A DNA stretch of 64,000 nucleotides. Origin: Dehalococcoidia bacterium. GTDB taxonomy: Bacteria; Chloroflexota; Dehalococcoidia; Bin125. Below, piece after piece: positions 1 through 64,000 of this stretch. The DNA is taken from assembly GCA_022825855.1 (NCBI GenBank), contig JAJDWB010000007.1, positions 124,001 to 188,000 of the forward strand, in the 5' to 3' direction. Position 1 is the first letter of the stretch. The number at the start of each line of letters is the position of its first letter. Position numbers and translations under genes: made by a program. The notes beneath the pieces were generated by a model. That model made no database searches. It saw only the letters and a program-made list of their open reading frames with translations, and was not told the origin of the DNA.

Positions 1-1
1 T

Positions 2-640
2 GAGATCGATGTCGTTGAGCGGGCGAAGCAGATCGAGCTGCAGGAACAGGAGATTCAGCGCCGCGAGCGCGAGTTGGAAGCAACGGTACGGAAGCCGGCC
101 GAGGCGGAACGCTACCGAATCGAAACGCTGGCCGAGGGAGAGCGCAATGCGGTGGTGGCGCAAGCGATCGCCGACGCGGAAGCGACCCGCCGCCAAGGCG
201 AGGCGCAGGCCGAAGTGATCCGTCTCACCGGTCAGGCCGAGGCCGAAGCGATTGAGGCGAAGGGCGCCGCGGAAGCAGCCGCGATGCAGCTCAAGGCGGA
301 GGCATGGAAGCAATACGGCGAGGCAGCAGTGATCCAGCAGGTGCTTGAGACGTTGCCCGCCGTGGCCGAAGCCGTCGCCCAGCCGCTGGCCCGCACCGAC
401 CGGATCGTGATGTTCGGCGGCGGAGACGGCGGCGGCACCGGCGCCAGCACGCTAACACGCGACATCACCCGCACCGTCGCCCAGGTGCCGGAGGTGATCG
501 AGTCGCTGACCGGCATCGACATCGTCGGCAGCATCAAGAACATCCCTGGCCTGGAGTCCACGACTCGAAGCAGCGAAGCGACAGAAGAATCGCCGCCGGA
601 GATTGAGCAACCTGACCAGCCTGACCGGCCGCAGGCGTAA
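2..640 (+). CDS. Flotillin/SPFH-family protein, C-terminal part (5' truncated)
   Basis: The reading frame is open from base 2, so the start and the SPFH/band-7 domain lie outside the window. What remains is a long Glu/Ala/Arg-rich coiled coil (repeats of the A-E-A type over about residues 1-110), then a segment with [12 protein letters not shown] and a short hydrophobic C-terminus. This is the usual layout of the flotillin tail, which oligomerises on the inner face of the membrane and organises lipid microdomains. The tail ends in acidic/Pro/Gln-rich residues. It lies 16 bp upstream of an MBL-fold gene on the same strand. The family call rests on the tail only. Confidence 0.75.
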
Positions 641-656
641 CCGCGTGCCTGACTCA

Positions 657-1676
657 ATGATGACCGAGCACGGCGTGTTGCCGATTGCGCTGGGCGATAA
701 CTGGGCGTATGCGCTGCCGACCTCGGACGGGGTGATCCTGATTGACGCGGGGCCGGACTATGACGGGGCCTGGGATGCGCTGGTGGCGCAGCTCGACGCG
801 GCGGGGCTGGACATCGCCGACGTTCAGTACGTGGCGATCACGCATGCGCACATCGACCACTGCGGGCTGGCGTTCCGCTGGCAGGAGGCGGGAGTGACGG
901 TCGCCGCCTCGGAGCTGGAGGCGCAGTCGTTCCTGCACGGGCGCAACATCATCGGCTACCAGACGCAGTACGTGTTCGAGCACATGCGTCGCGTGGGCGT
1001 GCCGGAGGAGCGGATCACGGGCTTCATCGAGGCGCGCGAGCGGATGCGTCAGGCCTATCGATCGGGAGACAACACCGGCGGCGGCGTGCGCCGGGAGCGG
1101 TGGCCGGGACTGATCCGGGGCACGCCGTTCCGCGCCGACGAGGAGTTGAGCGACGGAGCCGAGATTCGGCTCGGAGACAGGCGGGTGGTGCTGATCTCGG
1201 CGCCGGGCCACACGCCGGGCAACTGCGTGTTCTACGAACCTGATACCGGCGCCCTGTTCAGCGGGGACCAGGTGATTCCGGGGCTCAACTCGAATCCCGG
1301 CTGGCACTTCGACATCTCGGTCGAGCCTCCCGCGCGGTTCCGCAGCCTGCCTGCCTTTGCCGAGTCGCTGGAGCGGATCGAGGCGCTCGATGTCCGCTAT
1401 CTCTACCCGGGCCACCGCGAGCCGTCGGACGAGGTGGCGGCAGAGATCGAGCGGGTGCGGCGGCATCACCGCAAGCGGCAGGGACAGCTTCGGGAGATGC
1501 TCGACGCCGGGCCGAAGTCGCCGTACGAGTTGCTGATGGCGATGTTCAGCCGGCTGCCGGATCGTCGATTGTGGCAGGCGCTGGCCGAAGTCACCGGCCA
1601 CATTGACGCGCTCGTGGTGCGTGGTGAGGCGACGGAGACCGAGACCGATGGTCTGCTGACGATCCGGCTGGTCTGA
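657..1676 (+). CDS. MBL-fold metallo-hydrolase
   Basis: A protein of 339 residues from the ATG at 657; the frame is open upstream, but that part overlaps the flotillin end and lacks family character. The metal-binding HxHxDH motif reads HAHIDH at residues 63-68, and a later SAPGHTPG motif and SGDQV follow, typical of glyoxalase-II/lactamase-like hydrolases. The last 80 residues look like the helical/winged C-terminal cap found in the LACTB2-like and acyl-hydrolase branches. Substrate is not predictable; a thioester or nucleic acid hydrolase is possible. Cytosolic, no signal peptide. Confidence 0.85.
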   Translation: MMTEHGVLPIALGDNWAYALPTSDGVILIDAGPDYDGAWDALVAQLDAAGLDIADVQYVAITHAHIDHCGLAFRWQEAGVTVAASELEAQSFLHGRNIIGYQTQYVFEHMRRVGVPEERITGFIEARERMRQAYRSGDNTGGGVRRERWPGLIRGTPFRADEELSDGAEIRLGDRRVVLISAPGHTPGNCVFYEPDTGALFSGDQVIPGLNSNPGWHFDISVEPPARFRSLPAFAESLERIEALDVRYLYPGHREPSDEVAAEIERVRRHHRKRQGQLREMLDAGPKSPYELLMAMFSRLPDRRLWQALAEVTGHIDALVVRGEATETETDGLLTIRLV

Positions 1677-1680
1677 GTCG

Positions 1681-2946
1681 TTACAGCCGCCGGTAGACCC
1701 CTGAGGAACCGGTCATCAGCTCGCCCAGAGCGGCGCGGCGGATGAGGGTGAGCGCCGAGGTAACGGCCCTGGCCTTGATCGCGGCGCGGGTCTGGGCAAA
1801 GGTGTAGCCCGTTGCGTAACTCTCGCCGGCCGTCTCGATGCCGAGGCAGACGGCGCCGACCGGCTGTCCGCCGTGCGGCTCGGGTCCGGCGACGCCGGTG
1901 ATGCCGACGCCGATGTCGGCGTCGAACTGGCGGCGCACGGCGCCGGCCATCGCGGCGGCCGTCTCGTTGGAGACGACGCCGTGCTCGTCGATGACCGCAG
2001 CGTCGACGCCGTGGTGGATCTTGGCTTCGGCCGTGTACGAGACCACGCCGCCGCGGAAGTAGCCGCTAGCGCCGGGGACGTCGGTGATGGTGCTGGCCAG
2101 CAGCCCGCCGGTGCAGGACTCCATCACGGCGATCGACATGCCGCGATCCTTGAGCAGCCCGGCGACGGCCTCCTGGAAGGTGTCTTCGTCCGCGCCCCAG
2201 ATCGCGTCGCCCAGCATCGAGCGAATCTGCTGCTCCACCGGCGCGATCCGCTCCCTGGCGATGTCCTCGTAGCGCGCCTTCGAGGCGAGCCGGACGTGTA
2301 CGCCGTCGGCCTTGTGGTAGACGCCGACGGTTGGGTCGGGCTGATACCGCAGGTCTCCGAGCAACTCGTCCAGCATCGATTCGCCCAGGCCGGTCGTCTT
2401 GAGCGTGCGCGAGATCAGCACGCCGCCGTCGGAACGCGCCTTGAGCCGCGGCGCGATGTCGTTCTCCCACATGCCGGTCATCTCGGCCGGCGGTCCGGGC
2501 ATGGCGATGATGATCGCGCCGTCTTGCTCGACCCACCAACCAGGCGCGGTGCCGCGCGGATTGGGGATCGACTCGCCGGAGGGGATGATCGTCGCCTGCT
2601 TGACGTTCTGCTCGGGCATGCGGCCGCCGCGGCGCTCGAAGAAGTTGCGCAAGTGGGCTTCGAGTTCGGGCACGACATAGGCTTCCTCGCCGACCGACTC
2701 GGCAATCGCGTCGCGGGTGACGTCATCCTCGGTCGGGCCCAGGCCGCCGGTCAGGATGACCACGTCGGAGCGACCTTTCGCCGTCCGAATCAGTTCGACC
2801 AGTCGCGCCTGGTTGTCGCCGATCTGGTGCATGAAGTACAGATCGATGCCCATCGCGGGCAGGCGCTGAGCCATGTAGTTGGCGTTGGTGTCAAGAATCT
2901 CGCCCATCAGGATTTCGGTGCCGATGCTGATGATCTCCGCCCGCAT
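1681..2946 (-). CDS. cinA: CinA: molybdopterin-binding domain + nicotinamide-nucleotide amidase
   Basis: 421 residues, the usual CinA length. The N-terminal MoCF/COG1058 domain begins MRAEIISIGTEILMGEI and contains the GGLGPTEDD and MPGPPAEM motifs (ADP-ribose pyrophosphatase-like activity in the family). The C-terminal domain has ESCTGGLLAS and GVTGVAGP-type motifs of the NMN deamidase PncC, which recycles NMN to NaMN. The start at 2946 is fixed by an AGGAGAG ribosome site 5-6 bases upstream and by the family N-terminus. The frame stays open far upstream, but that part is antisense to moxR. Divergent from the MoxR operon. Confidence 0.93.
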   Translation of the reverse strand: MRAEIISIGTEILMGEILDTNANYMAQRLPAMGIDLYFMHQIGDNQARLVELIRTAKGRSDVVILTGGLGPTEDDVTRDAIAESVGEEAYVVPELEAHLRNFFERRGGRMPEQNVKQATIIPSGESIPNPRGTAPGWWVEQDGAIIIAMPGPPAEMTGMWENDIAPRLKARSDGGVLISRTLKTTGLGESMLDELLGDLRYQPDPTVGVYHKADGVHVRLASKARYEDIARERIAPVEQQIRSMLGDAIWGADEDTFQEAVAGLLKDRGMSIAVMESCTGGLLASTITDVPGASGYFRGGVVSYTAEAKIHHGVDAAVIDEHGVVSNETAAAMAGAVRRQFDADIGVGITGVAGPEPHGGQPVGAVCLGIETAGESYATGYTFAQTRAAIKARAVTSALTLIRRAALGELMTGSSGVYRRL

Positions 2947-3045
2947 GTCGCGCTCTCCTGGTTGTGCGTTGCCGCCGGTGTTCGACTCGATGCTACCCGC
3001 CGATCGCGCCAGAGCCCTGGCGAGAGCTGCTGATACGCTGCCTGA

Positions 3046-4029
<984 letters not shown>

Positions 4030-4058
4030 TCCAACGCCGTTCATCGAGGGAGTCCCGC

Positions 4059-5615
4059 ATGTCCATGATGGGCGGCGGCGGAATGCTCGTCGAAGTCGAG
4101 GCGGAGTCTCGCCGCGTCGAGCGCGAACGGAAGCTCGCCTCAGGCGACTGGGGCTTCCGCCATGACAACCGCATCATCCGCGCGATCTGGGCGCCGGCGA
4201 CGGTCATCGTGGTGCTGCTCGGCGTCGCCACCGGCGAGATCGTCGTCTCGCTCGTCGCTGCGACCGTGCTGGTCGCCGGCTGGGCCGCCTGGACCTGGGC
4301 GCGGTACGCATTGCACCGGCTCGAGACCGACGTCGAGATCTCCCAGACCCACGCCTTCGTCGGCGAGACGCTGACGCTGAGCCTGCGGCTGGCGAACCGC
4401 AAGATCATTCCCCTCTCGGCGCTGCAGGTGCGGGTCAATCTGCCCGAGATCCTGGAGCCGTCCAACCAGGCCTTCAGCAAGCTGCACGAGTCGGCGCCGC
4501 AGGAGGGCGTGGTCGTGCGCTCGACGTCGTTGCGCTGGTACGAGCGGCTGATCTGGGACTTCCAGATTCCGCTGATCACGCGCGGGCACTTTCAACTCGC
4601 GAGGGTCGACCTCAAATCGGGCGACTTCTTCGGCGTCTACCGGCGCGAACGGACCGACGACGCCGGCCACACGCTCTGGGTCTATCCCGAAGTGCTCTCG
4701 CTGGAACGTCTGGGTCTGCCCAGGCTGCGCCCGCAGGGCGATCAGCGCGGCGGACAGCGGCTGTTCGAGGATCCGACCCGGTTGCAGACGATTCGCGACT
4801 ATCGACCGGGAGACCCGTTGAAGAAAGTCGACTGGAAGGCGACCGCGCGGCGGCAGCAGTTGCAGTCGCGCGTCTACGACCCCTCCAGCGACCTGATCGC
4901 CGTGGTCGCGCTCAACGTGTCGACCTTGCCGCACGCCTGGCAGGGCTTCTTCGGCGATATCTTCGAGCGCGCCGTCTCGGTCGCCGCCTCGCTGGCCAAC
5001 GGATACTCCGACGAGCGCGTGCCGGTCGGCCTGCTGGCCAACTGCACCTGGCCCGGCCACGACACGGCGATCCGCGTGCCGCCGTCGCGATCGCCGGGCC
5101 AGATGACGCGCATCCTCGAAGCGCTGGCCATGGCCGATGTCTTCACCCTGGTGCGAATCGAGCGGATGCTGAGCGAAGAGCGGCTCACCTACGGCTCGAC
5201 CCTCGCCCTGGTCACGGCGGTGCTGACGCCGGCGCTCGAATCCTCGCTGCTGCAGATCAAGCGGCACGGCGCGCAGATCGGCCTGATCTACGTCGGCATC
5301 GAGGATCCCCCGGCGACCTTCGCCGATTCTCCCGTCTACGACATCCGCGCCGCGCTGGAGGGGCTGCACTTCGAGCGGGTCGGCGAGGGAGGTCCGTGGG
5401 CTCGGACCGACCGGCTCTACGCCAGCCGGCGTCCGCCCGAACCGTCCGAGGAGGTCGAACTGCCTACGTTCGTCAGCGCCGACGGCGACGCGGTCGATTC
5501 GCCCGGAGCAATCGAGGATCCGACGCCGGTCGTTGCTGCCGCGCCGTCTCCGCGTCCCGCCGCGGCACCCGAGAGCCCCTGGTCTCGCCCTCCTGAAGCG
5601 GATCGCCGGCGATGA
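4059..5615 (+). CDS. DUF58 domain-containing membrane protein
   Basis: 518 residues. Two predicted membrane helices at about residues 45-90 are followed by an extracytoplasmic beta-rich segment and the DUF58 core. The signature is IRDYRPGDPLKKVDWKATAR, after which comes a VWA-like region. The last 60 residues are a low-complexity Pro/Glu/Ala tail. A GAGGGAG ribosome site precedes the ATG at 4059; a second ATG at 4065 is possible. The stop overlaps the next start by 4 bp (ATGA), so translation is coupled. DUF58 proteins work with MoxR ATPases; the exact role is unknown. Confidence 0.9.
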   Translation: MSMMGGGGMLVEVEAESRRVERERKLASGDWGFRHDNRIIRAIWAPATVIVVLLGVATGEIVVSLVAATVLVAGWAAWTWARYALHRLETDVEISQTHAFVGETLTLSLRLANRKIIPLSALQVRVNLPEILEPSNQAFSKLHESAPQEGVVVRSTSLRWYERLIWDFQIPLITRGHFQLARVDLKSGDFFGVYRRERTDDAGHTLWVYPEVLSLERLGLPRLRPQGDQRGGQRLFEDPTRLQTIRDYRPGDPLKKVDWKATARRQQLQSRVYDPSSDLIAVVALNVSTLPHAWQGFFGDIFERAVSVAASLANGYSDERVPVGLLANCTWPGHDTAIRVPPSRSPGQMTRILEALAMADVFTLVRIERMLSEERLTYGSTLALVTAVLTPALESSLLQIKRHGAQIGLIYVGIEDPPATFADSPVYDIRAALEGLHFERVGEGGPWARTDRLYASRRPPEPSEEVELPTFVSADGDAVDSPGAIEDPTPVVAAAPSPRPAAAPESPWSRPPEADRRR

Positions 5616-7069
5616 GCGCGGCCGTCACCGCCCTGACCGCACCGGGTTCGTCCCGCCGGATCGACCGCGCCTACACGGCCTCGCTGTTGCTCGGCGAGAT
5701 CGTGATGCTGATCATCCTGGCCAAGCTGATCCCGCGGGTCGTCGCCTACGACGCCGGGGAGACGCTTTCGGTCTGGGCCGTGGCCGGGACGGTGCTGCTC
5801 GGCTTCGGCGTGTCGCGCTGGCTGGGCAACCGCGAGCTGTCGACCGCGCGCAGATTCTGGTACGGCTTGCTGATCACGCTGGTCGCGCTGCAGATCATCG
5901 GCTCGGCCGACCTCTCCGAGAGCGCGCGCATCTGGAACATGTCCTGGGTGCTCGAACTGGGCCGCCCGTCGAGCCCGGTCTGGCGCGAGGCGGTCCTGCT
6001 GGCCGACGGCAGCAGCGTGCCCGGCGAGATCGATCAACTCTTCGCCGCGCTGATGCTGATCCCGATCTGGTTCCGCGGCGTCTCGCTGGGCTCCGCCGAC
6101 CTGACCGATCGCTCCTTCGCCAACTACGCGGTCTACGGGTTGATCATGATCGCCTTCGCGCTGGCCCTGGCCGACAACGGTAACGTGGTCGACCACGTCC
6201 GCGGTCTCGGCATCCTCTGGGTGGTGGTCGGGCTGTTGACGGTCGTGCTCAAGAACGCGTCCAACACCGACCAGGTCGAAGGACTGGGCGCGGTGCAGAC
6301 CGGCGCGTCGGTCGCGGCGACGATGGTCGCGCTGGTGGTCGGCGTCGCGCTGTTTCTGTTGATCGTGACCGGCGTTGTTGCTGCGATCGCCGGTACCGGC
6401 GTGGTCGAGCCTGTGCTGGATGCGATCGGAGTCGTGATCCGGGGCATCATCACCGTCGTCTCTTACATCCTTTGGCCGTTCTTCTGGGTCTTCCAGCAGA
6501 TCCGCGACGCGATCGGGACGCAAGAGCAGGAAGTCTTCGAACGGCTGGGAGAAGGCCTGGGTCGGCCAGTCGAAATGGCGGGTGCGGAAGCCGGCGAGGC
6601 CGATCCGACGGCGGGCATCGTGCTCTCACGCGTCTTCGGCGGTATCGCCGCCGTGCTCGTCTTCGCGGTCGCGGCCTTCTACCTCTTCCGGCGCTTCGTC
6701 AACCGCGAGACGCGCACCGAGGAGTTGCGCGAGTCGCTCTGGTCGGAGGCCAATCTGCTCGACGACCTGTTCGGCGGGTTGCGCGGCCTCGGCTCGCGCT
6801 TCCGCCGTGGATCGGAGGCAAGCGCGCCCGACGCGCCGATCGCCGAGCTCTACTACGAAGTCCTCGAACACGCCCAAGGCAAGGGCCAGGTGCGGGCCGT
6901 GCATCGCACGCCGCTGCAGTTCGCCGATGCGCTCGAACGCGCCTATCACAGCCCCACGCCGAAGCGCATCTCGGAGGCGTTCAGCACGTTCCGCTACGGC
7001 GGACACCAGCCCAACCGGGCCGAGATGAACTCGATGCGCCAGAGCTGGGACGCGCTCAAGGACAACTGA
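5612..7069 (+). CDS. Polytopic membrane protein with C-terminal DUF4129 domain
   Basis: 485 residues. Several hydrophobic helices occupy residues 15-360, with one more near 335-350. The cytosolic C-terminal 90 residues (from about YYEVLEHAQGKG to the end) match the DUF4129 pattern usually found at the C-terminus of transglutaminase-like membrane proteins. No Cys-His-Asp transglutaminase core is present, so this is the stripped version of that architecture. It is translationally coupled to the DUF58 gene. Likely a membrane assembly or envelope function with the MoxR-DUF58 partner. Confidence 0.75.
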   Translation: MSAAVTALTAPGSSRRIDRAYTASLLLGEIVMLIILAKLIPRVVAYDAGETLSVWAVAGTVLLGFGVSRWLGNRELSTARRFWYGLLITLVALQIIGSADLSESARIWNMSWVLELGRPSSPVWREAVLLADGSSVPGEIDQLFAALMLIPIWFRGVSLGSADLTDRSFANYAVYGLIMIAFALALADNGNVVDHVRGLGILWVVVGLLTVVLKNASNTDQVEGLGAVQTGASVAATMVALVVGVALFLLIVTGVVAAIAGTGVVEPVLDAIGVVIRGIITVVSYILWPFFWVFQQIRDAIGTQEQEVFERLGEGLGRPVEMAGAEAGEADPTAGIVLSRVFGGIAAVLVFAVAAFYLFRRFVNRETRTEELRESLWSEANLLDDLFGGLRGLGSRFRRGSEASAPDAPIAELYYEVLEHAQGKGQVRAVHRTPLQFADALERAYHSPTPKRISEAFSTFRYGGHQPNRAEMNSMRQSWDALKDN

Positions 7070-7076
7070 CCCAGGC

Positions 7077-7862
7077 TTATGTCTCGCCGCCCTCGAACCA
7101 GGCGGCGACGCGCGGCGCGATCAGCGCTGCCGTGGTCGCCAGACCGCTGTTGACCAGGATCCAGGGCCAGTAGAGATCCTCTTCCAGCCAACTGACTGCC
7201 GCGGCGCTCTCGTCGAGGCCGAACTCCAGCCACCAGGCCATGATCACGAAGAGGACCAAGGCGACGTTCAGCGGGCTGACGATTGGTCCGTCGATGCCGC
7301 GGCCCACGATCCAGCGGGCGATGAACGCGAACCCCGTCATCGCGATCGCCCAGGTGAAGACCGGCGCGGGGAAGACAGCGCCGGAGTACCAGATCGCAGT
7401 GTTCAGCCAGAACTGCAGGAACGAGAAGATCAGCACCCAGACGAACAGGGGCCGGGTGGCGTAGGGAGCGAGCACCCGAGCGGCGACCACCGTGAGGATC
7501 AGCATCAGCGAGAAGGGCCAGAAGATCGGCTCCTGCGCGAACGTCGCAGCGACCGTCGACCAGGACAGGATCACCTCGCAGACCAGCAGCCCCAGCGCTC
7601 CCAGCGCGACCGTCATGTTCTCCGTGTCGCTGAGATTGCCCCGCGCGGGTCGCATGGTGAGCACGCGAGCGATGATCACGATCGACAGCAGTTCCGCCGA
7701 CCACCAGATGGAACCCTGATCGACGTTGGCCAGCTCGCTGATCGTTTCGAGCAGAAAGATCAGCAGCGAGGCAATCAGGACGAACCGCCATCCGGTGTCG
7801 TCCCACAGCCCACGCAGGGCGCCAACCGGATCGTTCAGCAGCGCTTCATGGTGCGGCATCAT
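7077..7862 (-). CDS. Polytopic membrane protein of unknown function
   Basis: 261 residues with about six to seven hydrophobic helices, rich in Trp and Ile, beginning MMPHHEALLNDPVG. Either of two adjacent ATG codons (7862 or 7859) could start it. No recognisable transporter or enzyme motif. It is convergent with the MoxR-DUF58-DUF4129 operon, 7 bp from its stop, and divergent from the first SDR gene. I do not recognise the family. Confidence 0.6.
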   Translation of the reverse strand: MMPHHEALLNDPVGALRGLWDDTGWRFVLIASLLIFLLETISELANVDQGSIWWSAELLSIVIIARVLTMRPARGNLSDTENMTVALGALGLLVCEVILSWSTVAATFAQEPIFWPFSLMLILTVVAARVLAPYATRPLFVWVLIFSFLQFWLNTAIWYSGAVFPAPVFTWAIAMTGFAFIARWIVGRGIDGPIVSPLNVALVLFVIMAWWLEFGLDESAAAVSWLEEDLYWPWILVNSGLATTAALIAPRVAAWFEGGET

Positions 7863-7962
7863 GCTCTCCGTTTCACTCAGGGACCGATAGCTGCAACGTA
7901 GAGTCTCCCGATCGGCGATGACCTAGGTTGCAAGCAAACTGCGATATAGAAGGGAGCTCGCC

Positions 7963-8766
7963 GTGAGCCAACTGGACGGCAAGATCGCGTTGATCACCGG
8001 AGCGGCCTCGGGCATCGGCCTGGCGGCGGCGCAACTGTTCGCCGGCGAAGGCGCGCAGGTAGCGATGTTCGATCGCAATGCCGACCTGGTCAACGAGACA
8101 GCTCGTGAGATCGGATCGAGCGCGCTCGCGATCAGCGGCGACGTGACCAGCGAGGCGGATGTGGCGAACGCGGTCGCCGGCTGTGTCGAGCGCTTCGGCC
8201 GGCTTGACATCGGCTTCAACAACGCCGGCATCGCCGGCGCGGCGGCGATTCACGAGCAGGAACTCGGGCACTTCCAGCACGTGGTCGATGTCTGCCTGAC
8301 CGGCGTCTTTCTCTGCCTCAAGCACCAGTCGCAACAGCTCATCGCCCAGGGTCAGGGCGGCTCCTTGATCAATACGGCCAGCATCAACGCCACCCAGGCG
8401 ACCAAGGGATTGAGCGCCTACTGCTCGGCCAAGGCCGGCGTGGCGATGCTGACCAAAGTCGCCGCGCTGGAACTGGGCGAGCACGGGATTCGCGTCAACG
8501 CGATCGGTCCCGGGCACACGAGAACGCCGATGACCAGCCGAGCCCGCGAGGTCGACGGATTCGACGAGGCGATGATCGGCGCGACGCCGCTGGGCCGCCT
8601 CGGCGAGCCTGAGGACATCGCCCAGATGGCCCTCTATCTGGCCGGCGACGCCAGCCCCTGGGTGTCGGGTCAGCTCCTCTACGTCGACGGCGGGATCACC
8701 GTCAACGAGTTGCCGCCCGGCTTCAATCCGCTGGAGTCCCGCCTCAGGCAACCGCGCGACGATTGA
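7963..8766 (+). CDS. SDR-family oxidoreductase (pair A, copy 1)
   Basis: 267 residues, GTG start preceded by AAGGGAG. The Rossmann nucleotide motif TGAASGIG is at residues 12-19 and the catalytic Tyr-X3-Lys (YCSAK) at residues 153-157. NNAG and the DV before it are also present. A classical FabG/BacC-like dehydrogenase of 250-270 residues, NAD(P)-dependent, cytosolic, substrate unknown. It is followed by a close paralogue starting 71 bp downstream (8838). Both keep an Asp after the second strand, so NAD(H) preference is plausible but not proven. Confidence 0.92.
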   Translation: MSQLDGKIALITGAASGIGLAAAQLFAGEGAQVAMFDRNADLVNETAREIGSSALAISGDVTSEADVANAVAGCVERFGRLDIGFNNAGIAGAAAIHEQELGHFQHVVDVCLTGVFLCLKHQSQQLIAQGQGGSLINTASINATQATKGLSAYCSAKAGVAMLTKVAALELGEHGIRVNAIGPGHTRTPMTSRAREVDGFDEAMIGATPLGRLGEPEDIAQMALYLAGDASPWVSGQLLYVDGGITVNELPPGFNPLESRLRQPRDD

Positions 8767-8837
8767 CGAACGCCGGCCGCCGACTAGCCTGCCGGTGGCG
8801 GAAACGGACCGACACTGGAGCACAGGAGGCAGTGAAC

Positions 8838-9626
8838 ATGGGACTGCTGGACGGCAAGGCGGCGCTGATCACCGGCGCTGCTTCGGGAATCGGACTGGCG
8901 GCGGCGAAGCGATTCGCCGAGGAAGGCGCGCAGGTCGCCATCGCCGACCGCAACGCGGACGGCGCGGCCGAGGCGGCGCGCGAGATTGGCTCGCAGGCCG
9001 TCGCGATCGCGGCCGACGTGACCAACGAGGACGATGTCGCGAACATGGTTATGTCCTGCGTGGACCGCTTCGGCCGGCTGGACGTCGCCTTCAACAACGC
9101 CGGGATCGGCGGATTCTCGCCGATCCAGGACTATCCGCTGCAGCAGTTCCAGCAGGTGATCGACGTCTGTCTGACCGGCGTCTTCCTCTGCATCAAGCAC
9201 GAGGCCAAGCACCTGATCGAACAGGGCTCGGGCGGCTCGATCATCAACACCGCTTCGCTCAACAGCATCCAGGCGACCGAAGGACTCTCCGCCTACTGCT
9301 CGGCCAAGGCCGGCGTGGCGATGCTGACCAAGGTGTCGGCGCTGGAACTGGGACGCCACGACATCCGCGTCAACAGCATCGGCCCCGGCCTGATCCGGAC
9401 GCCCTTGACGCAAGGGCTGCGCGACGTGCCCGAGCTGGAGCAGGCGTTCGCGCATGAGGCGCCGCTGGGCCGGATCGGCGAGCCCGAGGATGTCGCCCAG
9501 CTCGCGCTCTGGCTGGCCTCCGACGCGTCCTCGCTGATGACCGGTCAGACCGTCCAGCTCAACGGCGGGGCCGACATCAACAAGTACCCGCCGCTGTTCG
9601 AGTTCTTCGGCCAGCAGGCGTTGTAG
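8838..9626 (+). CDS. SDR-family oxidoreductase (pair A, copy 2)
   Basis: 262 residues from the ATG at 8838, chosen because an AGGAGG ribosome site lies 9 bases upstream and the N-terminus then aligns with the preceding SDR. Motifs TGAASGIG (residues 12-19), NNAG and YCSAK are in the same positions as in copy 1. The two proteins are similar throughout, including the FNNAGI and LSAYCSAKAGVAMLTK stretches, so this is a tandem duplication. Function is a dehydrogenase/reductase of unknown substrate. Confidence 0.92.
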   Translation: MGLLDGKAALITGAASGIGLAAAKRFAEEGAQVAIADRNADGAAEAAREIGSQAVAIAADVTNEDDVANMVMSCVDRFGRLDVAFNNAGIGGFSPIQDYPLQQFQQVIDVCLTGVFLCIKHEAKHLIEQGSGGSIINTASLNSIQATEGLSAYCSAKAGVAMLTKVSALELGRHDIRVNSIGPGLIRTPLTQGLRDVPELEQAFAHEAPLGRIGEPEDVAQLALWLASDASSLMTGQTVQLNGGADINKYPPLFEFFGQQAL

Positions 9627-9687
9627 TCCCTAGACTTCCAGCCGACTGCACGGCTTCAACCCTCCGGGGCACAGTCAGGAGGCGACC

Positions 9688-10584
9688 ATGCGCGAGTTTG
9701 CAGGCAGAACGGCGGTCGTGACCGGAGCGGCCAGCGGCATGGGACTGGCCTTCGCTCGGCGCTTCGCGGCCGAGGGCATGAACGTTGTCCTCGCCGACAT
9801 CGAAGCGGAAGCGCTCAACGCCCAGGTCACCAGACTGGTCCAGGAAGAGCGTCGCGTCCTCGGCGTGGTGGTCGACACCATGCGCAAGGAAGCTCTGGTC
9901 GATCTGCGCGATCGGACGATCGCCGAGTACGGCAACATCCACATCCTCGTCAACAACGCCGGCGTCGCCGGTGGCGAGGACGCGGGCGTCTTCCCCGACG
10001 GCCGAGTCCAGGGGACCTGGCAGGTCTCGGACCAGACCTGGAACTGGGTCATGGGCGTCAACTTCTGGGGTGTGCTCTACGGCCTCCAGGTCTTCGTGCC
10101 GCACATGCTGGATCACGGCGAGGAGGGTCACATCGTCAACACCGCCTCGCTCGCCGGGCTGATGCCCGGCGGCGGGGCCTACAGCGTCTCCAAGCACGCC
10201 GTGTTGACGATGACCGAGGGTCTCTACCAGCAGTTCCAGGCAATGGGCGCCAACCTCAGCGCGTCGGTGCTCTGCCCCGGCTTCGTCAACACCAACATCG
10301 CCCACGCCGACCGCAACCGCCCGGAGGAATTCGGCGGCACAACTGAGCGATCAGCCGAGCAGGAACAGGCGATCGCATTCCTGCTCGGCGGCGGCATGGA
10401 CCCCGACCAGGTCGCCGACATCGTCTTCGACTCGATCGTCGAGCAACGCTGCTACATCCTGCCGCATCCCGCCTGGGACGACGTCGTGCGCGGCCGGGTC
10501 GAGCACGTCCTCGCCCGCGAGGCGCCGATCTCGGTCGACATGGAGGAGATGCTGCGCCGGCGCGCAGCCGGCCAGGACGTCTGA
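9688..10584 (+). CDS. SDR-family oxidoreductase (pair B, copy 1)
   Basis: 298 residues, ATG preceded by AGGAGG. TGAASGMG at residues 12-19, LVNNAGV, and the catalytic YSVSK motif. Longer than the pair A proteins, with a C-terminal extension carrying repeated Glu/Arg residues. This SDR subfamily (often labelled SDR family NAD(P)-dependent oxidoreductase, CAAD-like) commonly occurs beside CoA transferases and acyl-CoA dehydrogenases. Substrate unknown. A close paralogue starts 30 bp after its stop codon. Confidence 0.92.
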   Translation: MREFAGRTAVVTGAASGMGLAFARRFAAEGMNVVLADIEAEALNAQVTRLVQEERRVLGVVVDTMRKEALVDLRDRTIAEYGNIHILVNNAGVAGGEDAGVFPDGRVQGTWQVSDQTWNWVMGVNFWGVLYGLQVFVPHMLDHGEEGHIVNTASLAGLMPGGGAYSVSKHAVLTMTEGLYQQFQAMGANLSASVLCPGFVNTNIAHADRNRPEEFGGTTERSAEQEQAIAFLLGGGMDPDQVADIVFDSIVEQRCYILPHPAWDDVVRGRVEHVLAREAPISVDMEEMLRRRAAGQDV

Positions 10585-10613
10585 GCAACACCGCATCACC
10601 AGAGGATTGAATC

Positions 10614-11510
10614 ATGCGCGACTTCGCAGGCAAGACAGCCGTCGTCACCGGAGCAGCCAGCGGGATGGGTTATGCCTTCGCCGAGCGCTTCGCCGCCGAG
10701 GGCATGAACGTGATCCTCGCCGACATCGAGACGGACGCCCTCCAAGCGGCCGTGACGCGGCTGGAACAGCAGGAGCGCAACGTCGTCGGCGTCGAAGTCA
10801 ACACGATGCAGCGCGAAACGCTGGAACGCGTCCGCGACCAGGCGATCGAGCGCTACGGCAAGATCCACGTGCTCTGCAACAACGCCGGGGTCACCTCGCG
10901 CCGTGACGGCGGGTTGGGCGCAGGCACGGGCGCCGTGCCGGTCTGGGAGGTCCCGGACTCGACCTGGGACTGGGTCATGGGCGTCAACTTCTGGGGCGTG
11001 CTCTACGGCCTGCAGGTCTTCGTCCCCGCGATGATCGAGCACGGCGAGGACGGCCACATCGTCAATACCGCCTCGGTCGCCGGACTGATCCCCGGCGCCT
11101 CCGCCTACAGCGTCTCCAAGCACGGCGTACTGACCCTGACCGAGGGTCTCTGGCACCACCTGCGGGCGGCCGAGTCCAACATCTCCGCCTCCGTCCTCTG
11201 CCCCGGATTCGTCAACACGCAGATCAATGAAGCCGAGCGCAACCGCCCCAGCGAGTTCGGACAGTCGATTGAAGCGAACGAGGCCCAGCGCATGGCCTCT
11301 CAAGTCTTCCTCGGCGGCGGCATGGAACCCTCCGACGTCGCCGAACTGGTCTGGCAGGCGATGGTCGACGACCACCTCTACATCCTGCCCCACGACGGCT
11401 GGCGGGACATCATCCAGGGCCGGATCGAAGCCGTGCTCGAGGGCCAGCGTCCGGTCGAGGTCGATTTCCAGCAGATGATGGAGCGCCGCGCCGGCGGCGC
11501 AGACGTCTAG
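10614..11510 (+). CDS. SDR-family oxidoreductase (pair B, copy 2)
   Basis: 298 residues, the same length as the preceding SDR and aligned with it end to end. Both share the stretch WVMGVNFWGVLYGLQVFVP, the TGAASGMG motif and YSVSKHG. AGAGG precedes the ATG. This is the second tandem duplication in the block; the four SDRs thus form two pairs. Enzyme of unknown substrate, probably in a degradation pathway with the CoA-handling enzymes downstream. Confidence 0.92.
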   Translation: MRDFAGKTAVVTGAASGMGYAFAERFAAEGMNVILADIETDALQAAVTRLEQQERNVVGVEVNTMQRETLERVRDQAIERYGKIHVLCNNAGVTSRRDGGLGAGTGAVPVWEVPDSTWDWVMGVNFWGVLYGLQVFVPAMIEHGEDGHIVNTASVAGLIPGASAYSVSKHGVLTLTEGLWHHLRAAESNISASVLCPGFVNTQINEAERNRPSEFGQSIEANEAQRMASQVFLGGGMEPSDVAELVWQAMVDDHLYILPHDGWRDIIQGRIEAVLEGQRPVEVDFQQMMERRAGGADV

Positions 11511-11525
11511 CCCGGACGCGATCCG

Positions 11526-12071
11526 CTACTCGTCGCCGCCCGACTCGAGCTGCGCCGCGAACTCCTTGCGGCCGACCCGCTCTTTCTCCGTCTTCGCCAT
11601 GATCGTCTCGGGAATCCAGAACGGCAGGTTGTTGTCGGCCCGCGACGGCGCCAGCAGATCGTCCAGGTCCATGACCAGCTCGCGGCGGTCGTACTTGGTC
11701 TGCTCGTGACCCTCCCACATCGGCAGCATCGCGATCGCGTCGAAGGGGCAGACCTCCACGCAGATGTTGCAGCGCATGCAGCGGCCGAAATCGATGTAGA
11801 AATCCTTGATCACCGACTTGTGATTGCTCTTGCCGGCCGCGCTGGCCGGGTTCTTCATCAGCGTGGTCGTCATGCAATCGACCGGGCAGGCAGCCGCGCA
11901 CTTGCCGCAGCCCGTGCAGTTCGGCTCCTCAAGCTGGTGGTTCCAGATCAGGTAGGGAAACGTGCGCGCGCGCTTGGGCAGCTGCTTCTTCTCGTAGGGG
12001 TAGTGGACCGTGACCGGTCCGCGCTTCAACACCTGGGCGCCCCGACTCATGACCTTGAACACACCGCGCAT
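11526..12071 (-). CDS. NuoI-like 2x[4Fe-4S] ferredoxin protein
   Basis: 181 residues with two CxxCxxCxxxCP clusters: Cys 52, 55, 58, 62 and Cys 98, 101, 104, 108. The spacing, the N-terminal basic/hydrophobic segment (VHYPYEKK) and the length match the NADH-quinone oxidoreductase subunit I family (NuoI/HycF-like). No other nuo gene is nearby, so it is an orphan electron carrier or works with a Nuo complex encoded elsewhere. The C-terminus is acidic. It is opposite in strand to the SDR run, and its stop lies 15 bp from the SDR stop. Confidence 0.85.
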   Translation of the reverse strand: MRGVFKVMSRGAQVLKRGPVTVHYPYEKKQLPKRARTFPYLIWNHQLEEPNCTGCGKCAAACPVDCMTTTLMKNPASAAGKSNHKSVIKDFYIDFGRCMRCNICVEVCPFDAIAMLPMWEGHEQTKYDRRELVMDLDDLLAPSRADNNLPFWIPETIMAKTEKERVGRKEFAAQLESGGDE

Positions 12072-12128
12072 GGCCCGCTCCCAATCCGATAGCGCTACTC
12101 AACCAGAATAGCGCACGCCCGAGGCAAC

Positions 12129-12803
12129 TCAGAGCGACATCTCGCGCACCGGACCCGACGTGTCGAGCGCTGCGCCGGTCCAGGCGCCGACCTCCTCCAC
12201 GCTCACGCCCGGCGCCGTCTCGCGCAGCGAGAGACCCCTCGCCGTCACGTCGATCACAGCGAGGTCGGTGACAATCACGTCGACGCAGCGCTCGGCCGTC
12301 AGCGGATAGTCGCAGACCTCGACGATCCGCGGCTCGCCCTCGCGGGTCACATGCGCCATCGCGATGATCAGCGTGCGCGCGCCCACGGCCAGGTCCATCG
12401 CGCCGCCGACGCTGCCGCCGCCCCGCGCCGGGACGTACCAGTTGGCCAGATCGCCCCGCGCCGACACCTGCAGTCCGCCCAGCACCGCCGCGTCGATGTG
12501 GCCGCCGCGAATCATCGCGAACGAGTCCGCCGTGTCGAAGAAACTCGCGCCGGCCAGCAGATCGACCGGCTGTCCGCCGGCATTGATCAGGTCGGCGTCG
12601 AAGTCCGAATCGGAGATGCCCGAGTAGCCGAGGATTCCGTTCTCGGCCTGGAAGCGGATGCCGTCGGCCGCTTCGACGAAGCCGGCGACCAGGGTGGGCA
12701 AGCCGATGCCGAGGTTGACCACCGAGCCCGGCGCCAGCTCGCGCGCGGCGCGCAGCGCGATCAACTCGCGGCTCAGACTAACCGGCGCTGTCGACGACGC
12801 CAC
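12129..12803 (-). CDS. 3-oxoacid CoA-transferase, subunit B
   Basis: 224 residues, GTG start at 12803, two bases after the stop of subunit A. This start gives the expected N-terminus; the frame is open further upstream only as an antisense shadow. The ENGILG motif with the catalytic Glu that forms the glutamyl-CoA thioester is at about residues 52-57. It transfers CoA between succinyl- or acetyl-CoA and a 3-oxo or short-chain acid. Pairs with the subunit A gene at once upstream, as in ScoA/ScoB and AtoD/AtoA. Confidence 0.9.
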   Translation of the reverse strand: MASSTAPVSLSRELIALRAARELAPGSVVNLGIGLPTLVAGFVEAADGIRFQAENGILGYSGISDSDFDADLINAGGQPVDLLAGASFFDTADSFAMIRGGHIDAAVLGGLQVSARGDLANWYVPARGGGSVGGAMDLAVGARTLIIAMAHVTREGEPRIVEVCDYPLTAERCVDVIVTDLAVIDVTARGLSLRETAPGVSVEEVGAWTGAALDTSGPVREMSL

Positions 12804-12805
12804 GA

Positions 12806-13498
12806 TCAGCCGTCCCAGCGCACCGGGATCGGCTCGCACTGGACCAGCCGGTCCACGTAGAGCCCCGGCGTGCCCACCCCATCGGGCGGAATCTCGCCCG
12901 CCTCCACGATCTCCTCCACTTCGGCGATCACCAGGTCGGCCGCCGTCGCCATCACCGGATTGAAGTTCAGCCCCGCCTGCCGGTACTGCAGGTTGCCCTG
13001 GCGATCGCCGCGCCAGGCCTTGAGCAGCGCCACATCGCCGCGCAGCGGACGCTCCAGCAGCCAGGACTCGCCGTCCAACTCCAGCACCTGCTTGCCCTCG
13101 GCCATCATCGTGCCCAGGCCGGTCCTGGTCAGCACCCCGCCCAGCCCGGCGCCCCCCGCCCGCAGCCGCTCGATCAGCGTGCCCTGCGGCACCAGCTCCA
13201 GCTCCGCCTCGCCCGCTCGATACTGAGCCTCGAAACGCGACGACCGCGTCCCCGACGCCCGGATCGCGAACGTCGCAATCACCTTTGAGAGTTGCCGATC
13301 CTCGCACAGCTCATCCAGCAGATCGCCCAGCCCGATGTTGTTCGCGACCGCGGTGAGATTCGTTTGGCCGCTGCGCTTGAGAGCAAGGATCAAGTTGGAA
13401 GGCGTGCCGGCAGAGACGAATCCGCCGACGAGAATGGTGGAACCGTCTTCGATGTCGGCGACGGCGGCGTCGGGCGTGAAGAAGACCTCGGCGTTCAT
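12806..13498 (-). CDS. 3-oxoacid CoA-transferase, subunit A
   Basis: 230 residues. The glycine-rich GGFVSAGTPSNL segment near residues 27-38 and GTLIERLRAGGAG are characteristic of CoA transferase family I subunit A. It forms the heterodimeric enzyme with the downstream subunit B. First gene of a two-gene operon divergent from the CaiB-type gene at 13595, with the promoters between 13499 and 13594. Confidence 0.9.
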   Translation of the reverse strand: MNAEVFFTPDAAVADIEDGSTILVGGFVSAGTPSNLILALKRSGQTNLTAVANNIGLGDLLDELCEDRQLSKVIATFAIRASGTRSSRFEAQYRAGEAELELVPQGTLIERLRAGGAGLGGVLTRTGLGTMMAEGKQVLELDGESWLLERPLRGDVALLKAWRGDRQGNLQYRQAGLNFNPVMATAADLVIAEVEEIVEAGEIPPDGVGTPGLYVDRLVQCEPIPVRWDG

Positions 13499-13594
13499 GC
13501 GCCGATCCTACCGCCGTCCGGTCGTCTCACTGCAATCCGATATCTTGCCGGTATCTGCGCACGCTCGCGCACCCTCGCCCCAAGGAGGCTGATC

Positions 13595-14818
13595 ATGCCC
13601 GCGCCGCTTGAAGGAATCCGCGTCGTCGATTTCACCCGCTACCAGAACGGTCCGCACGCAACCGCGATGCTGGCCGACATGGGCGCCGACGTGCTCAAGG
13701 TGGAGATGCCCGGCAACGGTGACCCGGGACGGCAGCTCGGCGTCGCACAGGACGGGTTCTGCTCCTACTTCGAGGCGCTCAACCGGGGCAAGCGCTCGAT
13801 GACCCTCGACCTCCGCGCCGAGGGCGCGATCGAGGTCGTGCACAAGCTGATCGAGGACGCCGACGTGCTGGCCGAGAACTTCCGCCCCGGCTACCTCGAT
13901 TCAATCGGCCTCGGCTACGACGAACTCAAGCAGGTCAACCCGCAGTTGATCTACGCGACCAACTCCGGATTCGGGCCCGAAGGCGAGTGGGCGCGGCGCG
14001 GTTCCTTCGACGTGGTCGCGCAGGGCATGTCCGGCGCGATGGTCGCCCTCGGCGGCGGGCCGGGCGAGCGCCCGATCACCGCTCCCTGGGGACTCGCCGA
14101 CCAGACCGGCTCGCTGCTCTTCGCCTACGGCATCGTCACCGCGCTCTTCGCCCGCGCCCAGCACGGCGTCGGTCAGAAGATCGATGTCTCCCAGCTCGGC
14201 GCGATGCTCACGCTACAGGCGCTCTCGCTGCAGGCCTATCTGCACAGCGGCTTCCAACCGATCCTCAAGCCGGGTCGCTCCTTCTCCGCAACCTTTAGCT
14301 GGTACCAGGCCGGCGACGGCGAATGGCTCACCCTGGGCATTCTCGATCCGAAGAGCTGGATCGGCCTCTGCGCCGCGCTGGAACGCCCGGACCTGCTGGA
14401 GGATTCCCGCTCCATGGATCCGTTCGCAAGACGGGACAACGAAGAGTGGCTCCGCTCAGAGCTGGAGACGGCCTTCGCGGCCCGGTCCCGCGACGAGTGG
14501 ATCGATCGGCTGATCGAGCAGCGCATCCCCTGCGGACCGGTCTACGACTATCAGCAGGTCGCCGAGGACGACCACTTCTGGCTCAACGGCTACCTGCAGC
14601 AAGTCCCGCACCCGCACTTCGACGAGCACAAGGTCGTCGGCATCCCGGTCAGTTTCAGCGAGACCAAGACCGAGGTGCGCGGCTCGGCGCCCGAACTGGG
14701 CCAGGACACCGAGCTTGAACTGCTCAACCTCGGCTTCGACTGGGCCGACATCGAGCGCATGCACGACGCCGGCATCACCGCCGTCAAGCAACAGGCCGCC
14801 GCGGCGGCCGGGGACTAG
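13595..14818 (+). CDS. CaiB/BaiF-family (class III) CoA transferase
   Basis: 407 residues, ATG at 13595 preceded by CAAGGAGG. The N-terminus (LEGIRVVDFTRYQNGPHATAM), the GADVLKVE stretch and the SGFGPEGEW segment are typical of formyl-CoA transferase-like enzymes, and the length is full. It moves CoA between organic acids, often in degradation of carnitine, bile acids or aromatic compounds. The stop overlaps the next GTG start by one base (TAGTG), so it is coupled to the acyl-CoA dehydrogenase-like gene. Confidence 0.92.
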   Translation: MPAPLEGIRVVDFTRYQNGPHATAMLADMGADVLKVEMPGNGDPGRQLGVAQDGFCSYFEALNRGKRSMTLDLRAEGAIEVVHKLIEDADVLAENFRPGYLDSIGLGYDELKQVNPQLIYATNSGFGPEGEWARRGSFDVVAQGMSGAMVALGGGPGERPITAPWGLADQTGSLLFAYGIVTALFARAQHGVGQKIDVSQLGAMLTLQALSLQAYLHSGFQPILKPGRSFSATFSWYQAGDGEWLTLGILDPKSWIGLCAALERPDLLEDSRSMDPFARRDNEEWLRSELETAFAARSRDEWIDRLIEQRIPCGPVYDYQQVAEDDHFWLNGYLQQVPHPHFDEHKVVGIPVSFSETKTEVRGSAPELGQDTELELLNLGFDWADIERMHDAGITAVKQQAAAAAGD

Positions 14819-16047
14819 TGACCGACCGGGCCGACCCTGCCGCCATGCCCGAGGACCCAGTCGAGCACCCGATCGTCCAACGAGCGCGTGAACTGCAGCC
14901 GCAGATCGCGGCCGGCGCCGACGAGACCGAGGCCAACGGCGCTCCGCCCGACCATCTGATCGAGGCCTTCACCGACGCCGGCCTCTACCGCATGTTCATC
15001 CCCGCCGCCGCCGGCGGCGAGGAAGTCCCCCCGCTGGTTGCCTTCCACGCCGTCGAAGCGCTCTCCGAAGCCGATCCCTCCACCGGCTGGGTCGTCATGC
15101 TGGCAACCGAACTCTCGCTGGTCACCGGATTCATCGAGACCGATCATCTCCGCGAGATGATCGGCTCCGATCAACCCGGCGGCCCGCGCTGCCGAATCGC
15201 CGGCTCGGCTCGGCCCACCAACTGGGGCAAACGGGTCGACGGCGGCTGGCGAATCAGCGGGACCGCCACCTTTGCCAGCGGCATCCTGCACGCCACGCAC
15301 GTCGTCGCCGCCTTTCACGATCAGGATCATCCCAGCGACGCCTACATGTCCTTCGTCGACCCGTCAGACGGCAAGATCCTGAACACCTGGGACACGATGG
15401 GGCTGCGCGGCACAGGCTCTCACGACTTCCGCAGCGAGCAACTCTTCGCTCCCGACCGGCGCACGATGAAGATCGGTTCCAGGCCCAGAGCGCCGGGACC
15501 GAACTGGAAGATCCCGGACAGCGGCATCGCGAGCTGGCTGCAAAACGGCGGCCAGGCGCTGGGCGCCGCCCAGGGCGCGATCAATGAGGTCGTCGCCCAG
15601 GCCAGGCTGGTCGCCAGCAAGAGCGACTCCCGCTCGCTGGCCGAGCGCGAGCACTTCCGCGTCGCCCTCGGCCGAGCCCAGGCCAGGCTCGGCTCGGCCC
15701 GCTCCTACGTGCGCGAGATGGGCGCCCGCGCCTGGGAGTCGGTCCTCGCCGGCGACCCGGACCTCGACGCCGTCGCCCAGTGGCGATTGGCCAACGTCAA
15801 CGCCGTCCACGCAGCGACCGAGGCGGTTGAGATGCTCTTCCCCGCCGCGGGCACCAACGCGATCCATCGGCGCTGGACGCTCGAGCGCCGCTTCCGTGAC
15901 CTCCAGGTCGCCCGCCGCCACAACGCCGGGCTCGACTTCAACTGGGACGCCGGCGTCCGCCGGATGCTCGGCATGCCGCCGCTCACCCGAGGCGCCGCCA
16001 TCCCCGATCGAGACCGCTACCAGCCGCCGAAGAGCGATTCGGGCTGA
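14818..16047 (+). CDS. Acyl-CoA dehydrogenase-like flavoprotein (HsaA/DszC type)
   Basis: 409 residues. Starts at a GTG overlapping the previous stop by one base; an ATG at 14845 is an alternative. It has the N-terminal helical domain, the DPSTGWVVML segment, the beta domain with SGTATFASGI, and the C-terminal helical domain ending in a dimerisation-type RRHNAGLDFNWD stretch. This pattern is closer to flavin-dependent monooxygenases of the HsaA/DszC/HpaH group than to true beta-oxidation dehydrogenases. Substrate unknown. Last gene of this plus-strand pair. Confidence 0.82.
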   Translation: MTDRADPAAMPEDPVEHPIVQRARELQPQIAAGADETEANGAPPDHLIEAFTDAGLYRMFIPAAAGGEEVPPLVAFHAVEALSEADPSTGWVVMLATELSLVTGFIETDHLREMIGSDQPGGPRCRIAGSARPTNWGKRVDGGWRISGTATFASGILHATHVVAAFHDQDHPSDAYMSFVDPSDGKILNTWDTMGLRGTGSHDFRSEQLFAPDRRTMKIGSRPRAPGPNWKIPDSGIASWLQNGGQALGAAQGAINEVVAQARLVASKSDSRSLAEREHFRVALGRAQARLGSARSYVREMGARAWESVLAGDPDLDAVAQWRLANVNAVHAATEAVEMLFPAAGTNAIHRRWTLERRFRDLQVARRHNAGLDFNWDAGVRRMLGMPPLTRGAAIPDRDRYQPPKSDSG

Positions 16048-16390
16048 GGGGCTGAATTGCGCGTCCGCTCGCCGGCTGCTCCGCAGCGGGCGGCGTCGCG
16101 ACTGTGATCCTCGATACATCGCCTCCGCTCTGACGAACGTGTGTGCTGATACAATGGACGGTGGCCAACACCGCTGAGCGAACCCGGGAGCGAGTCATGA
16201 ACCCCGCCAAGCCACCCAACATCACCCGACATCACCCGACCTGGGCCGACGTGGCCCTCCCAAATCTGACCTCAGTCAGACAAAATCTGACCGGATCTGA
16301 CCAAATCTGACATCCCCTGGCAAGAATCACCAATCCACAGCACAAAATTCGCCCCAAAACAGAAGAATGGAGTGACTTTTTGACCAGCCG
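16048..16390 (+). other. Intergenic region with a 10-nt periodic repeat, no gene
   Basis: The region separates the flavoprotein gene from convergent purL and has no credible gene. It holds a TACAAT sequence near 16151 and, from 16211 to 16311, a run of 10-nt units ending in -CTGAC or -CCGAC, such as ATCACCCGAC twice and CAAATCTGAC. A 37-codon open frame beginning at 16198 spans the repeat but has no clear ribosome site. It may act as the terminator zone between two convergent operons. Confidence 0.6.
16211..16311 (+). repeat. 10-nt periodic repeat array (copy 1, CAAATCTGAC type)
   Basis: Successive units read ATCACCCGAC, ATCACCCGAC, CTGGGCCGAC, then CAAATCTGAC, CTCAGTCAGA, CAAAATCTGA, CCGGATCTGA and CCAAATCTGA with almost strict 10-base spacing. 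On the complementary strand the core GTCAGATTTG matches the arrays at 55741 and 61451. The plus strand is the C-rich one, which is the sense strand of the upstream flavoprotein operon. Confidence 0.7.
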
Positions 16391-18610
16391 CTAGTCCAAC
16401 AGCCTGGGCAAGGCCGACTCCCACGCGTCCGACGCCTCGTCCAGCGGCAGGTCAATCGGGCCGAGCTGGATGCGGTCGCCACGGACGACGCCGATGCGGG
16501 TGCCGATCAGGCTCAGGTCCGTGCCTGGCTCTGCGCTGACCACGGCTCGGGCGCCGGCTTCCCCGAACAGGGCGGCGTCGAGCCGGCTGATCGCGTCGAT
16601 CTCAACCTCGACGCCGATGTCGCCGGCGATGGCGGATTCGCTGATCGCCACGGCCAGGCCGCCGTCGGAGCAGTCATGGGCCGACTTCAACAGGCCGGCC
16701 TCGCTCGCCTCGACGAGCGCGTCGATCAGCGCCGCCTCGGCCTCCAGGTCAATCTCGACCGGCCCGGCCTCTCGGCCCTGAATCACCGAGAGGTACTCGC
16801 TGCCGCCCAGCGACGACACGCGCTGCTCAAACCCCGACCCCAGCAGCCAGATCTCGTCGCCGTCGTCGCGAAAGGCCATCCGCACCGCCCGGGTCACGTC
16901 GGAGATGATGCCCAGCATCCCGACCACCGGCGTCGGCGTCACTGGGCCGTCCTCGGACTCGTTGTAGAGGCTGGCGTTGCCGGACACGACCGGCGTGCCG
17001 AAGGCGCGGCAAGCGTTGGCCATCCCGCGGATCGACTCGCTGAGCTGGAAGTAGATCGCCGCCCGCTCGGGGTTGGCGAAGTTGAGACAGTCGGTCACCG
17101 CAACCGGGCGCGCCCCCGTGCAGGCGACATTGCGCGCCGCCTCGGCGACCGCGCGTGCCGCGCCCGCGTAGGGGTCCAGCTCGACCGCTCGACCGGGACC
17201 GTCGGTGCAGACCGCGAGTCCCTGCCTGAGCCCGCGAATGCGCAGCACGGCGGCGTCCGAGCCGGGCGTCACGACCGTGTTCGTGCCGACCATGTGGTCG
17301 TACTGCCGATAGACCCAGCGCTTGGAAGCAATGTTGGGCGACGCCAGCAGCCGCAGCAGGACATCGTTCGCGTCGGCCGGATCGAGGTCGAGCAGCGAAC
17401 CCGGATCCCAATCCGCGCGAGCACGCGCGTCGGAGTCGCGTTCCGCCTGCGGCGTGTAGGCCGGGGGACTGGTCATCACCGACACGGGCGCCGCGGCGAC
17501 TTCGGCCTCGCCGTCAAAGACGCGGGCGATGCCGTCATCGGTGACTTCGCCAATCACCTCGGCGTGCAGGCCCCAGTGCTCGAACCAGGCCTCGACGTCG
17601 GCCACGTGCTCGGGCTTGACCGCCGCGATCATCCGCTCCTGCGACTCGGACAGCATCACCTCGTACGGCGTCATGCCCGACTCACGGCGCGGGACATGCC
17701 GTGTCTGAATCCTGATCCCGCTGCGCGCCCGCTCGGCCATTTCGACGGTCGAAGAAGTAATCCCCGCCGCGCCGCAATCCTGCAGGCCTTCGAGCCAGTC
17801 GCGGTGATCGCGGACGAGCCCGACGCAGGCGTCCATCAACGACTTCTCGAGGAAGGGATTGCCGACCTGCACGGCCGGCCGCCGCTCTGCCGAGGCTTCG
17901 TCCAGTTCGACCGAGGCGAAGGTCGCGCCGTGCAGCCCGTCGCGGCCGGTGTCGGCGCCGACGATCATCAGTTGCGTGCCGGGTGGTCCGGCCGTGGCCG
18001 AGATCAACGAACCGTGCGGCGCGATTCCCAGACACATCGCGTTGACGAGCGGATTGCCGCTGTAGGACTCGCCCACGACCAGTTCTCCGCCGACCGTGGG
18101 AATTCCGAGGCAGTTGCCGTATCCGCCGATGCCGGCGACCACGCCCGTGCACAGCCGTCGATTGCGCCGGTCCTCCAGCGGTCCAAAGCGCAACGAATCG
18201 AGCAGCGCAATCGGCTGCGCGCCCATCGCGAAGATGTCGCGCACGATCCCGCCCACACCGGTCGCCGCGCCCTCGTACGGCTCGATCGCCGAGGGATGAT
18301 TGTGCGACTCGATCTTCATCACCGCGACCCAGCCGTCGCCGATATCGATGGCGCCGGCGTTCTCTTCGCCGAGATTGGTCAGGATGCGTTCGTCCTCCGT
18401 GGGAAAGTGATGAAACAGCGGCCGCGAGTGCTTGTAGCCGCAGTGCTCGCTCCAGAGCGCGCCGATCATGCCCAATTCGACGTCGGTCGGTGCGCGGCCG
18501 AGCATCTCGCAGGCGCGTTCGTACTCGTCCCGGCTGAGGGCAATCTGGGCCAGGACCTCGTCATCCACGTCGGCAGGCAAGGCGTCGCCGGGCGGCGGAT
18601 AGCTGGTCAC
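16391..18610 (-). CDS. purL: Phosphoribosylformylglycinamidine synthase subunit PurL
   Basis: 739 residues, the length of the small-type (Bacillus-like) PurL. ATP-dependent conversion of FGAR to FGAM with ammonia delivered by PurQ. Visible motifs include SEHCGYKHSRP near residue 55, the MKIESHNHPSAIEPYEGAATG stretch, and the second-half GTNTVVTPGSDAAV. GTG start one base after the purQ stop, so the two are coupled in the order purQ-purL. No purS gene is present beside them. Confidence 0.97.
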   Translation of the reverse strand: MTSYPPPGDALPADVDDEVLAQIALSRDEYERACEMLGRAPTDVELGMIGALWSEHCGYKHSRPLFHHFPTEDERILTNLGEENAGAIDIGDGWVAVMKIESHNHPSAIEPYEGAATGVGGIVRDIFAMGAQPIALLDSLRFGPLEDRRNRRLCTGVVAGIGGYGNCLGIPTVGGELVVGESYSGNPLVNAMCLGIAPHGSLISATAGPPGTQLMIVGADTGRDGLHGATFASVELDEASAERRPAVQVGNPFLEKSLMDACVGLVRDHRDWLEGLQDCGAAGITSSTVEMAERARSGIRIQTRHVPRRESGMTPYEVMLSESQERMIAAVKPEHVADVEAWFEHWGLHAEVIGEVTDDGIARVFDGEAEVAAAPVSVMTSPPAYTPQAERDSDARARADWDPGSLLDLDPADANDVLLRLLASPNIASKRWVYRQYDHMVGTNTVVTPGSDAAVLRIRGLRQGLAVCTDGPGRAVELDPYAGAARAVAEAARNVACTGARPVAVTDCLNFANPERAAIYFQLSESIRGMANACRAFGTPVVSGNASLYNESEDGPVTPTPVVGMLGIISDVTRAVRMAFRDDGDEIWLLGSGFEQRVSSLGGSEYLSVIQGREAGPVEIDLEAEAALIDALVEASEAGLLKSAHDCSDGGLAVAISESAIAGDIGVEVEIDAISRLDAALFGEAGARAVVSAEPGTDLSLIGTRIGVVRGDRIQLGPIDLPLDEASDAWESALPRLLD

Positions 18611-18611
18611 G

Positions 18612-19274
18612 TCAGCCCCAGTGCTCGATGATCGACCGCCAGATGTAGTTGCCGTCGGTCCCGCCGAGCAGTTCGTCGGAGGCGCGCTCGGGATGAGGCA
18701 TCATGCCCAACACGTTGCCCATCGGATTCATGATCCCGGCGATATCGCGCAATGAGCCGTTCGGGTTATTGCCGTGGTAGCGGAACAGGACGCGTCCCGC
18801 GTCTTCCAGTTCGTCCAACACCTCGGATGGAGCGAAGTACTGGCCTTCACCGTGCGAGACAGGCAGTTGGACGATCTGACCGGACTCGCAGGTGTTGGTG
18901 AACCCGGTGTCGGAGCGTTCGACGCTGAGTCGCTGTGGCTGGCAGCGAAACTGCATCGAGGCGTTGCGCTGCAGCACTCCCGGCAAGAGTCCGGCCTCGC
19001 ATAGAATCTGGAAGCCGTTGCAGGAGCCGAAGACCGGCTTGCCACTGGCGGCGAAGCGCTCCAGCGCCGACATGACCGGAGAGAAGCGCGCGATCGCGCC
19101 GCAGCGCAGGTGATCGCCGTAGGAGAAGCCGCCGGGCAGGATCACGCCGTCGTAGCTGTCGAGCGCCGTCTCGCGGTGCCAGACCCGCTCGGCCGTCTGT
19201 CCCAGGTCTTCCAATGCGTGGACGCAGTCCCAATCGCTCCAGGTTCCGGGAAAGACGAGCACGGCAAAGCGCAT
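18612..19274 (-). CDS. purQ: Phosphoribosylformylglycinamidine synthase glutaminase subunit PurQ
   Basis: 220 residues. Class I glutamine amidotransferase; the nucleophile is Cys 85 in FGSCNGFQIL and the His-Glu pair is in MMPHPERASDELL near the C-terminus. LPGGFSYGDHLRCGA is the PurQ-specific oxyanion region. It hydrolyses glutamine and channels ammonia to PurL, whose gene follows after a 1-base gap. PurS, needed in small-type PurLQS complexes, must be encoded elsewhere. Confidence 0.97.
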   Translation of the reverse strand: MRFAVLVFPGTWSDWDCVHALEDLGQTAERVWHRETALDSYDGVILPGGFSYGDHLRCGAIARFSPVMSALERFAASGKPVFGSCNGFQILCEAGLLPGVLQRNASMQFRCQPQRLSVERSDTGFTNTCESGQIVQLPVSHGEGQYFAPSEVLDELEDAGRVLFRYHGNNPNGSLRDIAGIMNPMGNVLGMMPHPERASDELLGGTDGNYIWRSIIEHWG

Positions 19275-19320
19275 GAGGCGATGGTATCGGCGTCCAACGT
19301 TATGGCCAGTTGCGCCGGAG

Positions 19321-21492
19321 CTAGAGCGCGGGTCGCGCCGACGATTGCTCGCGCGGCGCGGCGCGTATCTCGTCCTCGGCCGCCGGCGGATACTGGATGC
19401 GCTGGTGATGCACGCCGACCAGCGTTTGCTTGAAACTGGCCGAGATCACCCGCAGCTCGCTCAGCGTCAGGTCGCAGTGATCGAGCTGCCGCTCTCGCAG
19501 ACGCTCGTCGAAGACGCCGTCGACGAGCAATCCGATTCTGTCCGCCTCGTGCTCGCCGCTGGCCCGGACGACGGCTTCGCAACTGTCGGCCAGCATCACG
19601 ATGGCGGTCTCCCGCGACTGCGGAGGCGGCCCTGGATAGGTGTAGTCCTGCGCGTCGACGCGAGGGTCGGACATCGCGGCCTTGCGGTAGAAGTACGCCA
19701 CGCGGCGCGAGCCGTGATGCTCGAGGATGAAGTCGCGAATCCGCGGCGGCAGACGGTCCCGGCGGGCCAACTCTTCACCGCCGCTGACATGCGAGATGAT
19801 CACCCTCGCGCTTTCGTTCGGTTCGAGTTCGTCGTGCGGGTTCGTCCCTTCCTGGTTCTCGATGAACATCGCGGGACGATGCAGCTTGCCGATGTCGTGG
19901 TAGTACGCACCGACGCGGACGAGCAACGGGTCGGCGCCGATCAGCGAAGCAGCCCGCTCGGACAGCGTGGCCACGAGTAATGAGTGATGAAACGTCCCCG
20001 GAGCTTCCTCCTGCAGCCGGCGCAGCAGTGGTCGCTGAAGCTGCGCCAGTTCCAGCAAACGCATCGGCGTCGTGATTCCGAACAGCGCCCCGAGCAGCGA
20101 AAATGCGCCGATGGTGATCACCGAGACCAGCGCCGCCGTGACCAGCGCCGCGAGCGCCAGCCAGCCGAGTTGGTCGCTGACCCGGGCGGGATCCAACAGC
20201 CAGACCGCCGCGCCGGCGAGAAATCCCGTGAGCCCGGCCGCCGGGCCGGTGAGGCCGTACTGGGCGAGCGCCTGGGCGCGCGAGGCGACGAACACACCGC
20301 CGAGCGAGCTGGCCAGGAAGAAGGCCAGGGGACGCAGCGCCGATACGCCGGCCGGCGCCGTGCCATAGTCGGGCAGCACGATGGCCGCGATCCCCACGAG
20401 CAGCGAGATCAGCACTCCGGTGGTGACGCCCAATCCGGTGCTGAGCAGCGCCGCGACCAGTACGGGACCCGCCGCCAGCGGCAACATCAGATCGAGCGAT
20501 TCGTTAACGCCGTCGGGCAGCGCGAACTCGAACCACAGTCTCGCCGCCGCGATCGAGAGCAGGACGAGCAGCGCCAGGAGCAGGACTCGGCGATCGCTGG
20601 CCGCCTCGGCCGGTCGCCACAGCGCGAGGAAGACGCAAAACGCTGCGGACGCGCTGACGGCAATGATCACCAGCGCCCCCAGTGATTCCGGCTCGATCCC
20701 CGCGCCTCGCGGGGTCAGGTTGGCCAGCGCCTCTGCGGCCAGGGCGTCGACCATCTCTCCCTCGCCGACGACCAGATCTCCCTCGACGACCGTCCGCTCG
20801 ACGCCGACCACGGCCGCGGCGGCCCGGTCTTGCGCCTGAGCGGTGAGCGCTTGCGACTCCGCCATCGTCGGCCGCAGGTAGGCGGCGACCAGGGAAGAGA
20901 TCAGCGTCGTTTCGGTCAGGCTCAGGGCCGGGTCGACCCGGTCGTTCAGTGTGGCGCGCACGCCGATGATGTCTTCCTCGAACAGTTCCAGCAACAGCAG
21001 CTCTTCGAGCACCGCCGCTGAGTGGCGGCGGATGCTGGTGAACAGAGGATCGGAAACCGCGACCAGGAACTCCTCGTCGCGCTCGGCCAGTTTCGAACCC
21101 GGGATGCGCTGCGGCTGCCGGTCTTCGTCCGAGTCGGAGGCGGCGCTGGTCGACTCATCCTCGGTCACGACTGGCGCGCTTCTCGCCTCGCGTTCCAGGG
21201 CGACCGCCTCGAGATACAGCCGCTGAGCTTCCAGTTGCGCCGGCCGGACGTCGGGATTGAACTCGAAACGCGGCTCGACCTGGGCCCGCGCGGCATCGCG
21301 CTGCTCGGCGGTCAGCACTTCACTGACAAATGTCGCGCCCTCGACGGCGACGATGTCACGGTCGGCGGCCGTGCCTGGCGTCGGAAACTCTTCGGCAGGA
21401 CGGAACGGGGTCAGAGCCAGCACGATCCCGACGGCGAGCGCGATGCCAAACAGGCCCAACCGCCATCGAGTGAAATAGGTGTCGTGGCTCAT
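19321..21492 (-). CDS. 7TM-HD family phosphohydrolase, PgpH-like c-di-AMP phosphodiesterase
   Basis: 723 residues. One N-terminal helix (about residues 12-30), a long extracellular 7TMR-HDED domain (about 45-270), a block of seven membrane helices (about 275-480), and a cytosolic HD domain with HHSLLVATLSE and YYHDIGKLHRP, the metal-binding His/Asp set. This is the layout of Listeria PgpH, which hydrolyses c-di-AMP. In many genomes it sits next to phoH and ybeY; here its neighbours are purQ and a YqeY gene. Confidence 0.9.
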   Translation of the reverse strand: MSHDTYFTRWRLGLFGIALAVGIVLALTPFRPAEEFPTPGTAADRDIVAVEGATFVSEVLTAEQRDAARAQVEPRFEFNPDVRPAQLEAQRLYLEAVALEREARSAPVVTEDESTSAASDSDEDRQPQRIPGSKLAERDEEFLVAVSDPLFTSIRRHSAAVLEELLLLELFEEDIIGVRATLNDRVDPALSLTETTLISSLVAAYLRPTMAESQALTAQAQDRAAAAVVGVERTVVEGDLVVGEGEMVDALAAEALANLTPRGAGIEPESLGALVIIAVSASAAFCVFLALWRPAEAASDRRVLLLALLVLLSIAAARLWFEFALPDGVNESLDLMLPLAAGPVLVAALLSTGLGVTTGVLISLLVGIAAIVLPDYGTAPAGVSALRPLAFFLASSLGGVFVASRAQALAQYGLTGPAAGLTGFLAGAAVWLLDPARVSDQLGWLALAALVTAALVSVITIGAFSLLGALFGITTPMRLLELAQLQRPLLRRLQEEAPGTFHHSLLVATLSERAASLIGADPLLVRVGAYYHDIGKLHRPAMFIENQEGTNPHDELEPNESARVIISHVSGGEELARRDRLPPRIRDFILEHHGSRRVAYFYRKAAMSDPRVDAQDYTYPGPPPQSRETAIVMLADSCEAVVRASGEHEADRIGLLVDGVFDERLRERQLDHCDLTLSELRVISASFKQTLVGVHHQRIQYPPAAEDEIRAAPREQSSARPAL

Positions 21493-21625
21493 CTCTGGTT
21501 CATTGAAGCAAGATCATGGCGCAATGGACGGCGACCGGCGCCGACTGCCGCCGTTTCAAGCATACAGTTGCCGTTACGTCACCTAAGCCGCAGCCAATGC
21601 CACCATTCGGTACGGCAAGTCGGCC

Positions 21626-22078
21626 CTACGAGCCCAGCAGTTCGCCCACCACTGCGTTGACCAACGAACCATCCGCCTCGCCGCGCAGTTCTCGCATCAA
21701 CATCCCCATCACCTTGCCGCGATCGCCGGGGCCGGACGCCCCCACCTGCTCAATCACCGCCCGCGCCCTGGCCTCGATCTCGTCTCGAGAGAGCTGAGCG
21801 GGCAGGTAGTGTTCGATGATGCCGATCTCCAGCTCTTCCTGCTCGGCCAGATCCTCGCGTCCGCCCTGACGGAACTGCTCAATCGACTCGCGCCGCTGCT
21901 TGACCTGACGTTGCAGGATTGCCAGGATGTCCGCCTCGGCGAGTTCCTGTCCGCGCTTGTCGATTTCGGCGTTCTTGATCGCCGCCTCGAGCATGCGGAT
22001 GGTGCTGCGGCGCGGGACATCCCGCGCCCGCATGGCATCGCGCAAATCCGACCGAAGCTGGTCTCGAACGCCAGTCAT
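21626..22078 (-). CDS. GatB/YqeY-domain protein
   Basis: 150 residues, the normal length of stand-alone YqeY. The protein starts MTGVRDQLRSDLRDAMRARD, and KQRRESIEQFRQGGREDLAEQEE is the family signature, followed by the small C-terminal helical domain (GDRGKVMGMLMRELRGEADG). The domain is related to the tRNA-binding tail of amidotransferase GatB; the role of the stand-alone form is unclear. Usually near rpsU, which is not seen here. Confidence 0.9.
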   Translation of the reverse strand: MTGVRDQLRSDLRDAMRARDVPRRSTIRMLEAAIKNAEIDKRGQELAEADILAILQRQVKQRRESIEQFRQGGREDLAEQEELEIGIIEHYLPAQLSRDEIEARARAVIEQVGASGPGDRGKVMGMLMRELRGEADGSLVNAVVGELLGS

Positions 22079-22153
22079 GGTGGCACACTATCCGGACGTA
22101 CCGAAGCCGGAACGCCGTTAATCCAGACTCCGAATCCACGGAGTGAGTCGCTG

Positions 22154-22297
22154 CTAGTCAGCCGAAGGGAGCACCTTGGGCTGCATCAGTTCCATTTCCC
22201 GCTCGTCGACCTTGAGGTCGCACTCGCCCGGCTTGATGCAGAGCACCTCAATGCCCGACTCTTCGTCTCGGTATCGCTTGCCCAGTTGGACGGCCAT
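22154..22297 (-). CDS. Small 47-residue protein, cysteine-poor paralogue of the next gene
   Basis: Begins MAVQLGKRY and ends PKVLPSAD. The ATG at 22297 follows a GGGGAGATACGAAG stretch that serves as a ribosome site. It aligns without gaps to the 40-residue zinc-ribbon-like protein encoded just upstream (22383-22505): GKRY, then G and E, then G and LK coincide. The CPSC positions of the partner are D-E-E-S here and the third Cys is Val, so the metal site is gone, though two unrelated Cys are present. Function unknown. Confidence 0.7.
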   Translation of the reverse strand: MAVQLGKRYRDEESGIEVLCIKPGECDLKVDEREMELMQPKVLPSAD

Positions 22298-22382
22298 CTT
22301 CGTATCTCCCCGATTCGCTCTGATTGGAACCCTGACCGACGACGTGATCCGTATCGCTGCGTCGGTTGTCCCGAACGCAGCG

Positions 22383-22505
22383 CTACTTCTTTTCCTCGAG
22401 TGGTGTATCGCCGCACTTGAGTTCCGCGTCGCCGCCGCGCGTGACGATGAACTCCGCGCCGCAACTCGGACAGAAGTAACGCTTCCCGGTCTGTGCTGCT
22501 GCCAT
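22383..22505 (-). CDS. Tiny zinc-ribbon/desulforedoxin-like protein (40 residues)
   Basis: Begins MAAAQTGKRYFCPSCGAEF. Cys 12, Cys 15 (CPSC knuckle) and Cys 31 (KCG) resemble half of a desulforedoxin/rubredoxin-type metal site; a fourth Cys is not visible. A GGGAGAGAG ribosome site lies just before the ATG, and the stop is TAG at 22383. Too short for usual gene finders but convincing because of the ribosome site, the knuckle and the paralogue 85 bp downstream. Probably a small iron or zinc protein. Confidence 0.72.
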   Translation of the reverse strand: MAAAQTGKRYFCPSCGAEFIVTRGGDAELKCGDTPLEEKK

Positions 22506-22638
22506 CTAGCTCTCTCCCTTCCCCGCGGGTGTTCCGGCAGGGAAACCATAACGCTGAAGCTGGAATGGCACTCAGCGTACCAATGACGATCGATTCGTTC
22601 AGCGCCGCCTGCGCCCGACGCCGCATTCGGGCATCAAG

Positions 22639-23640
22639 TTATGACGACCCGCTGTGCGCGCTCAGCCAGCCGACCAGGTCTGCGGAGACCTGGCCGCAGG
22701 TATCCGCCGTGACCTGGGTTGCCGGCACCGGGATCGGCAAGCCGGCGGCGAATCGCTCTTCGGCCGTATCCAGGTCACTGACCGCGGCCTGGTAGTCGCT
22801 GACCACCTTGAGCCAGGCGCGGTTGGTGGCGACTTCCTGTTGTACGGCGGTGGCAGCGTCGAGCGCGGCCCGCGTGTCGCCAACCGCTGCGGAGTCATCC
22901 GACGTCCTCAGCGTCACCACGGCCAGTACGAGGGCCGTGTAGCCCTTCTCGTAGGCGGCCAGGGCGTCTTGCGCTTCCTGCAACCCCTCACCCGACTCCT
23001 CTGCGGCTGCAACGGCCTCCCGCAGGGCCAGGAGCTCGGCATCACCCGACTCGCTGCGCGCAACGGCGCCTTGGGCAGCCTCGAAATCAGCGAACCAGCC
23101 GGACGCTTCGAGCGTCTGCTTGGCCGCATTGAGCGCAATGTGCAGGTTCTCGATCGTGACCTCGTCCAGGTGGACGGCGTGCTCCACCGCCTTGTCCCAG
23201 GCGTTGCCCGCATTGGTGGTGATCAACGTGACGAGGTTGTCGATCTTGAAACCGTCGAGCGATCCGCCCTGATCGATGCTCCAGGGAGGCATCGGCGTGC
23301 CGTTTCGGCCACAGGTAATGGTGTAGCGGAAATCGTTCTGCAGGGTAGCGAGTTGTCCCTGGTTATCCGTCAGGAACGCGTAGGTGTTGTTCGGCGTGTT
23401 CAATGCCGGGCCGACCAGCGACGCATCGGACTCGGAACCGCGTCCGTCGTTGCCGTGGCACTCGCGGCAGTTATTGGCGAATGTCCATGCCGCCCGTTCG
23501 GCGTCTTTGGTCAGGATCTCCGAGCGGGCTTCCGTGCGGCGTCCGTTGTCGAACCAGGTGTAGGCGCCCAACGAGGCCACCGACAGCACCAACAGGATCA
23601 CCATGGCGAGAATCTGCTTCTCGGTGTTCTGTCCGCTCAT
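22639..23640 (-). CDS. Membrane-anchored mono-haem cytochrome c
   Basis: 333 residues. An N-terminal helix at about 9-28 anchors it, and the haem c site CRECH is at residues 58-62, with a TPMPPW Met ligand near 115. The C-terminal 170 residues are Ala/Glu-rich and helical, probably a coiled coil, unusual for a short cytochrome c. It is last in the operon small TM protein - cytochrome b - subunit IV - Rieske - cytochrome c, and so is likely the cytochrome c1/f-equivalent subunit facing outside. Confidence 0.85.
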   Translation of the reverse strand: MSGQNTEKQILAMVILLVLSVASLGAYTWFDNGRRTEARSEILTKDAERAAWTFANNCRECHGNDGRGSESDASLVGPALNTPNNTYAFLTDNQGQLATLQNDFRYTITCGRNGTPMPPWSIDQGGSLDGFKIDNLVTLITTNAGNAWDKAVEHAVHLDEVTIENLHIALNAAKQTLEASGWFADFEAAQGAVARSESGDAELLALREAVAAAEESGEGLQEAQDALAAYEKGYTALVLAVVTLRTSDDSAAVGDTRAALDAATAVQQEVATNRAWLKVVSDYQAAVSDLDTAEERFAAGLPIPVPATQVTADTCGQVSADLVGWLSAHSGSS

Positions 23641-23700
23641 CGCGTTGCGTCCCCTGCCTGCTCTCTTGCCCGATCCCGGTGCGAATGAACCGCTTGTCGG

Positions 23701-24429
23701 TTACGCGTAGGGAGTAGTGCGCTGAGGATTGTCCTCACCGCCCTTTTTGATGCTTCCCGTGTTGACCGTCAACGAGCCGTCGCTGTTGACGGTGATGTCC
23801 ATTGTGTCCATGGGCCTCGGCGCCGGTCCGAAGACGCGGATCCCGCTCTTGGTGTAAGTGGAGCCGTGGCAGGGGCAGCGGAACCAGCCGGTGACTCCCT
23901 CAAAGGGGAAGCCGGCGCGCCACGGGATCGTGCATCCCAGGTGGGGACACTTCCACCACAGGGCCAGCAGACCCTCGTCGCCTTCGAGGCCGAAACCGGC
24001 GTGGGTTCCGTCGCCGGCGCGCAGGTGGGTGAGGTAGAACTTGCCGATCTGAATCGGCTCAGGATCCGCACCCGGCGCAGGGACCGACGCAGCGGCCACC
24101 GGGATGCGTCCGCCGAACCCGGTGACCCCGCGCGGCCAGAAATTGGAGAGGAACGCGCCCAGACCGCCGGTGAGGCCGAAGGTGAAGAATCCCCAGAAGG
24201 AGACCCGCAGAAGCTGCCGCCTGGTGACCTGGCCCTGGCGAGCGCGTCGCCGCTGGGCCTGGGTGACCATCGCCCGGGCGCCTTCGCCGCTCTGGACCAC
24301 TCCAGGCCGCGACTCGGAGCGCAGATGGGGCGCGCGTTGCGGCCGCGAACCGCCTGACGGCTCGGCGGCCTGGGGCAGCCGACGCTGCCTGCCGCCTTCG
24401 CCCGTTTGTTGTTCGTTGCCGTTCGCCAC
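23701..24429 (-). CDS. Rieske iron-sulfur protein of a cytochrome bc complex
   Basis: 242 residues. The [2Fe-2S] ligands lie in CPHLGC (Cys 161, His 163) and CPCHGS (Cys 185, His 188), with Cys 166 and Cys 187 placed for the disulfide. A membrane helix at about residues 73-98 (LLRVSFWGFFTFGLTGGLGAF) follows a hydrophilic, Arg-rich 70-residue N-terminus longer than in most Rieske proteins; twin-Arg-like pairs precede the helix, fitting Tat export. Carries electrons from quinol to cytochrome c. Confidence 0.95.
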   Translation of the reverse strand: MANGNEQQTGEGGRQRRLPQAAEPSGGSRPQRAPHLRSESRPGVVQSGEGARAMVTQAQRRRARQGQVTRRQLLRVSFWGFFTFGLTGGLGAFLSNFWPRGVTGFGGRIPVAAASVPAPGADPEPIQIGKFYLTHLRAGDGTHAGFGLEGDEGLLALWWKCPHLGCTIPWRAGFPFEGVTGWFRCPCHGSTYTKSGIRVFGPAPRPMDTMDITVNSDGSLTVNTGSIKKGGEDNPQRTTPYA

Positions 24430-24432
24430 CGG

Positions 24433-25332
24433 TTACTCCTCCAGCACCACGATGTCCCAGGGCGGCTTGAGGTCCTGTCCCTGGCCACGGAATGCGGTAC
24501 CGACGATCGTCGTTGTCAGGTAGACGCCGATGAAGGCCGAGAAGATGAGCAGTGCGATGTCGCGGCGGCTGTGAATCCAGCCGAGACCCTTGCAGAACAG
24601 CACGAACAGCACCGGCAGGCCAACCATCGTGGCCACCGGAATGATCTGCTGGGAGAGGAAGGAGGGGAAGTTGAGGTTCAGCAGCCACGGATCGGTGGTC
24701 GTGCCCGGAATCCCAAGCGGGATCGCCCGCCAGTCCTCGAACATCGTGAATCCGCCGATGGTGAAGCCTAAGGAATCCCAGGGAATGCCGGTGTCGAAGC
24801 CGCGCAGGTTGCGGAACCAGTCCAATCCGCCGGGCCAGGTGAAGTCGCTGTTCAGGCCCAGACCGCGAATCACGTTCTCGGTCCAGACCACGTGGAGGGA
24901 GCCGTCCCAGATGATCAGCAGGCTGGTGATGAGTGTGGCGGCGGTGAATCCGAAGACCGTCAGCCGTCCGGCGAACTTGGTCCCGAACCAGACGCCCTGA
25001 CCCTGCGTGTCCCGGTCCCAATAAGGAATCGCGGCCAGCAACACCAGTGCGATCGTGGGCACGATCACGCCGGCCCAGGCCGGCTCCATGTGCAACAGCA
25101 GTTCCTGCAGGTTGAGGAAGTACCAGGGCGCCTTGGAGGGGTTCGGCGTTGTGTCGGGGTCGGCGCGGTTCAACAGCGGCGCGTTGACCATCGCCGAGAG
25201 AACCATCAGCGCGATCGAGAAGATCAGCGCGGAGATGAACTCGATGAAGACCAGGTCAGGCCAGACCAGAACCTCGGCCTCGCGTTCGCGGCGAGGACGG
25301 GTTCGGATGGCTGCGGCGGCGCGACTAACCAT
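24433..25332 (-). CDS. Cytochrome b C-terminal half / subunit IV-like
   Basis: 299 residues with several membrane helices. The quinol-site PEWY motif appears in the b6f subunit IV form APWYFLNLQELL near residue 70. Compared with PetD (about 160 residues) it is long, with extra helices at the C-terminal end and an Arg-rich N-terminus. The gene lies 3 bp upstream of the Rieske start and 16 bp after the b6-like gene, which supplies the haem ligands. Together they make a split cytochrome b. Confidence 0.92.
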   Translation of the reverse strand: MVSRAAAAIRTRPRREREAEVLVWPDLVFIEFISALIFSIALMVLSAMVNAPLLNRADPDTTPNPSKAPWYFLNLQELLLHMEPAWAGVIVPTIALVLLAAIPYWDRDTQGQGVWFGTKFAGRLTVFGFTAATLITSLLIIWDGSLHVVWTENVIRGLGLNSDFTWPGGLDWFRNLRGFDTGIPWDSLGFTIGGFTMFEDWRAIPLGIPGTTTDPWLLNLNFPSFLSQQIIPVATMVGLPVLFVLFCKGLGWIHSRRDIALLIFSAFIGVYLTTTIVGTAFRGQGQDLKPPWDIVVLEE

Positions 25333-25348
25333 TCAGACCTTCCCCCCG

Positions 25349-26104
25349 CTACAGCGGCCGCGCGAGGCCGCCATCGCGACGGACCCGCCAGAAATGCACG
25401 GCCATGAAGATCGAGATCACCAGGGGCAATCCAATCACGTGCAGTGTGTAGAACCGAATCAGCGCGTTCGGTCCAACGGAGAAACCACCAAGCAGGAGGA
25501 ACTTGGACTCGTCGCCCAGCACCGGTGCGGAGCCGACCATCGTCGTGCCGACGGTGATCGCCCAGAACGCGAGCTGGTCCCAGGGCAGCAAGTAGCCGGT
25601 AAAGGAGAGCAACAGCGTGAGAATGAAGAGCACGACGCCGACCACCCAGTTGAACTCGCGCGGCGGCTTGTAGGCGCCGGTGTAGAAGACGCGCATCATG
25701 TGCAGCAAGACGAGGATGATCATCGCGTGCGCCATCCAGCGGTGCATGTTGCGCAGCAACTGACCAAAGCGGACGTTGGCCTCGAGCTCCTGGATGTCCT
25801 GATAGGCGCGCTCAATCGACGGCACGTAATAGAACATCAGCAGCACGCCGGTCACGGTCAGGCCGAGGAACATGAAGAACGACAGCCCGCCTAGGCAGTA
25901 GGTGTGGGTGATCTTGACGTGAGTGCGGTGAATCCGCGTTGGGTGCAGGTGGAGGAAGACGTTCGTCGCCACGGCGAGCATCTGGTTGCGCGGCGTGTTT
26001 GGGTAGCCGGTGCGAAAGATCGACTGCCAAACGTAGTTCTTGAAGATCAGATCGTAGATCAGGTCGTTGAACGACTTGCGCGGCGCGCGCTCCAGGTTTG
26101 CCAT
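25349..26104 (-). CDS. Cytochrome b N-terminal half (b6-like)
   Basis: 251 residues. Haem b ligands are the paired His in helix two and four; [11 protein letters not shown] and [17 protein letters not shown] carry them. The [15 protein letters not shown] stretch is the classical Qo-site segment. The protein ends after helix IV, as in cytochrome b6. It starts 6 bp after the stop of a small one-helix protein and is followed by subunit IV, Rieske and cytochrome c genes. Confidence 0.95.
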
Positions 26105-26110
26105 GGCCGA

Positions 26111-26242
26111 TTACCGCTCCCACCAGCGGCCGAGAATCACCAGCGCGCCGAAGCAGAAGAGCATCGTCAGCCCGACCAACGGCAACTCCATGATCTCGGA
26201 GCGGAACGGAATCGTCACGAGGGCGGCTGTCAGCAGGTCCAC
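26111..26242 (-). CDS. Small single-helix membrane protein at the head of the bc operon
   Basis: 43 residues from a GTG at 26242 with AGAGG 8 bases upstream; an internal ATG at 26191 would give 26 residues. The sequence MELPLVGLTMLFCFGALVIL forms one clear membrane helix followed by GRWWER. It stops 6 bp before the cytochrome b start and lies directly behind a good promoter. Small one-helix subunits (PetG/L/N) exist in b6f complexes, so it may be an accessory subunit; the sequence itself is not recognised. Confidence 0.6.
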   Translation of the reverse strand: MDLLTAALVTIPFRSEIMELPLVGLTMLFCFGALVILGRWWER

Positions 26243-26296
26243 CAGCTACCTCTTCCCACGATTACACCGCGCGCCCCTGTGGTGGCGCGCTCAAGA

Positions 26297-26325
26297 AATG
26301 TACGACCGCTCCGAATTGTGGTCAA
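26297..26325 (-). promoter_or_regulatory. Sigma-70-type promoter of the cytochrome bc operon
   Basis: On the minus strand a TTGACC -35 (26320-26325) and a TACATT -10 (26297-26302) are separated by exactly 17 bases. The position, about 50 bp upstream of the small membrane protein start, fits the first gene of the operon. Confidence 0.7.
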
Positions 26326-26381
26326 GATCAGACCCCACATCGCCACGCCATCCTCCCGCTGCTTGACCGATCGCCGGCCCC

Positions 26382-27500
26382 TCAGCGAATCTCGCCGTCG
26401 CTGGTCATTATCGCGACTCGACCTGATACGAACGAGTCCCCGGACTCGATCTCGCCGATCTGCGCCGCCTCGGGAATCTCAGTCAGCATCGCCGGCGCGT
26501 CGGCAGCCGAGACGACCACCGCCATGCCGACGCCCATGTTGAACACGCGGTACATCTCTTCTCTCGAGATGTCCCCGCGCTGCTCGATCAGGGCGAAGAT
26601 CGGCGGTGTCTCCCAGGCTGCGCTCCAGTCGCGGGCGTCCAGGTGTGCGCCGACGCCGTCCGGCAGCACCCGTTCCAGATTTCCGGCAATCCCGCCGCCC
26701 GTTATGTGAGCAATGCCCTTGATCCGTTCCAACACACCGCGCAACTGAGGCCAATAGGAACGATGCGGCCTGAGCAAGGCATCGGCCAGCGACTCGCCCA
26801 GGCCAGGCTCAATGGCTTGCACGCGAGTGGCCCGCTCCTGCCACGCTCCGTCTTCGGGCCGCAGGCCGAAGACGGAGCGAGCCAGCGAGTAGCCGTTGGT
26901 GTGCAGGCCGTTGCTGGGCAGTCCGAGCACCACGTCGCCAGGCGCAATCAGCTCTCCCGTGACTTCCCGCCCGCGTTCGATCACGCCGACGATCGTTCCG
27001 GCCAGGTCGAAGTGACCGCGGGGATAGAGGTCGGGCATATCGGCCGTCTCGCCGCCGAGCAGCGCCACACCGCTCTCCCGGCAGGCAGCCGCGACGCCCG
27101 AGACGACGGCCACCTTGTCGTCCTCCGACAGTTCGTTGGCAGCGAGGTAGTCGAGGAAGAACAACGGCGCCGCGCCGGCGCAGAGGATGTCGTTGATGCA
27201 GTGATTGACCAGATCGCGGCCGACGCCTTCGAGTCGGCCGGCCAGGCTCGCGATCATCACCTTGGTGCCCACGCCGTCGGTTGATGCGGCCAGGACGGGC
27301 CGCTCGTAGGCAGAGAGATCGAACAGTCCGCTGAACGCGCCAACGCTGCCCAGTTGCTCGGCCCGCGTCGCGCTGCGGGCCAACTCGCGGTAGCGGGGAA
27401 TCAGGCGGTCGTTGGCGTCAACATCCACACCAGCGTCGGCGTACGCCGAGGCGCTCGGTTCGGATGCTTTGGCCGGGGCAGGTTGATGCGCCTGCGTCAT
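26382..27500 (-). CDS. purM: Phosphoribosylformylglycinamidine cyclo-ligase PurM
   Basis: 372 residues. Converts FGAM to AIR with ATP. Motifs: SFSGLFDLS-like segment near residue 55, STDGVGTKVMIA, HCINDILCAGAAPLFFLDY, and GGETADMPDLY, all diagnostic. The N-terminal 25 residues are a low-complexity extension; SYADAGVD-like residues mark the family start, so a later start is possible. It begins 3 bp after the purF stop. A purF-purM operon, separate from purQ-purL 8 kb away. Confidence 0.96.
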   Translation of the reverse strand: MTQAHQPAPAKASEPSASAYADAGVDVDANDRLIPRYRELARSATRAEQLGSVGAFSGLFDLSAYERPVLAASTDGVGTKVMIASLAGRLEGVGRDLVNHCINDILCAGAAPLFFLDYLAANELSEDDKVAVVSGVAAACRESGVALLGGETADMPDLYPRGHFDLAGTIVGVIERGREVTGELIAPGDVVLGLPSNGLHTNGYSLARSVFGLRPEDGAWQERATRVQAIEPGLGESLADALLRPHRSYWPQLRGVLERIKGIAHITGGGIAGNLERVLPDGVGAHLDARDWSAAWETPPIFALIEQRGDISREEMYRVFNMGVGMAVVVSAADAPAMLTEIPEAAQIGEIESGDSFVSGRVAIMTSDGEIR

Positions 27501-27503
27501 CGC

Positions 27504-29108
27504 TCAGCGACGCTCCGGAGCCAACGCGACCGTCGTTTCGTCGGATCGCGCGCCGCGCCGCAACCCGTGTCCGTTGCCGTTACTGGCGCCGTTGCCGTTC
27601 GTCGATGTCGGCACGGGAGCGGTAACCAGGGGGACGGTCAGCGTGTCGATCTCGAAGTCGGTCTGCACCGAGACCGGATAGTTGCCGGTGAAGCAGGCCA
27701 GGCAGGTCGGTTTGCCCAGACCCAGCGCCTGCTGCAGGCCGTCCAGGCTCAGGTAGCCGAGCGAGTCCGCGCCCAGGTGTTGGCGGATTTCCTCCACCGA
27801 CTGCCGCGCCGCGATCAGCTCCTGGCGGGTGGCCATGTCGACGCCGAAGTGGCATGGATGCCGAATCGGCGGCGCGGCGACGCGCATGTGCACCTCGGCG
27901 GCGCCGGCCTCGCGCAGCAGCTTGACGATGCGCGGCGTGGTCGTGCCGCGCACGATCGTGTCGTCCACGACGACCACGCGCCGGCCGGCGAGCACGGACG
28001 GCATCGGATTGTACTTCAGGTGCGCGCCCAGGTCGCGCAGGCGCTGATCGGGAGAAATGAAGGTCCGACCCACGTACCGGTTCTTGACCAGGCCTTCCGA
28101 ATAGGGAATGCCTGATTCGGAGGAGTAGCCGATCGCGTGCGCCGTCGCCGAGTCGGGCACGCCGATCACGACGTCGGCGTCGGCGGGATGTTCGCGTGCC
28201 AGCTCGACGCCGAGCTGGGTGCGCGATTGCCAGGCCGCCTGGCCGTCGAGGATCGAGTCTGGGCGGGCGAAGTAGATGTGCTCAAACACGCAGCCCGCCG
28301 GGTCGGCCGGGAAGATGGCCTGGTAGGAGCGCATCCCGCGTTCATCGATCGTGATCAGTTCGCCGGGGCGCACTTCGCGCAGCAGGGTGGCGCCGAGCTG
28401 ATCGAGCGCGCACGTCTCCGAGGCGACCACGTAGCGGCCGCCCACCTGTCCGATACAGAGCGGCCGCACGCCGTACGGATCGCGAGCGGCCATCAGCCGG
28501 TCGGGGGTGAGCAGGACCAGCGAGTAGGCGACCTCGATGTGGCGCATCAGGGCGCTGAACCGCTCTTCCCAGATGGTGTCGGCGTCATGTTCGTCCTCGC
28601 CGAAGAGCAGCAGGTACTTGGCCAGCACTTCGGTGTCGGTCGAGGTCTCGAAGCCTTCGCCGGCTTCGGTCAGCTCGGCTCGGACCTGCGCGGCGTTGAC
28701 GACATTGCCGTTGTGTGCGATAGCGATTCGCTCGCCGGTCAGTGGATCGTCGAGCAGGATCGGCTGCGCATTGCGGAAGCGGCTCGCGCCGGTCGTCGAA
28801 TAGCGCGTGTGCCCGATCGCGGCGATGCCCTCAAGCTCGGCCGCGCTCTGCTCATCGAAGACCTGCGCCACCAGCCCCATGCCCGTCTTGACCGACAGCT
28901 TGCGCCCATCGGTCGTGCAGATGCCGGCGCTTTCCTGGCCTCGATGCTGCAGGGTATGAATCCCATAAAAGGTCTCGACCGCGACATCGACCTCGGGCGC
29001 CCAGATACCAAAAACCCCGCAGGCTTCGCGGGGTCGATCGTCGGTCTGGCGTTCGGGTACGTGCGTATGCGGGAACGTGGAGTCGGCGTTGGCAATCGGC
29101 TGTACCAC
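27504..29108 (-). CDS. purF: Amidophosphoribosyltransferase PurF
   Basis: 534 residues. First step of purine synthesis: PRPP and glutamine to phosphoribosylamine. The Ntn nucleophile is Cys 30 in REACGVFG, so a 29-residue propeptide must be removed, as in the Bacillus enzyme. The phosphoribosyltransferase motif VVVVDDTIVRGTT is at about residue 375. CLACFTGNYP near 485 together with upstream Cys suits the [4Fe-4S]-containing class. A terminator-like hairpin is embedded in codons 25-34. The C-terminal 40 residues are low-complexity. Confidence 0.96.
   Translation of the reverse strand: MVQPIANADSTFPHTHVPERQTDDRPREACGVFGIWAPEVDVAVETFYGIHTLQHRGQESAGICTTDGRKLSVKTGMGLVAQVFDEQSAAELEGIAAIGHTRYSTTGASRFRNAQPILLDDPLTGERIAIAHNGNVVNAAQVRAELTEAGEGFETSTDTEVLAKYLLLFGEDEHDADTIWEERFSALMRHIEVAYSLVLLTPDRLMAARDPYGVRPLCIGQVGGRYVVASETCALDQLGATLLREVRPGELITIDERGMRSYQAIFPADPAGCVFEHIYFARPDSILDGQAAWQSRTQLGVELAREHPADADVVIGVPDSATAHAIGYSSESGIPYSEGLVKNRYVGRTFISPDQRLRDLGAHLKYNPMPSVLAGRRVVVVDDTIVRGTTTPRIVKLLREAGAAEVHMRVAAPPIRHPCHFGVDMATRQELIAARQSVEEIRQHLGADSLGYLSLDGLQQALGLGKPTCLACFTGNYPVSVQTDFEIDTLTVPLVTAPVPTSTNGNGASNGNGHGLRRGARSDETTVALAPERR
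29010..29033 (-). terminator. Terminator-like hairpin inside the 5' coding region of purF
   Basis: On the minus strand a 6-bp CCCCGC/GCGGGG stem with a 7-base loop (29015-29033) is followed at once by five T (29014-29010). It spans the codons for the catalytic Cys and the following Gly-Val-Phe. It looks like an intrinsic terminator or pause site, but may be incidental. Confidence 0.35.
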
Positions 29109-29159
29109 GCGCCCGCCTCGCGTTAGTCGATCACACTGGATGCTCTCACGTTAACGCAC

Positions 29160-29627
29160 CTATTCCGTGGATACCAGACGCCGATGCTCAACCATCAGGC
29201 AGCGGTCCTCTACGGCACGCAGGCCGGCATCCCGGGCGCGTTGCAGGCCGTCCCGATTGACGATGCCAAGCTGCAACCAGACATTGCGCACGCCCTGCTC
29301 TCGCGCGGCGATCGCGTCGGCGATCGGGCGATCCGTGTCGACCGAGCGGCGAAACACATTGACGGTGTCAATCTCGACGTCGGGCATCGCCGCCTGCGCC
29401 TCAGCGAGCGACGCGTAGACACGCTCGCCCAGAATCTCGGTTCCTGCCGCAGCCGGGTTAATCGGCACGATCCGGTAACCGTGCTGCTGCATGTATGCGG
29501 TCACGCGGTTCGAGTCACGCTCGGGCTTGGGCGACAGGCCGATCACGGCGATCGTCGACATGTCGGCCAGAGAGGCTGCAACCTCCTGGTCGATCCGCGT
29601 CTGCCAGGCCTCGGCTCGTTCGCTCAT
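29160..29627 (-). CDS. CoA-binding domain protein (YccU-like)
   Basis: 155 residues. The CoA-binding Rossmann motif is IAVIGLSPKPERDSNRV near residues 26-42, followed by YRIVPINP and VDTVNVFRRS, the pattern of the COG1832 family. These proteins bind CoA, but their role is unknown. It stands between purF and a small membrane protein gene on the same strand, 9 bp after the latter. Confidence 0.9.
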   Translation of the reverse strand: MSERAEAWQTRIDQEVAASLADMSTIAVIGLSPKPERDSNRVTAYMQQHGYRIVPINPAAAGTEILGERVYASLAEAQAAMPDVEIDTVNVFRRSVDTDRPIADAIAAREQGVRNVWLQLGIVNRDGLQRARDAGLRAVEDRCLMVEHRRLVSTE

Positions 29628-29636
29628 CGTTGGCTC

Positions 29637-30326
29637 CTACCAGATCGGGCCGCGAATCGGCGCTTCGGTGAGGGCAGAGAACGCCTCCGCGACCTCGAAT
29701 ATCTGCTGCAGACCTTCTTCCTCGTGCTGCCGCGGCGCGGAGACCGATCCGAGGACATGACGCGTACCGCTCTTCTTGACCAGCACGAGTTGCCACTGGG
29801 CAATCTCCTCAGCGGGCAGCGCGCCCCCGGCGCGGGCGATCTCGCGGCCCTCGTCCTCGACCAATAGCTCGCGAATCTTCCAGAACGGGATCAACTCATT
29901 GGTGCCGATGCCCAGGCCCAGGAAGCGCTGCTTCATGGAAACGTTCTGTCCGCCGCGGTCGGCGATGATGTTCGCGCCCAGCAGGGCATAGACCAGGGAG
30001 ATGCCCGACAGGGGCAGCAGGACAACCGCGAACAGGAGCAGGATGCCCATCAGCCAGAAGGGGAAGGAATCGACCGACGTGCCCATCAGGGCCAGTAGAC
30101 CCGCCGTCAGAGCCACGCCGAGCAGCGGCACGATTACCGCCGAACGGGGCGGGCGAACCTCGATCCGCTGCGGACGGATCGTCACGACGCGGCGATGCAA
30201 GAACAGGGTGCGCGGCTGGAGCGGCTCGTCGATTGCCCGGGGTCGTTCAAGCGGGCGCGCTTCAGCCTCTTGGGCAGAGTCGCCCAGTTCTACGAGCGGT
30301 GTCGATTCGCTGGTCTCGGTCGTCAC
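29637..30326 (-). CDS. Two-helix membrane protein of unknown function
   Basis: 229 residues from a GTG. About 60 acidic/Pro-rich residues, a basic stretch, then two adjacent membrane helices (about residues 65-118: VPLLGVALTAGLLALMG and FWLMGILLLFAVVLLPL), and a cytosolic C-terminal domain of about 100 residues that resembles PH-like or DUF-type domains without a clear match. It is divergent from a small plus-strand gene starting 44 bp away. Confidence 0.55.
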   Translation of the reverse strand: MTTETSESTPLVELGDSAQEAEARPLERPRAIDEPLQPRTLFLHRRVVTIRPQRIEVRPPRSAVIVPLLGVALTAGLLALMGTSVDSFPFWLMGILLLFAVVLLPLSGISLVYALLGANIIADRGGQNVSMKQRFLGLGIGTNELIPFWKIRELLVEDEGREIARAGGALPAEEIAQWQLVLVKKSGTRHVLGSVSAPRQHEEEGLQQIFEVAEAFSALTEAPIRGPIW

Positions 30327-30369
30327 ACCGGCAGCCTAACAACGCGAGCGGTAGGGATATGCTCGCCGT

Positions 30370-30600
30370 ATGGATCGAACCCGCTTGACCGGTCTGATAC
30401 TGATGATCGCTGCCGCCTGCCAGGCGCTCTGGTTCCTACTCGGCGTCCGCCGGCGCAGCTATGCGGCCGTCGCCGTCCCGGCCGCGGCGATCACGCTGAC
30501 CGCCGCGCTGCTGCTCTTCTGGGTCGGTTGGACGACCTACGAGCTGGAAGACGACCTCGAGGGTCTCAACTTCCGCACCGAGCCACTGGACGACGTCTAG
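30370..30600 (+). CDS. Small two-helix membrane protein
   Basis: 76 residues with two hydrophobic helices (TGLILMIAAACQALWFLLGV and VAVPAAAITLTAALLLFWVGW) and an acidic 20-residue tail. Divergent from the previous membrane protein gene; its stop lies 20 bp from the folK stop on the opposite strand. Family not recognised. Plausible because of the regular helix pattern and the snug fit between neighbours. Confidence 0.55.
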   Translation: MDRTRLTGLILMIAAACQALWFLLGVRRRSYAAVAVPAAAITLTAALLLFWVGWTTYELEDDLEGLNFRTEPLDDV

Positions 30601-30619
30601 CGCCGCATTCGAGCGCTGC

Positions 30620-31129
30620 TCAATCGGTTCGGTCGGCCCACTGCGGTCCCGCAATGCGGCGCAGGTCGTCCTGCGCCACCGTGGTCAGCAGCTCGCCGAC
30701 CAGCGAGCCGTCGGGCAGGGTCAGGCCCGCCGCCAGATCGGCCAGCGGACGGAGGACGAAGCTGCGTTGGGTCATGTAGGGGTGCGGCACCACCAGTCGC
30801 GGCTGATCGATCCGCTCCGTCCCGTAGAGCAGGATGTCGATGTCGATCACTCGCGGACCCCAGTGCTGCTTGCGCACGCGGCCCAGGTCGTGCTCGATCT
30901 CCTGGATCGCGTCCAACAGGGCAAGCGGGGTCAGGGCCGTCTCTCCGCGCGCGACGGCGTTCAGGAACGGCGGCTGGTCGGTCACGCCCCAAGCCTTGGA
31001 CTCGTAGAGCGACGACACTCGCAGGTCCGTGACGACCTCACGGAGCCGCAACACGGCGGCGCGCAGCGTGGCGCGGCGGTCGCCGAGATTTGCGCCCAAT
31101 CCGAGGAAGACGCGGACCGCGGGACTCAT
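30620..31129 (-). CDS. folK: 6-hydroxymethyl-7,8-dihydropterin pyrophosphokinase FolK
   Basis: 169 residues. Transfers pyrophosphate from ATP to the pterin in folate synthesis. The N-terminal LGANLGDRRATL and the signature WGPRVIDIDILLYG are present, with the PHPYMTQRSFVLRPL tail motif. Overlaps the folP end by 4 bp (ATGA). It is the last gene of a four-gene overlapping operon: MT-A70, JAMM, folP, folK. Confidence 0.95.
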   Translation of the reverse strand: MSPAVRVFLGLGANLGDRRATLRAAVLRLREVVTDLRVSSLYESKAWGVTDQPPFLNAVARGETALTPLALLDAIQEIEHDLGRVRKQHWGPRVIDIDILLYGTERIDQPRLVVPHPYMTQRSFVLRPLADLAAGLTLPDGSLVGELLTTVAQDDLRRIAGPQWADRTD

Positions 31130-31938
31130 GGGCGGCCGCTCCGCACGATGTCGTCCGCCATGCGCACGACGCGGGCCATCTCGGCGACATCGTGGACGCG
31201 GACCAGGTCGGCGCCGTTGGCAACGGCGAGCGCGGTGACGGCGGCCGATCCTTCCAGTCGCTGTTCGACGCCCCAGCCGAACTGTTCACCGGTCATCCGC
31301 TTGCGCGACATGCCGACCAGGATGGGGCGGCCCAGCGCGCGCAATTCCGAGAGCCGGCGCAGAATCTGTGCGTTCTCGGACAGTTCCCAGCCAAAGCCGA
31401 AGCCGGGATCGAGGATGATCCGCTCGGCGGCGACGCCGTGGCGCGCGCCAATCTTGATCGACGTGCGACCTCCCGCCAGGACGGCATCGAGCGGATCGTC
31501 CGCCGCCGGGCGGCCGCGTTGATTGTGCATCGCAATCACCCACGCGGCCCGCTGGCCGGCGACGCATGCGAGCTCCGGGTCGCCGCGCAGACCGTTGATG
31601 TCGTTGAGGATCGTCGCGCCTGCGTCGAACGACGACCGCGCGACCGAGGCTCTTGTCGTATCGACCGACAGCGGGACAGCGGGCAGCCGCGCCGCGAGTC
31701 GTTCGATCACGGGGACGACCCGCGCCGCCTCCAGCTCGGCAGGTACGGCCTCGTAGCCCGGCCGGGTCGACTGGCCGCCGACATCGATCAGGTCCGCGCC
31801 GTCGTTGACGAGCCGCTCGCCCGCGGCTACGGCGGCGTCGGGATCGAGCAGTCCGTCTCCGGAGAAGGAGTCGGGGGTGACATTGAGAATGCCCACGATC
31901 AGCGTGCGCGATCCCCAGGCGAATGCGTCGAGATCCAC
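31126..31938 (-). CDS. folP: Dihydropteroate synthase FolP
   Basis: 270 residues. Condenses the pterin pyrophosphate with p-aminobenzoate. LNVTPDSFSGDG and DVGGQSTRPG are the two signature blocks, followed by ILNDINGLRG and DPGFGFGW. Start overlaps the JAMM gene stop by 1 bp and its stop overlaps folK by 4 bp, so the three are translationally coupled. Confidence 0.96.
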   Translation of the reverse strand: MDLDAFAWGSRTLIVGILNVTPDSFSGDGLLDPDAAVAAGERLVNDGADLIDVGGQSTRPGYEAVPAELEAARVVPVIERLAARLPAVPLSVDTTRASVARSSFDAGATILNDINGLRGDPELACVAGQRAAWVIAMHNQRGRPAADDPLDAVLAGGRTSIKIGARHGVAAERIILDPGFGFGWELSENAQILRRLSELRALGRPILVGMSRKRMTGEQFGWGVEQRLEGSAAVTALAVANGADLVRVHDVAEMARVVRMADDIVRSGRP

Positions 31939-32441
31939 TACAGCGTTGTCTCCAGCACTCTCGGCCTGCCGTCGACCTCAGCCATCTCCAACTGCCTGCG
32001 CGCGGCAGGTCCGTTGGTGACGACCAGTTCGATCTCGGTCGGGCTCACGGAATCCGGATCATCGCCCTCGTCGATCCGCCAGGCGCGAACCGAGGGCGGC
32101 TCCTGAGCCAGCGAAACCAGCACCCAGTAGGGCCACTCGGCGGCGCCCTTGTGCAGCCGCGCGATGCGCAGGTCGGTCGGCGACGGGCGCGCTTCGGAGG
32201 CCACGTGCGAGTGATAGATGACGAGCCAGTCGCCCTCGTCAATGGCGCGATCCATGTGCATCACCTGTTGCGGGGGGATATTGAAGCGCCAGGGCGAAGC
32301 CTCGTCGTTGGTCGCCCGCCAGAGCGTCAGCGCGCCGGACGGCGCGCGGCCGATGACGCCGCAACACTCGTTGGGCAGATCGTCGCGCGAGTGCGCGACC
32401 ATCTCGTCGATCAGCGCCTGCGGCAACTCCAGACTGCTCAT
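31938..32441 (-). CDS. JAMM/MPN+ metalloprotease (Mec-like)
   Basis: 167 residues. The JAMM zinc motif is complete: Glu 25 in NECCGVIG, His 77 and His 79 in HSHVASEARPSPTD, then Ser 87 and Asp 90 (H-x-H-x7-S-x2-D). The family includes mycobacterial Mec, which releases cysteine from the CysO carrier, and proteases that trim carriers back to Gly-Gly. CysO-like and CysM genes lie 3.3-4 kb away on the same strand. Overlaps MT-A70 by 4 bp and folP by 1 bp. Confidence 0.88.
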   Translation of the reverse strand: MSSLELPQALIDEMVAHSRDDLPNECCGVIGRAPSGALTLWRATNDEASPWRFNIPPQQVMHMDRAIDEGDWLVIYHSHVASEARPSPTDLRIARLHKGAAEWPYWVLVSLAQEPPSVRAWRIDEGDDPDSVSPTEIELVVTNGPAARRQLEMAEVDGRPRVLETTL

Positions 32442-33076
32442 GTGCCCGCCGCCTCCTGCCGTTCTTGTCGTTCTTGTCGTTCTTGCCAGAAGCTGCGCCC
32501 GGTCTGGGGATGCGCGACCGCTTCGCCCCAGGTGTCCCAGCCGGGGATCTCGATCTCCCGCGCGAACAGCTCGATCTTGCGCTGCTCGGGGAACATCCTC
32601 TCGATCCTACGCCGAACTTCCGACGGTTTGCGCGAGTGGTCGGCACGAGGCTCGGACACCAGTTGCCGCACGTTGCGCGCGCCGCGGGGCGCGGGAATCC
32701 GGCCGCGCTTGAAGACCAGGCAGAGTTCGCACTGGGACATGGTGTAGAAGCCGGGATTGACGCGCTGCTTGTCCCAGACGAACGCGACCGTGGCCCAGGC
32801 AAAGCCCCAGGCCTTGCCCAGATCGATCGCCTGGTCCAGGTGCGGCGAGGTCGCCCACAAGAAGAGCAGCGAGTCGTCGGCCGCGATCGACGCGACATTG
32901 AGCTGCATCAGATCGTTGAGCCGCACGGTCGGATAGTGGCGGATGGCGCCGCCCGAGTCGCCGCTGCCCGGACCGGCGTGCTGAAGCTGACCCCGGTAGT
33001 CCCAGGGCGGGTCGGCGTAGATGACGCCGTAGCGGTCGTCAGGCGCGGGCGCGGGCAGCGGCGGGAACTTGTCCAA
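32438..33076 (-). CDS. MT-A70 family adenine-N6 methyltransferase
   Basis: 212 residues from a TTG at 33076, set by AGGAG 8 bases upstream. DPPW is at residues 22-25 in VIYADPPWDYRG, followed by LMQLNVASIAADDSLLFLWAT and the SAM-binding pocket; this is the phage/bacterial MT-A70 group that methylates adenine in DNA. C-terminus carries a tandem QER repeat from a 9-bp DNA repeat. First gene of the overlapping operon with the JAMM gene and folPK; no cognate nuclease adjoins it. Confidence 0.88.
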   Translation of the reverse strand: MDKFPPLPAPAPDDRYGVIYADPPWDYRGQLQHAGPGSGDSGGAIRHYPTVRLNDLMQLNVASIAADDSLLFLWATSPHLDQAIDLGKAWGFAWATVAFVWDKQRVNPGFYTMSQCELCLVFKRGRIPAPRGARNVRQLVSEPRADHSRKPSEVRRRIERMFPEQRKIELFAREIEIPGWDTWGEAVAHPQTGRSFWQERQERQERQEAAGT

Positions 33077-33436
33077 GGTCAGCGCTCCTCGTTATGGACA
33101 GCGGAGGAGCCGCCGCGCTGGCGAAACTCGCGGAATTTCTGCTCGGCAAGGCGCGATCTTGCGGCGAGCGCTGAGGATCGTGCTGAATAGCGATCGGACT
33201 TGATCGGTTTTGATCGGTTTTGATCGGATCCGACCGGGTTATGTACGGCAACGCCCAGGCTGGATCGGGAGAGTACGGGTCTGATCGTGGGCACAGGAGT
33301 GGGCTTGACGGTGACCGCGCCGAACGAAGTGACGTGACCTGCTTCAGCGTGTTGACCCGGCACATCCACCTGCTTCCTCGCGATTGACCGGTGTTCTCGC
33401 TGCGCGCTCACCCGAACACGGATACGTACATTCATT
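33077..33436 (-). promoter_or_regulatory. Long leader of the MT-A70 operon with periodic repeats
   Basis: 360 bp without a credible gene; two open frames exist but read straight through the repeat and are not conserved in character. It contains, in the direction of transcription, a 16-bp promoter-like box (33426-33441), about 200 bases without clear features, then the TGATCGGTTT array (33191-33239), then the AGGAG ribosome site before the TTG start. Confidence 0.5.
33191..33239 (-). repeat. 10-nt periodic repeat array (copy 2, TGATCGGTTT type)
   Basis: Blocks CGATCGGACT, TGATCGGTTT, TGATCGGTTT, TGATCGGATC and CGACCGGGTT follow each other at exactly 10 bases. On the sense (minus) strand the unit is AAACCGATCA, placing a pyrimidine-C pair every 10 bases. 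Confidence 0.65.
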
Positions 33437-33441
33437 CTACT
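33426..33441 (-). promoter_or_regulatory. Conserved leader box with TAGAAT -10 (copy 1)
   Basis: On the minus strand the box reads AGTAGAATGAATGTAC. TAGAAT (33434-33439) resembles a -10 element and contains the TAG stop codon of the upstream 130-residue gene. The same 16-mer, with two variable positions, recurs at 55894 and 61612, each time upstream of a 10-nt periodic leader. Confidence 0.55.
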
Positions 33442-33829
33442 CGGTTGCGGCGGATTCGGGTGGGGTCCAGTCGCGCAGTTCGCCGTCGTCGTGGCAGGCG
33501 CCGGGCTGGAGCGTCATCTGCAGGTAGGGTCGGCTGGCGCTCGGGGCGACGAGGTGATCGAGCCAGTGGTCGCGTTCGGCTTCGGGGATCAGCGAGCCAA
33601 GGTCGCCGAAGCGGAGGTGGATGACGGTGTCGTCCTCGACGATGCCGAAGTCGATCACGGCCTTGCCCGGCTGCAGCAGGCGACCGACCGTGTTGGTGCG
33701 CAGGATCCTGGCGCCGGCGTCGGTGTAGCGGGAGAGTACGGCCGCGTGGAAGTGGATGGGCAGGGCGGAGGCATCGCCCGAGACGACGGCTCGGGCGATG
33801 GTGCGTTTCCAGACGGCATCGCTGGGCAT
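33437..33829 (-). CDS. Hypothetical protein, 130 residues
   Basis: Begins MPSDAVWKRTIARAV from the ATG at 33829; the frame opens 8 codons earlier, inside a palindromic repeat, so the shorter start is preferred. Contains the stretches PIHFHAAVLSRYTDAGARILRTNTVG and VIDFGIVEDDTVIHLRFGDL and ends acidic. Soluble and alpha/beta in character. Family not recognised. The TAG stop is part of the promoter-like box of the downstream leader. Confidence 0.55.
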   Translation of the reverse strand: MPSDAVWKRTIARAVVSGDASALPIHFHAAVLSRYTDAGARILRTNTVGRLLQPGKAVIDFGIVEDDTVIHLRFGDLGSLIPEAERDHWLDHLVAPSASRPYLQMTLQPGACHDDGELRDWTPPESAATE

Positions 33830-33840
33830 AGGCGGCCGGA

Positions 33841-33875
33841 CCCTCACCCTCACCCTCTCCCAGGGGGAGAGGGAA
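33841..33875 (+). repeat. REP-like palindromic repeat (copy 1)
   Basis: CCCTCACCCTCACCCTCTCC followed by a GGGGGAGAGGG arm makes a GC-rich hairpin. Related copies are at 56590, 59940 and 60080. It lies between the rhodanese stop (33882) and the start of the 130-residue gene. Confidence 0.65.
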
Positions 33876-33881
33876 CCACTG

Positions 33882-34727
33882 CTAGGCGGACGGGTTGTCG
33901 ATTGGGACGCCGACGACGGAGCCGTACTCGGTCCAGGAGCCGTCGTAGTTGGAGGTGTTGACGATGCCCAGCAGGTAGCGCAGCGCGAACCAGCTATGGG
34001 AGGAGCGCTCGCCGATGCGGCAGTAGGCGATCACTGGCTGGTCGCCGGTGATGCCCTGGGACTGGTAGATGTCGTTCAACTCGTCGGCCGACTTGAAGGT
34101 GCCGTCCTCGGCGACGGCGGTGGCCCAGGGAATGTTGGATGCGCCCGGTACGTGGCCCTTGCGCTGGGCGGTCTCGGGCAGTCCCGGAGGGGCCATGATC
34201 ACGCCGTTGAACTCGTCGGGCGAGCGGACGTCGACCAGTTGGCCGCCGGCCTCGACGTGGGCGAGCACGTCGGGCAGCCTGGCGCGCAGGGCCTCGTCGC
34301 GCTCGGCGACGGCGATGCTGCCGGAGCCGGCGGCCGGCGCGTCGGTGACCGTGGCGCGGCCCTCGGCCAGCCACTTGACGCGGCCGCCGTCCATCAGCGC
34401 GGTGTTGGTCACGCCGTAGAGCTCGAGCATCCACAGCGCGTAGGCGGCGAACCAGTTGTTGTTGTCGCCGAAGAGGACGATCTGCGAGTCGTCGTTGGCG
34501 CCGGCGCTGCGGAGCAGGTCGGTGACGACCTCGCGGGAGGCGACGTCGCGCGAGACCTGGTCCTGGAGTTGCGAGGTCCAGTTCCAGGCGACCGCGCCGG
34601 CCGGGTGGCCTTCGTCGTAGGCGGCGGTGTCGACGTCGACCTCGATCAGGACGACGTTGGGGTTGTCGAGGTTGGCCGCGACCCAGTCGGTCGAGACGAG
34701 TTTCTCGGGGTGTGCGTAGTCAGCCAT
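33882..34727 (-). CDS. Thiosulfate/3-mercaptopyruvate sulfurtransferase (two rhodanese domains)
   Basis: 281 residues: an inactive N-terminal rhodanese domain (about 10-125) and a catalytic C-terminal one with Cys 236 in YCRIGERSSHSWF. This loop matches actinobacterial CysA2/SseA-type thiosulfate sulfurtransferases. In M. tuberculosis related enzymes supply sulfur to the MoeZ-CysO system. It is downstream of cysM by 30 bp on the same strand and is the last gene of the sulfur operon. Confidence 0.9.
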   Translation of the reverse strand: MADYAHPEKLVSTDWVAANLDNPNVVLIEVDVDTAAYDEGHPAGAVAWNWTSQLQDQVSRDVASREVVTDLLRSAGANDDSQIVLFGDNNNWFAAYALWMLELYGVTNTALMDGGRVKWLAEGRATVTDAPAAGSGSIAVAERDEALRARLPDVLAHVEAGGQLVDVRSPDEFNGVIMAPPGLPETAQRKGHVPGASNIPWATAVAEDGTFKSADELNDIYQSQGITGDQPVIAYCRIGERSSHSWFALRYLLGIVNTSNYDGSWTEYGSVVGVPIDNPSA

Positions 34728-34757
34728 GTCGGTGTCCTTCCGTTGGATGGTGGTTGA

Positions 34758-35717
34758 TCACCACCAGATTTTGCCTTCGATTTCTTCGTCGCCGGCGATG
34801 TCTTCGTACTCGCGGTTCCAGAGGCCGGTGGAGAGGTACTTCCAGCCGCCGTCGGCGAGCAGGACGACGATGTGTCCGGCGTCGATCCGCTCGGCGGCTC
34901 GCTGCGCGGCGCGGATCGCGGCGCCGCAGGAGATGCCGGCGAAGATGCCTTCTTCCTCGAGCAGCCGCTTGACGACCGCGAACGAGGTGCGGGAATCGAC
35001 CATGATCCGGCCGTCCAGCACCGACTCGTCGAGCACCGGCGGGATGTAGCCCTCTTCGAGCGAACGCAAGCCCTGGACCAGATCGCCGGGATGCGGCGCG
35101 GCGGCGACGATCCTGATCTTCGGGTCGCGCTCCTTGAGGAATCGACCGACGCCGGTCAGGGTGCCGCCCGTGCCGAGCCCGGCGACGAAGTGGGTGATCT
35201 CGGGGCAGTCGCGGTAGATCTCCGGGCCGGTCGTCTCGTAGTGCGCGCCCGGGTTGGCGGCGTTCTCGTACTGCATGGGCATGAAGACGGAGGGATCGGC
35301 CTCGTACATCTCCTTGGCCATGCGGACCGCGCCGTTGGAGCCGGTCTCGCCGGGCGAGAGCACGACCTCTGCGCCAAAGAAGGCGAGCAGGTCGCGCCGC
35401 TCGACCGAGACCGACTCCGGCATCACGCAGCGGACCGGATGTCCGGTCAGCCTGCCGATCAGGGCGATGGCGAGTCCGGTGTTGCCGGAGGTCGGCTCGA
35501 GGATCGTCTGTCCGGGCTTGAGCGAGCCGTCGGCGTGGGCCGCGTCGATCATCGCCCTGGCGATCCGGTCCTTGACCGAGCCGGTCGGGTTCTGACCCTC
35601 GAGCTTGACCCAGATGGCGACATCGGGGTTGGGCGACATCCGCTGCAAGCGGACGAGCGGCGTGTCGCCGATCGTGTCCAGCAGGGACTGATAGCGAGTG
35701 GGCGCGGCCGTCACCAT
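34758..35717 (-). CDS. cysM: Cysteine synthase CysM-like (carrier-dependent O-phosphoserine/O-acetylserine type)
   Basis: 319 residues. PLP-dependent; the Schiff-base Lys is residue 49 in NPTGSVKDR, and EPTSGNTG and GTGGTLTGVGRFL are present. The overall sequence resembles mycobacterial CysM, which uses CysO-thiocarboxylate as sulfur donor. That call is supported by the CysO-like gene overlapping its start by 1 bp. Distinct from the second synthase at 37253. Confidence 0.9.
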   Translation of the reverse strand: MVTAAPTRYQSLLDTIGDTPLVRLQRMSPNPDVAIWVKLEGQNPTGSVKDRIARAMIDAAHADGSLKPGQTILEPTSGNTGLAIALIGRLTGHPVRCVMPESVSVERRDLLAFFGAEVVLSPGETGSNGAVRMAKEMYEADPSVFMPMQYENAANPGAHYETTGPEIYRDCPEITHFVAGLGTGGTLTGVGRFLKERDPKIRIVAAAPHPGDLVQGLRSLEEGYIPPVLDESVLDGRIMVDSRTSFAVVKRLLEEEGIFAGISCGAAIRAAQRAAERIDAGHIVVLLADGGWKYLSTGLWNREYEDIAGDEEIEGKIWW

Positions 35718-36016
35718 CAGCGGTGGCCTCCAACCACGCGGTAATCGCCTCCGGCGAGCGCAGGCAGGATGGCGAGGACGTCGCCGTCGGAGAGCGAGGT
35801 GTCCATGCCGTCGAGGAAGCGGATGTCCTCGTCGTTGAGGTAGATGTTGACGAAGCGGCGCAGCTCGCCGTCTTCCATGAGTTGGTTGCCGATGCCGGGG
35901 TAGGAGGACTCCAGCGTGGTCAGCAGTTCGCCGACGTTGGCGGATTCGAGCTGCACCTTCTTCTCGCCGTCGGTGAACTTCTGCAGCATGGAGGGGACTC
36001 GGACTTCGACAGCCAT
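35717..36016 (-). CDS. CysO-like ubiquitin-fold sulfur carrier with C-terminal extension
   Basis: 99 residues of the MoaD/ThiS fold. RFVNIYLNDEDIRFLDG and ILPALAGG closely resemble mycobacterial CysO (RFVNIYVNDEDVRF, ILPAVAGG). CysO ends at Gly-Gly; here Gly 89-Gly 90 is followed by nine more residues, DYRVVGGHR. Adenylation and thiocarboxylation need a terminal Gly, so trimming is required, plausibly by the JAMM protease encoded at 31938. Overlaps cysM by 1 bp. Confidence 0.88.
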   Translation of the reverse strand: MAVEVRVPSMLQKFTDGEKKVQLESANVGELLTTLESSYPGIGNQLMEDGELRRFVNIYLNDEDIRFLDGMDTSLSDGDVLAILPALAGGDYRVVGGHR

Positions 36017-36040
36017 ATGTGGTTTCCTCTCGCTCGTGAG

Positions 36041-36099
36041 AAGGGGAATCCCCCTCTGTCCCTCCGGGACATCTCCCCCCGCGCTGCGGGGGGAGGGAG
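36041..36099. repeat. GC-rich palindromic repeat (CTCCGGGACAT family, copy 1)
   Basis: Contains GGAATCCCCCTCTGTCCCTC, CCGGGACATCTCCCCCC and a GGGGGGAGGGAG arm. The same words recur at 56515 and 59980. It fills the gap between the carrier gene and the carrier-E1 fusion gene, where it could fold as a terminator or attenuating hairpin. Confidence 0.6.
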
Positions 36100-37197
36100 T
36101 TAGTTCTCGTGGAACGGTGAGCCGCAGAACTCTTCGTAGTCGATCAGCTCGGTGACCGTGGGCGCGTCGCCGCAGAGCGGGCAGCCGGGGTCGCGGCGGA
36201 TCTTGACCGTGCGGAAGTCCATGGCCAGGGCGTCATAGAGCAGCAGCCGGTTCTTGAGCGGTTCGCCCTGCTCGAGCAGGACCTTGATCGCTTCGGTCGC
36301 CTGGATTGCTCCGACCGTGCCGGGCAGCACGCCGAGCACGCCGGCCTCGGAGCAGGAGGGGACCATGCCGGGAGGCGGCGGCGACGGGTAGAGGCAGCGG
36401 TAGCAGCCCTCGCCGGGGAAGAAGGTCGTGACCTGTCCCTCGAAGAGGAAGATCGAGCCGTCGACGAGCACCTTCTCGGCCAAGAAGCAGGCGTCGTTGA
36501 CCAGGTAGCGGGTGGCGAAGTTGTCGGCGCCGTTGATGATCACGTCGTACTCGGGGATGATCTCCATCGCGTTGTCGGAGGTCAACGGCGAGGTGTGGGT
36601 GATCACGTTGATGTTCGGATTCATGTCGAGAATCCGGTCCTTGGCCGAGTCGACCTTGAGCCGCCCGATGTCGGAGGTGCCGTGGATGATCTGGCGCTGG
36701 AGGTTGGAGCGGTCGACGACGTCGAAGTCGGCGATGCCGATCGTGCCGACTCCGGCGGCGGCGAGGTAGACGAGCACCGGCGAACCCAGCCCGCCTGCGC
36801 CGACGGCGAGGATTTTGCCGTCGATCAGCTTGCGCTGGCCGAGCGGTCCGACCTGGTCCATGATCAGGTGGCGCGAGTAGCGCTCGACCATTTCCGGGGT
36901 CATCACCGTGGGGGCGGCGGCTGCTCCGCCGGCGAGGGCGGGAATCACGGCCATCTCGTCGCCGTCGGCGACTGGCGTTTCCGCGCCCTGGAGCGAGGTG
37001 ATCTCGTGGTTGTTGACGTAGACGTTGACGTGCTCCAGCAGTTCCTGCTCACCGTCGAAGACCATTTCTCCGAAGCCGGGGAAGCGCTGGTCCAGATCAC
37101 GCAGCACGCCGTTGACGTCGATGCCTTCGGCGTCGACGAAGGTGCGGTTGCCGGTGATCTTGCGGAACGGCGTTGGGATGTAGACCTTCACGCTCAT
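36100..37197 (-). CDS. Fusion of ubiquitin-like sulfur carrier and MoeB/ThiF-type E1 adenylyltransferase
   Basis: 365 residues from the ATG at 37197, set by GAGAGG upstream. Residues 1-91 are a second CysO/MoaD-like domain ending VIPALAGG (Gly 90-91). A short Ala-rich linker leads to an E1-like domain with the ATP motif GAGGLGSP (133-140), the RQI/D-R-S-N-L-Q region, the SCSEAGVLGVLPG loop and zinc Cys pairs (CYRC, CPLC). The usual C-terminal rhodanese domain of MoeZ is absent; a separate rhodanese gene is in the operon. Confidence 0.9.
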   Translation of the reverse strand: MSVKVYIPTPFRKITGNRTFVDAEGIDVNGVLRDLDQRFPGFGEMVFDGEQELLEHVNVYVNNHEITSLQGAETPVADGDEMAVIPALAGGAAAAPTVMTPEMVERYSRHLIMDQVGPLGQRKLIDGKILAVGAGGLGSPVLVYLAAAGVGTIGIADFDVVDRSNLQRQIIHGTSDIGRLKVDSAKDRILDMNPNINVITHTSPLTSDNAMEIIPEYDVIINGADNFATRYLVNDACFLAEKVLVDGSIFLFEGQVTTFFPGEGCYRCLYPSPPPPGMVPSCSEAGVLGVLPGTVGAIQATEAIKVLLEQGEPLKNRLLLYDALAMDFRTVKIRRDPGCPLCGDAPTVTELIDYEEFCGSPFHEN

Positions 37198-37252
37198 TGT
37201 CCAACCTCTCAATCTGCTCGGACCTGCGCGTCGCGCGCGGGCGGTGTGGGCA

Positions 37253-38206
37253 TCAACTGTCCGACAGCGGCAGCGACAGGTATCGCTCGCCGGTGTCGCA
37301 AATTGTGGTCACGATGCGGCAGTGCGGCCCCAGCCGCTTCGCCACCTCGATCGACGCGTACACGTTCGCGCCTGAGGAAATCCCGCACAAGATGCCCTCT
37401 TCACGAGTGAGGCGCAGCATCATCTGTTCGGCGTCGCGATCGGAAACGCCGATCACCTCGTCGTAGATCTCGCGGTTGAGGACGCCGGGGACGAACGACG
37501 CGCCGATCCCCTGGATGGCGTGGACGGAGAAGCGTCCGCCCTGCAGGACCGGCGAGCGCTCGGGCTCGACCGCGGTGATCTTCAGATCCGGGGCGCGTTC
37601 GCGCAAGACCTCGCCGACTCCGGTGATCGTGCCTCCGGTGCCGACGCCGGTGACGAACGCGTGCAACCGCCGGCCGTCGGGCATCTCGCGGCCTTCGAGC
37701 TCGGACCAGATCTCCAGCGCGGTGGTGCGGCGATGGACGTCGGGGTTGGAGGGATTGCGGAACTGCTGGGGCATGAAGTAGCCGTCCTCGGAGGCGAGTT
37801 CCTCGGCCGCGAAGACGGCGCCGGTCATGCCCTCGATGGCGGGGGTCAAGACGACCTCGGCGCCGAACCGCTCAAGCAATCGCCGGCGCTCGTGCGACAT
37901 ATCTTCGGGCATGGTCAGGATTAGCCGGTAGCCCTTGACCGCGGCGACCAGCGCCAGGCCGACGCCGGTATTGCCGGAGGTCGGCTCGACGATCACGTCG
38001 CCGGGATGCAGCGCACCCGAGCACTCCGCGTCCTCGATCATCGACTTGGCGATCCGGTCCTTGACCGAGCCCCCCGGATTGAGCGACTCGAGCTTGACCA
38101 CGATCTCGGAAGCGCCCTCGGGCGCAATGCGCTTGAGGGTGACCATCGGCGTGCCGCCGATCAGGTCGAGCACGGAGTCTGCCAGCATCGGTCGAGTCAG
38201 GCTCAA
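37253..38206 (-). CDS. cysK: Cysteine synthase A
   Basis: 317 residues. PLP Lys 49 in NPGGSVKDR, EPTSGNTGVGLAL, and the GTGGTITGVGEVL phosphate-binding loop. Uses O-acetylserine and sulfide in the classical route. Separated from the E1 gene by 55 bp and from the Rrf2 regulator by 27 bp, all on the minus strand. Two different synthases in one operon suggest two sulfur donors: free sulfide (CysK) and protein thiocarboxylate (CysM). Confidence 0.92.
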   Translation of the reverse strand: MSLTRPMLADSVLDLIGGTPMVTLKRIAPEGASEIVVKLESLNPGGSVKDRIAKSMIEDAECSGALHPGDVIVEPTSGNTGVGLALVAAVKGYRLILTMPEDMSHERRRLLERFGAEVVLTPAIEGMTGAVFAAEELASEDGYFMPQQFRNPSNPDVHRRTTALEIWSELEGREMPDGRRLHAFVTGVGTGGTITGVGEVLRERAPDLKITAVEPERSPVLQGGRFSVHAIQGIGASFVPGVLNREIYDEVIGVSDRDAEQMMLRLTREEGILCGISSGANVYASIEVAKRLGPHCRIVTTICDTGERYLSLPLSDS

Positions 38207-38233
38207 GGTCTGCGTCTTCTCGTCGGGGTGGTT

Positions 38234-38695
38234 CTAGATCTGGTAGCGGCCGCCGCTGGGCGAGCCGAGCAGGGCCGATTCGGCGGCCAGGTCGGCGATC
38301 GAGCGGTCGGCCAGGACGTCCAAAATGGCGGCGCGCACGTCGTCCCAGAGGTTGACCTGCGCGGCCGCCCCGGTACAGCGCTCGGAGGCCCGTCCGGACT
38401 GCGCGCCCCGCTCGAGGCAATCGGCCAGGGTGAGCGGCCCTTCCAGCGCCTCGACGACTCGGTCCAGCCGGATTTCCTCCGGCGGGATGGCCAGTTGATG
38501 TCCGCCCTGGGCCCCGCGCGCGGAGGAGATGAAGCCCGCCGCGCGCAGCCGGCCGAGCACCTGTCCGGCGAGCGAGCCGGGAATCCCCTGGCGCTCGGCG
38601 ATTTCGGAGGAAGGAATCGGAGCGCCCTCGTCGTGCTGGGCTAGGTCGACCAGTGCGCGGATCCCGTAATCGCTGGTGGACGACAGCTTCATCAT
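38234..38695 (-). CDS. Rrf2-family transcriptional regulator (CymR/IscR-like)
   Basis: 153 residues from the first of two ATGs (38695, 38692). The winged-helix N-terminus MKLSSTSDYGIRALVDLA is diagnostic, followed by the recognition helix (EIAERQGIPGSLAGQVLGRLRAAG) and the GGHQLA wing. Only two Cys lie in the sensory loop (ADCLERGAQ and ERCTGA), fewer than the three in IscR, so a CymR-type role in cysteine control is likely. First gene before cysK and divergent from APS reductase. Confidence 0.88.
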   Translation of the reverse strand: MMKLSSTSDYGIRALVDLAQHDEGAPIPSSEIAERQGIPGSLAGQVLGRLRAAGFISSARGAQGGHQLAIPPEEIRLDRVVEALEGPLTLADCLERGAQSGRASERCTGAAAQVNLWDDVRAAILDVLADRSIADLAAESALLGSPSGGRYQI

Positions 38696-38734
38696 CTGGA
38701 GTTCATCCCGCCGCTCGGTGATTCGGACTACACC

Positions 38735-38747
38735 GGTAATCTTGACC
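38735..38747. promoter_or_regulatory. Candidate Rrf2 operator between the divergent sulfur genes
   Basis: GGTAATCTTGACC is an imperfect 13-bp palindrome (GGTnAnnnTnACC) in the 115-bp region between the regulator and the APS reductase start. The surrounding bases are AT-rich compared with the genome. Suitable for control of both transcripts; unproven. Confidence 0.3.
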
Positions 38748-38810
38748 AAAATAGTAACATTTCTCCGCGACCTGCCAACCGGTCGCAGGAGGCGTCGGCG
38801 GAGCAAGCGC

Positions 38811-39566
38811 GTGACTACGACCAGCAGTGCATTCGAAGCGACAGAGATCGAGGCCACGGCGCGGCGACTGGCCAATGCTCACCCTGCCGAGATTATCGCC
38901 GAGGCGCTGCGCGCCTTCGATCGATTGACCATCTCCTTCAGCGGCGCGGAAGACGTCGTTCTGGTCGATCTCGCGGCACGCGAGGCGGAGAACCTGGGCC
39001 GCGAGTTCGGCGTCTTCACGCTCGACACCGGCCGGCTGCATCCGGAGACGCTCGAGTTTATCGAGCGGGTGCGGGATCACTACGGCGTCAGGATCGAGGC
39101 GTACTCGCCGCAGGCCGACGCGGTCGAAGCGCTGGTCCGCGAGAAGGGCCTGTTCAGTTTCCGTGCGGACGGCCACCAAGAGTGCTGCGGCATCCGCAAG
39201 GTCGAACCGCTGAGCCGCGCCCTGGCCGGGGTGGACGCGTATGTCACGGGCCAGCGGAGGGATCAGTCGCCGGGCACGCGCGCCGAGATCCCCGTGGTCC
39301 AGCTCGATCCCGGCTTTGGCCGAGCCGCCAATCCGCTGGTCAAGTTCAATCCGCTGGCGAACTGGAGCTCGGCCCAGGTCTGGCAGCAGATCATGTCCTA
39401 CCAGATTCCCTACAACCCGCTGCACGACCGGGGGTTCAAGTCGATCGGCTGCGCGCCCTGCACCCGAGCCACGCATCCGGGCGAACACGAACGCGCCGGC
39501 CGCTGGTGGTGGGAAGAGGCGACGCAGAAGGAGTGCGGTCTGCACGCGATCAATCTGGAGGACTGA
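38811..39566 (+). CDS. cysH: Adenylylsulfate (APS) reductase, assimilatory, iron-sulfur type
   Basis: 251 residues from a GTG at 38811; the frame is open further upstream but that part would overlap the regulator. SFSGAEDVVLVDLA is the PP-loop, the [4Fe-4S] ligands are Cys 125-126 and Cys 214, Cys 217, and the catalytic Cys 242 is in KECGLHA. The four cluster cysteines distinguish APS reductases from PAPS reductases. Produces sulfite from APS. No sulfite reductase or ATP sulfurylase gene is in the window. Confidence 0.92.
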   Translation: MTTTSSAFEATEIEATARRLANAHPAEIIAEALRAFDRLTISFSGAEDVVLVDLAAREAENLGREFGVFTLDTGRLHPETLEFIERVRDHYGVRIEAYSPQADAVEALVREKGLFSFRADGHQECCGIRKVEPLSRALAGVDAYVTGQRRDQSPGTRAEIPVVQLDPGFGRAANPLVKFNPLANWSSAQVWQQIMSYQIPYNPLHDRGFKSIGCAPCTRATHPGEHERAGRWWWEEATQKECGLHAINLED

Positions 39567-39804
39567 GCGCGAGGATCGCGTCGACCAGCGCGCCGGCAAC
39601 GATCGGAGCTTGCGCCAGGACCCGTCCGTCTGCGGTCGCGACCACCGGCACGGCGTCGCCGTACTCACCCTCACGCACCGACCAGTCGAAGCGCATCGCC
39701 GCCGACAAGGAGGCCATCAGCTCTCCGGCCGTCTCGCAGGCGGAGCACTCGGACTTGACCCAGAGCACAAGTTCGGGCGTGTCAGCCACGGCCGAGACCT
39801 CCAC
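39550..39804 (-). CDS. Glutaredoxin/DUF836-like thiol-disulfide protein
   Basis: 84 residues, or 79 from a GTG at 39789. Beta strand, then a CSAC redox motif (ECSACETAGELM) near residue 20, then a P-V-V region in thioredoxin-fold order. The family is often a small oxidoreductase. It overlaps the cysH end by 17 bp (convergent) and the lgt end by 8-23 bp on the same strand, giving the order resB, lgt, glutaredoxin-like. Confidence 0.72.
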   Translation of the reverse strand: MEVSAVADTPELVLWVKSECSACETAGELMASLSAAMRFDWSVREGEYGDAVPVVATADGRVLAQAPIVAGALVDAILALSPPD

Positions 39805-40708
39805 GGCGGCTGCCGCGATGCGTGTGCCGTTCGAGCGCGGCGCCGGTCGGCACCGGGTCCTGTCGATGCCTTCGCAGGTGCAGGGCCATCCAGATCGCGG
39901 CGGCTCCGGTCAGGATGGCGAGCAGTTGCGGCACCGAGAGCGCTCCGGCGAGCGCCGCCTCGTCGGTGCGCAAGAGGGAGAGCAGACCTCGCACGGCCGC
40001 ATAGGCGAATACGTAGTAGGTGAATCCCCAGCCCGCGCCGACGCCCCGGCGGCGCAGCAGGAAGAGTCCGCCCAGGATCATGAAGTCCAGGATCGGTTCG
40101 TAGCCTCCGGCGACCGGATGAATTGCGACCGGTTCCTCGCCTTCGAGTCCCCTGGAGCCGCGATACCAGTCGTCAACGCCGGGCGCGCTCCAGGGGCCGT
40201 CGGTCAGCGGATGCGTGTAGCGGAAGGCCCAGGGCAGGTCGGACGCGTTGGCGAAGTGTTCTCCATTGACGAAGTCGCCGAAGCGGCCCACCGCCTGTCC
40301 GAGGATCATGCCCGGGGCGGCGACATCGAGCGCGGCCCACTTGGGGAAGTTCGGCTTGAAGAAGGTGACGTAGAGAAATCCGCCCAGCACACCGCCGATC
40401 ATCGCGCCGTAGATCGAGATGCCGCCGTCGGTGAGCGCGAAGATGTCTCCCAGCGACCCGATCTGATCGGTGTGCTCGATCACCCAGAGCAAGCGCGCGC
40501 CGATGATCCCGGAGAGCACCGAGACCACGGCGATCGACATGGCGTCGTCCTCGGAGATTCGCGCCCGACGCGCCAGCCGCACCGCAAGCCAGACGCCCGA
40601 CGCGATCCCGATCGCGGTGAACAGGCCGTGCCAGGTCAACTCGAATCCGCCCGTGTCGATCACCACCGGATTGATGTTGATGTTGATGATCCCGACCAAC
40701 TCAGGCAT
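39782..40708 (-). CDS. lgt: Prolipoprotein diacylglyceryl transferase
   Basis: 308 residues with about seven membrane helices. The Lgt signature appears as GRFGDFVNGEHF, with Asp in place of the usual Asn (GR-x-GNF). The HGLF motif near residue 28 holds the conserved His. Transfers diacylglycerol to the lipobox Cys of prelipoproteins. Basic C-terminal tail after the last helix. Overlaps resB by 8 bp. Confidence 0.93.
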   Translation of the reverse strand: MPELVGIINININPVVIDTGGFELTWHGLFTAIGIASGVWLAVRLARRARISEDDAMSIAVVSVLSGIIGARLLWVIEHTDQIGSLGDIFALTDGGISIYGAMIGGVLGGFLYVTFFKPNFPKWAALDVAAPGMILGQAVGRFGDFVNGEHFANASDLPWAFRYTHPLTDGPWSAPGVDDWYRGSRGLEGEEPVAIHPVAGGYEPILDFMILGGLFLLRRRGVGAGWGFTYYVFAYAAVRGLLSLLRTDEAALAGALSVPQLLAILTGAAAIWMALHLRRHRQDPVPTGAALERHTHRGSRRGGLGRG

Positions 40709-42881
40709 CGTCCCGCCTCCCGTCGTCCCGTTGAGCGTAGTCGCCGCCGAACATTCCGCGTCGCGGTCCGAAGCCGAAGCGGCGCTTGCGCTGCGGCTCG
40801 TCGCTCAGCAGACGCTCGAGTTCGGCGGTCATGTCGACGCCGTGTCCGGCCTGTCCGGCCAGTTGCACGCGATCCGCCGTGACCCGCGCCCAGACGCGCC
40901 GCCTGGGCGCGAAAAAGGTCGTCGACATCCCGGCGATGCCGAGTCCGATCCCGATCCAGAACGCGGTCCCGCCGGGATCGCGGCGCACGTTGAGACCGGT
41001 GAATTCGCGAGGGCCGGCGAACTGGTAGCGCAATCCGTTCTGGACGATCTCCTGACCTTCGTCCAGCTCGATCCGGCCCGCGCCGCCTCCGAGGCCGAGC
41101 ACCAGCCGCGACGGCCTGCCGACCTGACCTCCGGCAGATGTGGCATTCGTCCCGCCGACGGCGAGTTCCACGCCTTCGCCGCCCAACGCGTTGAACTGGC
41201 CCGCGGTGCGAGCCTCGCCGAAGCGCTCCAGCGCGACCAGCGCGTCGCCGTTCGAACCCGGCAGGTCCGGCGCGATCTCGAAGAAGACCGACTCCGCCCC
41301 CAGCCAGGTCAGCTCGATCGAGCCGACCGTCCGCGTCTCCCCGATCGTCAGCGATCCCTGCGCGCCAGAATCAGGCTCCGCTCCCGCGTATGTCAGGCGC
41401 AGGCCGCTTGCAAGTCGGACCGCTTCGCCGGCGGACAACTCGCCGCGATCGGTTTCACGCTGGGCCGAGTAGTAGAAGAAGCCCTCTCCCGCGGCCCCGT
41501 CGCGGAAGCCGACCCACAGGACCTCCGACTCGCTCAGCGGCAGCGCCGTCAGGCTCGCCTCGCCCTCCGACTGATCCAGCGAGATCACGCCGTCCAGCAA
41601 CGTCTCGCCCTCGAGCTCCAGAACCATGCGCGCGCCCAACGGCGGTTCCTGACCGACGCCCAACTCGGCGAACGTCATGCCCGAGGCGTCGTTGGGCGTG
41701 GGCATGACTCGATACCAGAACTCGTAGCCGTCGGCGCCCGGCGCCATGGTCAGCGCCAACGAGCGCGCGCCGTCCAGCGGGATCAAGGTGTAGCCCGCGA
41801 TCAGCGAGGTCTCTTCTTCGGGATCCGCTGCGTCGTCGGCGACCTGGTGTTGCAGCGAAATCACTTCCTCCGAGACCGCGATGCCGCCCCGCTCGACCCG
41901 GATCCGAGGGCCCACGAGCTGCTGATCGAGAAAGTGCGTCTCCGCATAGAGCAACTGGCCCGTGGCATGCTCGGTCACGCGCAGTTCGGCGCCGTGCTCC
42001 CAGTACGCCGCCTGGTGCACCCGATATCCGGCGGCGTGCACCGGTCCGTTGACCGTCACCTCGCCGCCGCCGACCTCCGATCCGCCCCGGGCGACGCGCA
42101 CGCGGCTGCGGAAATCGAGCGCCTGGCCGTCGTCGGCGAACCGCGCCACGGCATCGTCGACGACGATCTGCACCTGCGCGCGGTCGTCGCCGGGCGGGAA
42201 GAGGATGTGCGACTCGCCTTCCGCGACCCAGAACTGGTACTCCTCGCCGGCGAACTTGGTCACCAGCGTCGCGCCGAGCAGCAGCAGCAGCGCCAGGTGC
42301 GTGACGAACGTGGCCAGTTGGGCCCAGCCGAAGCGATCGGCGAACAGCGTCGTCTCGCCCTCGCCCGACTCCACTTCCTCCACCCGGTAGCGCGACGCGC
42401 GCAATCGGCCGGTCAGCCGCTCCCGCGCCGATTGCGTGTCGTCTCCGTCGTCCAGCTCTGCCGAAGCTCGGTGCCGCGCGCGATCGAAGTAGGCCGTCCC
42501 GACTCGCTTCGGCGGCCGCCGCACCGTCCGCCAGATCGGCGGCGCGCGACTGACCGTACAGACCGAGATCGCCAGCGCGACCAGGGCCACGACCGCGTAC
42601 CAGTAGGGCTGCTTGTAGAGGTTGAAGACGCCGCCCCTGGTGTCGTAGAACCAGGGGAACTCGGCCAGCACATCGGTGAACCCGCCCCAGGTCGGACGCT
42701 GCGCCTCGATGTGCAGCTCGACCTGCTCGGGGATGTCGGCCAACTGCGGCGGCACCTGGGGAATCAGGACGCCGACGGCGGAAAACAGCGCCGCCGCCAG
42801 GATCAGGCCGATCGCCCACTTGACCGAGGTCAGCCGACGCCAGATCCACCAGGCAGGGTCGGGCCACGTATCGCGCCGCAT
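40701..42881 (-). CDS. ResB/Ccs1-like cytochrome c biogenesis protein
   Basis: 726 residues. N-terminal TSVKWAIGLILAAALFSAVG helix, a second near residue 90, a third near 205, a large extracytoplasmic beta-rich domain (about 220-665) and a last helix near 680, the classic ResB layout. It delivers reduced apocytochrome and haem at the outer face. Works with a CcsA/ResC partner, which is not in the window. Plausibly serves the cytochrome c encoded at 22639. Confidence 0.9.
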   Translation of the reverse strand: MRRDTWPDPAWWIWRRLTSVKWAIGLILAAALFSAVGVLIPQVPPQLADIPEQVELHIEAQRPTWGGFTDVLAEFPWFYDTRGGVFNLYKQPYWYAVVALVALAISVCTVSRAPPIWRTVRRPPKRVGTAYFDRARHRASAELDDGDDTQSARERLTGRLRASRYRVEEVESGEGETTLFADRFGWAQLATFVTHLALLLLLGATLVTKFAGEEYQFWVAEGESHILFPPGDDRAQVQIVVDDAVARFADDGQALDFRSRVRVARGGSEVGGGEVTVNGPVHAAGYRVHQAAYWEHGAELRVTEHATGQLLYAETHFLDQQLVGPRIRVERGGIAVSEEVISLQHQVADDAADPEEETSLIAGYTLIPLDGARSLALTMAPGADGYEFWYRVMPTPNDASGMTFAELGVGQEPPLGARMVLELEGETLLDGVISLDQSEGEASLTALPLSESEVLWVGFRDGAAGEGFFYYSAQRETDRGELSAGEAVRLASGLRLTYAGAEPDSGAQGSLTIGETRTVGSIELTWLGAESVFFEIAPDLPGSNGDALVALERFGEARTAGQFNALGGEGVELAVGGTNATSAGGQVGRPSRLVLGLGGGAGRIELDEGQEIVQNGLRYQFAGPREFTGLNVRRDPGGTAFWIGIGLGIAGMSTTFFAPRRRVWARVTADRVQLAGQAGHGVDMTAELERLLSDEPQRKRRFGFGPRRGMFGGDYAQRDDGRRDDA

Positions 42882-42886
42882 GAAAC

Positions 42887-43951
42887 TCAGCGTATCGGCG
42901 GACTCTTCAATCCCGATCCGGTCAGCGGCACGAGCACGCGCTCGTCGGCGGCGAGCATGCCCCGCTCATGCAATCGCCTGAGTGCCGCCAGCGGCACCGC
43001 CGATGTGGGCTCGACGTAGAGCCCGCGCTGCAGGATCGTCCGGCGGGCGGATTCGATCTCGATCTCCGAGACGACGCCTGCCGCGCCCCTGCTCTCGCGC
43101 ACCGCCTCCAGCATCTGCGCCAGTCGGGGCGGTCGCGACACGGCAATGCCGTCGGCGATGGTCGGCTCGGGGTCGCGGGCTTCGTGATTGCGGTAGGCCG
43201 AGGCCAACGGGCTGACGTTCATCGCCTGGACTGCATAGAGGCGCGGCATCCGCTGGATGCGGTCGAGCTGGATCAATTCGCGGAAGCCTCGATAGAGACC
43301 GATCAGCAGCGATCCGTTGCCGACCGGCAGGACGATCGCGTCGGGCAGGCCGTGATCGGCGATCTCTTCGGCGACCGGTTTCATGCCTTCGCTGAAGTAC
43401 GGGCTTCGGTTGTGCGAGAGATAGGGAATGCTGCGCTCTTGGGCGTACTGCGCGGCGGCGTCCGCGACCGCCTCGCGATCTCCCTCTACGGCGTGGATGG
43501 TCCCGCCGACGGCGGTGATCTGGTCCTGCTTCACCTGCGGGGCGGCGGCGGGCACGAAGATCTCGGCCGACATCTGCGCGGCGGCGGCGTAGGCGGCCAG
43601 GGCCGCGCCGGCGTTGCCCGACGAGTCCTCGACGAACGCCGTCGCGCCGGCGCTCCATGCGGCCGAGATCAACGTGGCCGCGCCGCGGTCCTTGAACGAT
43701 CCGCTCGGCGACAGGTACTCCAGCTTGAACTGAAGCCTGAGCCGCCGCGCGTCGGGCCAGTCGAAACTGATCGTCGGCGTGCCGCCCTGGCCCAGCGGCA
43801 ACGGAGTCAGCGGCAGACGCAGGCCGCCTTCGGGCAGGCGCGGATAGGCAATCTCGAAGAGTCCGCCGCACTGGGCGCAGGAGAGATCAAGCGAAGCGCC
43901 GATTTCCAACTCGCAGTCGAGACAACGGAGGTGGTGTCGAACGGCGGGCAT
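42887..43951 (-). CDS. Threonine synthase-like PLP enzyme with zinc ribbon
   Basis: 354 residues from the ATG at 43951 (the frame extends upstream only as shadow). An N-terminal Cys4 ribbon (Cys 10, 13, 25, 28) is followed by a fold-type II core: PLP Lys 87 in SPSGSFKDRG, SSGNAGAALAAYAA, and PVGNGSLLIG. Typical of the ThrC/ThrB-linked group, but the phosphohomoserine contacts cannot be judged. A second, longer threonine synthase is at 47843. Starts 1 bp into the epoxide hydrolase stop. Confidence 0.82.
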   Translation of the reverse strand: MPAVRHHLRCLDCELEIGASLDLSCAQCGGLFEIAYPRLPEGGLRLPLTPLPLGQGGTPTISFDWPDARRLRLQFKLEYLSPSGSFKDRGAATLISAAWSAGATAFVEDSSGNAGAALAAYAAAAQMSAEIFVPAAAPQVKQDQITAVGGTIHAVEGDREAVADAAAQYAQERSIPYLSHNRSPYFSEGMKPVAEEIADHGLPDAIVLPVGNGSLLIGLYRGFRELIQLDRIQRMPRLYAVQAMNVSPLASAYRNHEARDPEPTIADGIAVSRPPRLAQMLEAVRESRGAAGVVSEIEIESARRTILQRGLYVEPTSAVPLAALRRLHERGMLAADERVLVPLTGSGLKSPPIR

Positions 43952-45153
43952 CAGGAGAAGAATCGTCTGAGGTCGGCGAGGAGCAGGTCGGGGACTTCCA
44001 TCGCCGGGAAGTGGCCGCCTTCGGGGAACTCGGTCCAGTGGACGACGTTGGATGCGCGCTCGCACCAGGAGCGGGGCGGCAACGGGGTGCCACGTTGCAG
44101 CTTGACGAAGCCGGCGGGCACATCGGAGCGCTCGCCGTCGCCCAACCGCACCCGGCCGCCGACCTCGGCCTCGACCTCCGCCGGCGGTCGCATGGCCTCG
44201 TGGTAGATGCGCATCGCCGACGACTGCGTGCGCGTGAACCAGTAGATCGCGACGGTCGCCAGCAAGTCGTCCTTGGTGAAGCGCCGGTAGAGGTCGCCGC
44301 CGCGAGGACGCTCGTCCTCACGCATGACGTCGGCGAGCAGCCACCACTTGTCCACGATCCAGGCCATCAGCCCGACCGGCGAGTCTTCGAGATGGAAGGC
44401 CATGGTCTGGAACTTGGTCCCGTGGATGCCGCGGTGCGCCGCGTCGTCGCGGATGTAGGGCTCCTGCTCCTCGGCGAAGAAGCGGCGCTCCTCTTCGTTC
44501 TGCGGCCTGGCGTCGGAACCGCCCGGCGCGAGCGCTGACGCGGTCAGGTGGATGCGGTCAATGCGTTCGGGATGGCGCAGGGCGAGTTGTCCGCCGACCG
44601 CCGCGCCCCAGTCGCCGCCGTGATAGAGGAACTCGTCGTAATCCAGGCGCGACATCAACTCGACCCACATGTCGGCAATCGCGGCCGGGCCGTAGCCCAT
44701 CCTGGCCGGGATGTCGGACCATCCGTAGCCCGGCAGCGATGGCGCGACCACATGGAACGCGGGCGCGCTCGGATCGGCCGGCTCGGCCAGTTCGTCGATG
44801 ATCTTGTAGAAGTCGTAGACCGATGACGGCCAGCCGTGCTGGATCATTAGCGGGCGCGCATCGGGCCGCGAGCTGCGCCGGTGGATGAAGTGGATGCCCA
44901 GCGACTCGCCGGTCCATCCGGTCAACGGCGTCCTGAACTGGGCAAAGTCATTGAGCAGCGACTCGACGGCGCGCCAGTCGAACCCGTCGGCCCAGTACGA
45001 AGCCAGGTCTTGCGTGAAGTCGAGATCGATGCCGTAGAGCCAGCCGGAGCCCGGGACCTCGCGCAGCCATCGGCTGTCGTGCAGGCGGCGGCGTAGGTCG
45101 TCGATCTCCGTCTCGGGAACGGAGATCCGGAACGGCTCGGTCGGCGGCGACAT
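43951..45153 (-). CDS. Epoxide hydrolase (EHN-domain alpha/beta hydrolase), copy 1
   Basis: 400 residues. The N-terminal EHN domain (FRISVPETEIDDLRRRL) precedes an alpha/beta hydrolase. HGWP is at residues 106-109 (oxyanion), the nucleophile is Asp 181 in GGDWGAAVG, and the catalytic His is in GGHF near the C-terminus. Opens epoxides to diols by an ester intermediate. It is the most divergent of three tandem copies. Confidence 0.92.
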   Translation of the reverse strand: MSPPTEPFRISVPETEIDDLRRRLHDSRWLREVPGSGWLYGIDLDFTQDLASYWADGFDWRAVESLLNDFAQFRTPLTGWTGESLGIHFIHRRSSRPDARPLMIQHGWPSSVYDFYKIIDELAEPADPSAPAFHVVAPSLPGYGWSDIPARMGYGPAAIADMWVELMSRLDYDEFLYHGGDWGAAVGGQLALRHPERIDRIHLTASALAPGGSDARPQNEEERRFFAEEQEPYIRDDAAHRGIHGTKFQTMAFHLEDSPVGLMAWIVDKWWLLADVMREDERPRGGDLYRRFTKDDLLATVAIYWFTRTQSSAMRIYHEAMRPPAEVEAEVGGRVRLGDGERSDVPAGFVKLQRGTPLPPRSWCERASNVVHWTEFPEGGHFPAMEVPDLLLADLRRFFS

Positions 45154-45157
45154 GGCC

Positions 45158-46315
45158 CTATCGCAGCGGGCGGAAGAAGTCGCGGATGTCCTGGACCAGC
45201 AGCTCCGGCTCTTCCAGCGCGGCGAAGTGGCCGCCCCGATCGTGCACCGACCAGTGCGTGATGTTGTAGGTCTGCTCGCACCAGCTTCGAGGCGCGGTGA
45301 TGATCTCGCCCGGGAAGACCGAGACGCCGACGGGCGACTCGACTCGGCCGGGGACGAAGTTCTCGGCCTGATTCTGGCGCATCTCGTAGTAGTAGCGGGT
45401 CGACGAGTTGATCGTCTGGCCGAACCAGTAGATCGAGATGTTGGTCAGAATCTCGTCCTTGCTGAAGCGCTTCTCGATGTCGCCGTCGCAGTCCGACCAG
45501 GAACGCCATTTCTCGGTGATCCAGGCGGCGAGACCGGCGGGCGAGTCGGTCAGGCCGTAGGCAAGCGTCTGCGGCTTGGTGCCCTGGATCGCCTGGTAGC
45601 CGGTCTCCTGGGCCTGCCACTGCGCCGACTGGGCGGCGACGGCCTTCTCTTCGTCGCTGTAGTCGTCGGGCGACTTGTCCGCCGGCGGACGGCCAATCGG
45701 CATGTTGACGTGCGAGCCGATGCAGTTGTCGGGATGCTGATAGGCGACCTGCGAGGTGACGATTGAGCCCCAGTCGCCGCCTTGCGCGCCGTACTGTTCG
45801 TAGCCGAGCTGTGCCATCAGCGCACCCCAGAGGAGGGCGGTGCGCTTCTGCCCGAATCCGCCGGAAGTCGGGATCTGGGAGAAGCCGTAGCCCGGCAGCG
45901 AGGGCGCAACCACGGTGAAGGCGTCCGCCGGGTCGCCGCCGTGCGCGGCGGGATCGGTCAACGGACCGAGAATTTTGACCGCCTCGTAGAACGTACCCGG
46001 CCAGCCGTGGGTGAAGACCAGCGGCATCGGGTTGGGTCCGTTGCCCTCCTGGTGGACGTAGTGGACGGTGTAGTCTTCGACGCCGTCGGCCGAGACCTGC
46101 GTGGTGAACTGCGGTATCCGGTTCAGATAGGTCTCCTGGACGCGCCAGTCGAACTCGGTGCGCCAATAGTCGCAAAGCTCCTGCATGTAGGCGAGGTTGG
46201 AGCCGTACTGCCAGCCGGAATCCGATACTTCGGAGGGCCAGCGAGTCTGCGCGAGTCGGCGCTTGAGGTCGCGAATCTCGGTGTCGGGCACATCGATCTT
46301 GAATGGTTCGGGCAT
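45158..46315 (-). CDS. Epoxide hydrolase, copy 2
   Basis: 385 residues. EHN N-terminus (FKIDVPDTEIRDLKRRL), HGWPGTFYE (103-111), nucleophile Asp 181 in QGGDWGSIV, His in RGGHFAALEEPELL. Very similar to copy 3 along its length, sharing AQTRWPSEV and VSADGVEDYT. Separated from copy 1 by 4 bp. Confidence 0.93.
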   Translation of the reverse strand: MPEPFKIDVPDTEIRDLKRRLAQTRWPSEVSDSGWQYGSNLAYMQELCDYWRTEFDWRVQETYLNRIPQFTTQVSADGVEDYTVHYVHQEGNGPNPMPLVFTHGWPGTFYEAVKILGPLTDPAAHGGDPADAFTVVAPSLPGYGFSQIPTSGGFGQKRTALLWGALMAQLGYEQYGAQGGDWGSIVTSQVAYQHPDNCIGSHVNMPIGRPPADKSPDDYSDEEKAVAAQSAQWQAQETGYQAIQGTKPQTLAYGLTDSPAGLAAWITEKWRSWSDCDGDIEKRFSKDEILTNISIYWFGQTINSSTRYYYEMRQNQAENFVPGRVESPVGVSVFPGEIITAPRSWCEQTYNITHWSVHDRGGHFAALEEPELLVQDIRDFFRPLR

Positions 46316-46381
46316 GTCGTGGTCCTCACGCTGTGGGCGAGTCTGCGGCTGAAACGATCCGCGCGCAGTATCGCACGAGCC

Positions 46382-47539
46382 TCAGCGCAACGGGCGGAAG
46401 AACTCGCGGATGTCGCTGACCAGCAGCTCCGGTTCCTCCAACGCGGCGAAGTGGCCGCCGCGGTCGTGGACCGACCATTGCCGCACGTCGTACTCGGCCT
46501 CGACCCAGCTTCGATGCGGGCCGAAGATCTCATGGGGGAAGACCGAGAATCCGGCCGGCGTCTGCAACCGTCCGCTGAGCGCGTTTCGTTCGGGATGCTG
46601 GCGACGTTCGTAGTAGAAGCGGGTCGCCGAGTTCATCGTCCGCGTGAACCAGTAGATCGAGATGTTGGTCAGGATTTCGTCCTTGCTGAACCGGGACTCG
46701 ATGTCGCCGCCGCAGTCGGACCAGGAGCGCCACTTCTCGACAATCCAGGCGGCCAATCCGGCCGGCGAATCGGTCAGGCCGTAGGACAGGGTCTGCGGCC
46801 GCGTGCCCTGGATCCACTGGTAGGCGGCTTCGTTGATCTGCCAGTCCTGCATCCGGGCGATGATCGCGCGCTCTTCGTCGCTCCAGTCCGCTTCCGAGCG
46901 ATCCGCCGGCGGTCGGCTGTTGGCCATGTTGCTCTGCAGGCCGATGCAGTGCTCCGGATCCTCGTGCGCGGTCAGCGCCGAGACACCGGCGCCGATGTCG
47001 CCGCCCTGCGCTCCGTAGCGCTCGAAGCCAAGTTCGGCCATCAGCGCCTTCCACAGTCGAGCCGTGCGCATATGACCGAATCCGCCCGACTCGGGAATCT
47101 CCGAGAAGCCGTAGCCGGGCAGCGACGGCGCGACGACCGTGAACGCGTCCGCAGGATCGCCGCCGTGAGCGGCGGGATCCGCCAGCGGGCCGATGATCTT
47201 TGAGACCTCGTAGAACGATCCGGGCCAGCCGTGCGTGAAGATCAGCGGCAGCGGATCGGGGCCCGTGCCCTCCTGGAGGACGAAGTGAATGGTGTAGTCC
47301 TCGACTCCGTCCGCCGACACCAGGGTCGTGAACTGAGGCATCTCGTTGAGCCGCGCTTGCTGCGCCGGCCAATCGAACTCGTTGAGCCAGTACTCGCACA
47401 GCTCGCGGATGTAGCCAGGATTGGAGCCGTACCGCCAACCCGAGCTCTCGACTTCGGACGGCCAGCGAGTCTGCGCCAGCCGGCGCTTGAGGTCGCGGAT
47501 CTCGGATTCGGAAACGTCGATCGCAAACGGCTCAGGCAT
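46382..47539 (-). CDS. Epoxide hydrolase, copy 3
   Basis: 385 residues from the ATG at 47539, which aligns with copy 2 (MPEPF). HGWPGSFYE is at residues 103-111 and the nucleophile Asp 181 reads QGGDIGAGV: the Trp that follows the nucleophile in the other two copies is Ile here. His in RGGHFAALEEPELL. The gap to copy 2 is 66 bp. Substrate range may differ because residue 182 lies beside the nucleophile. Confidence 0.92.
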   Translation of the reverse strand: MPEPFAIDVSESEIRDLKRRLAQTRWPSEVESSGWRYGSNPGYIRELCEYWLNEFDWPAQQARLNEMPQFTTLVSADGVEDYTIHFVLQEGTGPDPLPLIFTHGWPGSFYEVSKIIGPLADPAAHGGDPADAFTVVAPSLPGYGFSEIPESGGFGHMRTARLWKALMAELGFERYGAQGGDIGAGVSALTAHEDPEHCIGLQSNMANSRPPADRSEADWSDEERAIIARMQDWQINEAAYQWIQGTRPQTLSYGLTDSPAGLAAWIVEKWRSWSDCGGDIESRFSKDEILTNISIYWFTRTMNSATRFYYERRQHPERNALSGRLQTPAGFSVFPHEIFGPHRSWVEAEYDVRQWSVHDRGGHFAALEEPELLVSDIREFFRPLR

Positions 47540-47597
47540 GGCAATCCCTCCGGCAGAGGACGGATGGCAGGCACGGACAGAATCGAGGTACGACAGA

Positions 47598-47840
47598 CTA
47601 GCTCTCGACGACGTCCCCGGCGACCGGGTCGATCCGCACGCCCTTCGCCTCGACCCAGGCAAGCGCCCGATCGATCTCGTCATGGTCGCCGTCCAGTTCG
47701 AGCACGACCCAGCCGAAATCGTGCTCCACGTCCGCCATGCGGATGTTGGTCACGACCGCAAACTCATGCCCGACCAGGTAGATCACCGGCTCCTTGACCG
47801 CGTCGCCCTCGAACGTGAAGCGGACTCGTCGCGTGGACAT
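47598..47840 (-). CDS. NIL-domain protein
   Basis: 80 residues with the ferredoxin-like fold pattern of the NIL domain: RVRFTFEGDAVKEPVIY, ATNIRMADV-like VVTNIRMADVEHDFGWVVLELDG. NIL domains sense methionine or related amino acids in MetN and occur as partners of threonine synthase. It is 2 bp downstream of the threonine synthase gene on the same strand, so a role in its regulation is likely. Confidence 0.82.
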   Translation of the reverse strand: MSTRRVRFTFEGDAVKEPVIYLVGHEFAVVTNIRMADVEHDFGWVVLELDGDHDEIDRALAWVEAKGVRIDPVAGDVVES

Positions 47841-47842
47841 CT

Positions 47843-49093
47843 TCAGGCTCCCACCCCGACGGCCTCTGGAGCCTCGGCGAACGCCGCCTCAAACGACTGT
47901 AGCGTGCCCTCGACCGGAATCGGCTGGGTCACGTGCTCGACCACGGCGTCGGACGTCTTCAAGCCGCCGCCCGTAATGAACGCGACGGTGGTCTCGTCGG
48001 GGTCGATCTGACCGGTCTCAATCGCCTGGCGCAGGCCGGCGATCGTCACGCCGCCCGCGGTCTCGGCGAAGACGCCCTCGCACTCGGCCAGCATCCGAAT
48101 GCCCTCGACCACCTCGAGATCGGTGACCGCCGTCGATCCGCCGTCCGTACGCTTCATCGTCTTCAGCGCGTAGTAGCCGTCGGCCGGATTGCCGATCGCC
48201 AGCGACTTGGCGATCGTGTCCGGCTTGACCGGACGGATGTTGGTCGTCTCGTTGCGCCAGGCAGTGGTGATCGGCGAGCAACCCTCGGCCTGCGCGCCAA
48301 TCATGCGCACCGGCGTCTCATCGATCAGGCCGTAACGCTGGAACTCCTGAAAGCCCTTGTGAATCTTGGTGAACAGCGATCCCGAGGCCATCGGCGCGAC
48401 CACCTGCCGCGGCGCGCGCCAGCCAAGCTGTTCCGCCACCTCATAGGCCAGCGTGCGCGAACCCTCGGCGTAGTAGGGCCGCACATTGATGTTGACAAAC
48501 GCCCACTGCCGATTGTCGGCCAGCTCCGAACAGAGCCGGTTGACATCGTCATACGAGCCGTTGACCGACACAATCGTCGGGTTGTAGACGGCCGACCCCA
48601 GCACCTTGCCCGCCTCAAGGTCGTGGGGGATGAAGACAATCGCCTCCATGCCCGCTCGCGCAGCATGAGCCGAGACCGAGTTGGCCAGATTGCCGGTGGA
48701 AGCGCAGGCCAGCGTCTGGAAACCCATCTGCCGCGCTCGCGAGGCAGCCACCGCGACGACGCGATCCTTGAACGACCAGGACGGATTGCAGGTGTCGTTC
48801 TTGATCCAGAGGTCGCGCATGCCCAGCCGCTCGGCCAGCCGGTCCGCCTTCAGCAGCGGCGTCCAGCCGACATTGAGGTCGACGATAAAGTCCTCGTCGA
48901 CCGGCAGCAGGTCGATGTAGCGCCAGATCGAACGGGGGCCGGACTCGATGCGCTCGCGCGAGAGCCTGGACTGAATGCCGTCGTGGTCGTAGGCGACTTC
49001 TAGCGGGCCGAAACAGAAGTCACAGACGTGAAGCGGGTCCAGCGGAAACTCGCGGGCGCACTCACGACAAGCGAGGGAGGTGGCGTAGGTCAT
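47843..49093 (-). CDS. thrC: Threonine synthase
   Basis: 416 residues. N-terminal Cys4 ribbon (Cys 9, 12, 24, 27), PLP Lys 109 in NPSWSFKDR, ACASTGNLANSVSAHAARAG, and MASGSLFTKIHKGF. Converts O-phosphohomoserine to threonine. The following NIL gene is coupled (2-bp gap). Upstream, a hairpin at 49143-49171 lies between a possible short leader frame and the start. Confidence 0.9.
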   Translation of the reverse strand: MTYATSLACRECAREFPLDPLHVCDFCFGPLEVAYDHDGIQSRLSRERIESGPRSIWRYIDLLPVDEDFIVDLNVGWTPLLKADRLAERLGMRDLWIKNDTCNPSWSFKDRVVAVAASRARQMGFQTLACASTGNLANSVSAHAARAGMEAIVFIPHDLEAGKVLGSAVYNPTIVSVNGSYDDVNRLCSELADNRQWAFVNINVRPYYAEGSRTLAYEVAEQLGWRAPRQVVAPMASGSLFTKIHKGFQEFQRYGLIDETPVRMIGAQAEGCSPITTAWRNETTNIRPVKPDTIAKSLAIGNPADGYYALKTMKRTDGGSTAVTDLEVVEGIRMLAECEGVFAETAGGVTIAGLRQAIETGQIDPDETTVAFITGGGLKTSDAVVEHVTQPIPVEGTLQSFEAAFAEAPEAVGVGA

Positions 49094-49142
49094 GGGATCA
49101 GGGGCTTTCGCTGAGCGGCAGAGGGTATCGGGTCGGCCCGTA

Positions 49143-49171
49143 CCCCTCAGGCGCGCACGCGCCTAACGGGG
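49143..49171 (-). promoter_or_regulatory. Hairpin upstream of thrC, possible attenuator
   Basis: A 29-bp imperfect inverted repeat: CCCC, AGGCGCG, a short centre, CGCGCCT, GGGG. It contains the stop codon (TAG, 49163-49165) of a 23-codon minus-strand frame that begins at 49234 and codes three Thr and five Met. It has no T tract after it. Confidence 0.35.
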
Positions 49172-49262
49172 CAGGGCCCCGGGCATCGCCATGCGGCCCA
49201 GCATCGTCGCGTCCATGGTCACACGCGTCTTCATCACCAGCAGCGTACAACAGCGGGACCGA

Positions 49263-49892
49263 TCATTCCCAGACCCGTGACATATCGATGACCAGACCGC
49301 TACAGACGTCCTCGCCGGACAACTCCTCAGGGTCGTCAAGCTCCTCCACCGTCCCGTTTGCCCGATAGATCCAGACCTTGCGCTCAAAGGGATCGATCAA
49401 CCAACCCAGCCGCACGCCGCCTTCGATCCACTCCACCATCTTCTCCTGCACGACAGTGAGCGGCAGCGACAGTGGGCGAACCTCGAAGATGAGATCTGGA
49501 ATGACACCCAGCGGAGCGAGCCACGGCCGCGGCGTGTCCGGCATTCGTTGGGGCGATATCCACGAGCCGCAAGATGAACGCCGCGCTCCGTTGGAGAGTG
49601 TGAAGCTCGCAGAGCTGCTCAGTCCGCAACCACTTCCGCTGCCCATCCAGACCCTGATTTGGCTCGACATTGCGACGCTCACGCACGACGTCTCCAAGTT
49701 CCCTTCGTGCAGCGTCAGCAATCGATCGGGAGTGATCTGAGGAAAACGGCCCTTCTGGGCGTAGAGCATCTCGTCCCACCACGCCTCGTCAACCTCAAAC
49801 CCCTCAGGCAATGGGATACAAAGCTGGCCATCGAATCGTTCGGGGATGCTCGGACTCCAGTTGGAGACGCGGGCGTCGCCAACACTATTCAT
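49263..49892 (-). CDS. Uma2-family (PD-(D/E)XK-like) protein with altered active site
   Basis: 209 residues from the ATG at 49892. The second half is typical of Uma2: VIPDLIFEVRPLS, VVQEKMVEWIEGGVRLGWLIDP, GEDVCSGLVIDMSRVWE. In the first half the usual NGAxRSPDxSWI pattern reads NGARRSSCGSWIS, so the conserved Pro-Asp is Ser-Cys. A likely catalytically weakened copy. Function of the family is unknown (putative nuclease). Starts 18 bp before the start-side neighbour stop. Confidence 0.72.
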   Translation of the reverse strand: MNSVGDARVSNWSPSIPERFDGQLCIPLPEGFEVDEAWWDEMLYAQKGRFPQITPDRLLTLHEGNLETSCVSVAMSSQIRVWMGSGSGCGLSSSASFTLSNGARRSSCGSWISPQRMPDTPRPWLAPLGVIPDLIFEVRPLSLPLTVVQEKMVEWIEGGVRLGWLIDPFERKVWIYRANGTVEELDDPEELSGEDVCSGLVIDMSRVWE

Positions 49893-49909
49893 GGCGCCTC
49901 CGACCAGCG

Positions 49910-50530
49910 CTAGCCGTAGCGCTCTTCCCGCCAGGGATCGCCGTGCATATGGTACCCGTACATCTCCCAGAAGCCCGGCGCGTCCCGATTCATGAACTCC
50001 AGGCCGCCGACCCACTTGGCCGACTTCCAGAAGTACAGCGACGGAATCACGCCGCGCACCGGCCCGCCGTGCATCGCGTCCAGCGGCTTGCCGTCATGGG
50101 CGATCGCGAGCATGGCGTGGTCGTCGGCGCGCAGGTCGGCCATCGACACGTTGGTCGTGTAGCCGCCGTAGCAATGGAACATCACGTGCGTCGCCGAGTC
50201 CTGCACGCCCAACGCCTCGAACAACGTCGAGAGCAGCACGCCCTCCCAGGTGTTGTCGTAGCGGGACCAGTGCGTCACGCAGTGGATATCGTTGTGCTTC
50301 TGCGACACGCCGATCTCCAGGAACTGCTCGTAGGAGAGAATCCGCTCCGCCGCCACCTCGCCCCAGACCTGTAGATTCCAGTCCTTGGTCTCGACCCGCG
50401 GCGTGCCGCCGTAGGTCAACACCGGCCATTCGCGAATCAGGCGCTGACCCGGCGGCAGACGATCGTGCCCTGTGTCCTTGCGCCGACGTTGCATCTCGGA
50501 AAATGGCGCCCCGGTCAATATCTCGCTCAC
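49910..50530 (-). CDS. Molybdopterin-dependent oxidoreductase (sulfite oxidase/MsrP-like fold)
   Basis: 206 residues, the small stand-alone sulfite-oxidase domain. The molybdenum-binding Cys is residue 84 in IHCVTHWSRYDNTWEGV, followed by HGGPVRGVIP. No signal peptide is visible, unlike MsrP (YedY), so it may be cytosolic. It could act on sulfite or oxidised sulfur compounds, fitting the sulfur genes in the window, but the substrate is not determined. Confidence 0.85.
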   Translation of the reverse strand: MSEILTGAPFSEMQRRRKDTGHDRLPPGQRLIREWPVLTYGGTPRVETKDWNLQVWGEVAAERILSYEQFLEIGVSQKHNDIHCVTHWSRYDNTWEGVLLSTLFEALGVQDSATHVMFHCYGGYTTNVSMADLRADDHAMLAIAHDGKPLDAMHGGPVRGVIPSLYFWKSAKWVGGLEFMNRDAPGFWEMYGYHMHGDPWREERYG

Positions 50531-50614
50531 AAGCCTGCTCCCCTATGCGCCTGCGCCGGCGCACAACACACCCAGATTATCCGAATACCGGCGTTCCGCG
50601 TGTAATCTCGATGT

Positions 50615-51172
50615 ATGGCTGAATCCCCGCCGGACATGACCGAACGGCTTGCCGAATCGCCCACCGACGCGGAACCGGTTCCGACCCCCGTGCTGCCCCC
50701 TCCTCGCCGCTCCCACCGGCGCTTCATCGCCCTGGCCGCCGCGATTGTCCTCTTCGACCAGATCACCAAGGTCATCCTGCGCGAGACCCTGGCGCTGGGC
50801 GAGCGCGAATGGCTGGCCGAGTTCTTCGCTTTCTCGCACATCGCCAACGACGGCGGCGCATTCGGCTTCTTCGGCGGACAGAACACTGTGCTCGCCGTCT
50901 CCGCCGTGGTCGCGATCGCCGTGGTCGCGATCTACTACTTCTTCCCGCCCATGGACCACTGGCTGGTCCGCAGCGGACTCGCCCTCATCCTCGGCGGCGC
51001 GGTCGGCAACCTGCTCGACCGTCTCTACCAGGGACACGTGACCGACTTCATCGACTTCATTCACTTCCCCGCCTTCAACGTCGCCGACGCGGCGATCAAC
51101 GTCGGCGTCGCCGCCATCGTCATCGCCCTGCTCTTCAGCGACCTGCTCAAACGCAACCCCAGATCACCATGA
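50615..51172 (+). CDS. lspA: Lipoprotein signal peptidase
   Basis: 185 residues. Four membrane helices and the aspartyl pair Asp 135 (GNLLDRLYQG) and Asp 158 (FNVADAAINVG). The N-terminal 35 residues are an acidic/Pro-rich extension not found in short LspA proteins. Cleaves signal peptides after Lgt has lipidated the Cys. Overlaps rluD-type gene by 4 bp, a pairing common in bacteria. Confidence 0.95.
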   Translation: MAESPPDMTERLAESPTDAEPVPTPVLPPPRRSHRRFIALAAAIVLFDQITKVILRETLALGEREWLAEFFAFSHIANDGGAFGFFGGQNTVLAVSAVVAIAVVAIYYFFPPMDHWLVRSGLALILGGAVGNLLDRLYQGHVTDFIDFIHFPAFNVADAAINVGVAAIVIALLFSDLLKRNPRSP

Positions 51173-52215
51173 CCAGCCAGGCCCGACCGTCGCTCGAACT
51201 GATGGCCGACCAGAACGGCGAGCGGCTCGATCAGTTCCTCGCCCGGCGGCTCGACGGCGCCTCGCGCAACCAGGCCCGCCGCCTGATCGACGATGGACTG
51301 GTCCAGGTCGATGGCGCGCTCGAACGTCCCGCCTACAAGCTCAGCTTCGGCGAACTGGTCCGCGTCGCGCCTGCCCAGGCGCCGGCCCTGGAAGAACCGC
51401 TCGAGATCCAGCTCAACGTGGTCTACGAGGACGAACACCTGGCCGTGATCGACAAACCGGCGCAGCTCACCGTCCATCCCGCCCCGGGAGAGCGTCAGCC
51501 CACGTTGATTGCCGCCATCCTCAACCGCTGGCCCGAAGTCGCCCGGATCGCCAAGCAGGACGACGACGCCGACCCGCTGCGTCCCGGGCTCGTACACCGC
51601 CTCGATCGCGACACCACCGGCCTGCTGATGATCGCCAAGACCGCCGGCGCGCTGCGCTCCCTCCGCGACCAGCTCCGCCAGCGCAGCATCGACAAGCGCT
51701 ACCTCGCCGTCGTCCTGGGCGCGCCCGATCCGGACGCGGGCCTGATCGATGCCGCCATCGGCCGCGACCCGTCCGATCCGCGGCGCATGGCCATTCTCGA
51801 CCGCGGCCGTCCCTCGCAGACCGGCTACGAGACCGTCGAGCGCTTCGCCGACGCGGCGCTGCTGCAGTGTCAACTGATCACCGGCCGCACGCATCAGATC
51901 CGCGTCCACCTCTCGGCGATTGGTCATCCGATCGCCGGAGACGCGATGTACGGTCTGCAGACGCCGCTGATCGAGCGTCAGGCGCTGCACGCCGCCCAGC
52001 TCACCTTCCAACACCCTGATAGCGGCGAAGTGCTCACACTGGATGCCGATCCGCCCGCCGACTTCCGCCGCCTGCTCGGCCAACTGCGCGAAGGCGAACT
52101 GTTGCTTGGCGACCAGCCTTCGCCCCAGGCCCGGCGCGGATCGGCCGATACCATGAACCGGCGCGCGCGCGCCTCCGGGCGCGGTCGGGGCCGACGCACG
52201 CAACGAATCCGCTAG
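51169..52215 (+). CDS. Ribosomal large-subunit pseudouridine synthase, RluD family
   Basis: 348 residues from the ATG overlapping the lspA stop. N-terminal S4 domain (GERLDQFLARRL), catalytic Asp in HRLDRDTTGLL, and GRTHQIRVHLSAIGHPI near the end. Isomerises uridines of 23S rRNA. The C-terminal 40 residues are a basic Arg/Gly-rich tail after the usual end of the fold. Confidence 0.95.
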   Translation: MTSQARPSLELMADQNGERLDQFLARRLDGASRNQARRLIDDGLVQVDGALERPAYKLSFGELVRVAPAQAPALEEPLEIQLNVVYEDEHLAVIDKPAQLTVHPAPGERQPTLIAAILNRWPEVARIAKQDDDADPLRPGLVHRLDRDTTGLLMIAKTAGALRSLRDQLRQRSIDKRYLAVVLGAPDPDAGLIDAAIGRDPSDPRRMAILDRGRPSQTGYETVERFADAALLQCQLITGRTHQIRVHLSAIGHPIAGDAMYGLQTPLIERQALHAAQLTFQHPDSGEVLTLDADPPADFRRLLGQLREGELLLGDQPSPQARRGSADTMNRRARASGRGRGRRTQRIR

Positions 52216-52658
52216 CTGCAATCTCCGACACTCACGAGATACGCGCACAGAACACAAGTGCGATACGATGTGCAGCAACGGGCGGCGGCGCTTCGTAGCC
52301 CGCATCGGGCAACGATGACGACGGAAGGACCTGAGGCCGTGTCGCACACCCTTGGCTGCGTCCGAACCAGTGCTTCCGCGCGCCGCGGATGGCCGCCCGT
52401 GGTCGCTCAAATCCGAACAGAATCGAACAAACCCGAACACCCGACCAGCCCGGAACAGGCTGAAGAAACCCGAAAAAACCTGAAAAAACCTGAAAGTCCC
52501 GAATTCACGATCTCCAGTAAAACACTGGAGATCGCCGCTGTTTTCCGCGGGTTCGGGCCCCGAAAAAAAATTCACCCAAAAGCTGAAACCGGCCCGCTCC
52601 CGAACAGATCCGCCGCAACTCACTCCCCCCGAACACTGTCCACCCTGGAGATGCAGCC
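52216..52658 (+). promoter_or_regulatory. Leader of gltX with periodic repeats
   Basis: 443 bp with no convincing gene; an open frame from 52258 runs through it into gltX but has no domain character, and its translation changes nature with each repeat unit. Contents in order: a TACGAT -10-like word near 52264, about 140 bases, the 10-nt repeat array, an inverted repeat ATCTCCAGT/ACTGGAGAT near 52510-52535, and a weak GGAG site before the gltX ATG. Confidence 0.5.
52411..52500 (+). repeat. 10-nt periodic repeat array (copy 3, CGAACA/CGAAAAAACC type)
   Basis: Nine consecutive 10-base blocks: ATCCGAACAG, AATCGAACAA, ACCCGAACAC, CCGACCAGCC, CGGAACAGGC, TGAAGAAACC, CGAAAAAACC, TGAAAAAACC, TGAAAGTCCC. 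The unit drifts from CGAACA to GAAAAAACC but the 10-base phase holds. The sense strand is C/A-rich. Confidence 0.65.
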
Positions 52659-54119
52659 ATGAGCGTCCGCGTGCGCTACGGACCTTCCCCTACCGGCGAA
52701 CCGCATGTCGGCAACATCCGTACCGCGCTCTTCGACTGGTTCCTCGCCCGGCGGTTCGGCGGCCGCTTCATTGTCCGCATCGAGGACACCGATCAGTCCC
52801 GCGCCGTCGAAGGAACCGAGCAACTCATCCTCGACGCCCTGACCTGGCTCGGCATCGATTGGGACGAGGGCCCCGACCTGGGCGGACCCTTCGCTCCATA
52901 TCGCCAGTCCGAGCGACTGCCGATGTACGTCGAGGCCGCCGCCCGGCTGATTGCGGACGGCAAGGCCTACCGCTGCGTCTGCAGCTCCGAGCGGCTCGAC
53001 TCCTTGCGCAAGTCGCAGCAGAAGGCCAAGCAGCCGCCCGGCTACGACCGCCGCTGTCGCGAACTCGGCCTGCCCGACGATCAACCGCACGTCGTTCGCC
53101 TGGCGATGCCGCTCTCCGGCGAGACGATCGTCCGGGATCACCTGCGCGGCGACGTCTCCTTCCAGAACTCGTTGCTCGACGACCACGTCCTGCTCAAGCG
53201 GGACGGGTTTCCCACCTACCATCTCGCCTCCGTCGTCGACGACCATCACATGCAGATCACCCACGTGATTCGCGGCGACGAATGGCTCTCGTCCGCTCCG
53301 CGCCACGTGCAGACCTACGCCGCGCTCGGCTGGGACGAGCCGGTCTGGGTCCACCTGCCGATCATCCGCGGTCCCGACAAGGGCAAGTTGTCCAAGCGCC
53401 ACGGTGCGACCTCGGTCCGCGAGTACGCCGAACAGGGATTTCTGCCCGAAGCGCTGCTCAACTTCCTCGCCTTGCTCGGCTGGTCCAGGGATGAAACCAC
53501 GACGATCATGTCGCGTGACGAGATCGTCGAGTCGTTCGACCTCGACGGACTCGGCCTCGCCTCGGCCATGTTCGACATCGAGCGCTTGCGCGAGATGAAC
53601 GCCCGCTACATCCGCGATCTCGACCCGGCCGACTTCCTCCGCCGCGGCAGACCTCATCTGGAAGATCGGCTGGGCCGTGCCATCGACGACGAGGCGCTGG
53701 ATCGCCTCCTGACCATCGCCCCCGCCATCCAGGAGCGGGTCAAGCTGATGCCCGAGTTCGCCGACTACACCGACTTCTTCTTTGGCGACGCCCCGCTGGA
53801 CTACGCCAACGATGCGCTGATGGGCAAGGCCTACAAGAACAAGCCCTGGGCGGCGCTCGAGTCCGTCGAGGCCTCGCTCAAGGCACTGCGCGCGGTCGAC
53901 GAATCCGGCTGGAACGCATCCGATCTGGAAGCAGCCTTGCGCGAGCTCGCCGGCGAGCGCGGGGAAAAGCCCGGCTCCCTCTTCACCCCGATTCGCGTCG
54001 CGGTCACCGGCAAGCGCATCGCTCCGCCGCTCTTTGACACCCTGGAAACACTGGGCCAGCCCAGGACCCTCGAACGCCTCAACGCCGCCGCCGAGCGACT
54101 GGCCCGACCCGACGACTGA
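52659..54119 (+). CDS. gltX: Glutamyl-tRNA synthetase
   Basis: 486 residues. The HIGH-type motif reads PSPTGEPHVGN (residues 9-19) and the KMSKS equivalent is KLSKRHG near residue 243. Class I synthetase charging tRNA-Glu. Two tRNAs follow, tRNA-Gln and tRNA-Glu; since many such bacteria use GatCAB, this enzyme may also charge tRNA-Gln with Glu (non-discriminating). That is an inference from lineage and from the absence of a visible glnS. Confidence 0.97.
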   Translation: MSVRVRYGPSPTGEPHVGNIRTALFDWFLARRFGGRFIVRIEDTDQSRAVEGTEQLILDALTWLGIDWDEGPDLGGPFAPYRQSERLPMYVEAAARLIADGKAYRCVCSSERLDSLRKSQQKAKQPPGYDRRCRELGLPDDQPHVVRLAMPLSGETIVRDHLRGDVSFQNSLLDDHVLLKRDGFPTYHLASVVDDHHMQITHVIRGDEWLSSAPRHVQTYAALGWDEPVWVHLPIIRGPDKGKLSKRHGATSVREYAEQGFLPEALLNFLALLGWSRDETTTIMSRDEIVESFDLDGLGLASAMFDIERLREMNARYIRDLDPADFLRRGRPHLEDRLGRAIDDEALDRLLTIAPAIQERVKLMPEFADYTDFFFGDAPLDYANDALMGKAYKNKPWAALESVEASLKALRAVDESGWNASDLEAALRELAGERGEKPGSLFTPIRVAVTGKRIAPPLFDTLETLGQPRTLERLNAAAERLARPDD

Positions 54120-54140
54120 GGTGATAAACTGACTCTTCGT

Positions 54141-54214
54141 TGGGGATTGGTCTAGTGGTAGGACGACTGACTCTGGATCAGTTAGCGGGGGTTCGAATCC
54201 TCCATCCCCAGCCA
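54141..54214 (+). tRNA. tRNA-Gln (anticodon CTG), with encoded CCA
   Basis: Acceptor stem TGGGGAT/ATCCCCA, D-loop TTGGTCTAGTGGTAGGA, anticodon arm ACTGA-CTCTGGA-TCAGT, T-arm GGGGGTTCGAATCCTCC, discriminator G and CCA (54212-54214). It is 21 bp after the gltX stop. Confidence 0.95.
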
Positions 54215-54241
54215 ACCAAAGTCGTCGGTCGCATCTTGCGT

Positions 54242-54318
54242 GGGGCATTCGTCTAGCGGCCAAGGACACCGCCCTCTCAAGGCGGAGATCAGGGGTTCGA
54301 ATCCCCTATGCCCTACCA
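54242..54318 (+). tRNA. tRNA-Glu (anticodon CTC), with encoded CCA
   Basis: Acceptor stem GGGGCAT/ATGCCCT (first pair G-T), anticodon arm CCGCC-CTCTCAA-GGCGG, T-arm AGGGGTTCGAATCCCCT, discriminator A, then CCA (54316-54318). A cognate substrate of the adjacent gltX product. Confidence 0.95.
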
Positions 54319-54756
54319 AACGGCACCATACTGCGAACTCCACATCCGCGCCTCGCTCACTCCATGCCGCCAACCAACCGCGGTACGATCCTTGCCAGCG
54401 CCAGCCTGCGATGAGCAGCGCGGCACGGTACTGCGAGGGGGACAGCAATGCTGGGCATCAACGTCCTCAGAGTCGATCAGCAGACGCACTCAACGGACCT
54501 GGGCGGCAAGGTCTATTGGGGCTGATGCGTCCGATCGCTCGACTCGTCAACGACAGCACCGATGACGGCTCCTGGCGGATGGCTGACAACGCGCGCATAG
54601 CTGAGCGCCCAATCCACTGTGCCGGAACCGAGCGCGCTCAGGATCTGGCGTGCCGGCCGGAGCGCTCGTCGAACCGCTCGGATATCCGGCGTTGTCGCGG
54701 CGTGTCTCATCGCGGTGAGCGTCGCATGAACTGCTCGGTCGGCGAGGCAACGGCGC
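54319..54756. other. Intergenic region, no supported gene
   Basis: 438 bp between tRNA-Glu and the CoA transferase stop. Short open frames exist on both strands, one of about 65 codons on the minus strand starting near 54710, but none has a ribosome site or a recognisable motif. No repeat seen. Confidence 0.5.
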
Positions 54757-55683
54757 CTAGCCGACGACACCTTCGCCGACCAGCTCGGCAATCTCCGACT
54801 CTTGCATGCCCAGAAGCTCGCTGAGCACCTGTTGCGTATGTTCACCGAGCATCGGCGCGCGCTCCAGCGTTCGCGGCTTAAGGTGTGCGAACTCCCAAGG
54901 CGCTCGGTCGATCCAGATGCCGAATCCGGGATGCGTTGGTTGTTCGACCCGTTGGTAGTGATCGCGGAAGTGTTCGTCCAGATCCATCATGTCGCGCAGG
55001 TCCTCGACCGCGTTAGCGGCGATCCCTGCTGCTTGCAACCGCTCCGCAGCTTCCCACTTGGAGAGCGAACTCGTCCATGCGCAGACTGCGGACTCGATCT
55101 GTTCGTTCTCCGACCGGCGACCCGCGAGCGAGTTGAAGCCGGGATTGCCGACCCTTGGCAGGTCTGCGCCAACGCGGTCGAACTGCATCCATTGTGCGCC
55201 CAGCAGGGAGACCGTTGCGCTGAGCTGACTCAGTTCAATCTCCCGTCCTTCCCCGGACGACTCTCTCGCCCGCAGAGCGGCCAGGATCGCGGTCACCCCG
55301 ATGTGCGGCGAGGTGAAGTCAGGGTATGCGACTCCCATGCCGCGCGGCGGTTGGTGGGGAAAGCCCATGCGCGCAAGCGAGCCGCCCGAGAAGTTGTTGA
55401 CCATCACATCGCAGTGAGCGACGAGTTCGCGCAGCAGGTTCTTGCCTCGCTCGCTGGCGAGGTCAATCGCTACCGACTTCTTGCCCGTGTTGACGTCGTT
55501 GAAGAGGTCGGGCAGATCGACGTGGAACTCGCCTTTGACTGGTTGCACTCGCACCGGATCCATGCGATCGCCGCTGGACTCGACCTTGATCACCTCGGCC
55601 CCGAAGTTGGCCATCAACCGCGTCGTCAACGGACCGGCCGCAACCCTGGTCAAGTCGAGTACGCGAATGCCCGCGAGCGGCAT
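54757..55683 (-). pseudogene. CaiB/BaiF-type CoA transferase with internal deletions
   Basis: 308 residues, about 90-100 short of the family. The N-terminus (LAGIRVLDLTRVAAGPLTTRLMANFGAEVIKVE) and the YPDFTSPHIGVTAILAALRAR block with the catalytic Asp are intact. The stretch between NNFSGGSLARMGF and the YPDF block lacks about 55 residues (the NP-x-L-I-Y and SGFG-x-x-GP part). After LPRVGN another about 45 residues (the PHGxYxC part) are missing before NSLAGRRSENEQIE. Both gaps keep the frame. It may be a decayed gene or a shortened protein. Confidence 0.6.
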
Positions 55684-55740
55684 GTCGGGGAGAAATTTCG
55701 GGGCGGATCGGGGGATGGGGGGTTGCGGGCTGGGAATTTG

Positions 55741-55830
55741 GCTGAATCTTGGTCTGGTTATGTCAGATTTGGTCAGATTTGGGTGAGTGAGGTCAGATTT
55801 GGGTGGGTGAGGCTGGATTTTGTCATGCTC
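55741..55830 (-). repeat. 10-nt periodic repeat array (copy 4, GTCAGATTTG type)
   Basis: Blocks such as TGTCAGATTT, GGTCAGATTT, GGGTGAGTGA, GGTCAGATTT, GGGTGGGTGA follow at 10-base steps. On the minus strand, sense for the CoA transferase at 55683, this is CAAATCTGAC. From 55761 to 55890 I count 58 C and 14 G per 130 bases on that strand. Confidence 0.75.
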
Positions 55831-55893
55831 TGGGTGGCTTTTGCGGGTTCTGGTTGGGTTTCGGTTGGGGGGCTTGGTGCTCGTGGTGGGTCG

Positions 55894-55909
55894 GTACGTT
55901 CATTCTACT
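55894..55909 (-). promoter_or_regulatory. Conserved leader box with TAGAAT -10 (copy 2)
   Basis: Minus strand AGTAGAATGAACGTAC; TAGAAT is 55902-55907. It is 211 bp upstream of the CoA transferase start and precedes the repeat array, matching the boxes at 33426 and 61612. Both 55k and 61k boxes are preceded by CCACCCCTCCG. Confidence 0.6.
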
Positions 55910-55977
55910 TGGATTCTCGGAGGGGTGGGCTGTGGATGTAGAATCGAGTAGCGAGCGCAAGGAATGGGGATGGCGGC

Positions 55978-56394
55978 ATGGGTGAGATTCTCGTGGAGAT
56001 CGAGTTGGAGAACATCGATGACCGTTCGGATGCGCGCCGGGGGCTCATCGCCGAGGCGGACATTCGGCGGGTGACGGTTCGGGCAGTGGCGGACACGGGG
56101 GCGATGATGTTGGCGCTGCCGGAGGATTTGGTGGAGCGGCTGGGCGTTCCCGTTGTGGATTCGATCACCACGACCTACGCCGACGGCCGGCAGGGGGAAC
56201 TGCCGGTGAGCGATGCGCTGTCGATTCGGATTGGGGATCGGCGGATGGCGACTGAGTGCATCGTGGTGCCGGAGGGCGCGGAGGCGCTGGTCGGCGTGTT
56301 GGTGATGGAGCGGCTGGACCTGGTCGCGGACCCGGTCAATCAGACGCTGGGTCCGAGGCCGGAGTCGCCGGATCGGCCGTTGCTGCGGGTGTAG
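55978..56394 (+). CDS. Clan AA retroviral-type aspartic protease
   Basis: 138 residues. The active-site Asp-Thr-Gly lies in VADTGAMMLALPEDL (about residue 40), and a VLVMERLDLVADP stretch follows in the second half, as in single-domain aspartyl proteases of bacteria that act as homodimers. No signal peptide. Downstream half is duplicated at 61687. A weak ribosome site precedes the ATG; the leader box and array to its left belong to the opposite strand. Confidence 0.82.
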   Translation: MGEILVEIELENIDDRSDARRGLIAEADIRRVTVRAVADTGAMMLALPEDLVERLGVPVVDSITTTYADGRQGELPVSDALSIRIGDRRMATECIVVPEGAEALVGVLVMERLDLVADPVNQTLGPRPESPDRPLLRV

Positions 56395-56630
56395 GGGCTG
56401 TCAGTCGGTTGCCATTCCCGTCATTCCTGGCTTCGACTTCTGGTCACGTGCGAGTGCATTCCTGTGGGTGGCTGCACTGCTGTTCTGAATCCAGGGCGGT
56501 CTTGGGGAGTTGGGGGAACCCCCTCAGCCTTCGGCAGCTCCCCCCTGGAAGGGGGGAGCGAGTAGAGGAGGTCCTCAGCGGGCCTGCGCGGGGGAGGGAG
56601 CCCTAACCCTCTCCCTCGGGGAGAGGGGAT
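56395..56630. repeat. Intergenic palindromic repeats (copy 2 of both families)
   Basis: Between the aspartic protease and the subtilase. Contains AACCCCCTCAGCCTTCGGC and a CCCCCCTGGAAGGGGGG hairpin (about 56540-56558), then the CCCTAACCCTCTCCCTCGGG-GAGAGGGG element (56590-56628). Likely transcription-end hairpins. Confidence 0.6.
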
Positions 56631-59600
56631 TTACTCTTGCTGGACGTGGATGGTGAAGTGGAGGGTGGAGGACTCTCCGGTGCTGGTGTCGGTGGCCGTG
56701 TAGCTCATTTCGTAGTTGCCGACGGCGATGGGGAAGCCGGCCAGGAGACGGGTGGCGGGGGCGAAGGAGAGGCCGACCGGCAGACCTCGGCGGTCGAGTT
56801 CGCCGGTGCTGGTCTCGACCGTCAGCTCGTACTCGAAGGAAGCGCGTCGGCCTCGGGCCCAGGCTTCGGGGAGCACGATCGAGGTGATCCACTCATCCAC
56901 CGTGTAGACCTGCGTGGGCACGGTGCTGGTGCCGAAGAACTTGTCGACCGATTCGACGGGCGGTGACCCGACGTGGATGGTGAAGCGCAGGGCGGCGACG
57001 GCGTGGTTGGACTCGTCGACCGCCTCGTAGCGCATCCGGTAGGCGCCGGGCACCGCCGCGCCACCGGAGAGGGTGCGCGTCTTCGGATCGAAGGTCAGCC
57101 AGAGGGGCAGTCCGCGGAAGCGGCGCTCGCTGGTGCCGCTCTCGGTGACCAGGCGGTACGAGATCTCGCCGGCGCCGGTGGCCTCGGGGAACTGCACCTG
57201 GTTGTCCTGGTTGATCGTGAAGCGCTGGTCGGCGATGGTCGCGTCCCCGAATGAGGGAGCGACCGCGTCGGGCACCGGGGCGGGCTCGACGACGTTAATC
57301 GTGAAGCGCAGCGAGACGGTCTGGCCGCTCTCGGCGTCGACAGCCTCGTAGCGCATGCCGTACTCGCCGAGGATCGTGGCGTTGCCGGAGAGGGTGCGGG
57401 TGGCGGGGTCGAAGCTGAGCCAGAGGGGCAGACCCTGGATTCGCTGATTGTTGGTGCCGCGCTCGGTGATCAGGCGGTAGGAGATGTCGCCGGAGCCGCC
57501 GGCGGCCTGGGGCAGGACGAGGGGGTCGTGTGTGTCGCCGATCGTGTGCTCGAGGTCGGCGACGGTCTGGCCGGCGAAGGAGAGCGGGGGAAACGCGCTC
57601 GTCTGCGCGGCCGACCAGTCGCCCGCGCCAGCGCTGTTGGCGGCGCGGAGCTGGAACTCGTAGCGCGCGCCGTCGGTGAGGCCGGACATGCGGTGCTGCA
57701 ACGGACCGGCGTTGGCCGAGGTCCAGACGTTCTGGACGGTGGTCCAGTCGGCGCCCAGCTTGCGGTAGCGCAGGTCGTAGGACTGGATCGGCGCTTCGCC
57801 TGCGTCCTGCGTGGGTGCGGTCCAGCCGACCATCAGTGCGCCGCCGCTGACCGGCGCCATGTCCTTCACTGTGGGCACGTTCGGTAGCCGGCCATGACCA
57901 TAGACCGTGATGCTCCATGACTTCAGGGTGCCTTCGTGACGGCCGTTGTGGTCGATAACCGTGAGCGTCCACTCACCAGCAGGGTTCTCTCCCAGGTGGG
58001 CAGCCGAACCGAATCGGAAGGCGCCCGGCCAGGGATCGCCGCTCGGACTAGAGCTCCAGCTTCTCTTGAGCGGATGCGTCAAAATGCTCTCGGCACCCGA
58101 CGGCGACGTCAAGGTGACTCGCAGGTTGTTGTGATCGCCGTGTTCAATCTCGACCGACACGACCACATACTCGATGAACTCGATGAATCGGCCTACGCGG
58201 ATGGTGCTGGTCACGGCCGCTTGCTCTCGGCCCACTCGCCTAGGAATGGCAACCGGAGTTCCTGACGCTGTCGCTACTTGCTGTCGGAAAGGCGGCAGCA
58301 GTTGCCAGTTGCGCGCCAGCGCGACTGCCGCTCCGGCGTTGACGACCCCGAAGCCATATTCGTGATTGAACCAGTAGCGCTGCGATGTGGAGCCGTACTT
58401 CAGTCCGCCCTGTTCCCACCCGGCGTGCGAGCTGGGATCGTGATCGGCGTGATTTCTGCGGGCGCTGCCGGCCAACACTAGTTTTACATCACGCCAGGTC
58501 AGGGCTGGATTGGCTGCACGCACCAGTGCCGCGACTCCGGAGACGGTCGGCGCAGCCGCCGAAGTGCCGCCGAAGCCAAGGTTGTAGTCGAGCTCATCGG
58601 TGCTGGGAATACCGGGAATCTGTCCAAACTGCAGATTGCTGCTTGAAGGTCCGCAAACCCAGAGGTTCGCACCTGTTTCCGAGAAGCTCGCACGTACGCC
58701 GCGGTTGGTGACCGCGCAGGCAGCCATGACTCCGTAGTGGTTTAGCGCTGCGTCGAGGTTGGATTGTTCGCCCAGTGACGTCTCATTGCCCGCCGCCTGA
58801 ACAATCACGATGCCCTTGCCGTTGTTGCCTGCGTGCACAGCGTTCTCGACCGCCTTCGTCCACAGGGGACCGGGATCGACAAAGTCGCTGAAGACCGGAG
58901 GGGTACTCAAGGAAATGTTGACGACCGAAGCGTGTTCGGTTGCGCGCGTCAGAGCCTTGGTACGTTCAGGTATGTCGAACCGATACCCATCCAGCGCAGG
59001 ACCAAACGCATAGATGGGAGCGCGTGGCGCAATCCCGCGTATGCCAAGGTTGTTATCGCGTGCAGCGAGGACGCCAGCGACTAACGTGCCGTGACGTCCA
59101 TCCCAGGCGGCGTCTGCTCCTCGAAGGTGATGGCTGCGCTGGAGGTCAAGGTTGTCCTTCAAGTCCTCGTGGTCAACAACGATGCCGTCGTCGATGATGG
59201 CGATGCCGACGCCCTCGCCGAGGGTGACTTCCCAGGCCGGCAGCACGTTGATGTCCTCGCCCGGCGTGCCGCCGAACTGGCCGGTGTTGTGGAGATTCCA
59301 CTGGCAGGGGAAGAGCGGGTCGGCGATGCCTTCGGCGGGCGGACCGCAGGAGGTGATCTGCTTCGCCGTGTCCGACCACTCGCCGTCGACGGCGGCGTTG
59401 ACGGCGCGGACCTGGACGTCGTAGTAGACGGCGAGGTCGAGACTGGCGATCGTGTAGCTGAGTTCGCTGCCGCCGGTCGTCCAGGCGTCGTCGACCAGGG
59501 TCCACCTGGCGTCGCTCTTGTCGCCCGCGTCGGAGCGGATATAGCGCAGGTCGTAGGCGGTGACGTCGTCCTCGGGACCACTCCAGGCGACGGTGATCGA

Positions 59601-59747
59601 TTTGTCGCCGGGGATGAGCGAGTCGATGGTGGGCGCGGCGGGCGGCGAGTCGGGCGCTTGGGCGGCGGCAGCGCCGATCCAGAAGAGGCCGAGGATGAGC
59701 AGGCCGGCCGTCAGCGGCCGGCGGGCGCGGCGCAGGATTGAGGTCAT
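56631..59747 (-). CDS. Secreted subtilisin-like serine protease with FN3, P-domain and repeat domains
   Basis: 1038 residues. A signal peptide (residues 1-30) and an FN3-like domain (about 38-130) are followed by the S8 domain with Asp 186 (IIDDGIVV), His 219 (RHGTLVAG), Asn 321 (AAGNET) and Ser 396 (GGTSAAAP). Then a kexin-type P-domain (about 510-625), a second FN3 (about 630-725), and three He_PIG/cadherin-like repeats (about 735-830, 840-930, 945-1037), each with a GLPLWLSFDPATRTLSG-like stretch. No classical propeptide. The catalytic part has less GC-biased codons than the repeats. Confidence 0.93.
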   Translation of the reverse strand: MTSILRRARRPLTAGLLILGLFWIGAAAAQAPDSPPAAPTIDSLIPGDKSITVAWSGPEDDVTAYDLRYIRSDAGDKSDARWTLVDDAWTTGGSELSYTIASLDLAVYYDVQVRAVNAAVDGEWSDTAKQITSCGPPAEGIADPLFPCQWNLHNTGQFGGTPGEDINVLPAWEVTLGEGVGIAIIDDGIVVDHEDLKDNLDLQRSHHLRGADAAWDGRHGTLVAGVLAARDNNLGIRGIAPRAPIYAFGPALDGYRFDIPERTKALTRATEHASVVNISLSTPPVFSDFVDPGPLWTKAVENAVHAGNNGKGIVIVQAAGNETSLGEQSNLDAALNHYGVMAACAVTNRGVRASFSETGANLWVCGPSSSNLQFGQIPGIPSTDELDYNLGFGGTSAAAPTVSGVAALVRAANPALTWRDVKLVLAGSARRNHADHDPSSHAGWEQGGLKYGSTSQRYWFNHEYGFGVVNAGAAVALARNWQLLPPFRQQVATASGTPVAIPRRVGREQAAVTSTIRVGRFIEFIEYVVVSVEIEHGDHNNLRVTLTSPSGAESILTHPLKRSWSSSPSGDPWPGAFRFGSAAHLGENPAGEWTLTVIDHNGRHEGTLKSWSITVYGHGRLPNVPTVKDMAPVSGGALMVGWTAPTQDAGEAPIQSYDLRYRKLGADWTTVQNVWTSANAGPLQHRMSGLTDGARYEFQLRAANSAGAGDWSAAQTSAFPPLSFAGQTVADLEHTIGDTHDPLVLPQAAGGSGDISYRLITERGTNNQRIQGLPLWLSFDPATRTLSGNATILGEYGMRYEAVDAESGQTVSLRFTINVVEPAPVPDAVAPSFGDATIADQRFTINQDNQVQFPEATGAGEISYRLVTESGTSERRFRGLPLWLTFDPKTRTLSGGAAVPGAYRMRYEAVDESNHAVAALRFTIHVGSPPVESVDKFFGTSTVPTQVYTVDEWITSIVLPEAWARGRRASFEYELTVETSTGELDRRGLPVGLSFAPATRLLAGFPIAVGNYEMSYTATDTSTGESSTLHFTIHVQQE

Positions 59748-60128
59748 GTGCGGTGCCGTTTCGGAGGTGTATGTTTTGCGTTTATTGTCAATGAAGATGG
59801 GGTTATGGTCAGTGTGGTCTTCTGAGATGTGGCGTGCAATATCCGTGTGATTGTGGAAACTGGGGTGGTTTTGGGGGAAGGGGATTGTTGTTGGCGGCTA
59901 AGGGGGAGGGCCCTCACCCCCCGCCTTCGCGGGGGCAGGCTCTAACCCTCTCCCTCGGGGAGAGGGAGCCGGAACCCCCGCTGTCACTCCGGGACATATC
60001 CCCCCGGGAAGGGGGGGGAGAGTAGGGGGAGCGCGGGCAGGCTTCGCGGGGGTGGGCTGTCTGCGCCGCGTGAGGAGAGGGCCCTCACCCTAACCCTCTC
60101 CCTCGGGGAGAGGGGACCGGAAGGGGTG
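59748..60128. repeat. 381-bp intergenic region packed with palindromic repeats
   Basis: No gene. At 59905-59970 and 60080-60118 are copies of the CCCTCACCCTAACCCTCTCC element with a GGGGAGAGGG arm. Between them, at 59975-60025, is the CTCCGGGACATATCCCCCC/GGAAGGGGGGGG family found at 36041, and GCAGGCTTCGCGGGGG words repeat twice. This is the densest repeat cluster in the window. Confidence 0.75.
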
Positions 60129-61316
60129 TCAGTCTGCGGCGCGGATGTCTGACTGGACGTTGCGGAGGAACTGGGCGAGGTCGGCGATTGCCTCGGGGAG
60201 GCGGGGGCCGAAGCCGAGCAGGTAGAGATCGGCCATCGAGATCACATAGGGTCCCTCGCCGGCCCTGGTGTGGGCCATGCCGGGAATCTCCAGGAGACCC
60301 TCGATTCCGCCGATCACCGCGAGTCCGCGGTCCATGACCAGGTAGACGTCGGGGTCGGCGGCGACGAGCGCCTCAGGGGTGAGCGGTTGCCAGCCGACGA
60401 TGCCCGACTCGGTCGCGGCGTCGATGCCGCCGGCGGCTTCGATGATCGCTTCCGCCCTGTTGCCTGCTCCTGAGACCAGTTGCAGTCCGCCGCGGCGGAT
60501 GTAGATGTGCATCACGCGCAGCGGCTGGTCGACTGAGGCGGAGGCTGCGATGACCGCCTGCATGCGGGTCTCGACATCCCGTGCGAGTGCTTCGGCACGC
60601 TGTGTCAGACCCAGCGCGCCGCCCACGAGTCGGATCTTGATCTGGGGTGCGTCGAGACTGTTCGGGTCTTCGATGATGAGGACCTCGACTCCCGCCTGTT
60701 GCAACTGCTCCAGGACTTCCGCCGGTCCGGCCATCGGGTTGCCGATGATCAAGGTGGGCTCCAGGTCGAGGATGGCTTCGGCGTTGAGCGCGCCGGCGAA
60801 GCCGAGGTTGGGCAGCTCTTCAGCCTCGGGCGGATAGATGGAGCTGGTGTCGCGTGCGACCAGGAAGTCCTGAGCGCCGAGTGCGTAGACGATCTCGGTC
60901 AGGTCGCCGAACAGCGTGATCAGGCGGGTGCCCTGGGGCACGGCCTCTTCCGGCGTCATCTGTTGGCCCTGTTGCTCCTGGGTCTGTTGCTGCTGGGCCG
61001 AGGATTGCTGCGCGGCCTGTTGCTGCACCGCCTGCTGTTGCTGCTGTTGCTGCTGTTGCGCAGGAGCCGGCTGTGCCTGTTCCGCCTCGTCCTGGGCGGT
61101 TTGCTGCTGGACCGGCTGATCCTGCGCCGGCGCCGATTCCTGCTGCTGTTCGTCGGCGGCGGCCGTCTGCTGCTCCTGGGTCGGTTGAGCGGCATCCTGG
61201 CGAACGGCCGATTGCGATTGTTGATCGTCTCCACAGGCCATCGCGAACAATGCGATCGCCAGCAACAGACCGATCAGCAATCCGGCGAGAGAGCGTGGAC
61301 TCTTCGGTGCTGGCAT
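60129..61316 (-). CDS. Haem/cobalamin-type ABC transporter substrate-binding lipoprotein
   Basis: 395 residues from the ATG at 61316; a GTG at 61352 is an alternative. Signal peptide with lipobox LFAMAC (Cys 28), then a 90-residue linker very rich in Gln, Ala and Glu with a run of nine Gln, then a periplasmic-binding domain beginning TRLITLFGDLTEIVYALGAQD, similar to HmuT/BtuF (ISLGGxxTEILYALGAxD). No permease or ATPase gene lies beside it. It follows a 10-nt periodic leader. Confidence 0.85.
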   Translation of the reverse strand: MPAPKSPRSLAGLLIGLLLAIALFAMACGDDQQSQSAVRQDAAQPTQEQQTAAADEQQQESAPAQDQPVQQQTAQDEAEQAQPAPAQQQQQQQQQAVQQQAAQQSSAQQQQTQEQQGQQMTPEEAVPQGTRLITLFGDLTEIVYALGAQDFLVARDTSSIYPPEAEELPNLGFAGALNAEAILDLEPTLIIGNPMAGPAEVLEQLQQAGVEVLIIEDPNSLDAPQIKIRLVGGALGLTQRAEALARDVETRMQAVIAASASVDQPLRVMHIYIRRGGLQLVSGAGNRAEAIIEAAGGIDAATESGIVGWQPLTPEALVAADPDVYLVMDRGLAVIGGIEGLLEIPGMAHTRAGEGPYVISMADLYLLGFGPRLPEAIADLAQFLRNVQSDIRAAD

Positions 61317-61450
61317 CGGCGTGGTCTTTCGTGATTGATTTCTCACAGGCACATGGCCTTCACTGGTGTATCACCAAACCGGCTCCGCTGACCACCAGGT
61401 CATGCAGCACCTCGATGGACTCGGGATCGTCGTTGGGCGGTTTGGGCCGG

Positions 61451-61590
61451 GAATCTGGCTGGATTTTGGTCTGGCGATGTCAGATTTGGTCAGATTTGGG
61501 TGGATGAGGGTGGATTTGGGTGGGTGAGGGTGAGTTTTGTCGAGTTTTGGGAGGGTTTTGTGGGTTTCTGTTGGGGGCTTGGGGGTTTTG
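61451..61590 (-). repeat. 10-nt periodic repeat array (copy 5, GTCAGATTTG type)
   Basis: Homologous to 55741-55830: both read GGTCTGG, then GTCAGATTTGGTCAGATTTG, then G/T-rich 10-base blocks such as TGGATGAGGG, TGGATTTGGG, TGGGTGAGGG. On the minus strand, sense for the lipoprotein gene, I count 63 C and only 5 G from 61481 to 61610. Confidence 0.78.
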
Positions 61591-61611
61591 GGTTGGTTGG
61601 TGGTGGTGTTG

Positions 61612-61627
61612 GTACGTTAATTCTACT
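61612..61627 (-). promoter_or_regulatory. Conserved leader box with TAGAAT -10 (copy 3)
   Basis: Minus strand AGTAGAATTAACGTAC; TAGAAT is 61620-61625. It is about 300 bp upstream of the lipoprotein start, in the same order as the 55k copy: box, C-rich leader, repeat, gene. Confidence 0.6.
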
Positions 61628-61686
61628 CTGATTGCCGGAGGGGTGGTTACTCCTCGTCGGCGTACTGGTTGTAGCCGAGGCCGCGG

Positions 61687-61887
61687 ACGATTCGGATCGG
61701 CGATCGGGAGATGTCGACCGACTGCATCGTCGTGCCGGAGCAGGCCGAGGCGCTGGTCGGGCAGGTCGTGATGGAGACACTGGACCTGGTCGCGGACCCG
61801 CTGAATCAGACGCTGGGTCCGAGGCCGGAATCGCCGGATCGGCCGTTGTTGCGGGTGTTGGGGGGCGGACTGCTTCCGGGCCTCTAG
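61687..61887 (+). pseudogene. Truncated duplicate of the clan AA aspartic protease gene
   Basis: Bases 61687-61863 match 56221-56397 (the last 57 codons of the protease), near-identical over the last 110 bp; ESPDRPLLRV is shared. The N-terminal half with the Asp-Thr-Gly active site is gone, an in-frame TAG lies just upstream near 61672, and the original TAG stop has become TTG, so the frame reads on to a TAG at 61887. The leader region upstream is also duplicated from 55741-55930. Confidence 0.85.
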
Positions 61888-61917
61888 CTCTACTTGCGAG
61901 TCACAGCAACCGCGTCC

Positions 61918-62994
61918 CTAATGCAGTGCGGCGTTATCTTCGAAGCGTACCAACTCCAAGTGCCTGCTTCGCAAGAATGATGCAAGTGCTGTTGAGTAAC
62001 TGGCATCAGGTGACAGTGTTACGACGCGGGACAGCTCTTTGCCTGCATTTGACAGCTGCACTCCTGTTATCCGCAATTGTGCGTCCGCCGTATCCTCCTT
62101 GAGAGACTTCAAGTACCATGCTTGATCCGCATACTCGATCGCCATAGCGTGACGCACTGCGTGGGCCAGTACCTCGATATTGACGCCTTGATTGGACTTT
62201 GCCAAGCCGTTGAGAACATTGACGAAGGGACCATACTCCATATAGGAGTTGTATGCAGGTGTGATCAAGCCGTGCTCTTGTAGGCGGTTCAAAGCGTTGT
62301 AGGGGAGTCCATACTCAGCCAGCTCGTTCCCATCAGAGTAGTCACGCAAAAGCACGACTCTCGCATCGTGGACAATGGACTCGTTAACCACATAGAACAG
62401 CGAGAGCGAGCACATTTTCTCGAACAACTGCGCGGTATTGTGGTCTAGGTCTCGCAAGATTCCAAGGGTGTGCAGAGAGGTTGTGCCCTGACGCTCAATC
62501 TCGCCGGCAAGAACCTTAGCCCAAAGAGACTGCATTTCATCGGTAGACACGTCCTGGATGTACTCAAAGAACCGAGCAGTCCAATCGTGGTCCGGCTCTT
62601 CGTCCGGTACCTCAGCGTCGTCTAGCTCGGCGGCGGCTGCATTCACAATCGTCTCGATATTAGCCTGCCGCTTCAGCGCGCGAAAACGCACGCTTTGTTC
62701 GACTCGTTCTGCAAAGTCAACGTCCGCCTCGATACCCAGGCCCGCAGCCTGTAGGTTTTGATGAGCATCGATCTGTGCCTCGGCGATTTCTCTTATCGCA
62801 TTTGACTGGGCTTCCGCCTCAATCTCCATTACCCTCGCGGAGGTCTCTGCCTCTGCGAGCCTCGCCGCGCCTTCCCGCCTAGCGAGCCAAGTAGGGAAGA
62901 GGAACCGCACAGGATCGGCTCCGATTCCGCTCGCGGTAAACTGAGCAAGCTTGATGAGGCCAAGGATTTGGCCCACGGTAGCTGGATCAGGCAT
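61918..62994 (-). CDS. DUF2806-like protein
   Basis: 358 residues from the ATG at 62994, preceded by GGGGAGAG; the frame opens 17 codons earlier. The N-terminal part is hydrophobic near residues 10-35 and then rich in Ala/Glu helices (REGAARLAEAETSARVMEIEAEAQ). The central FEYIQDVSTDEMQSLWAKVLAGEI and TLGILRDLDHNTAQLFEKM stretches match the pattern of DUF2806. Codons are clearly less GC-rich than in the rest of the window. Possible membrane association. Function unknown; divergent from the nuclease gene. Confidence 0.75.
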   Translation of the reverse strand: MPDPATVGQILGLIKLAQFTASGIGADPVRFLFPTWLARREGAARLAEAETSARVMEIEAEAQSNAIREIAEAQIDAHQNLQAAGLGIEADVDFAERVEQSVRFRALKRQANIETIVNAAAAELDDAEVPDEEPDHDWTARFFEYIQDVSTDEMQSLWAKVLAGEIERQGTTSLHTLGILRDLDHNTAQLFEKMCSLSLFYVVNESIVHDARVVLLRDYSDGNELAEYGLPYNALNRLQEHGLITPAYNSYMEYGPFVNVLNGLAKSNQGVNIEVLAHAVRHAMAIEYADQAWYLKSLKEDTADAQLRITGVQLSNAGKELSRVVTLSPDASYSTALASFLRSRHLELVRFEDNAALH

Positions 62995-63306
62995 CGTTGG
63001 ATTCTCTCCCCTCAATCGCACGTTAGTACAGTGTATCAGAAACACTCGCGCATCTAGGAAGGCCCCGGTAGGACCGCCTTGGTCGGTGGTGAGCGATCAT
63101 AGCCGGCGACTCAAGCCCGTGGCGTCGAACCTACCCGCTTCAGCAACTCCTCCAGCAACGGCCCTGGGACACCCTACCGATCGCCCTCATTCGGCACTGT
63201 CCCAAGCACCCTCCGGGCCCGATCTTGGGCTACCGCTAGACTGGGATGCAGTTCAGTCGTGCCACCATGCCAGTCACATTGGCGGGAGTCCAGATAGGGA
63301 CTGCAG
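62995..63306. other. 312-bp divergent intergenic region
   Basis: Between the DUF2806-like and nuclease genes. On the minus strand there are AT-rich words TGATACACT and GTACTAACG that could be -10 elements for the former. On the plus strand AGGGAC lies 8 bases before the nuclease ATG. No other feature seen. Confidence 0.4.
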
Positions 63307-64000
63307 ATGACGTTCGACTCCGTCGACACACTCCAGCGCACTCTCGCCGATCAAGTGTTTCACTACGCCGCTGACAGGAAGAAGGCCGCCGGCCGAGCGC
63401 TAGGTACGCTCGTTGAGATCATCGCCTTTCACACCCTCGTGGCATGGAACCTACGCGATCATGTTGTCATCGAACGTCGGATAGCTGAGTTTGGGAACCC
63501 CAGCATCCTGCACAACGTCGAATTCTCACTGCATCCAGTACAGGGTCGTCAGAACTTCTCGGCTGCTGCTCTCACACTACCAATCACTCCAGCCAAGATA
63601 AGGAAACAGTTCCCTTCCTTAGACATAGACTCCAAGAAGTCAATACCACTACTGAGCAGTGATGGCGTAAAGCGGAACGCCGCTGTCTTGAACGAAGATG
63701 ACTCCGGCCTCACTGTGGCAAACTTAGATGTCCCTGAAACTCCCGGCGCTCGATTGGCTATCTCCCACCTGGACTCCCACCCTTTCGCGATGGTTGAATG
63801 CAAACGCGTTGGCGTAGAGGAAGGTCAGCGGAAGGGACCTCAGACAATAGAGAAGGCAAAGCAGGGTGCGTACGTCGCGAACACTGTCTCTTCACTACAG
63901 CGAGTACGCCTACGAAGCGGCAGCTATCAGGGCATGTTGGAACTGGACGATGGCACCTTTCTGACCGGGCCCTATGAGGAAGTGCGGCGGCAGATCATTG
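63307..64000 (+). CDS. PD-(D/E)XK nuclease, probable restriction endonuclease (3' cut by window)
   Basis: At least 231 residues, open to the window end. Starts MTFDSVDTLQRTLADQVFHY. The motif HLDSHPFAMVECKRVGVEEG has Asp 156 and Glu 164-Cys-Lys 166, the D-(X)n-ExK set, followed by a Lys/Gln-rich KGPQTIEKAKQGAYVAN helix; Glu 37 in the first helix (TLVEIIAF) fits the same fold. Codons include CTA, TTA and ATA, rare elsewhere in the window. No methyltransferase gene lies next to it here. Restriction function is inferred. Confidence 0.62.
   Translation, partial: MTFDSVDTLQRTLADQVFHYAADRKKAAGRALGTLVEIIAFHTLVAWNLRDHVVIERRIAEFGNPSILHNVEFSLHPVQGRQNFSAAALTLPITPAKIRKQFPSLDIDSKKSIPLLSSDGVKRNAAVLNEDDSGLTVANLDVPETPGARLAISHLDSHPFAMVECKRVGVEEGQRKGPQTIEKAKQGAYVANTVSSLQRVRLRSGSYQGMLELDDGTFLTGPYEEVRRQII

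Follow-up and report, generated by a model that had tools for sequence, protein, structure and literature searches.

A tandem pair of small desulforedoxin-type genes with a seemingly optional metal site in Dehalococcoidia

Few known metalloproteins are as small as desulforedoxin, which forms a homodimer with one Fe(Cys)4 site per chain. Among the ribosomal proteins, paralogues of L31 and L36 occur as zinc-bearing (C+) and zinc-free (C-) forms. Here, two tiny neighbouring genes, in the following called A and B, were analyzed in a window of 64,000 nucleotides (contig JAJDWB010000007.1, positions 124,001 to 188,000) from the 2.8 Mb genome of a Dehalococcoidia bacterium. The pair has its size, its model fold and a dimer-sized unit in common with the desulforedoxin of Desulfovibrio gigas (1dxg) and with the N-terminal domain of desulfoferrodoxin (PF06397), and the CxxC...CC motif of both is present in fuller relatives of A and B. 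Unlike desulforedoxin, A and B are encoded by two genes, their ligands are partly or wholly gone, they are fused in several lineages and one of the chains carries a conserved C-terminal tail. As in the C+ and C- forms of L31 and L36, one paralogue is devoid of the cysteine site and would retain the fold, but the ribosomal forms substitute for each other, whereas A and B both persist next to each other and become fused in several lineages. Other Dehalococcoidia carry single desulforedoxin-like genes (L296-L299) that share the CxxC...CC core with A and B; in the 5.7-10 kb read at these loci, neither a second gene nor a PS(A/S)D tail was found. A literature search covering the first parts of abstracts retrieved no paper on such a desulforedoxin-type pair in Chloroflexota or Dehalococcoidia, and in PMC10284905 none of the terms looked for was found. 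According to the comparisons described below, A and B are genuine genes and form an old, highly conserved system of the desulforedoxin type in which the metal would be optional; the fold is a known one and the behaviour would be new.

The minus strand of the window carries, in this order, a split cytochrome b, the Rieske protein, cytochrome c, A, B and yqeY (Table 1), the latter not having been found beside the pair in all relatives. A promoter scan found none, and a terminator scan gave no minus-strand hit in the intervals that separate cytochrome c, A and B. This absence of terminators is weak evidence that the three genes are transcribed together.

Table 1. Features of the A/B locus, with positions as counted in the window
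Feature	Position	Strand	Evidence or occurrence
Gene A, 40 aa desulforedoxin-like chain	22383..22505	-	found in 20/20 searched genomes of the order
Gene B, 47 aa paralogue, no ligands at the metal-site positions, conserved C-terminal tail	22154..22297	-	20/20 searched genomes of the order; AF2 model
B codons 39-47, tail QPKVLPSAD	22157..22183	-	Pro44, Ser45 and Asp47 invariant among 54 B proteins
AAGGGAG, likely ribosome site of A	22514..22520	-	sequence
GGGGAG, likely ribosome site of B	22306..22311	-	sequence
Cytochrome c of the bc operon, gene upstream of A	22639..23640	-	same-strand neighbour in 64/80 named loci
Rieske iron-sulfur protein, bc operon	23701..24429	-	
Cytochrome b C-terminal part, bc operon	24433..25332	-	
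Cytochrome b N-terminal part, bc operon	25349..26104	-	named by sequence and position
yqeY, gene downstream of B	21626..22078	-	PF09424, E 6.8e-50; at 56/80 named loci

A first-pass annotation of the sequence had described A and B as tandem paralogues, each with its own ribosome site, of which one has lost its metal site. This description holds: the profiles of A and B match each other and B is without ligands. The translations have the reported lengths and align without gaps from GKRY onward, with identities at 10 of 34 positions and with Cys12, Cys15 and Cys31 of A opposite Asp11, Ser14 and Val30 of B. These three cysteines are the ligands of A in the window, the fourth ancestral position being Gly32. 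Motifs resembling a ribosome site precede A in 20 and B in 17 of the 20 searched genomes of the order, which are also all those searched of the family, and the window has both. The alignment score of A and B was reached by none of 20,000 shuffles of B and, with GKRY left out, by one of 20,000. In a search within the genome the match is weak (E 0.27); the resulting doubt on the similarity is removed by the family profiles, since the profile of the B set matches that of the A set with a probability of 99.6 and an E-value of 5e-24.

A lack of homologues of B or of a bias towards synonymous substitutions had been named as grounds for dismissing the pair. Neither was observed. Homologues of B are abundant, and the proposed search of related genomes recovered both genes in all 20 genomes searched of the order. 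Substitutions are strongly synonymous in 105 genome pairs of the genus, with a mean pS of 0.44 for A and 0.40 for B, a mean pN of 0.011 for each, and a corrected dN/dS (ratio of sums) of 0.014 and 0.019, respectively. From GKRY on, B of the window is 95, 86, 76 and 88% identical to B of the genomes G010, G015, G016 and G018, for which the identity of RpoB amounts to 93, 76, 64 and 66%; B is thus conserved more than RpoB in all four comparisons. A and B are confirmed as real genes under purifying selection. The loss of all four ligands could mark B as a decaying pseudogene derived from A, an explanation with next to no probability, as it is refuted by the dN/dS of about 0.02, the presence in 20 of 20 genomes and the identity above that of RpoB. 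In phage records, no match of A was found.

Concerning the family, the comparison with desulforedoxins already drawn in the first-pass annotation was the right lead, since family profiles and predicted fold agree on it. Its designation of A as a zinc knuckle has to be corrected, the motif actually being CxxC and one Cys of an ancestral CxxC...CC site. The zinc knuckle (CCHC) pattern is CX2CX4HX4C, and this pattern is not contained in the A sequence. Three of the four ligands of CxxC...CC are found in A of the window and none in B. Desulfoferrod_N (PF06397) matches A of the window with an E-value of 0.0016 and 18.5 bits, which is under the gathering score of 23, and B has no match in the family library, Desulfoferrod_N included. 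Among the relatives, this family is matched (E up to 0.1) by 52 of the 55 A proteins and by 39 of the 54 B proteins, and weak matches to zinc-ribbon families were also obtained for many A relatives. Compared with solved structures, the profile of the 55 A proteins finds desulfoferrodoxin first (E 8.6e-05), followed by desulforedoxin (0.0039), and the profile of the 54 B proteins gives the same order (1.6e-04 and 0.001). When the single A sequence is searched against the PDB, zinc-finger proteins are on top, no stretch of the best ones passing alone, and desulfoferrodoxin appears only at E 0.43.

The AF2 model of B has a mean pLDDT of 83.8. Its six best Foldseek matches come from five entries and are all chains of desulforedoxin or of desulfoferrodoxin (superoxide reductase), with probabilities of 0.94-0.99 and E-values of 0.43-1.2 that are not significant; structural E-values are weak because the chains are tiny. 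Superposition on 1dxg resulted in a TM of 0.79 with 1.0 Å over 33 columns, and VIA gave a Z of 4.5 with 1.4 Å over 34 residues. As a stand-in for a model of the A-B heterodimer, a natural fusion, the Tepidiforma flava protein (L143), was modelled as a single chain, with a mean pLDDT of 93.2 (68 for the last ten residues) and a pTM of 0.83. Residues 56-91 of this model, which represent the B half and are the only ones covered by the match, fit 1dxg with 0.8 Å over 36 residues and a VIA Z of 3.9. The alignment used for the fused model (A6) contains fused and B rows only, so that its A half rests on 19 rows. The remaining structure matches of the fused model, among them pyruvate kinases, are mostly chance-like. 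B is best read as a desulforedoxin fold without its metal ligands, and A and B are tandem paralogues of the desulforedoxin type. The fold is seen in the predicted models of B and of the fused B half; Foldseek E-values of 0.43 and above, VIA Z values of only 3.9-4.5, the first rank of zinc-finger proteins for the single A sequence and the weak zinc-ribbon matches of many A relatives speak against it.

The search with B of the window matched 167 of 245 genomes of the class (E up to 0.01). In a first set of 111 loci read, including 80 that were fetched further, A and B occur together at 108 loci, 96 of them as an A-then-B tandem on one strand and 12 as a single fused frame. The median gap in the 96 tandems is 19.5 nt, measured to six residues before GKRY of B. 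Three loci are without A; two of these (L100, L137) start near a contig end, and the third (L122 in G026) has room, yet no A. In the genome G100, A and B are located on separate contigs (L300/L301). A named set of 80 loci, which was picked by likeness to fused proteins and overlaps the first set, contains A and B at all 80 loci, 58 split and 22 fused, and the fused form is present in the complete genome of Tepidiforma flava YIM 72310 (NZ_CP115149.1). In a search of the phylum, 32 of 301 genomes were matched (E up to 0.001); eight of the 32 do not belong to the class, and both domains are present in six of these eight. One locus titled Thermoflexus hugenholtzii JAD2 (L220) resembles group f2 in its pair and gene order, and its title may be wrong.

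The cysteines of the metal site are distributed unevenly. Within the class, every locus read has a B with CxxC in 37 of the 45 family groups, no locus read has one in seven groups (f1, f2, f30, f33, f36, f49 and f69), and in group f17 both states are found. In 40 of the 96 split pairs, CxxC...CC is complete in both chains. The fourth ligand of A agrees with the CxxC state of B in 93 of these 96 pairs: 49 combine a complete A with a CxxC-bearing B, 44 combine a bare B with an A that is missing the fourth Cys, and three are exceptions. In 45 of the 96 pairs, A has G, D, H or K instead of its fourth ligand, and one more A is without both Cys of the CC motif. One of the three exceptions is L023 of the window's own family, in which a bare B accompanies an A with the full site; the other relatives read in this family have a bare B and three ligands in A. 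The A of the window, with three Cys left, may bind metal. In group f30, three A chains (L076, L086, L090) carry C-K-H or C-H-H in place of CC, beside a bare B; a Cys3His site is possible in these chains. Two cysteines of B in the window, Cys20 and Cys26, lie outside the ligand positions and were kept or gained in the bare B, Cys20 being common to many B chains with and without ligands.

Separate and fused A differ completely in their CxxC, which is present in 96 of 96 separate chains versus none of 12 fused halves in the first set, and in 58 of 58 split versus none of 22 fused cases in the named set. Among the class fusions that were read, none carries CxxC in either half; in the A half of the f33 and f49 fusions, one or two single Cys are left. 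In another class of the same phylum, a fused protein (L291 in G286, about 5027-5677, minus strand) has a bare A half and CxxC...CC in its B half and is the mirror case of the fusions in the class.

The traits were mapped on a rapidly built rpoB tree that covers 58 genomes; the rpoB frames were picked by phmmer, 19 of 55 inner branches were drawn open (support under 80), and the labels of some genomes were taken from family mates (e.g., G159 and G107 for the bc linkage). This tree requires at least 7 changes for CxxC of B, 5 for fusion and 5 for CxxC of A. A change in CxxC of A goes with fusion in 4 of 4 independent contrasts on supported branches; sign tests resulted in p 0.125 and 0.25-0.5, the contrasts being too few for significance. 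We infer ligand loss, not gain, as the direction, on the basis of the known family and of the outgroup G280, both of whose chains have four Cys. Group f17 contains bare fused proteins beside split Cys4/Cys4 pairs (G035, G159). The fused proteins of f17, f36 and f69 have a loop that is one residue shorter and are 65-71% identical in the first 35 residues, so that one fused gene of single origin may have been transferred among these groups. The fusions of f33, f49 and L291 look separate, since linker and loop differ. COX1 was found in 31 of 32 genomes with a bare B versus 15 of 25 genomes with CxxC in B; independent contrasts did not support the idea that ligand loss goes with aerobic life, and for this reason such a link is not claimed.

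Invariant among the 54 B sequences are G6, R8, L19, P44, S45 and D47, none of which is a ligand and three of which are located in the flexible tail. The PS(A/S)D motif of this tail is conserved more than the ligands, and the tail is the lowest-confidence part of both models. Being conserved yet flexible, it suggests docking onto a partner.

A candidate for this partner comes from the neighbourhood. At the 16 named loci without an upstream cytochrome c on the same strand, less than 1.6 kb upstream are available (7 loci) or the tail is a different one (9 loci). Among the PKVLPSAD-tail loci of L062-L141, 32 of 37 have the upstream cytochrome c, and the linkage to the bc operon persists where yqeY was not found (f17, f36). 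Five PKVLPSAD pairs (L311-L315 in G178, G043, G228, G163 and G182) have no adjoining bc operon; in larger flanks, no bc neighbour was found at four of them, and G178 is cut at the contig end. At loci with other tails, a cytochrome c neighbour was found at none of 42 in the stretch fetched, the neighbours there resembling lexA, class II aldolase, ruvC and others by eye, and in many lineages the pair is located away from the bc operon. The rpoB tree requires at least 4 changes of the bc linkage, a count that includes three PKVLPSAD genomes without linkage and leaves out G178 due to the contig end. In summary, the pair usually, but not always, follows the bc operon in the clade of the window. Since no bc neighbour was found in the stretch fetched at the other-tail loci, the bc chain is a candidate partner in this clade only.

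The hetero-oligomer proposed in the first-pass annotation is probable in view of the natural fusions in several lineages and the coupled changes in both chains. An obligate pair is supported by the repeated fusion of the two genes, by losses in A as well as in B and by the coupling of the A site to the state of B. On balance, we favour A and B as an obligate heterodimer of desulforedoxin fold, in which the metal would be a dispensable brace and the function a metal-independent docking via the tail. Both ancestral chains probably carried a Cys4 metal site, and in the window's family the site of B would have been lost first. The metal would brace the very small fold and the dimer, and it could be dropped once the chain is kept stable by its partner or by covalent linkage. 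In the simplest reading, it would stabilise the tiny A chain and be replaced by the covalent link in the fusions, as CxxC is found in every separate A and lacking in all 12 fused ones of the first set. Selection would keep a metal-independent surface, above all the flexible tail of B, which would most likely dock the dimer onto a larger partner. For the window's clade, this partner may be a component of the cytochrome bc chain, which is the weakest step. The best guess is a metal-optional docking adaptor. More tentatively, and with slightly less than even confidence, the pair may be in evolutionary transit out of metal dependence, with fusion exchanged for metal several times and in either half, and with the docking function of the tail, conserved above RpoB, being kept. 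Several observations stand against our best explanation: the contrasts are too few, the tree is a quick one and the fusions of f17, f36 and f69 may have a single origin; A of the window keeps three Cys and the A halves of f33 and f49 keep single Cys; the pair lies apart from a bc operon in many lineages; B occurs without A at L122, and A and B are separated in G100.

Other functions were weighed against the docking adaptor. A small rubredoxin-like electron carrier for a respiratory or detoxifying enzyme, in which A would carry the electrons and B would dock, agrees with the 40 split pairs that have complete sites in both chains, with the Desulfoferrod_N matches of most A and B relatives and with the placement after the bc operon in the window's clade. 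The class fusions without CxxC in either half and the many A chains in which the fourth ligand is replaced or both Cys are missing speak against it and make it an unlikely alternative. Furthermore, the superoxide reductase domain (PF01880) was not found in the window's genome (E up to 1e-5) and was matched in only 3 of 58 genomes. The role of an electron donor to superoxide reductase was rejected as unlikely on these grounds, 55 of the 58 genomes being without a hit.

That the pair is an accessory subunit or assembly factor specifically of the cytochrome bc complex would explain the frequent upstream cytochrome c at the named and PKVLPSAD loci and a linkage that outlasts yqeY; it is a little less probable still than the electron carrier, given the five unlinked PKVLPSAD loci, the lack of such a neighbour in the stretch fetched at all 42 other-tail loci and the repeated changes of the linkage on the tree. 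For the sensor pair suggested in the first-pass annotation, no evidence was obtained. A metal or redox sensor, in which A reads metal via a labile Cys3 site and B transmits, could make use of the open Cys3 site of A and its metal-free partner; it is rather improbable, as fused relatives without any CxxC have been kept in several lineages and no common DNA-binding or signalling partner was noticed in the neighbourhoods read.

With the docking adaptor as the favoured reading, the system is of interest because its ligands are repeatedly gone and the gene pair is retained. The extant states comprise sites in both halves, one bare half, three ligands, no CxxC and the mirror case. As these intermediate states are alive in one phylum, a direct test of functional versus merely structural metal in such folds is now possible. 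The analysis also brings to light a strongly conserved pair of proteins that has no name, in a large and mostly uncultured group, and the claims are testable because the fused form occurs in the named strain Tepidiforma flava YIM 72310 with its complete genome.

Elsewhere in the window, three adjoining similar alpha/beta-hydrolase (epoxide-hydrolase-like) genes (43951-47683, minus strand) and four short-chain dehydrogenase-like genes in a row (7963-11510, plus strand) were noticed by eye. An open frame of 849 codons (40470-43019, plus strand) faces a ResB-like gene; long open frames on the wrong strand or in the wrong frame occur in the GC-rich DNA of the window.

Follow-up and report, generated by a model that had tools for sequence, protein, structure and literature searches.

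Tandem arrays of 10-base words in a dispersed unit family of a Dehalococcoidia genus, and their probable connection with a genus-specific HTH protein family

The genome of this Dehalococcoidia bacterium carries about 30 short chromosomal units with strings of a 10-base word, which have a common anatomy, recur throughout the genome, are linked to genes for HTH proteins, share an operator with these genes and are conserved in position between related species. The arrays are, with fair probability, helix-phased DNA-binding sites for a cognate, genus-specific family of HTH proteins. A protein-DNA site is favoured because of the tandem 10-bp spacing, the invariance of the word, the presence of an HTH gene with the same word, and the persistence of the period in coding sequence; from these features we infer that the array is bound, as DNA, by the HTH protein. 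The words recur within genes of a family of DNA-binding proteins, and the promoter motif in front of them also precedes stray terminase (DNA-packaging) genes of viral type; this points to a coordinated DNA-marking system, probably virus-derived, rather than to ordinary transcription attenuators.

The window, i.e. the whole stretch of 64,000 nucleotides that was analysed, was scanned for self-identity at lags 4 to 25 in 60-nt windows. Lag 10 was the outlier, with four separate peaks of at least 36/60 (at 61480, 52424, 33170 and 16202), while other lags mostly gave 0-1 such peaks over the 64 kb and lag 21 gave three; the lag 20 scan catches 55743 and 61466. Over 29 genomic copies the mean lag-10 identity was 0.50, compared with 0.30 in shuffled sequence, and was still 0.45 with the core removed, so that the 10-base periodic arrays reported in the preliminary description are real. 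That description had also stated that the word differs between loci while the period is the same, which holds for the 33k unit (type G) and the 52k unit (type C/D), both with other words, but not for the 16k, 55k and 61k units, which are homologous and of type A: 55k and 61k have diverged from one element to 78% identity, and 16k, in which the 10-base word is the same, makes a third copy. Its argument that a period of 10 nt, not being a multiple of three, speaks against selection at the peptide level is borne out, since the period persists within ORFs. The features of the five units are as follows.

16135..16155, plus strand: 16k unit (type A), operator GAACGTGTGTGC with -10 ATACAAT (pattern match, G000:C16:140135-140155)
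16117-16232, plus strand: 16k unit, promoter model match (88.8 bits)
16197..16310, plus strand: 16k unit, small ORF of 37 aa ending in the array (Shine-Dalgarno at 16184-16192)
16210..16315, plus strand: 16k unit, decamer array (core TCTGACCAAATCTGACAT at 16296-16313)
16324..16341, plus strand: 16k unit, tail GAATCACCAATCCACAGC (29-copy alignment)
33426-33441, minus strand: 33k unit, 16-mer box, composed of -10-like TAGAAT and the half-site GAATGTAC (exact match)
33191..33236, minus strand: 33k unit, type G array (CCGATCAAAA; same word in HTH gene G000:C3:32180)
52250..52269, plus strand: 52k unit, operator GAACACAAGTGC with -10-like GATACGAT (sequence)
52410..52497, plus strand: 52k unit, type C (AATCGAACAA) and then type D (CCTGAAAAAA) arrays (lag scan, sequence)
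52509..52533, plus strand: 52k unit, tail, perfect inverted repeat GATCTCCAG-N7-CTGGAGATC (sequence; also in L176, L178 and other type C/D units)
55894-55909, minus strand: 55k unit, 16-mer box, TAGAAT followed by GAACGTAC (exact match)
55745..55830, minus strand: 55k unit, type A array (core at 55760-55777)
55721..55740, minus strand: 55k unit, tail CAAATTCCCAGCCCGCAACC (copy alignment)
61612-61627, minus strand: 61k unit, 16-mer box (exact match)
61477..61545, minus strand: 61k unit, type A array (core at 61477-61494)

Several neighbouring sequences were noted at these loci. At 33k, an ORF of 108 codons that follows the box (window 33039-33365, minus strand) spans the array and extends, in another frame, into the beginning of the MT-A70 methyltransferase gene. 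A gene for a clan AA (retropepsin-like) aspartic protease (window 55978-56394, plus strand) and the 55k unit are divergently oriented, and beside the 61k unit there is a decayed copy of this gene (61690-61887); similar aspartic proteases are found beside terS-terL in L214 and L306.

A blast search with the 55k leader gave 35 matches in its own genome, and the aligned copies share an anatomy of about 300 bp: an upstream CGACACA block, the operator-like GAACGTNNGTNC, ATACAAT two bases after it, about 40 nt, the Shine-Dalgarno sequence CAGGAGCG, an ATG, then 10-base words over about 100 nt, and finally the core and a tail resembling GAATTCCCAGCCCACAGC. The Shine-Dalgarno sequence and the ATG are usually present and kept across the aligned copies, and the distance from ATG to core is nearly fixed: most copies have 99-100 nt, and two copies with an additional decamer have 109 nt. 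The core TCTGACCAAATCTGACAT has 29 exact copies in its own genome (G000), none with one mismatch and none in the reversed controls, and a search with 2-3 mismatches retrieved only register-shifted neighbours in the same arrays. A conserved small peptide encoded by the unit ORF was considered and rejected: in the two ortholog pairs that were judged by eye (L057/L067 and L097/L113), the start region is kept and substitutions fall freely on codon positions 1 and 2.

The 16-mer AGTAGAATKAAYGTAC that had been described on the minus strand at 33k, 55k and 61k has exactly these three exact matches in the window, all on that strand, where 0.12 would be expected by shuffling; a fourth copy with one mismatch lies elsewhere on the same contig. 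It is composed of the -10-like TAGAAT followed by the half-site GAACGTAC, and since in the aligned sequences most other units have this half-site upstream of ATACAAT, the 16-mer would mark a promoter variant rather than a separate box. This alternative layout is found in the 55k, 61k and C16:284k copies.

The composition of the arrays is less constant than their phase. On the minus strand of 61478-61607 there are 63 C and 5 G in 130 bases, exactly reproducing an earlier hand count, and the C-G skew of type A units is 0.42-0.49 from -100 to +50 of the core, over array and tail. Most arrays inside HTH genes are also C-rich and G-poor. Type F is the opposite, with G exceeding C (skew -0.29 and -0.47), and because these arrays are G-rich, the invariant of the arrays is the 10-base phase and not C-richness. 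The type F arrays (L318 = G014:C1 and L345 = G000:C14) comprise some 10-12 TTGGACANNN units just downstream of an HTH gene, with the G-rich strand as the sense strand.

The distribution of the units was followed in 15 genomes of one Dehalococcoidia genus, all draft assemblies of uncultured bacteria, with array types assigned by eye from the sequence. Outside its own assembly the core was found in unit context in three Dehalococcoidia bacterium MAGs, and a promoter model built from the copies matched 14 of the 15 genomes, strongly in about half. A type B word (TCTGGACAAA) stands behind the same operator, Shine-Dalgarno sequence and start in G002, G005, G009, G010 and G012, and dispersed type B units occur in G010, G012, G005, G002 and G006; the own genome has 29 A cores and 0 B cores. 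Types C (TCGAACA) and D (CCTGAAAA), often in series, are found in many genomes as well as at 52k. The tail is common to types A, B and C, and units with the D word often have the inverted-repeat tail seen at 52k; types A-D and G all recur in dispersed units. Of the nine G014 cores with no more than one mismatch, five have drifted. Seven of the 13 type A units of sister species are at loci orthologous to units of the own genome, with a flank identity of 77-91%, so that many units are probably inherited rather than freshly inserted.

A viral origin was also sought by sequence and rejected on that ground: the type B word is absent from IMG/VR, and the type A word has a single occurrence there, in a contig where no unit can be recognised. 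The 20-mer AAACCTGAAAAAACCTGAAA of type D matched 43 viral contigs, nearly all through codons that spell the small-terminase motif ENLKKPEI. The word AACCTGAAAAAACCTGAAA of type D corresponds to common codons for the phage small-terminase motif ENLKKPE and matches terS of many unrelated phages (L226-L268); this link to viral terS, though curious, was treated as a codon coincidence.

The connection with HTH proteins came from one of the 29 cores (G000:C20), which lies in frame within an HTH protein of 289 residues, the A-type HTH protein of the own genome (C20:53320). Its homologs form a multi-paralog family present in 10 of the 15 genomes, and nearly all have a decamer array, located either within the coding sequence, in its low-complexity 3' part, or just behind the gene, in sense. 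Lag-10 scores of at least 24/40 were found in 35 of 44 HTH loci vs 5 of 75 control segments of 850 nt from the window, and the arrays were not selected for, because most homologs were found by their HTH region alone. The array types agree with the HTH tree, with 6 changes (6 types, 40 proteins) against a mean of 19.2 after shuffling, an agreement which is partly shared descent, as the array sits in the HTH gene itself. More independent evidence comes from the dispersed units, whose word is that of an HTH gene in their own genome: A cores (29) and no B core in the own genome, B units in G010, G012, G005, G002 and G006, and neither A nor B arrays in the five genomes that gave no HTH match. The type G word at 33k likewise matches the HTH gene C3:32180. 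Counting against the favoured reading, G001 and G014, both draft assemblies, have type A units and no detected A-type HTH gene.

The predicted structure of the HTH protein is confident (pLDDT 86); the HTH takes up residues 10-52, and there are also a linker helix and, at residues 80-129, a helical hairpin. The predicted HTH superposes on the operator-bound domain of DeoR (Z 8.2, rmsd 2.5, 49 residues), and no full-length structural match was found. The TerS fold, which this protein may still have, was not found among the Foldseek matches. The HTH proteins in L329, L334, L337 and L359 end in a CPCGSGxKRKxCH zinc motif (SEC-C-like), located downstream of the array.

HTH genes, array units and stand-alone terminase pairs all have the same operator upstream. 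Together with its -10, and allowing at most one mismatch, GAACNNNNGTNCNNATACAAT gave about 100 matches in 11 of the 15 genomes and 0 in the reversed control; exact GAACNNNNGTNC is located at most 130 nt from the start of 21 of 38 HTH genes (control 0). In the own genome, the sequence before the A-type HTH gene matches the operator only with two mismatches, which counts against the favoured reading. Small proteins with acidic tails are also preceded by the operator, and in one case (L214) the gene of such a protein overlaps that of a large terminase (Pfam Terminase_3 and Terminase_6N; PHROG 2). A large terminase subunit is encoded in 14 of the 15 genomes, in up to a handful of copies, and one terL is duplicated in the own genome, with 93% identity between the two sites (G000:C13 and G000:C14 contig starts). 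Several terS-terL pairs have the same promoter as the array units, and such pairs, seen in nearly every genome, stand alone among host genes with no further phage genes (L214:5795-7589 on the minus strand, L299, L300, L301, L302 and L307). No portal, capsid or tail genes were found beside terL, and no arrays at the scanned terL loci (about 1.5 kb on each side where the contig allows). The model of the small TerL partner has a weak likeness to the oligomerisation core of SPP1-like small terminases (3zqm/3zqn among the weak matches). SOS control by LexA was rejected as a candidate: lexA was found, and GAAC-N4-GTTC is absent from its 3-kb locus.

The preliminary description had proposed Rho-dependent attenuators, in which Rho would load onto a C-rich, G-poor leader transcript at regularly spaced pyrimidine-C pairs and end transcription ahead of the downstream gene, and had named helix-phased protein sites as the alternative. 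Type A and C units do resemble rut leaders in giving C-rich, G-poor, unstructured RNA with regular spacing: the skew extends over array and tail, the units have no RNA structure (mean z +0.21), and a rho gene is encoded in the own genome, so that Rho-dependent termination may take place at individual units. They differ from rut leaders in their inconsistent orientation to neighbouring genes, their occurrence in ORFs, the existence of a G-rich type, and a sequence-specific word matched to an HTH gene. By the calls of a simple, home-made codon-usage gene caller, the next gene has the same sense in 18 of 28 intergenic type A units and is convergent in the other 10, so that the test set in that description, whether the units always lie sense-oriented upstream of genes, goes against Rho attenuators; the preceding genes are split 16 to 12. 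Several co-oriented downstream genes appear from their sequence to have their own promoter near the start, and the unit resembles a transcription unit of its own more than the leader of a downstream gene. The array lies inside the ORF, with at least 25 codons still following, in 38 of 40 typed HTH genes. Because only 18 of 28 units are in sense, type F is G-rich and many arrays are in translated genes, Rho attenuation is not supported, and the exact invariance of an 18-nt word combined with its clade-wise change is not expected of Rho; we consider this explanation very unlikely. The helix-phased protein sites are better supported, every array type being carried by an HTH gene.

Two other explanations would account for part of the same observations. 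The units may be MITE-like non-autonomous repeats, derived from HTH genes or terS-terL pairs by internal deletion and spread by transposition, with the array as no more than an end repeat. The promoter and tail common to units and larger genes agree with this, as does the duplicated terL, but more than half of the sister-species units are at orthologous loci, the core stays exact while the flanks diverge, and the terS-terL ends have no array, which makes such an origin decidedly unlikely. The function could instead be at the RNA level, the HTH protein or another factor binding the repeats in mRNA and the units serving as decoy or sponge transcripts. Here the array is downstream of the promoter and in the same sense in all 29 aligned copies, the Shine-Dalgarno sequence and ATG are conserved, and arrays are in or adjoin HTH genes in sense; against this, the HTH domain matches DNA binders in solved structures, exact 10-nt phasing suits the DNA helix better than single-stranded RNA, and the units have neither RNA structure nor a relevant family in an Rfam search. 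This is the least probable of the explanations considered.

With the arrays as helix-phased DNA sites, each HTH paralog would recognise one 10-bp word, and several protomers would be loaded next to one another on a single helix face. The gene of the HTH protein itself carries an array in or just after its coding sequence, and the dispersed intergenic units, consisting of the operator GAACNNNNGTNC, a -10, usually a Shine-Dalgarno sequence and ATG, the array and the tail, carry the word of the HTH gene and would be controlled together with the HTH genes and the stand-alone terminase pairs via the shared operator. HTH proteins acting on tandem 10-11 bp repeats are known from iterons and phased direct-repeat operators. 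The units are similar to these in having tandem short words at helical spacing and an HTH partner, and differ in the array within the partner's coding sequence, the large dispersed family and the several words per genome.

Phage pac sites offer a second comparison. In SPP1/SF6-type phages, pac comprises direct repeats over about 100 bp, with a promoter, a ribosome-binding site and a start codon, and lies in the gene of the HTH protein that forms the TerS ring, whose DNA-binding domain in SF6 has little sequence specificity (PMC4737164). The units share the direct repeats of about 100 bp with promoter, ribosome-binding site and start codon, the site in the HTH protein's own gene, and terminase genes near in function, here joined by the shared operator. 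They differ in that there are dozens of sites per chromosome and several words per genome, not beside terL, that no capsid genes are seen beside terL, and that the HTH protein is only a candidate TerS. P22 has its pac site within the small terminase gene, as one asymmetric sequence of 22 bp (PMC9611059); the HTH genes likewise have the recognition site within the coding sequence of the putative DNA-recognition subunit, in their case as an array. By this analogy the arrays might act like pac sites, with a TerS-like HTH ring loaded for the terminase in a domesticated or satellite-like packaging system, an attractive possibility that we nevertheless regard as rather doubtful: there is no array beside the scanned terL loci, and of the two candidates the HTH protein has no TerS match and the small TerL partner only a weak one. 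Plain regulation, e.g. a transcription roadblock by the HTH protein, is at least as likely as packaging. The wider proposal of a genus-wide, virus-derived system for packaging or chromosome marking, with co-regulated terminases, a TerS-like HTH family with distinct 10-bp words and dozens of pac-like arrays per genome, we consider unlikely; if it were true, the arrays would allow host DNA to be packaged or cut from defined starting points.

If the HTH proteins bind the arrays, a single genus would provide a natural series of paralogous binders and of the tandem decamer sites that go with them, many of these located within the binder's own coding sequence, and thus a system in which recognition rules and co-evolution could be read. 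The operator shared with stand-alone terminases raises the question of whether some Chloroflexota may possess a chromosomal packaging or gene-transfer system that works on dispersed pac-like sites.
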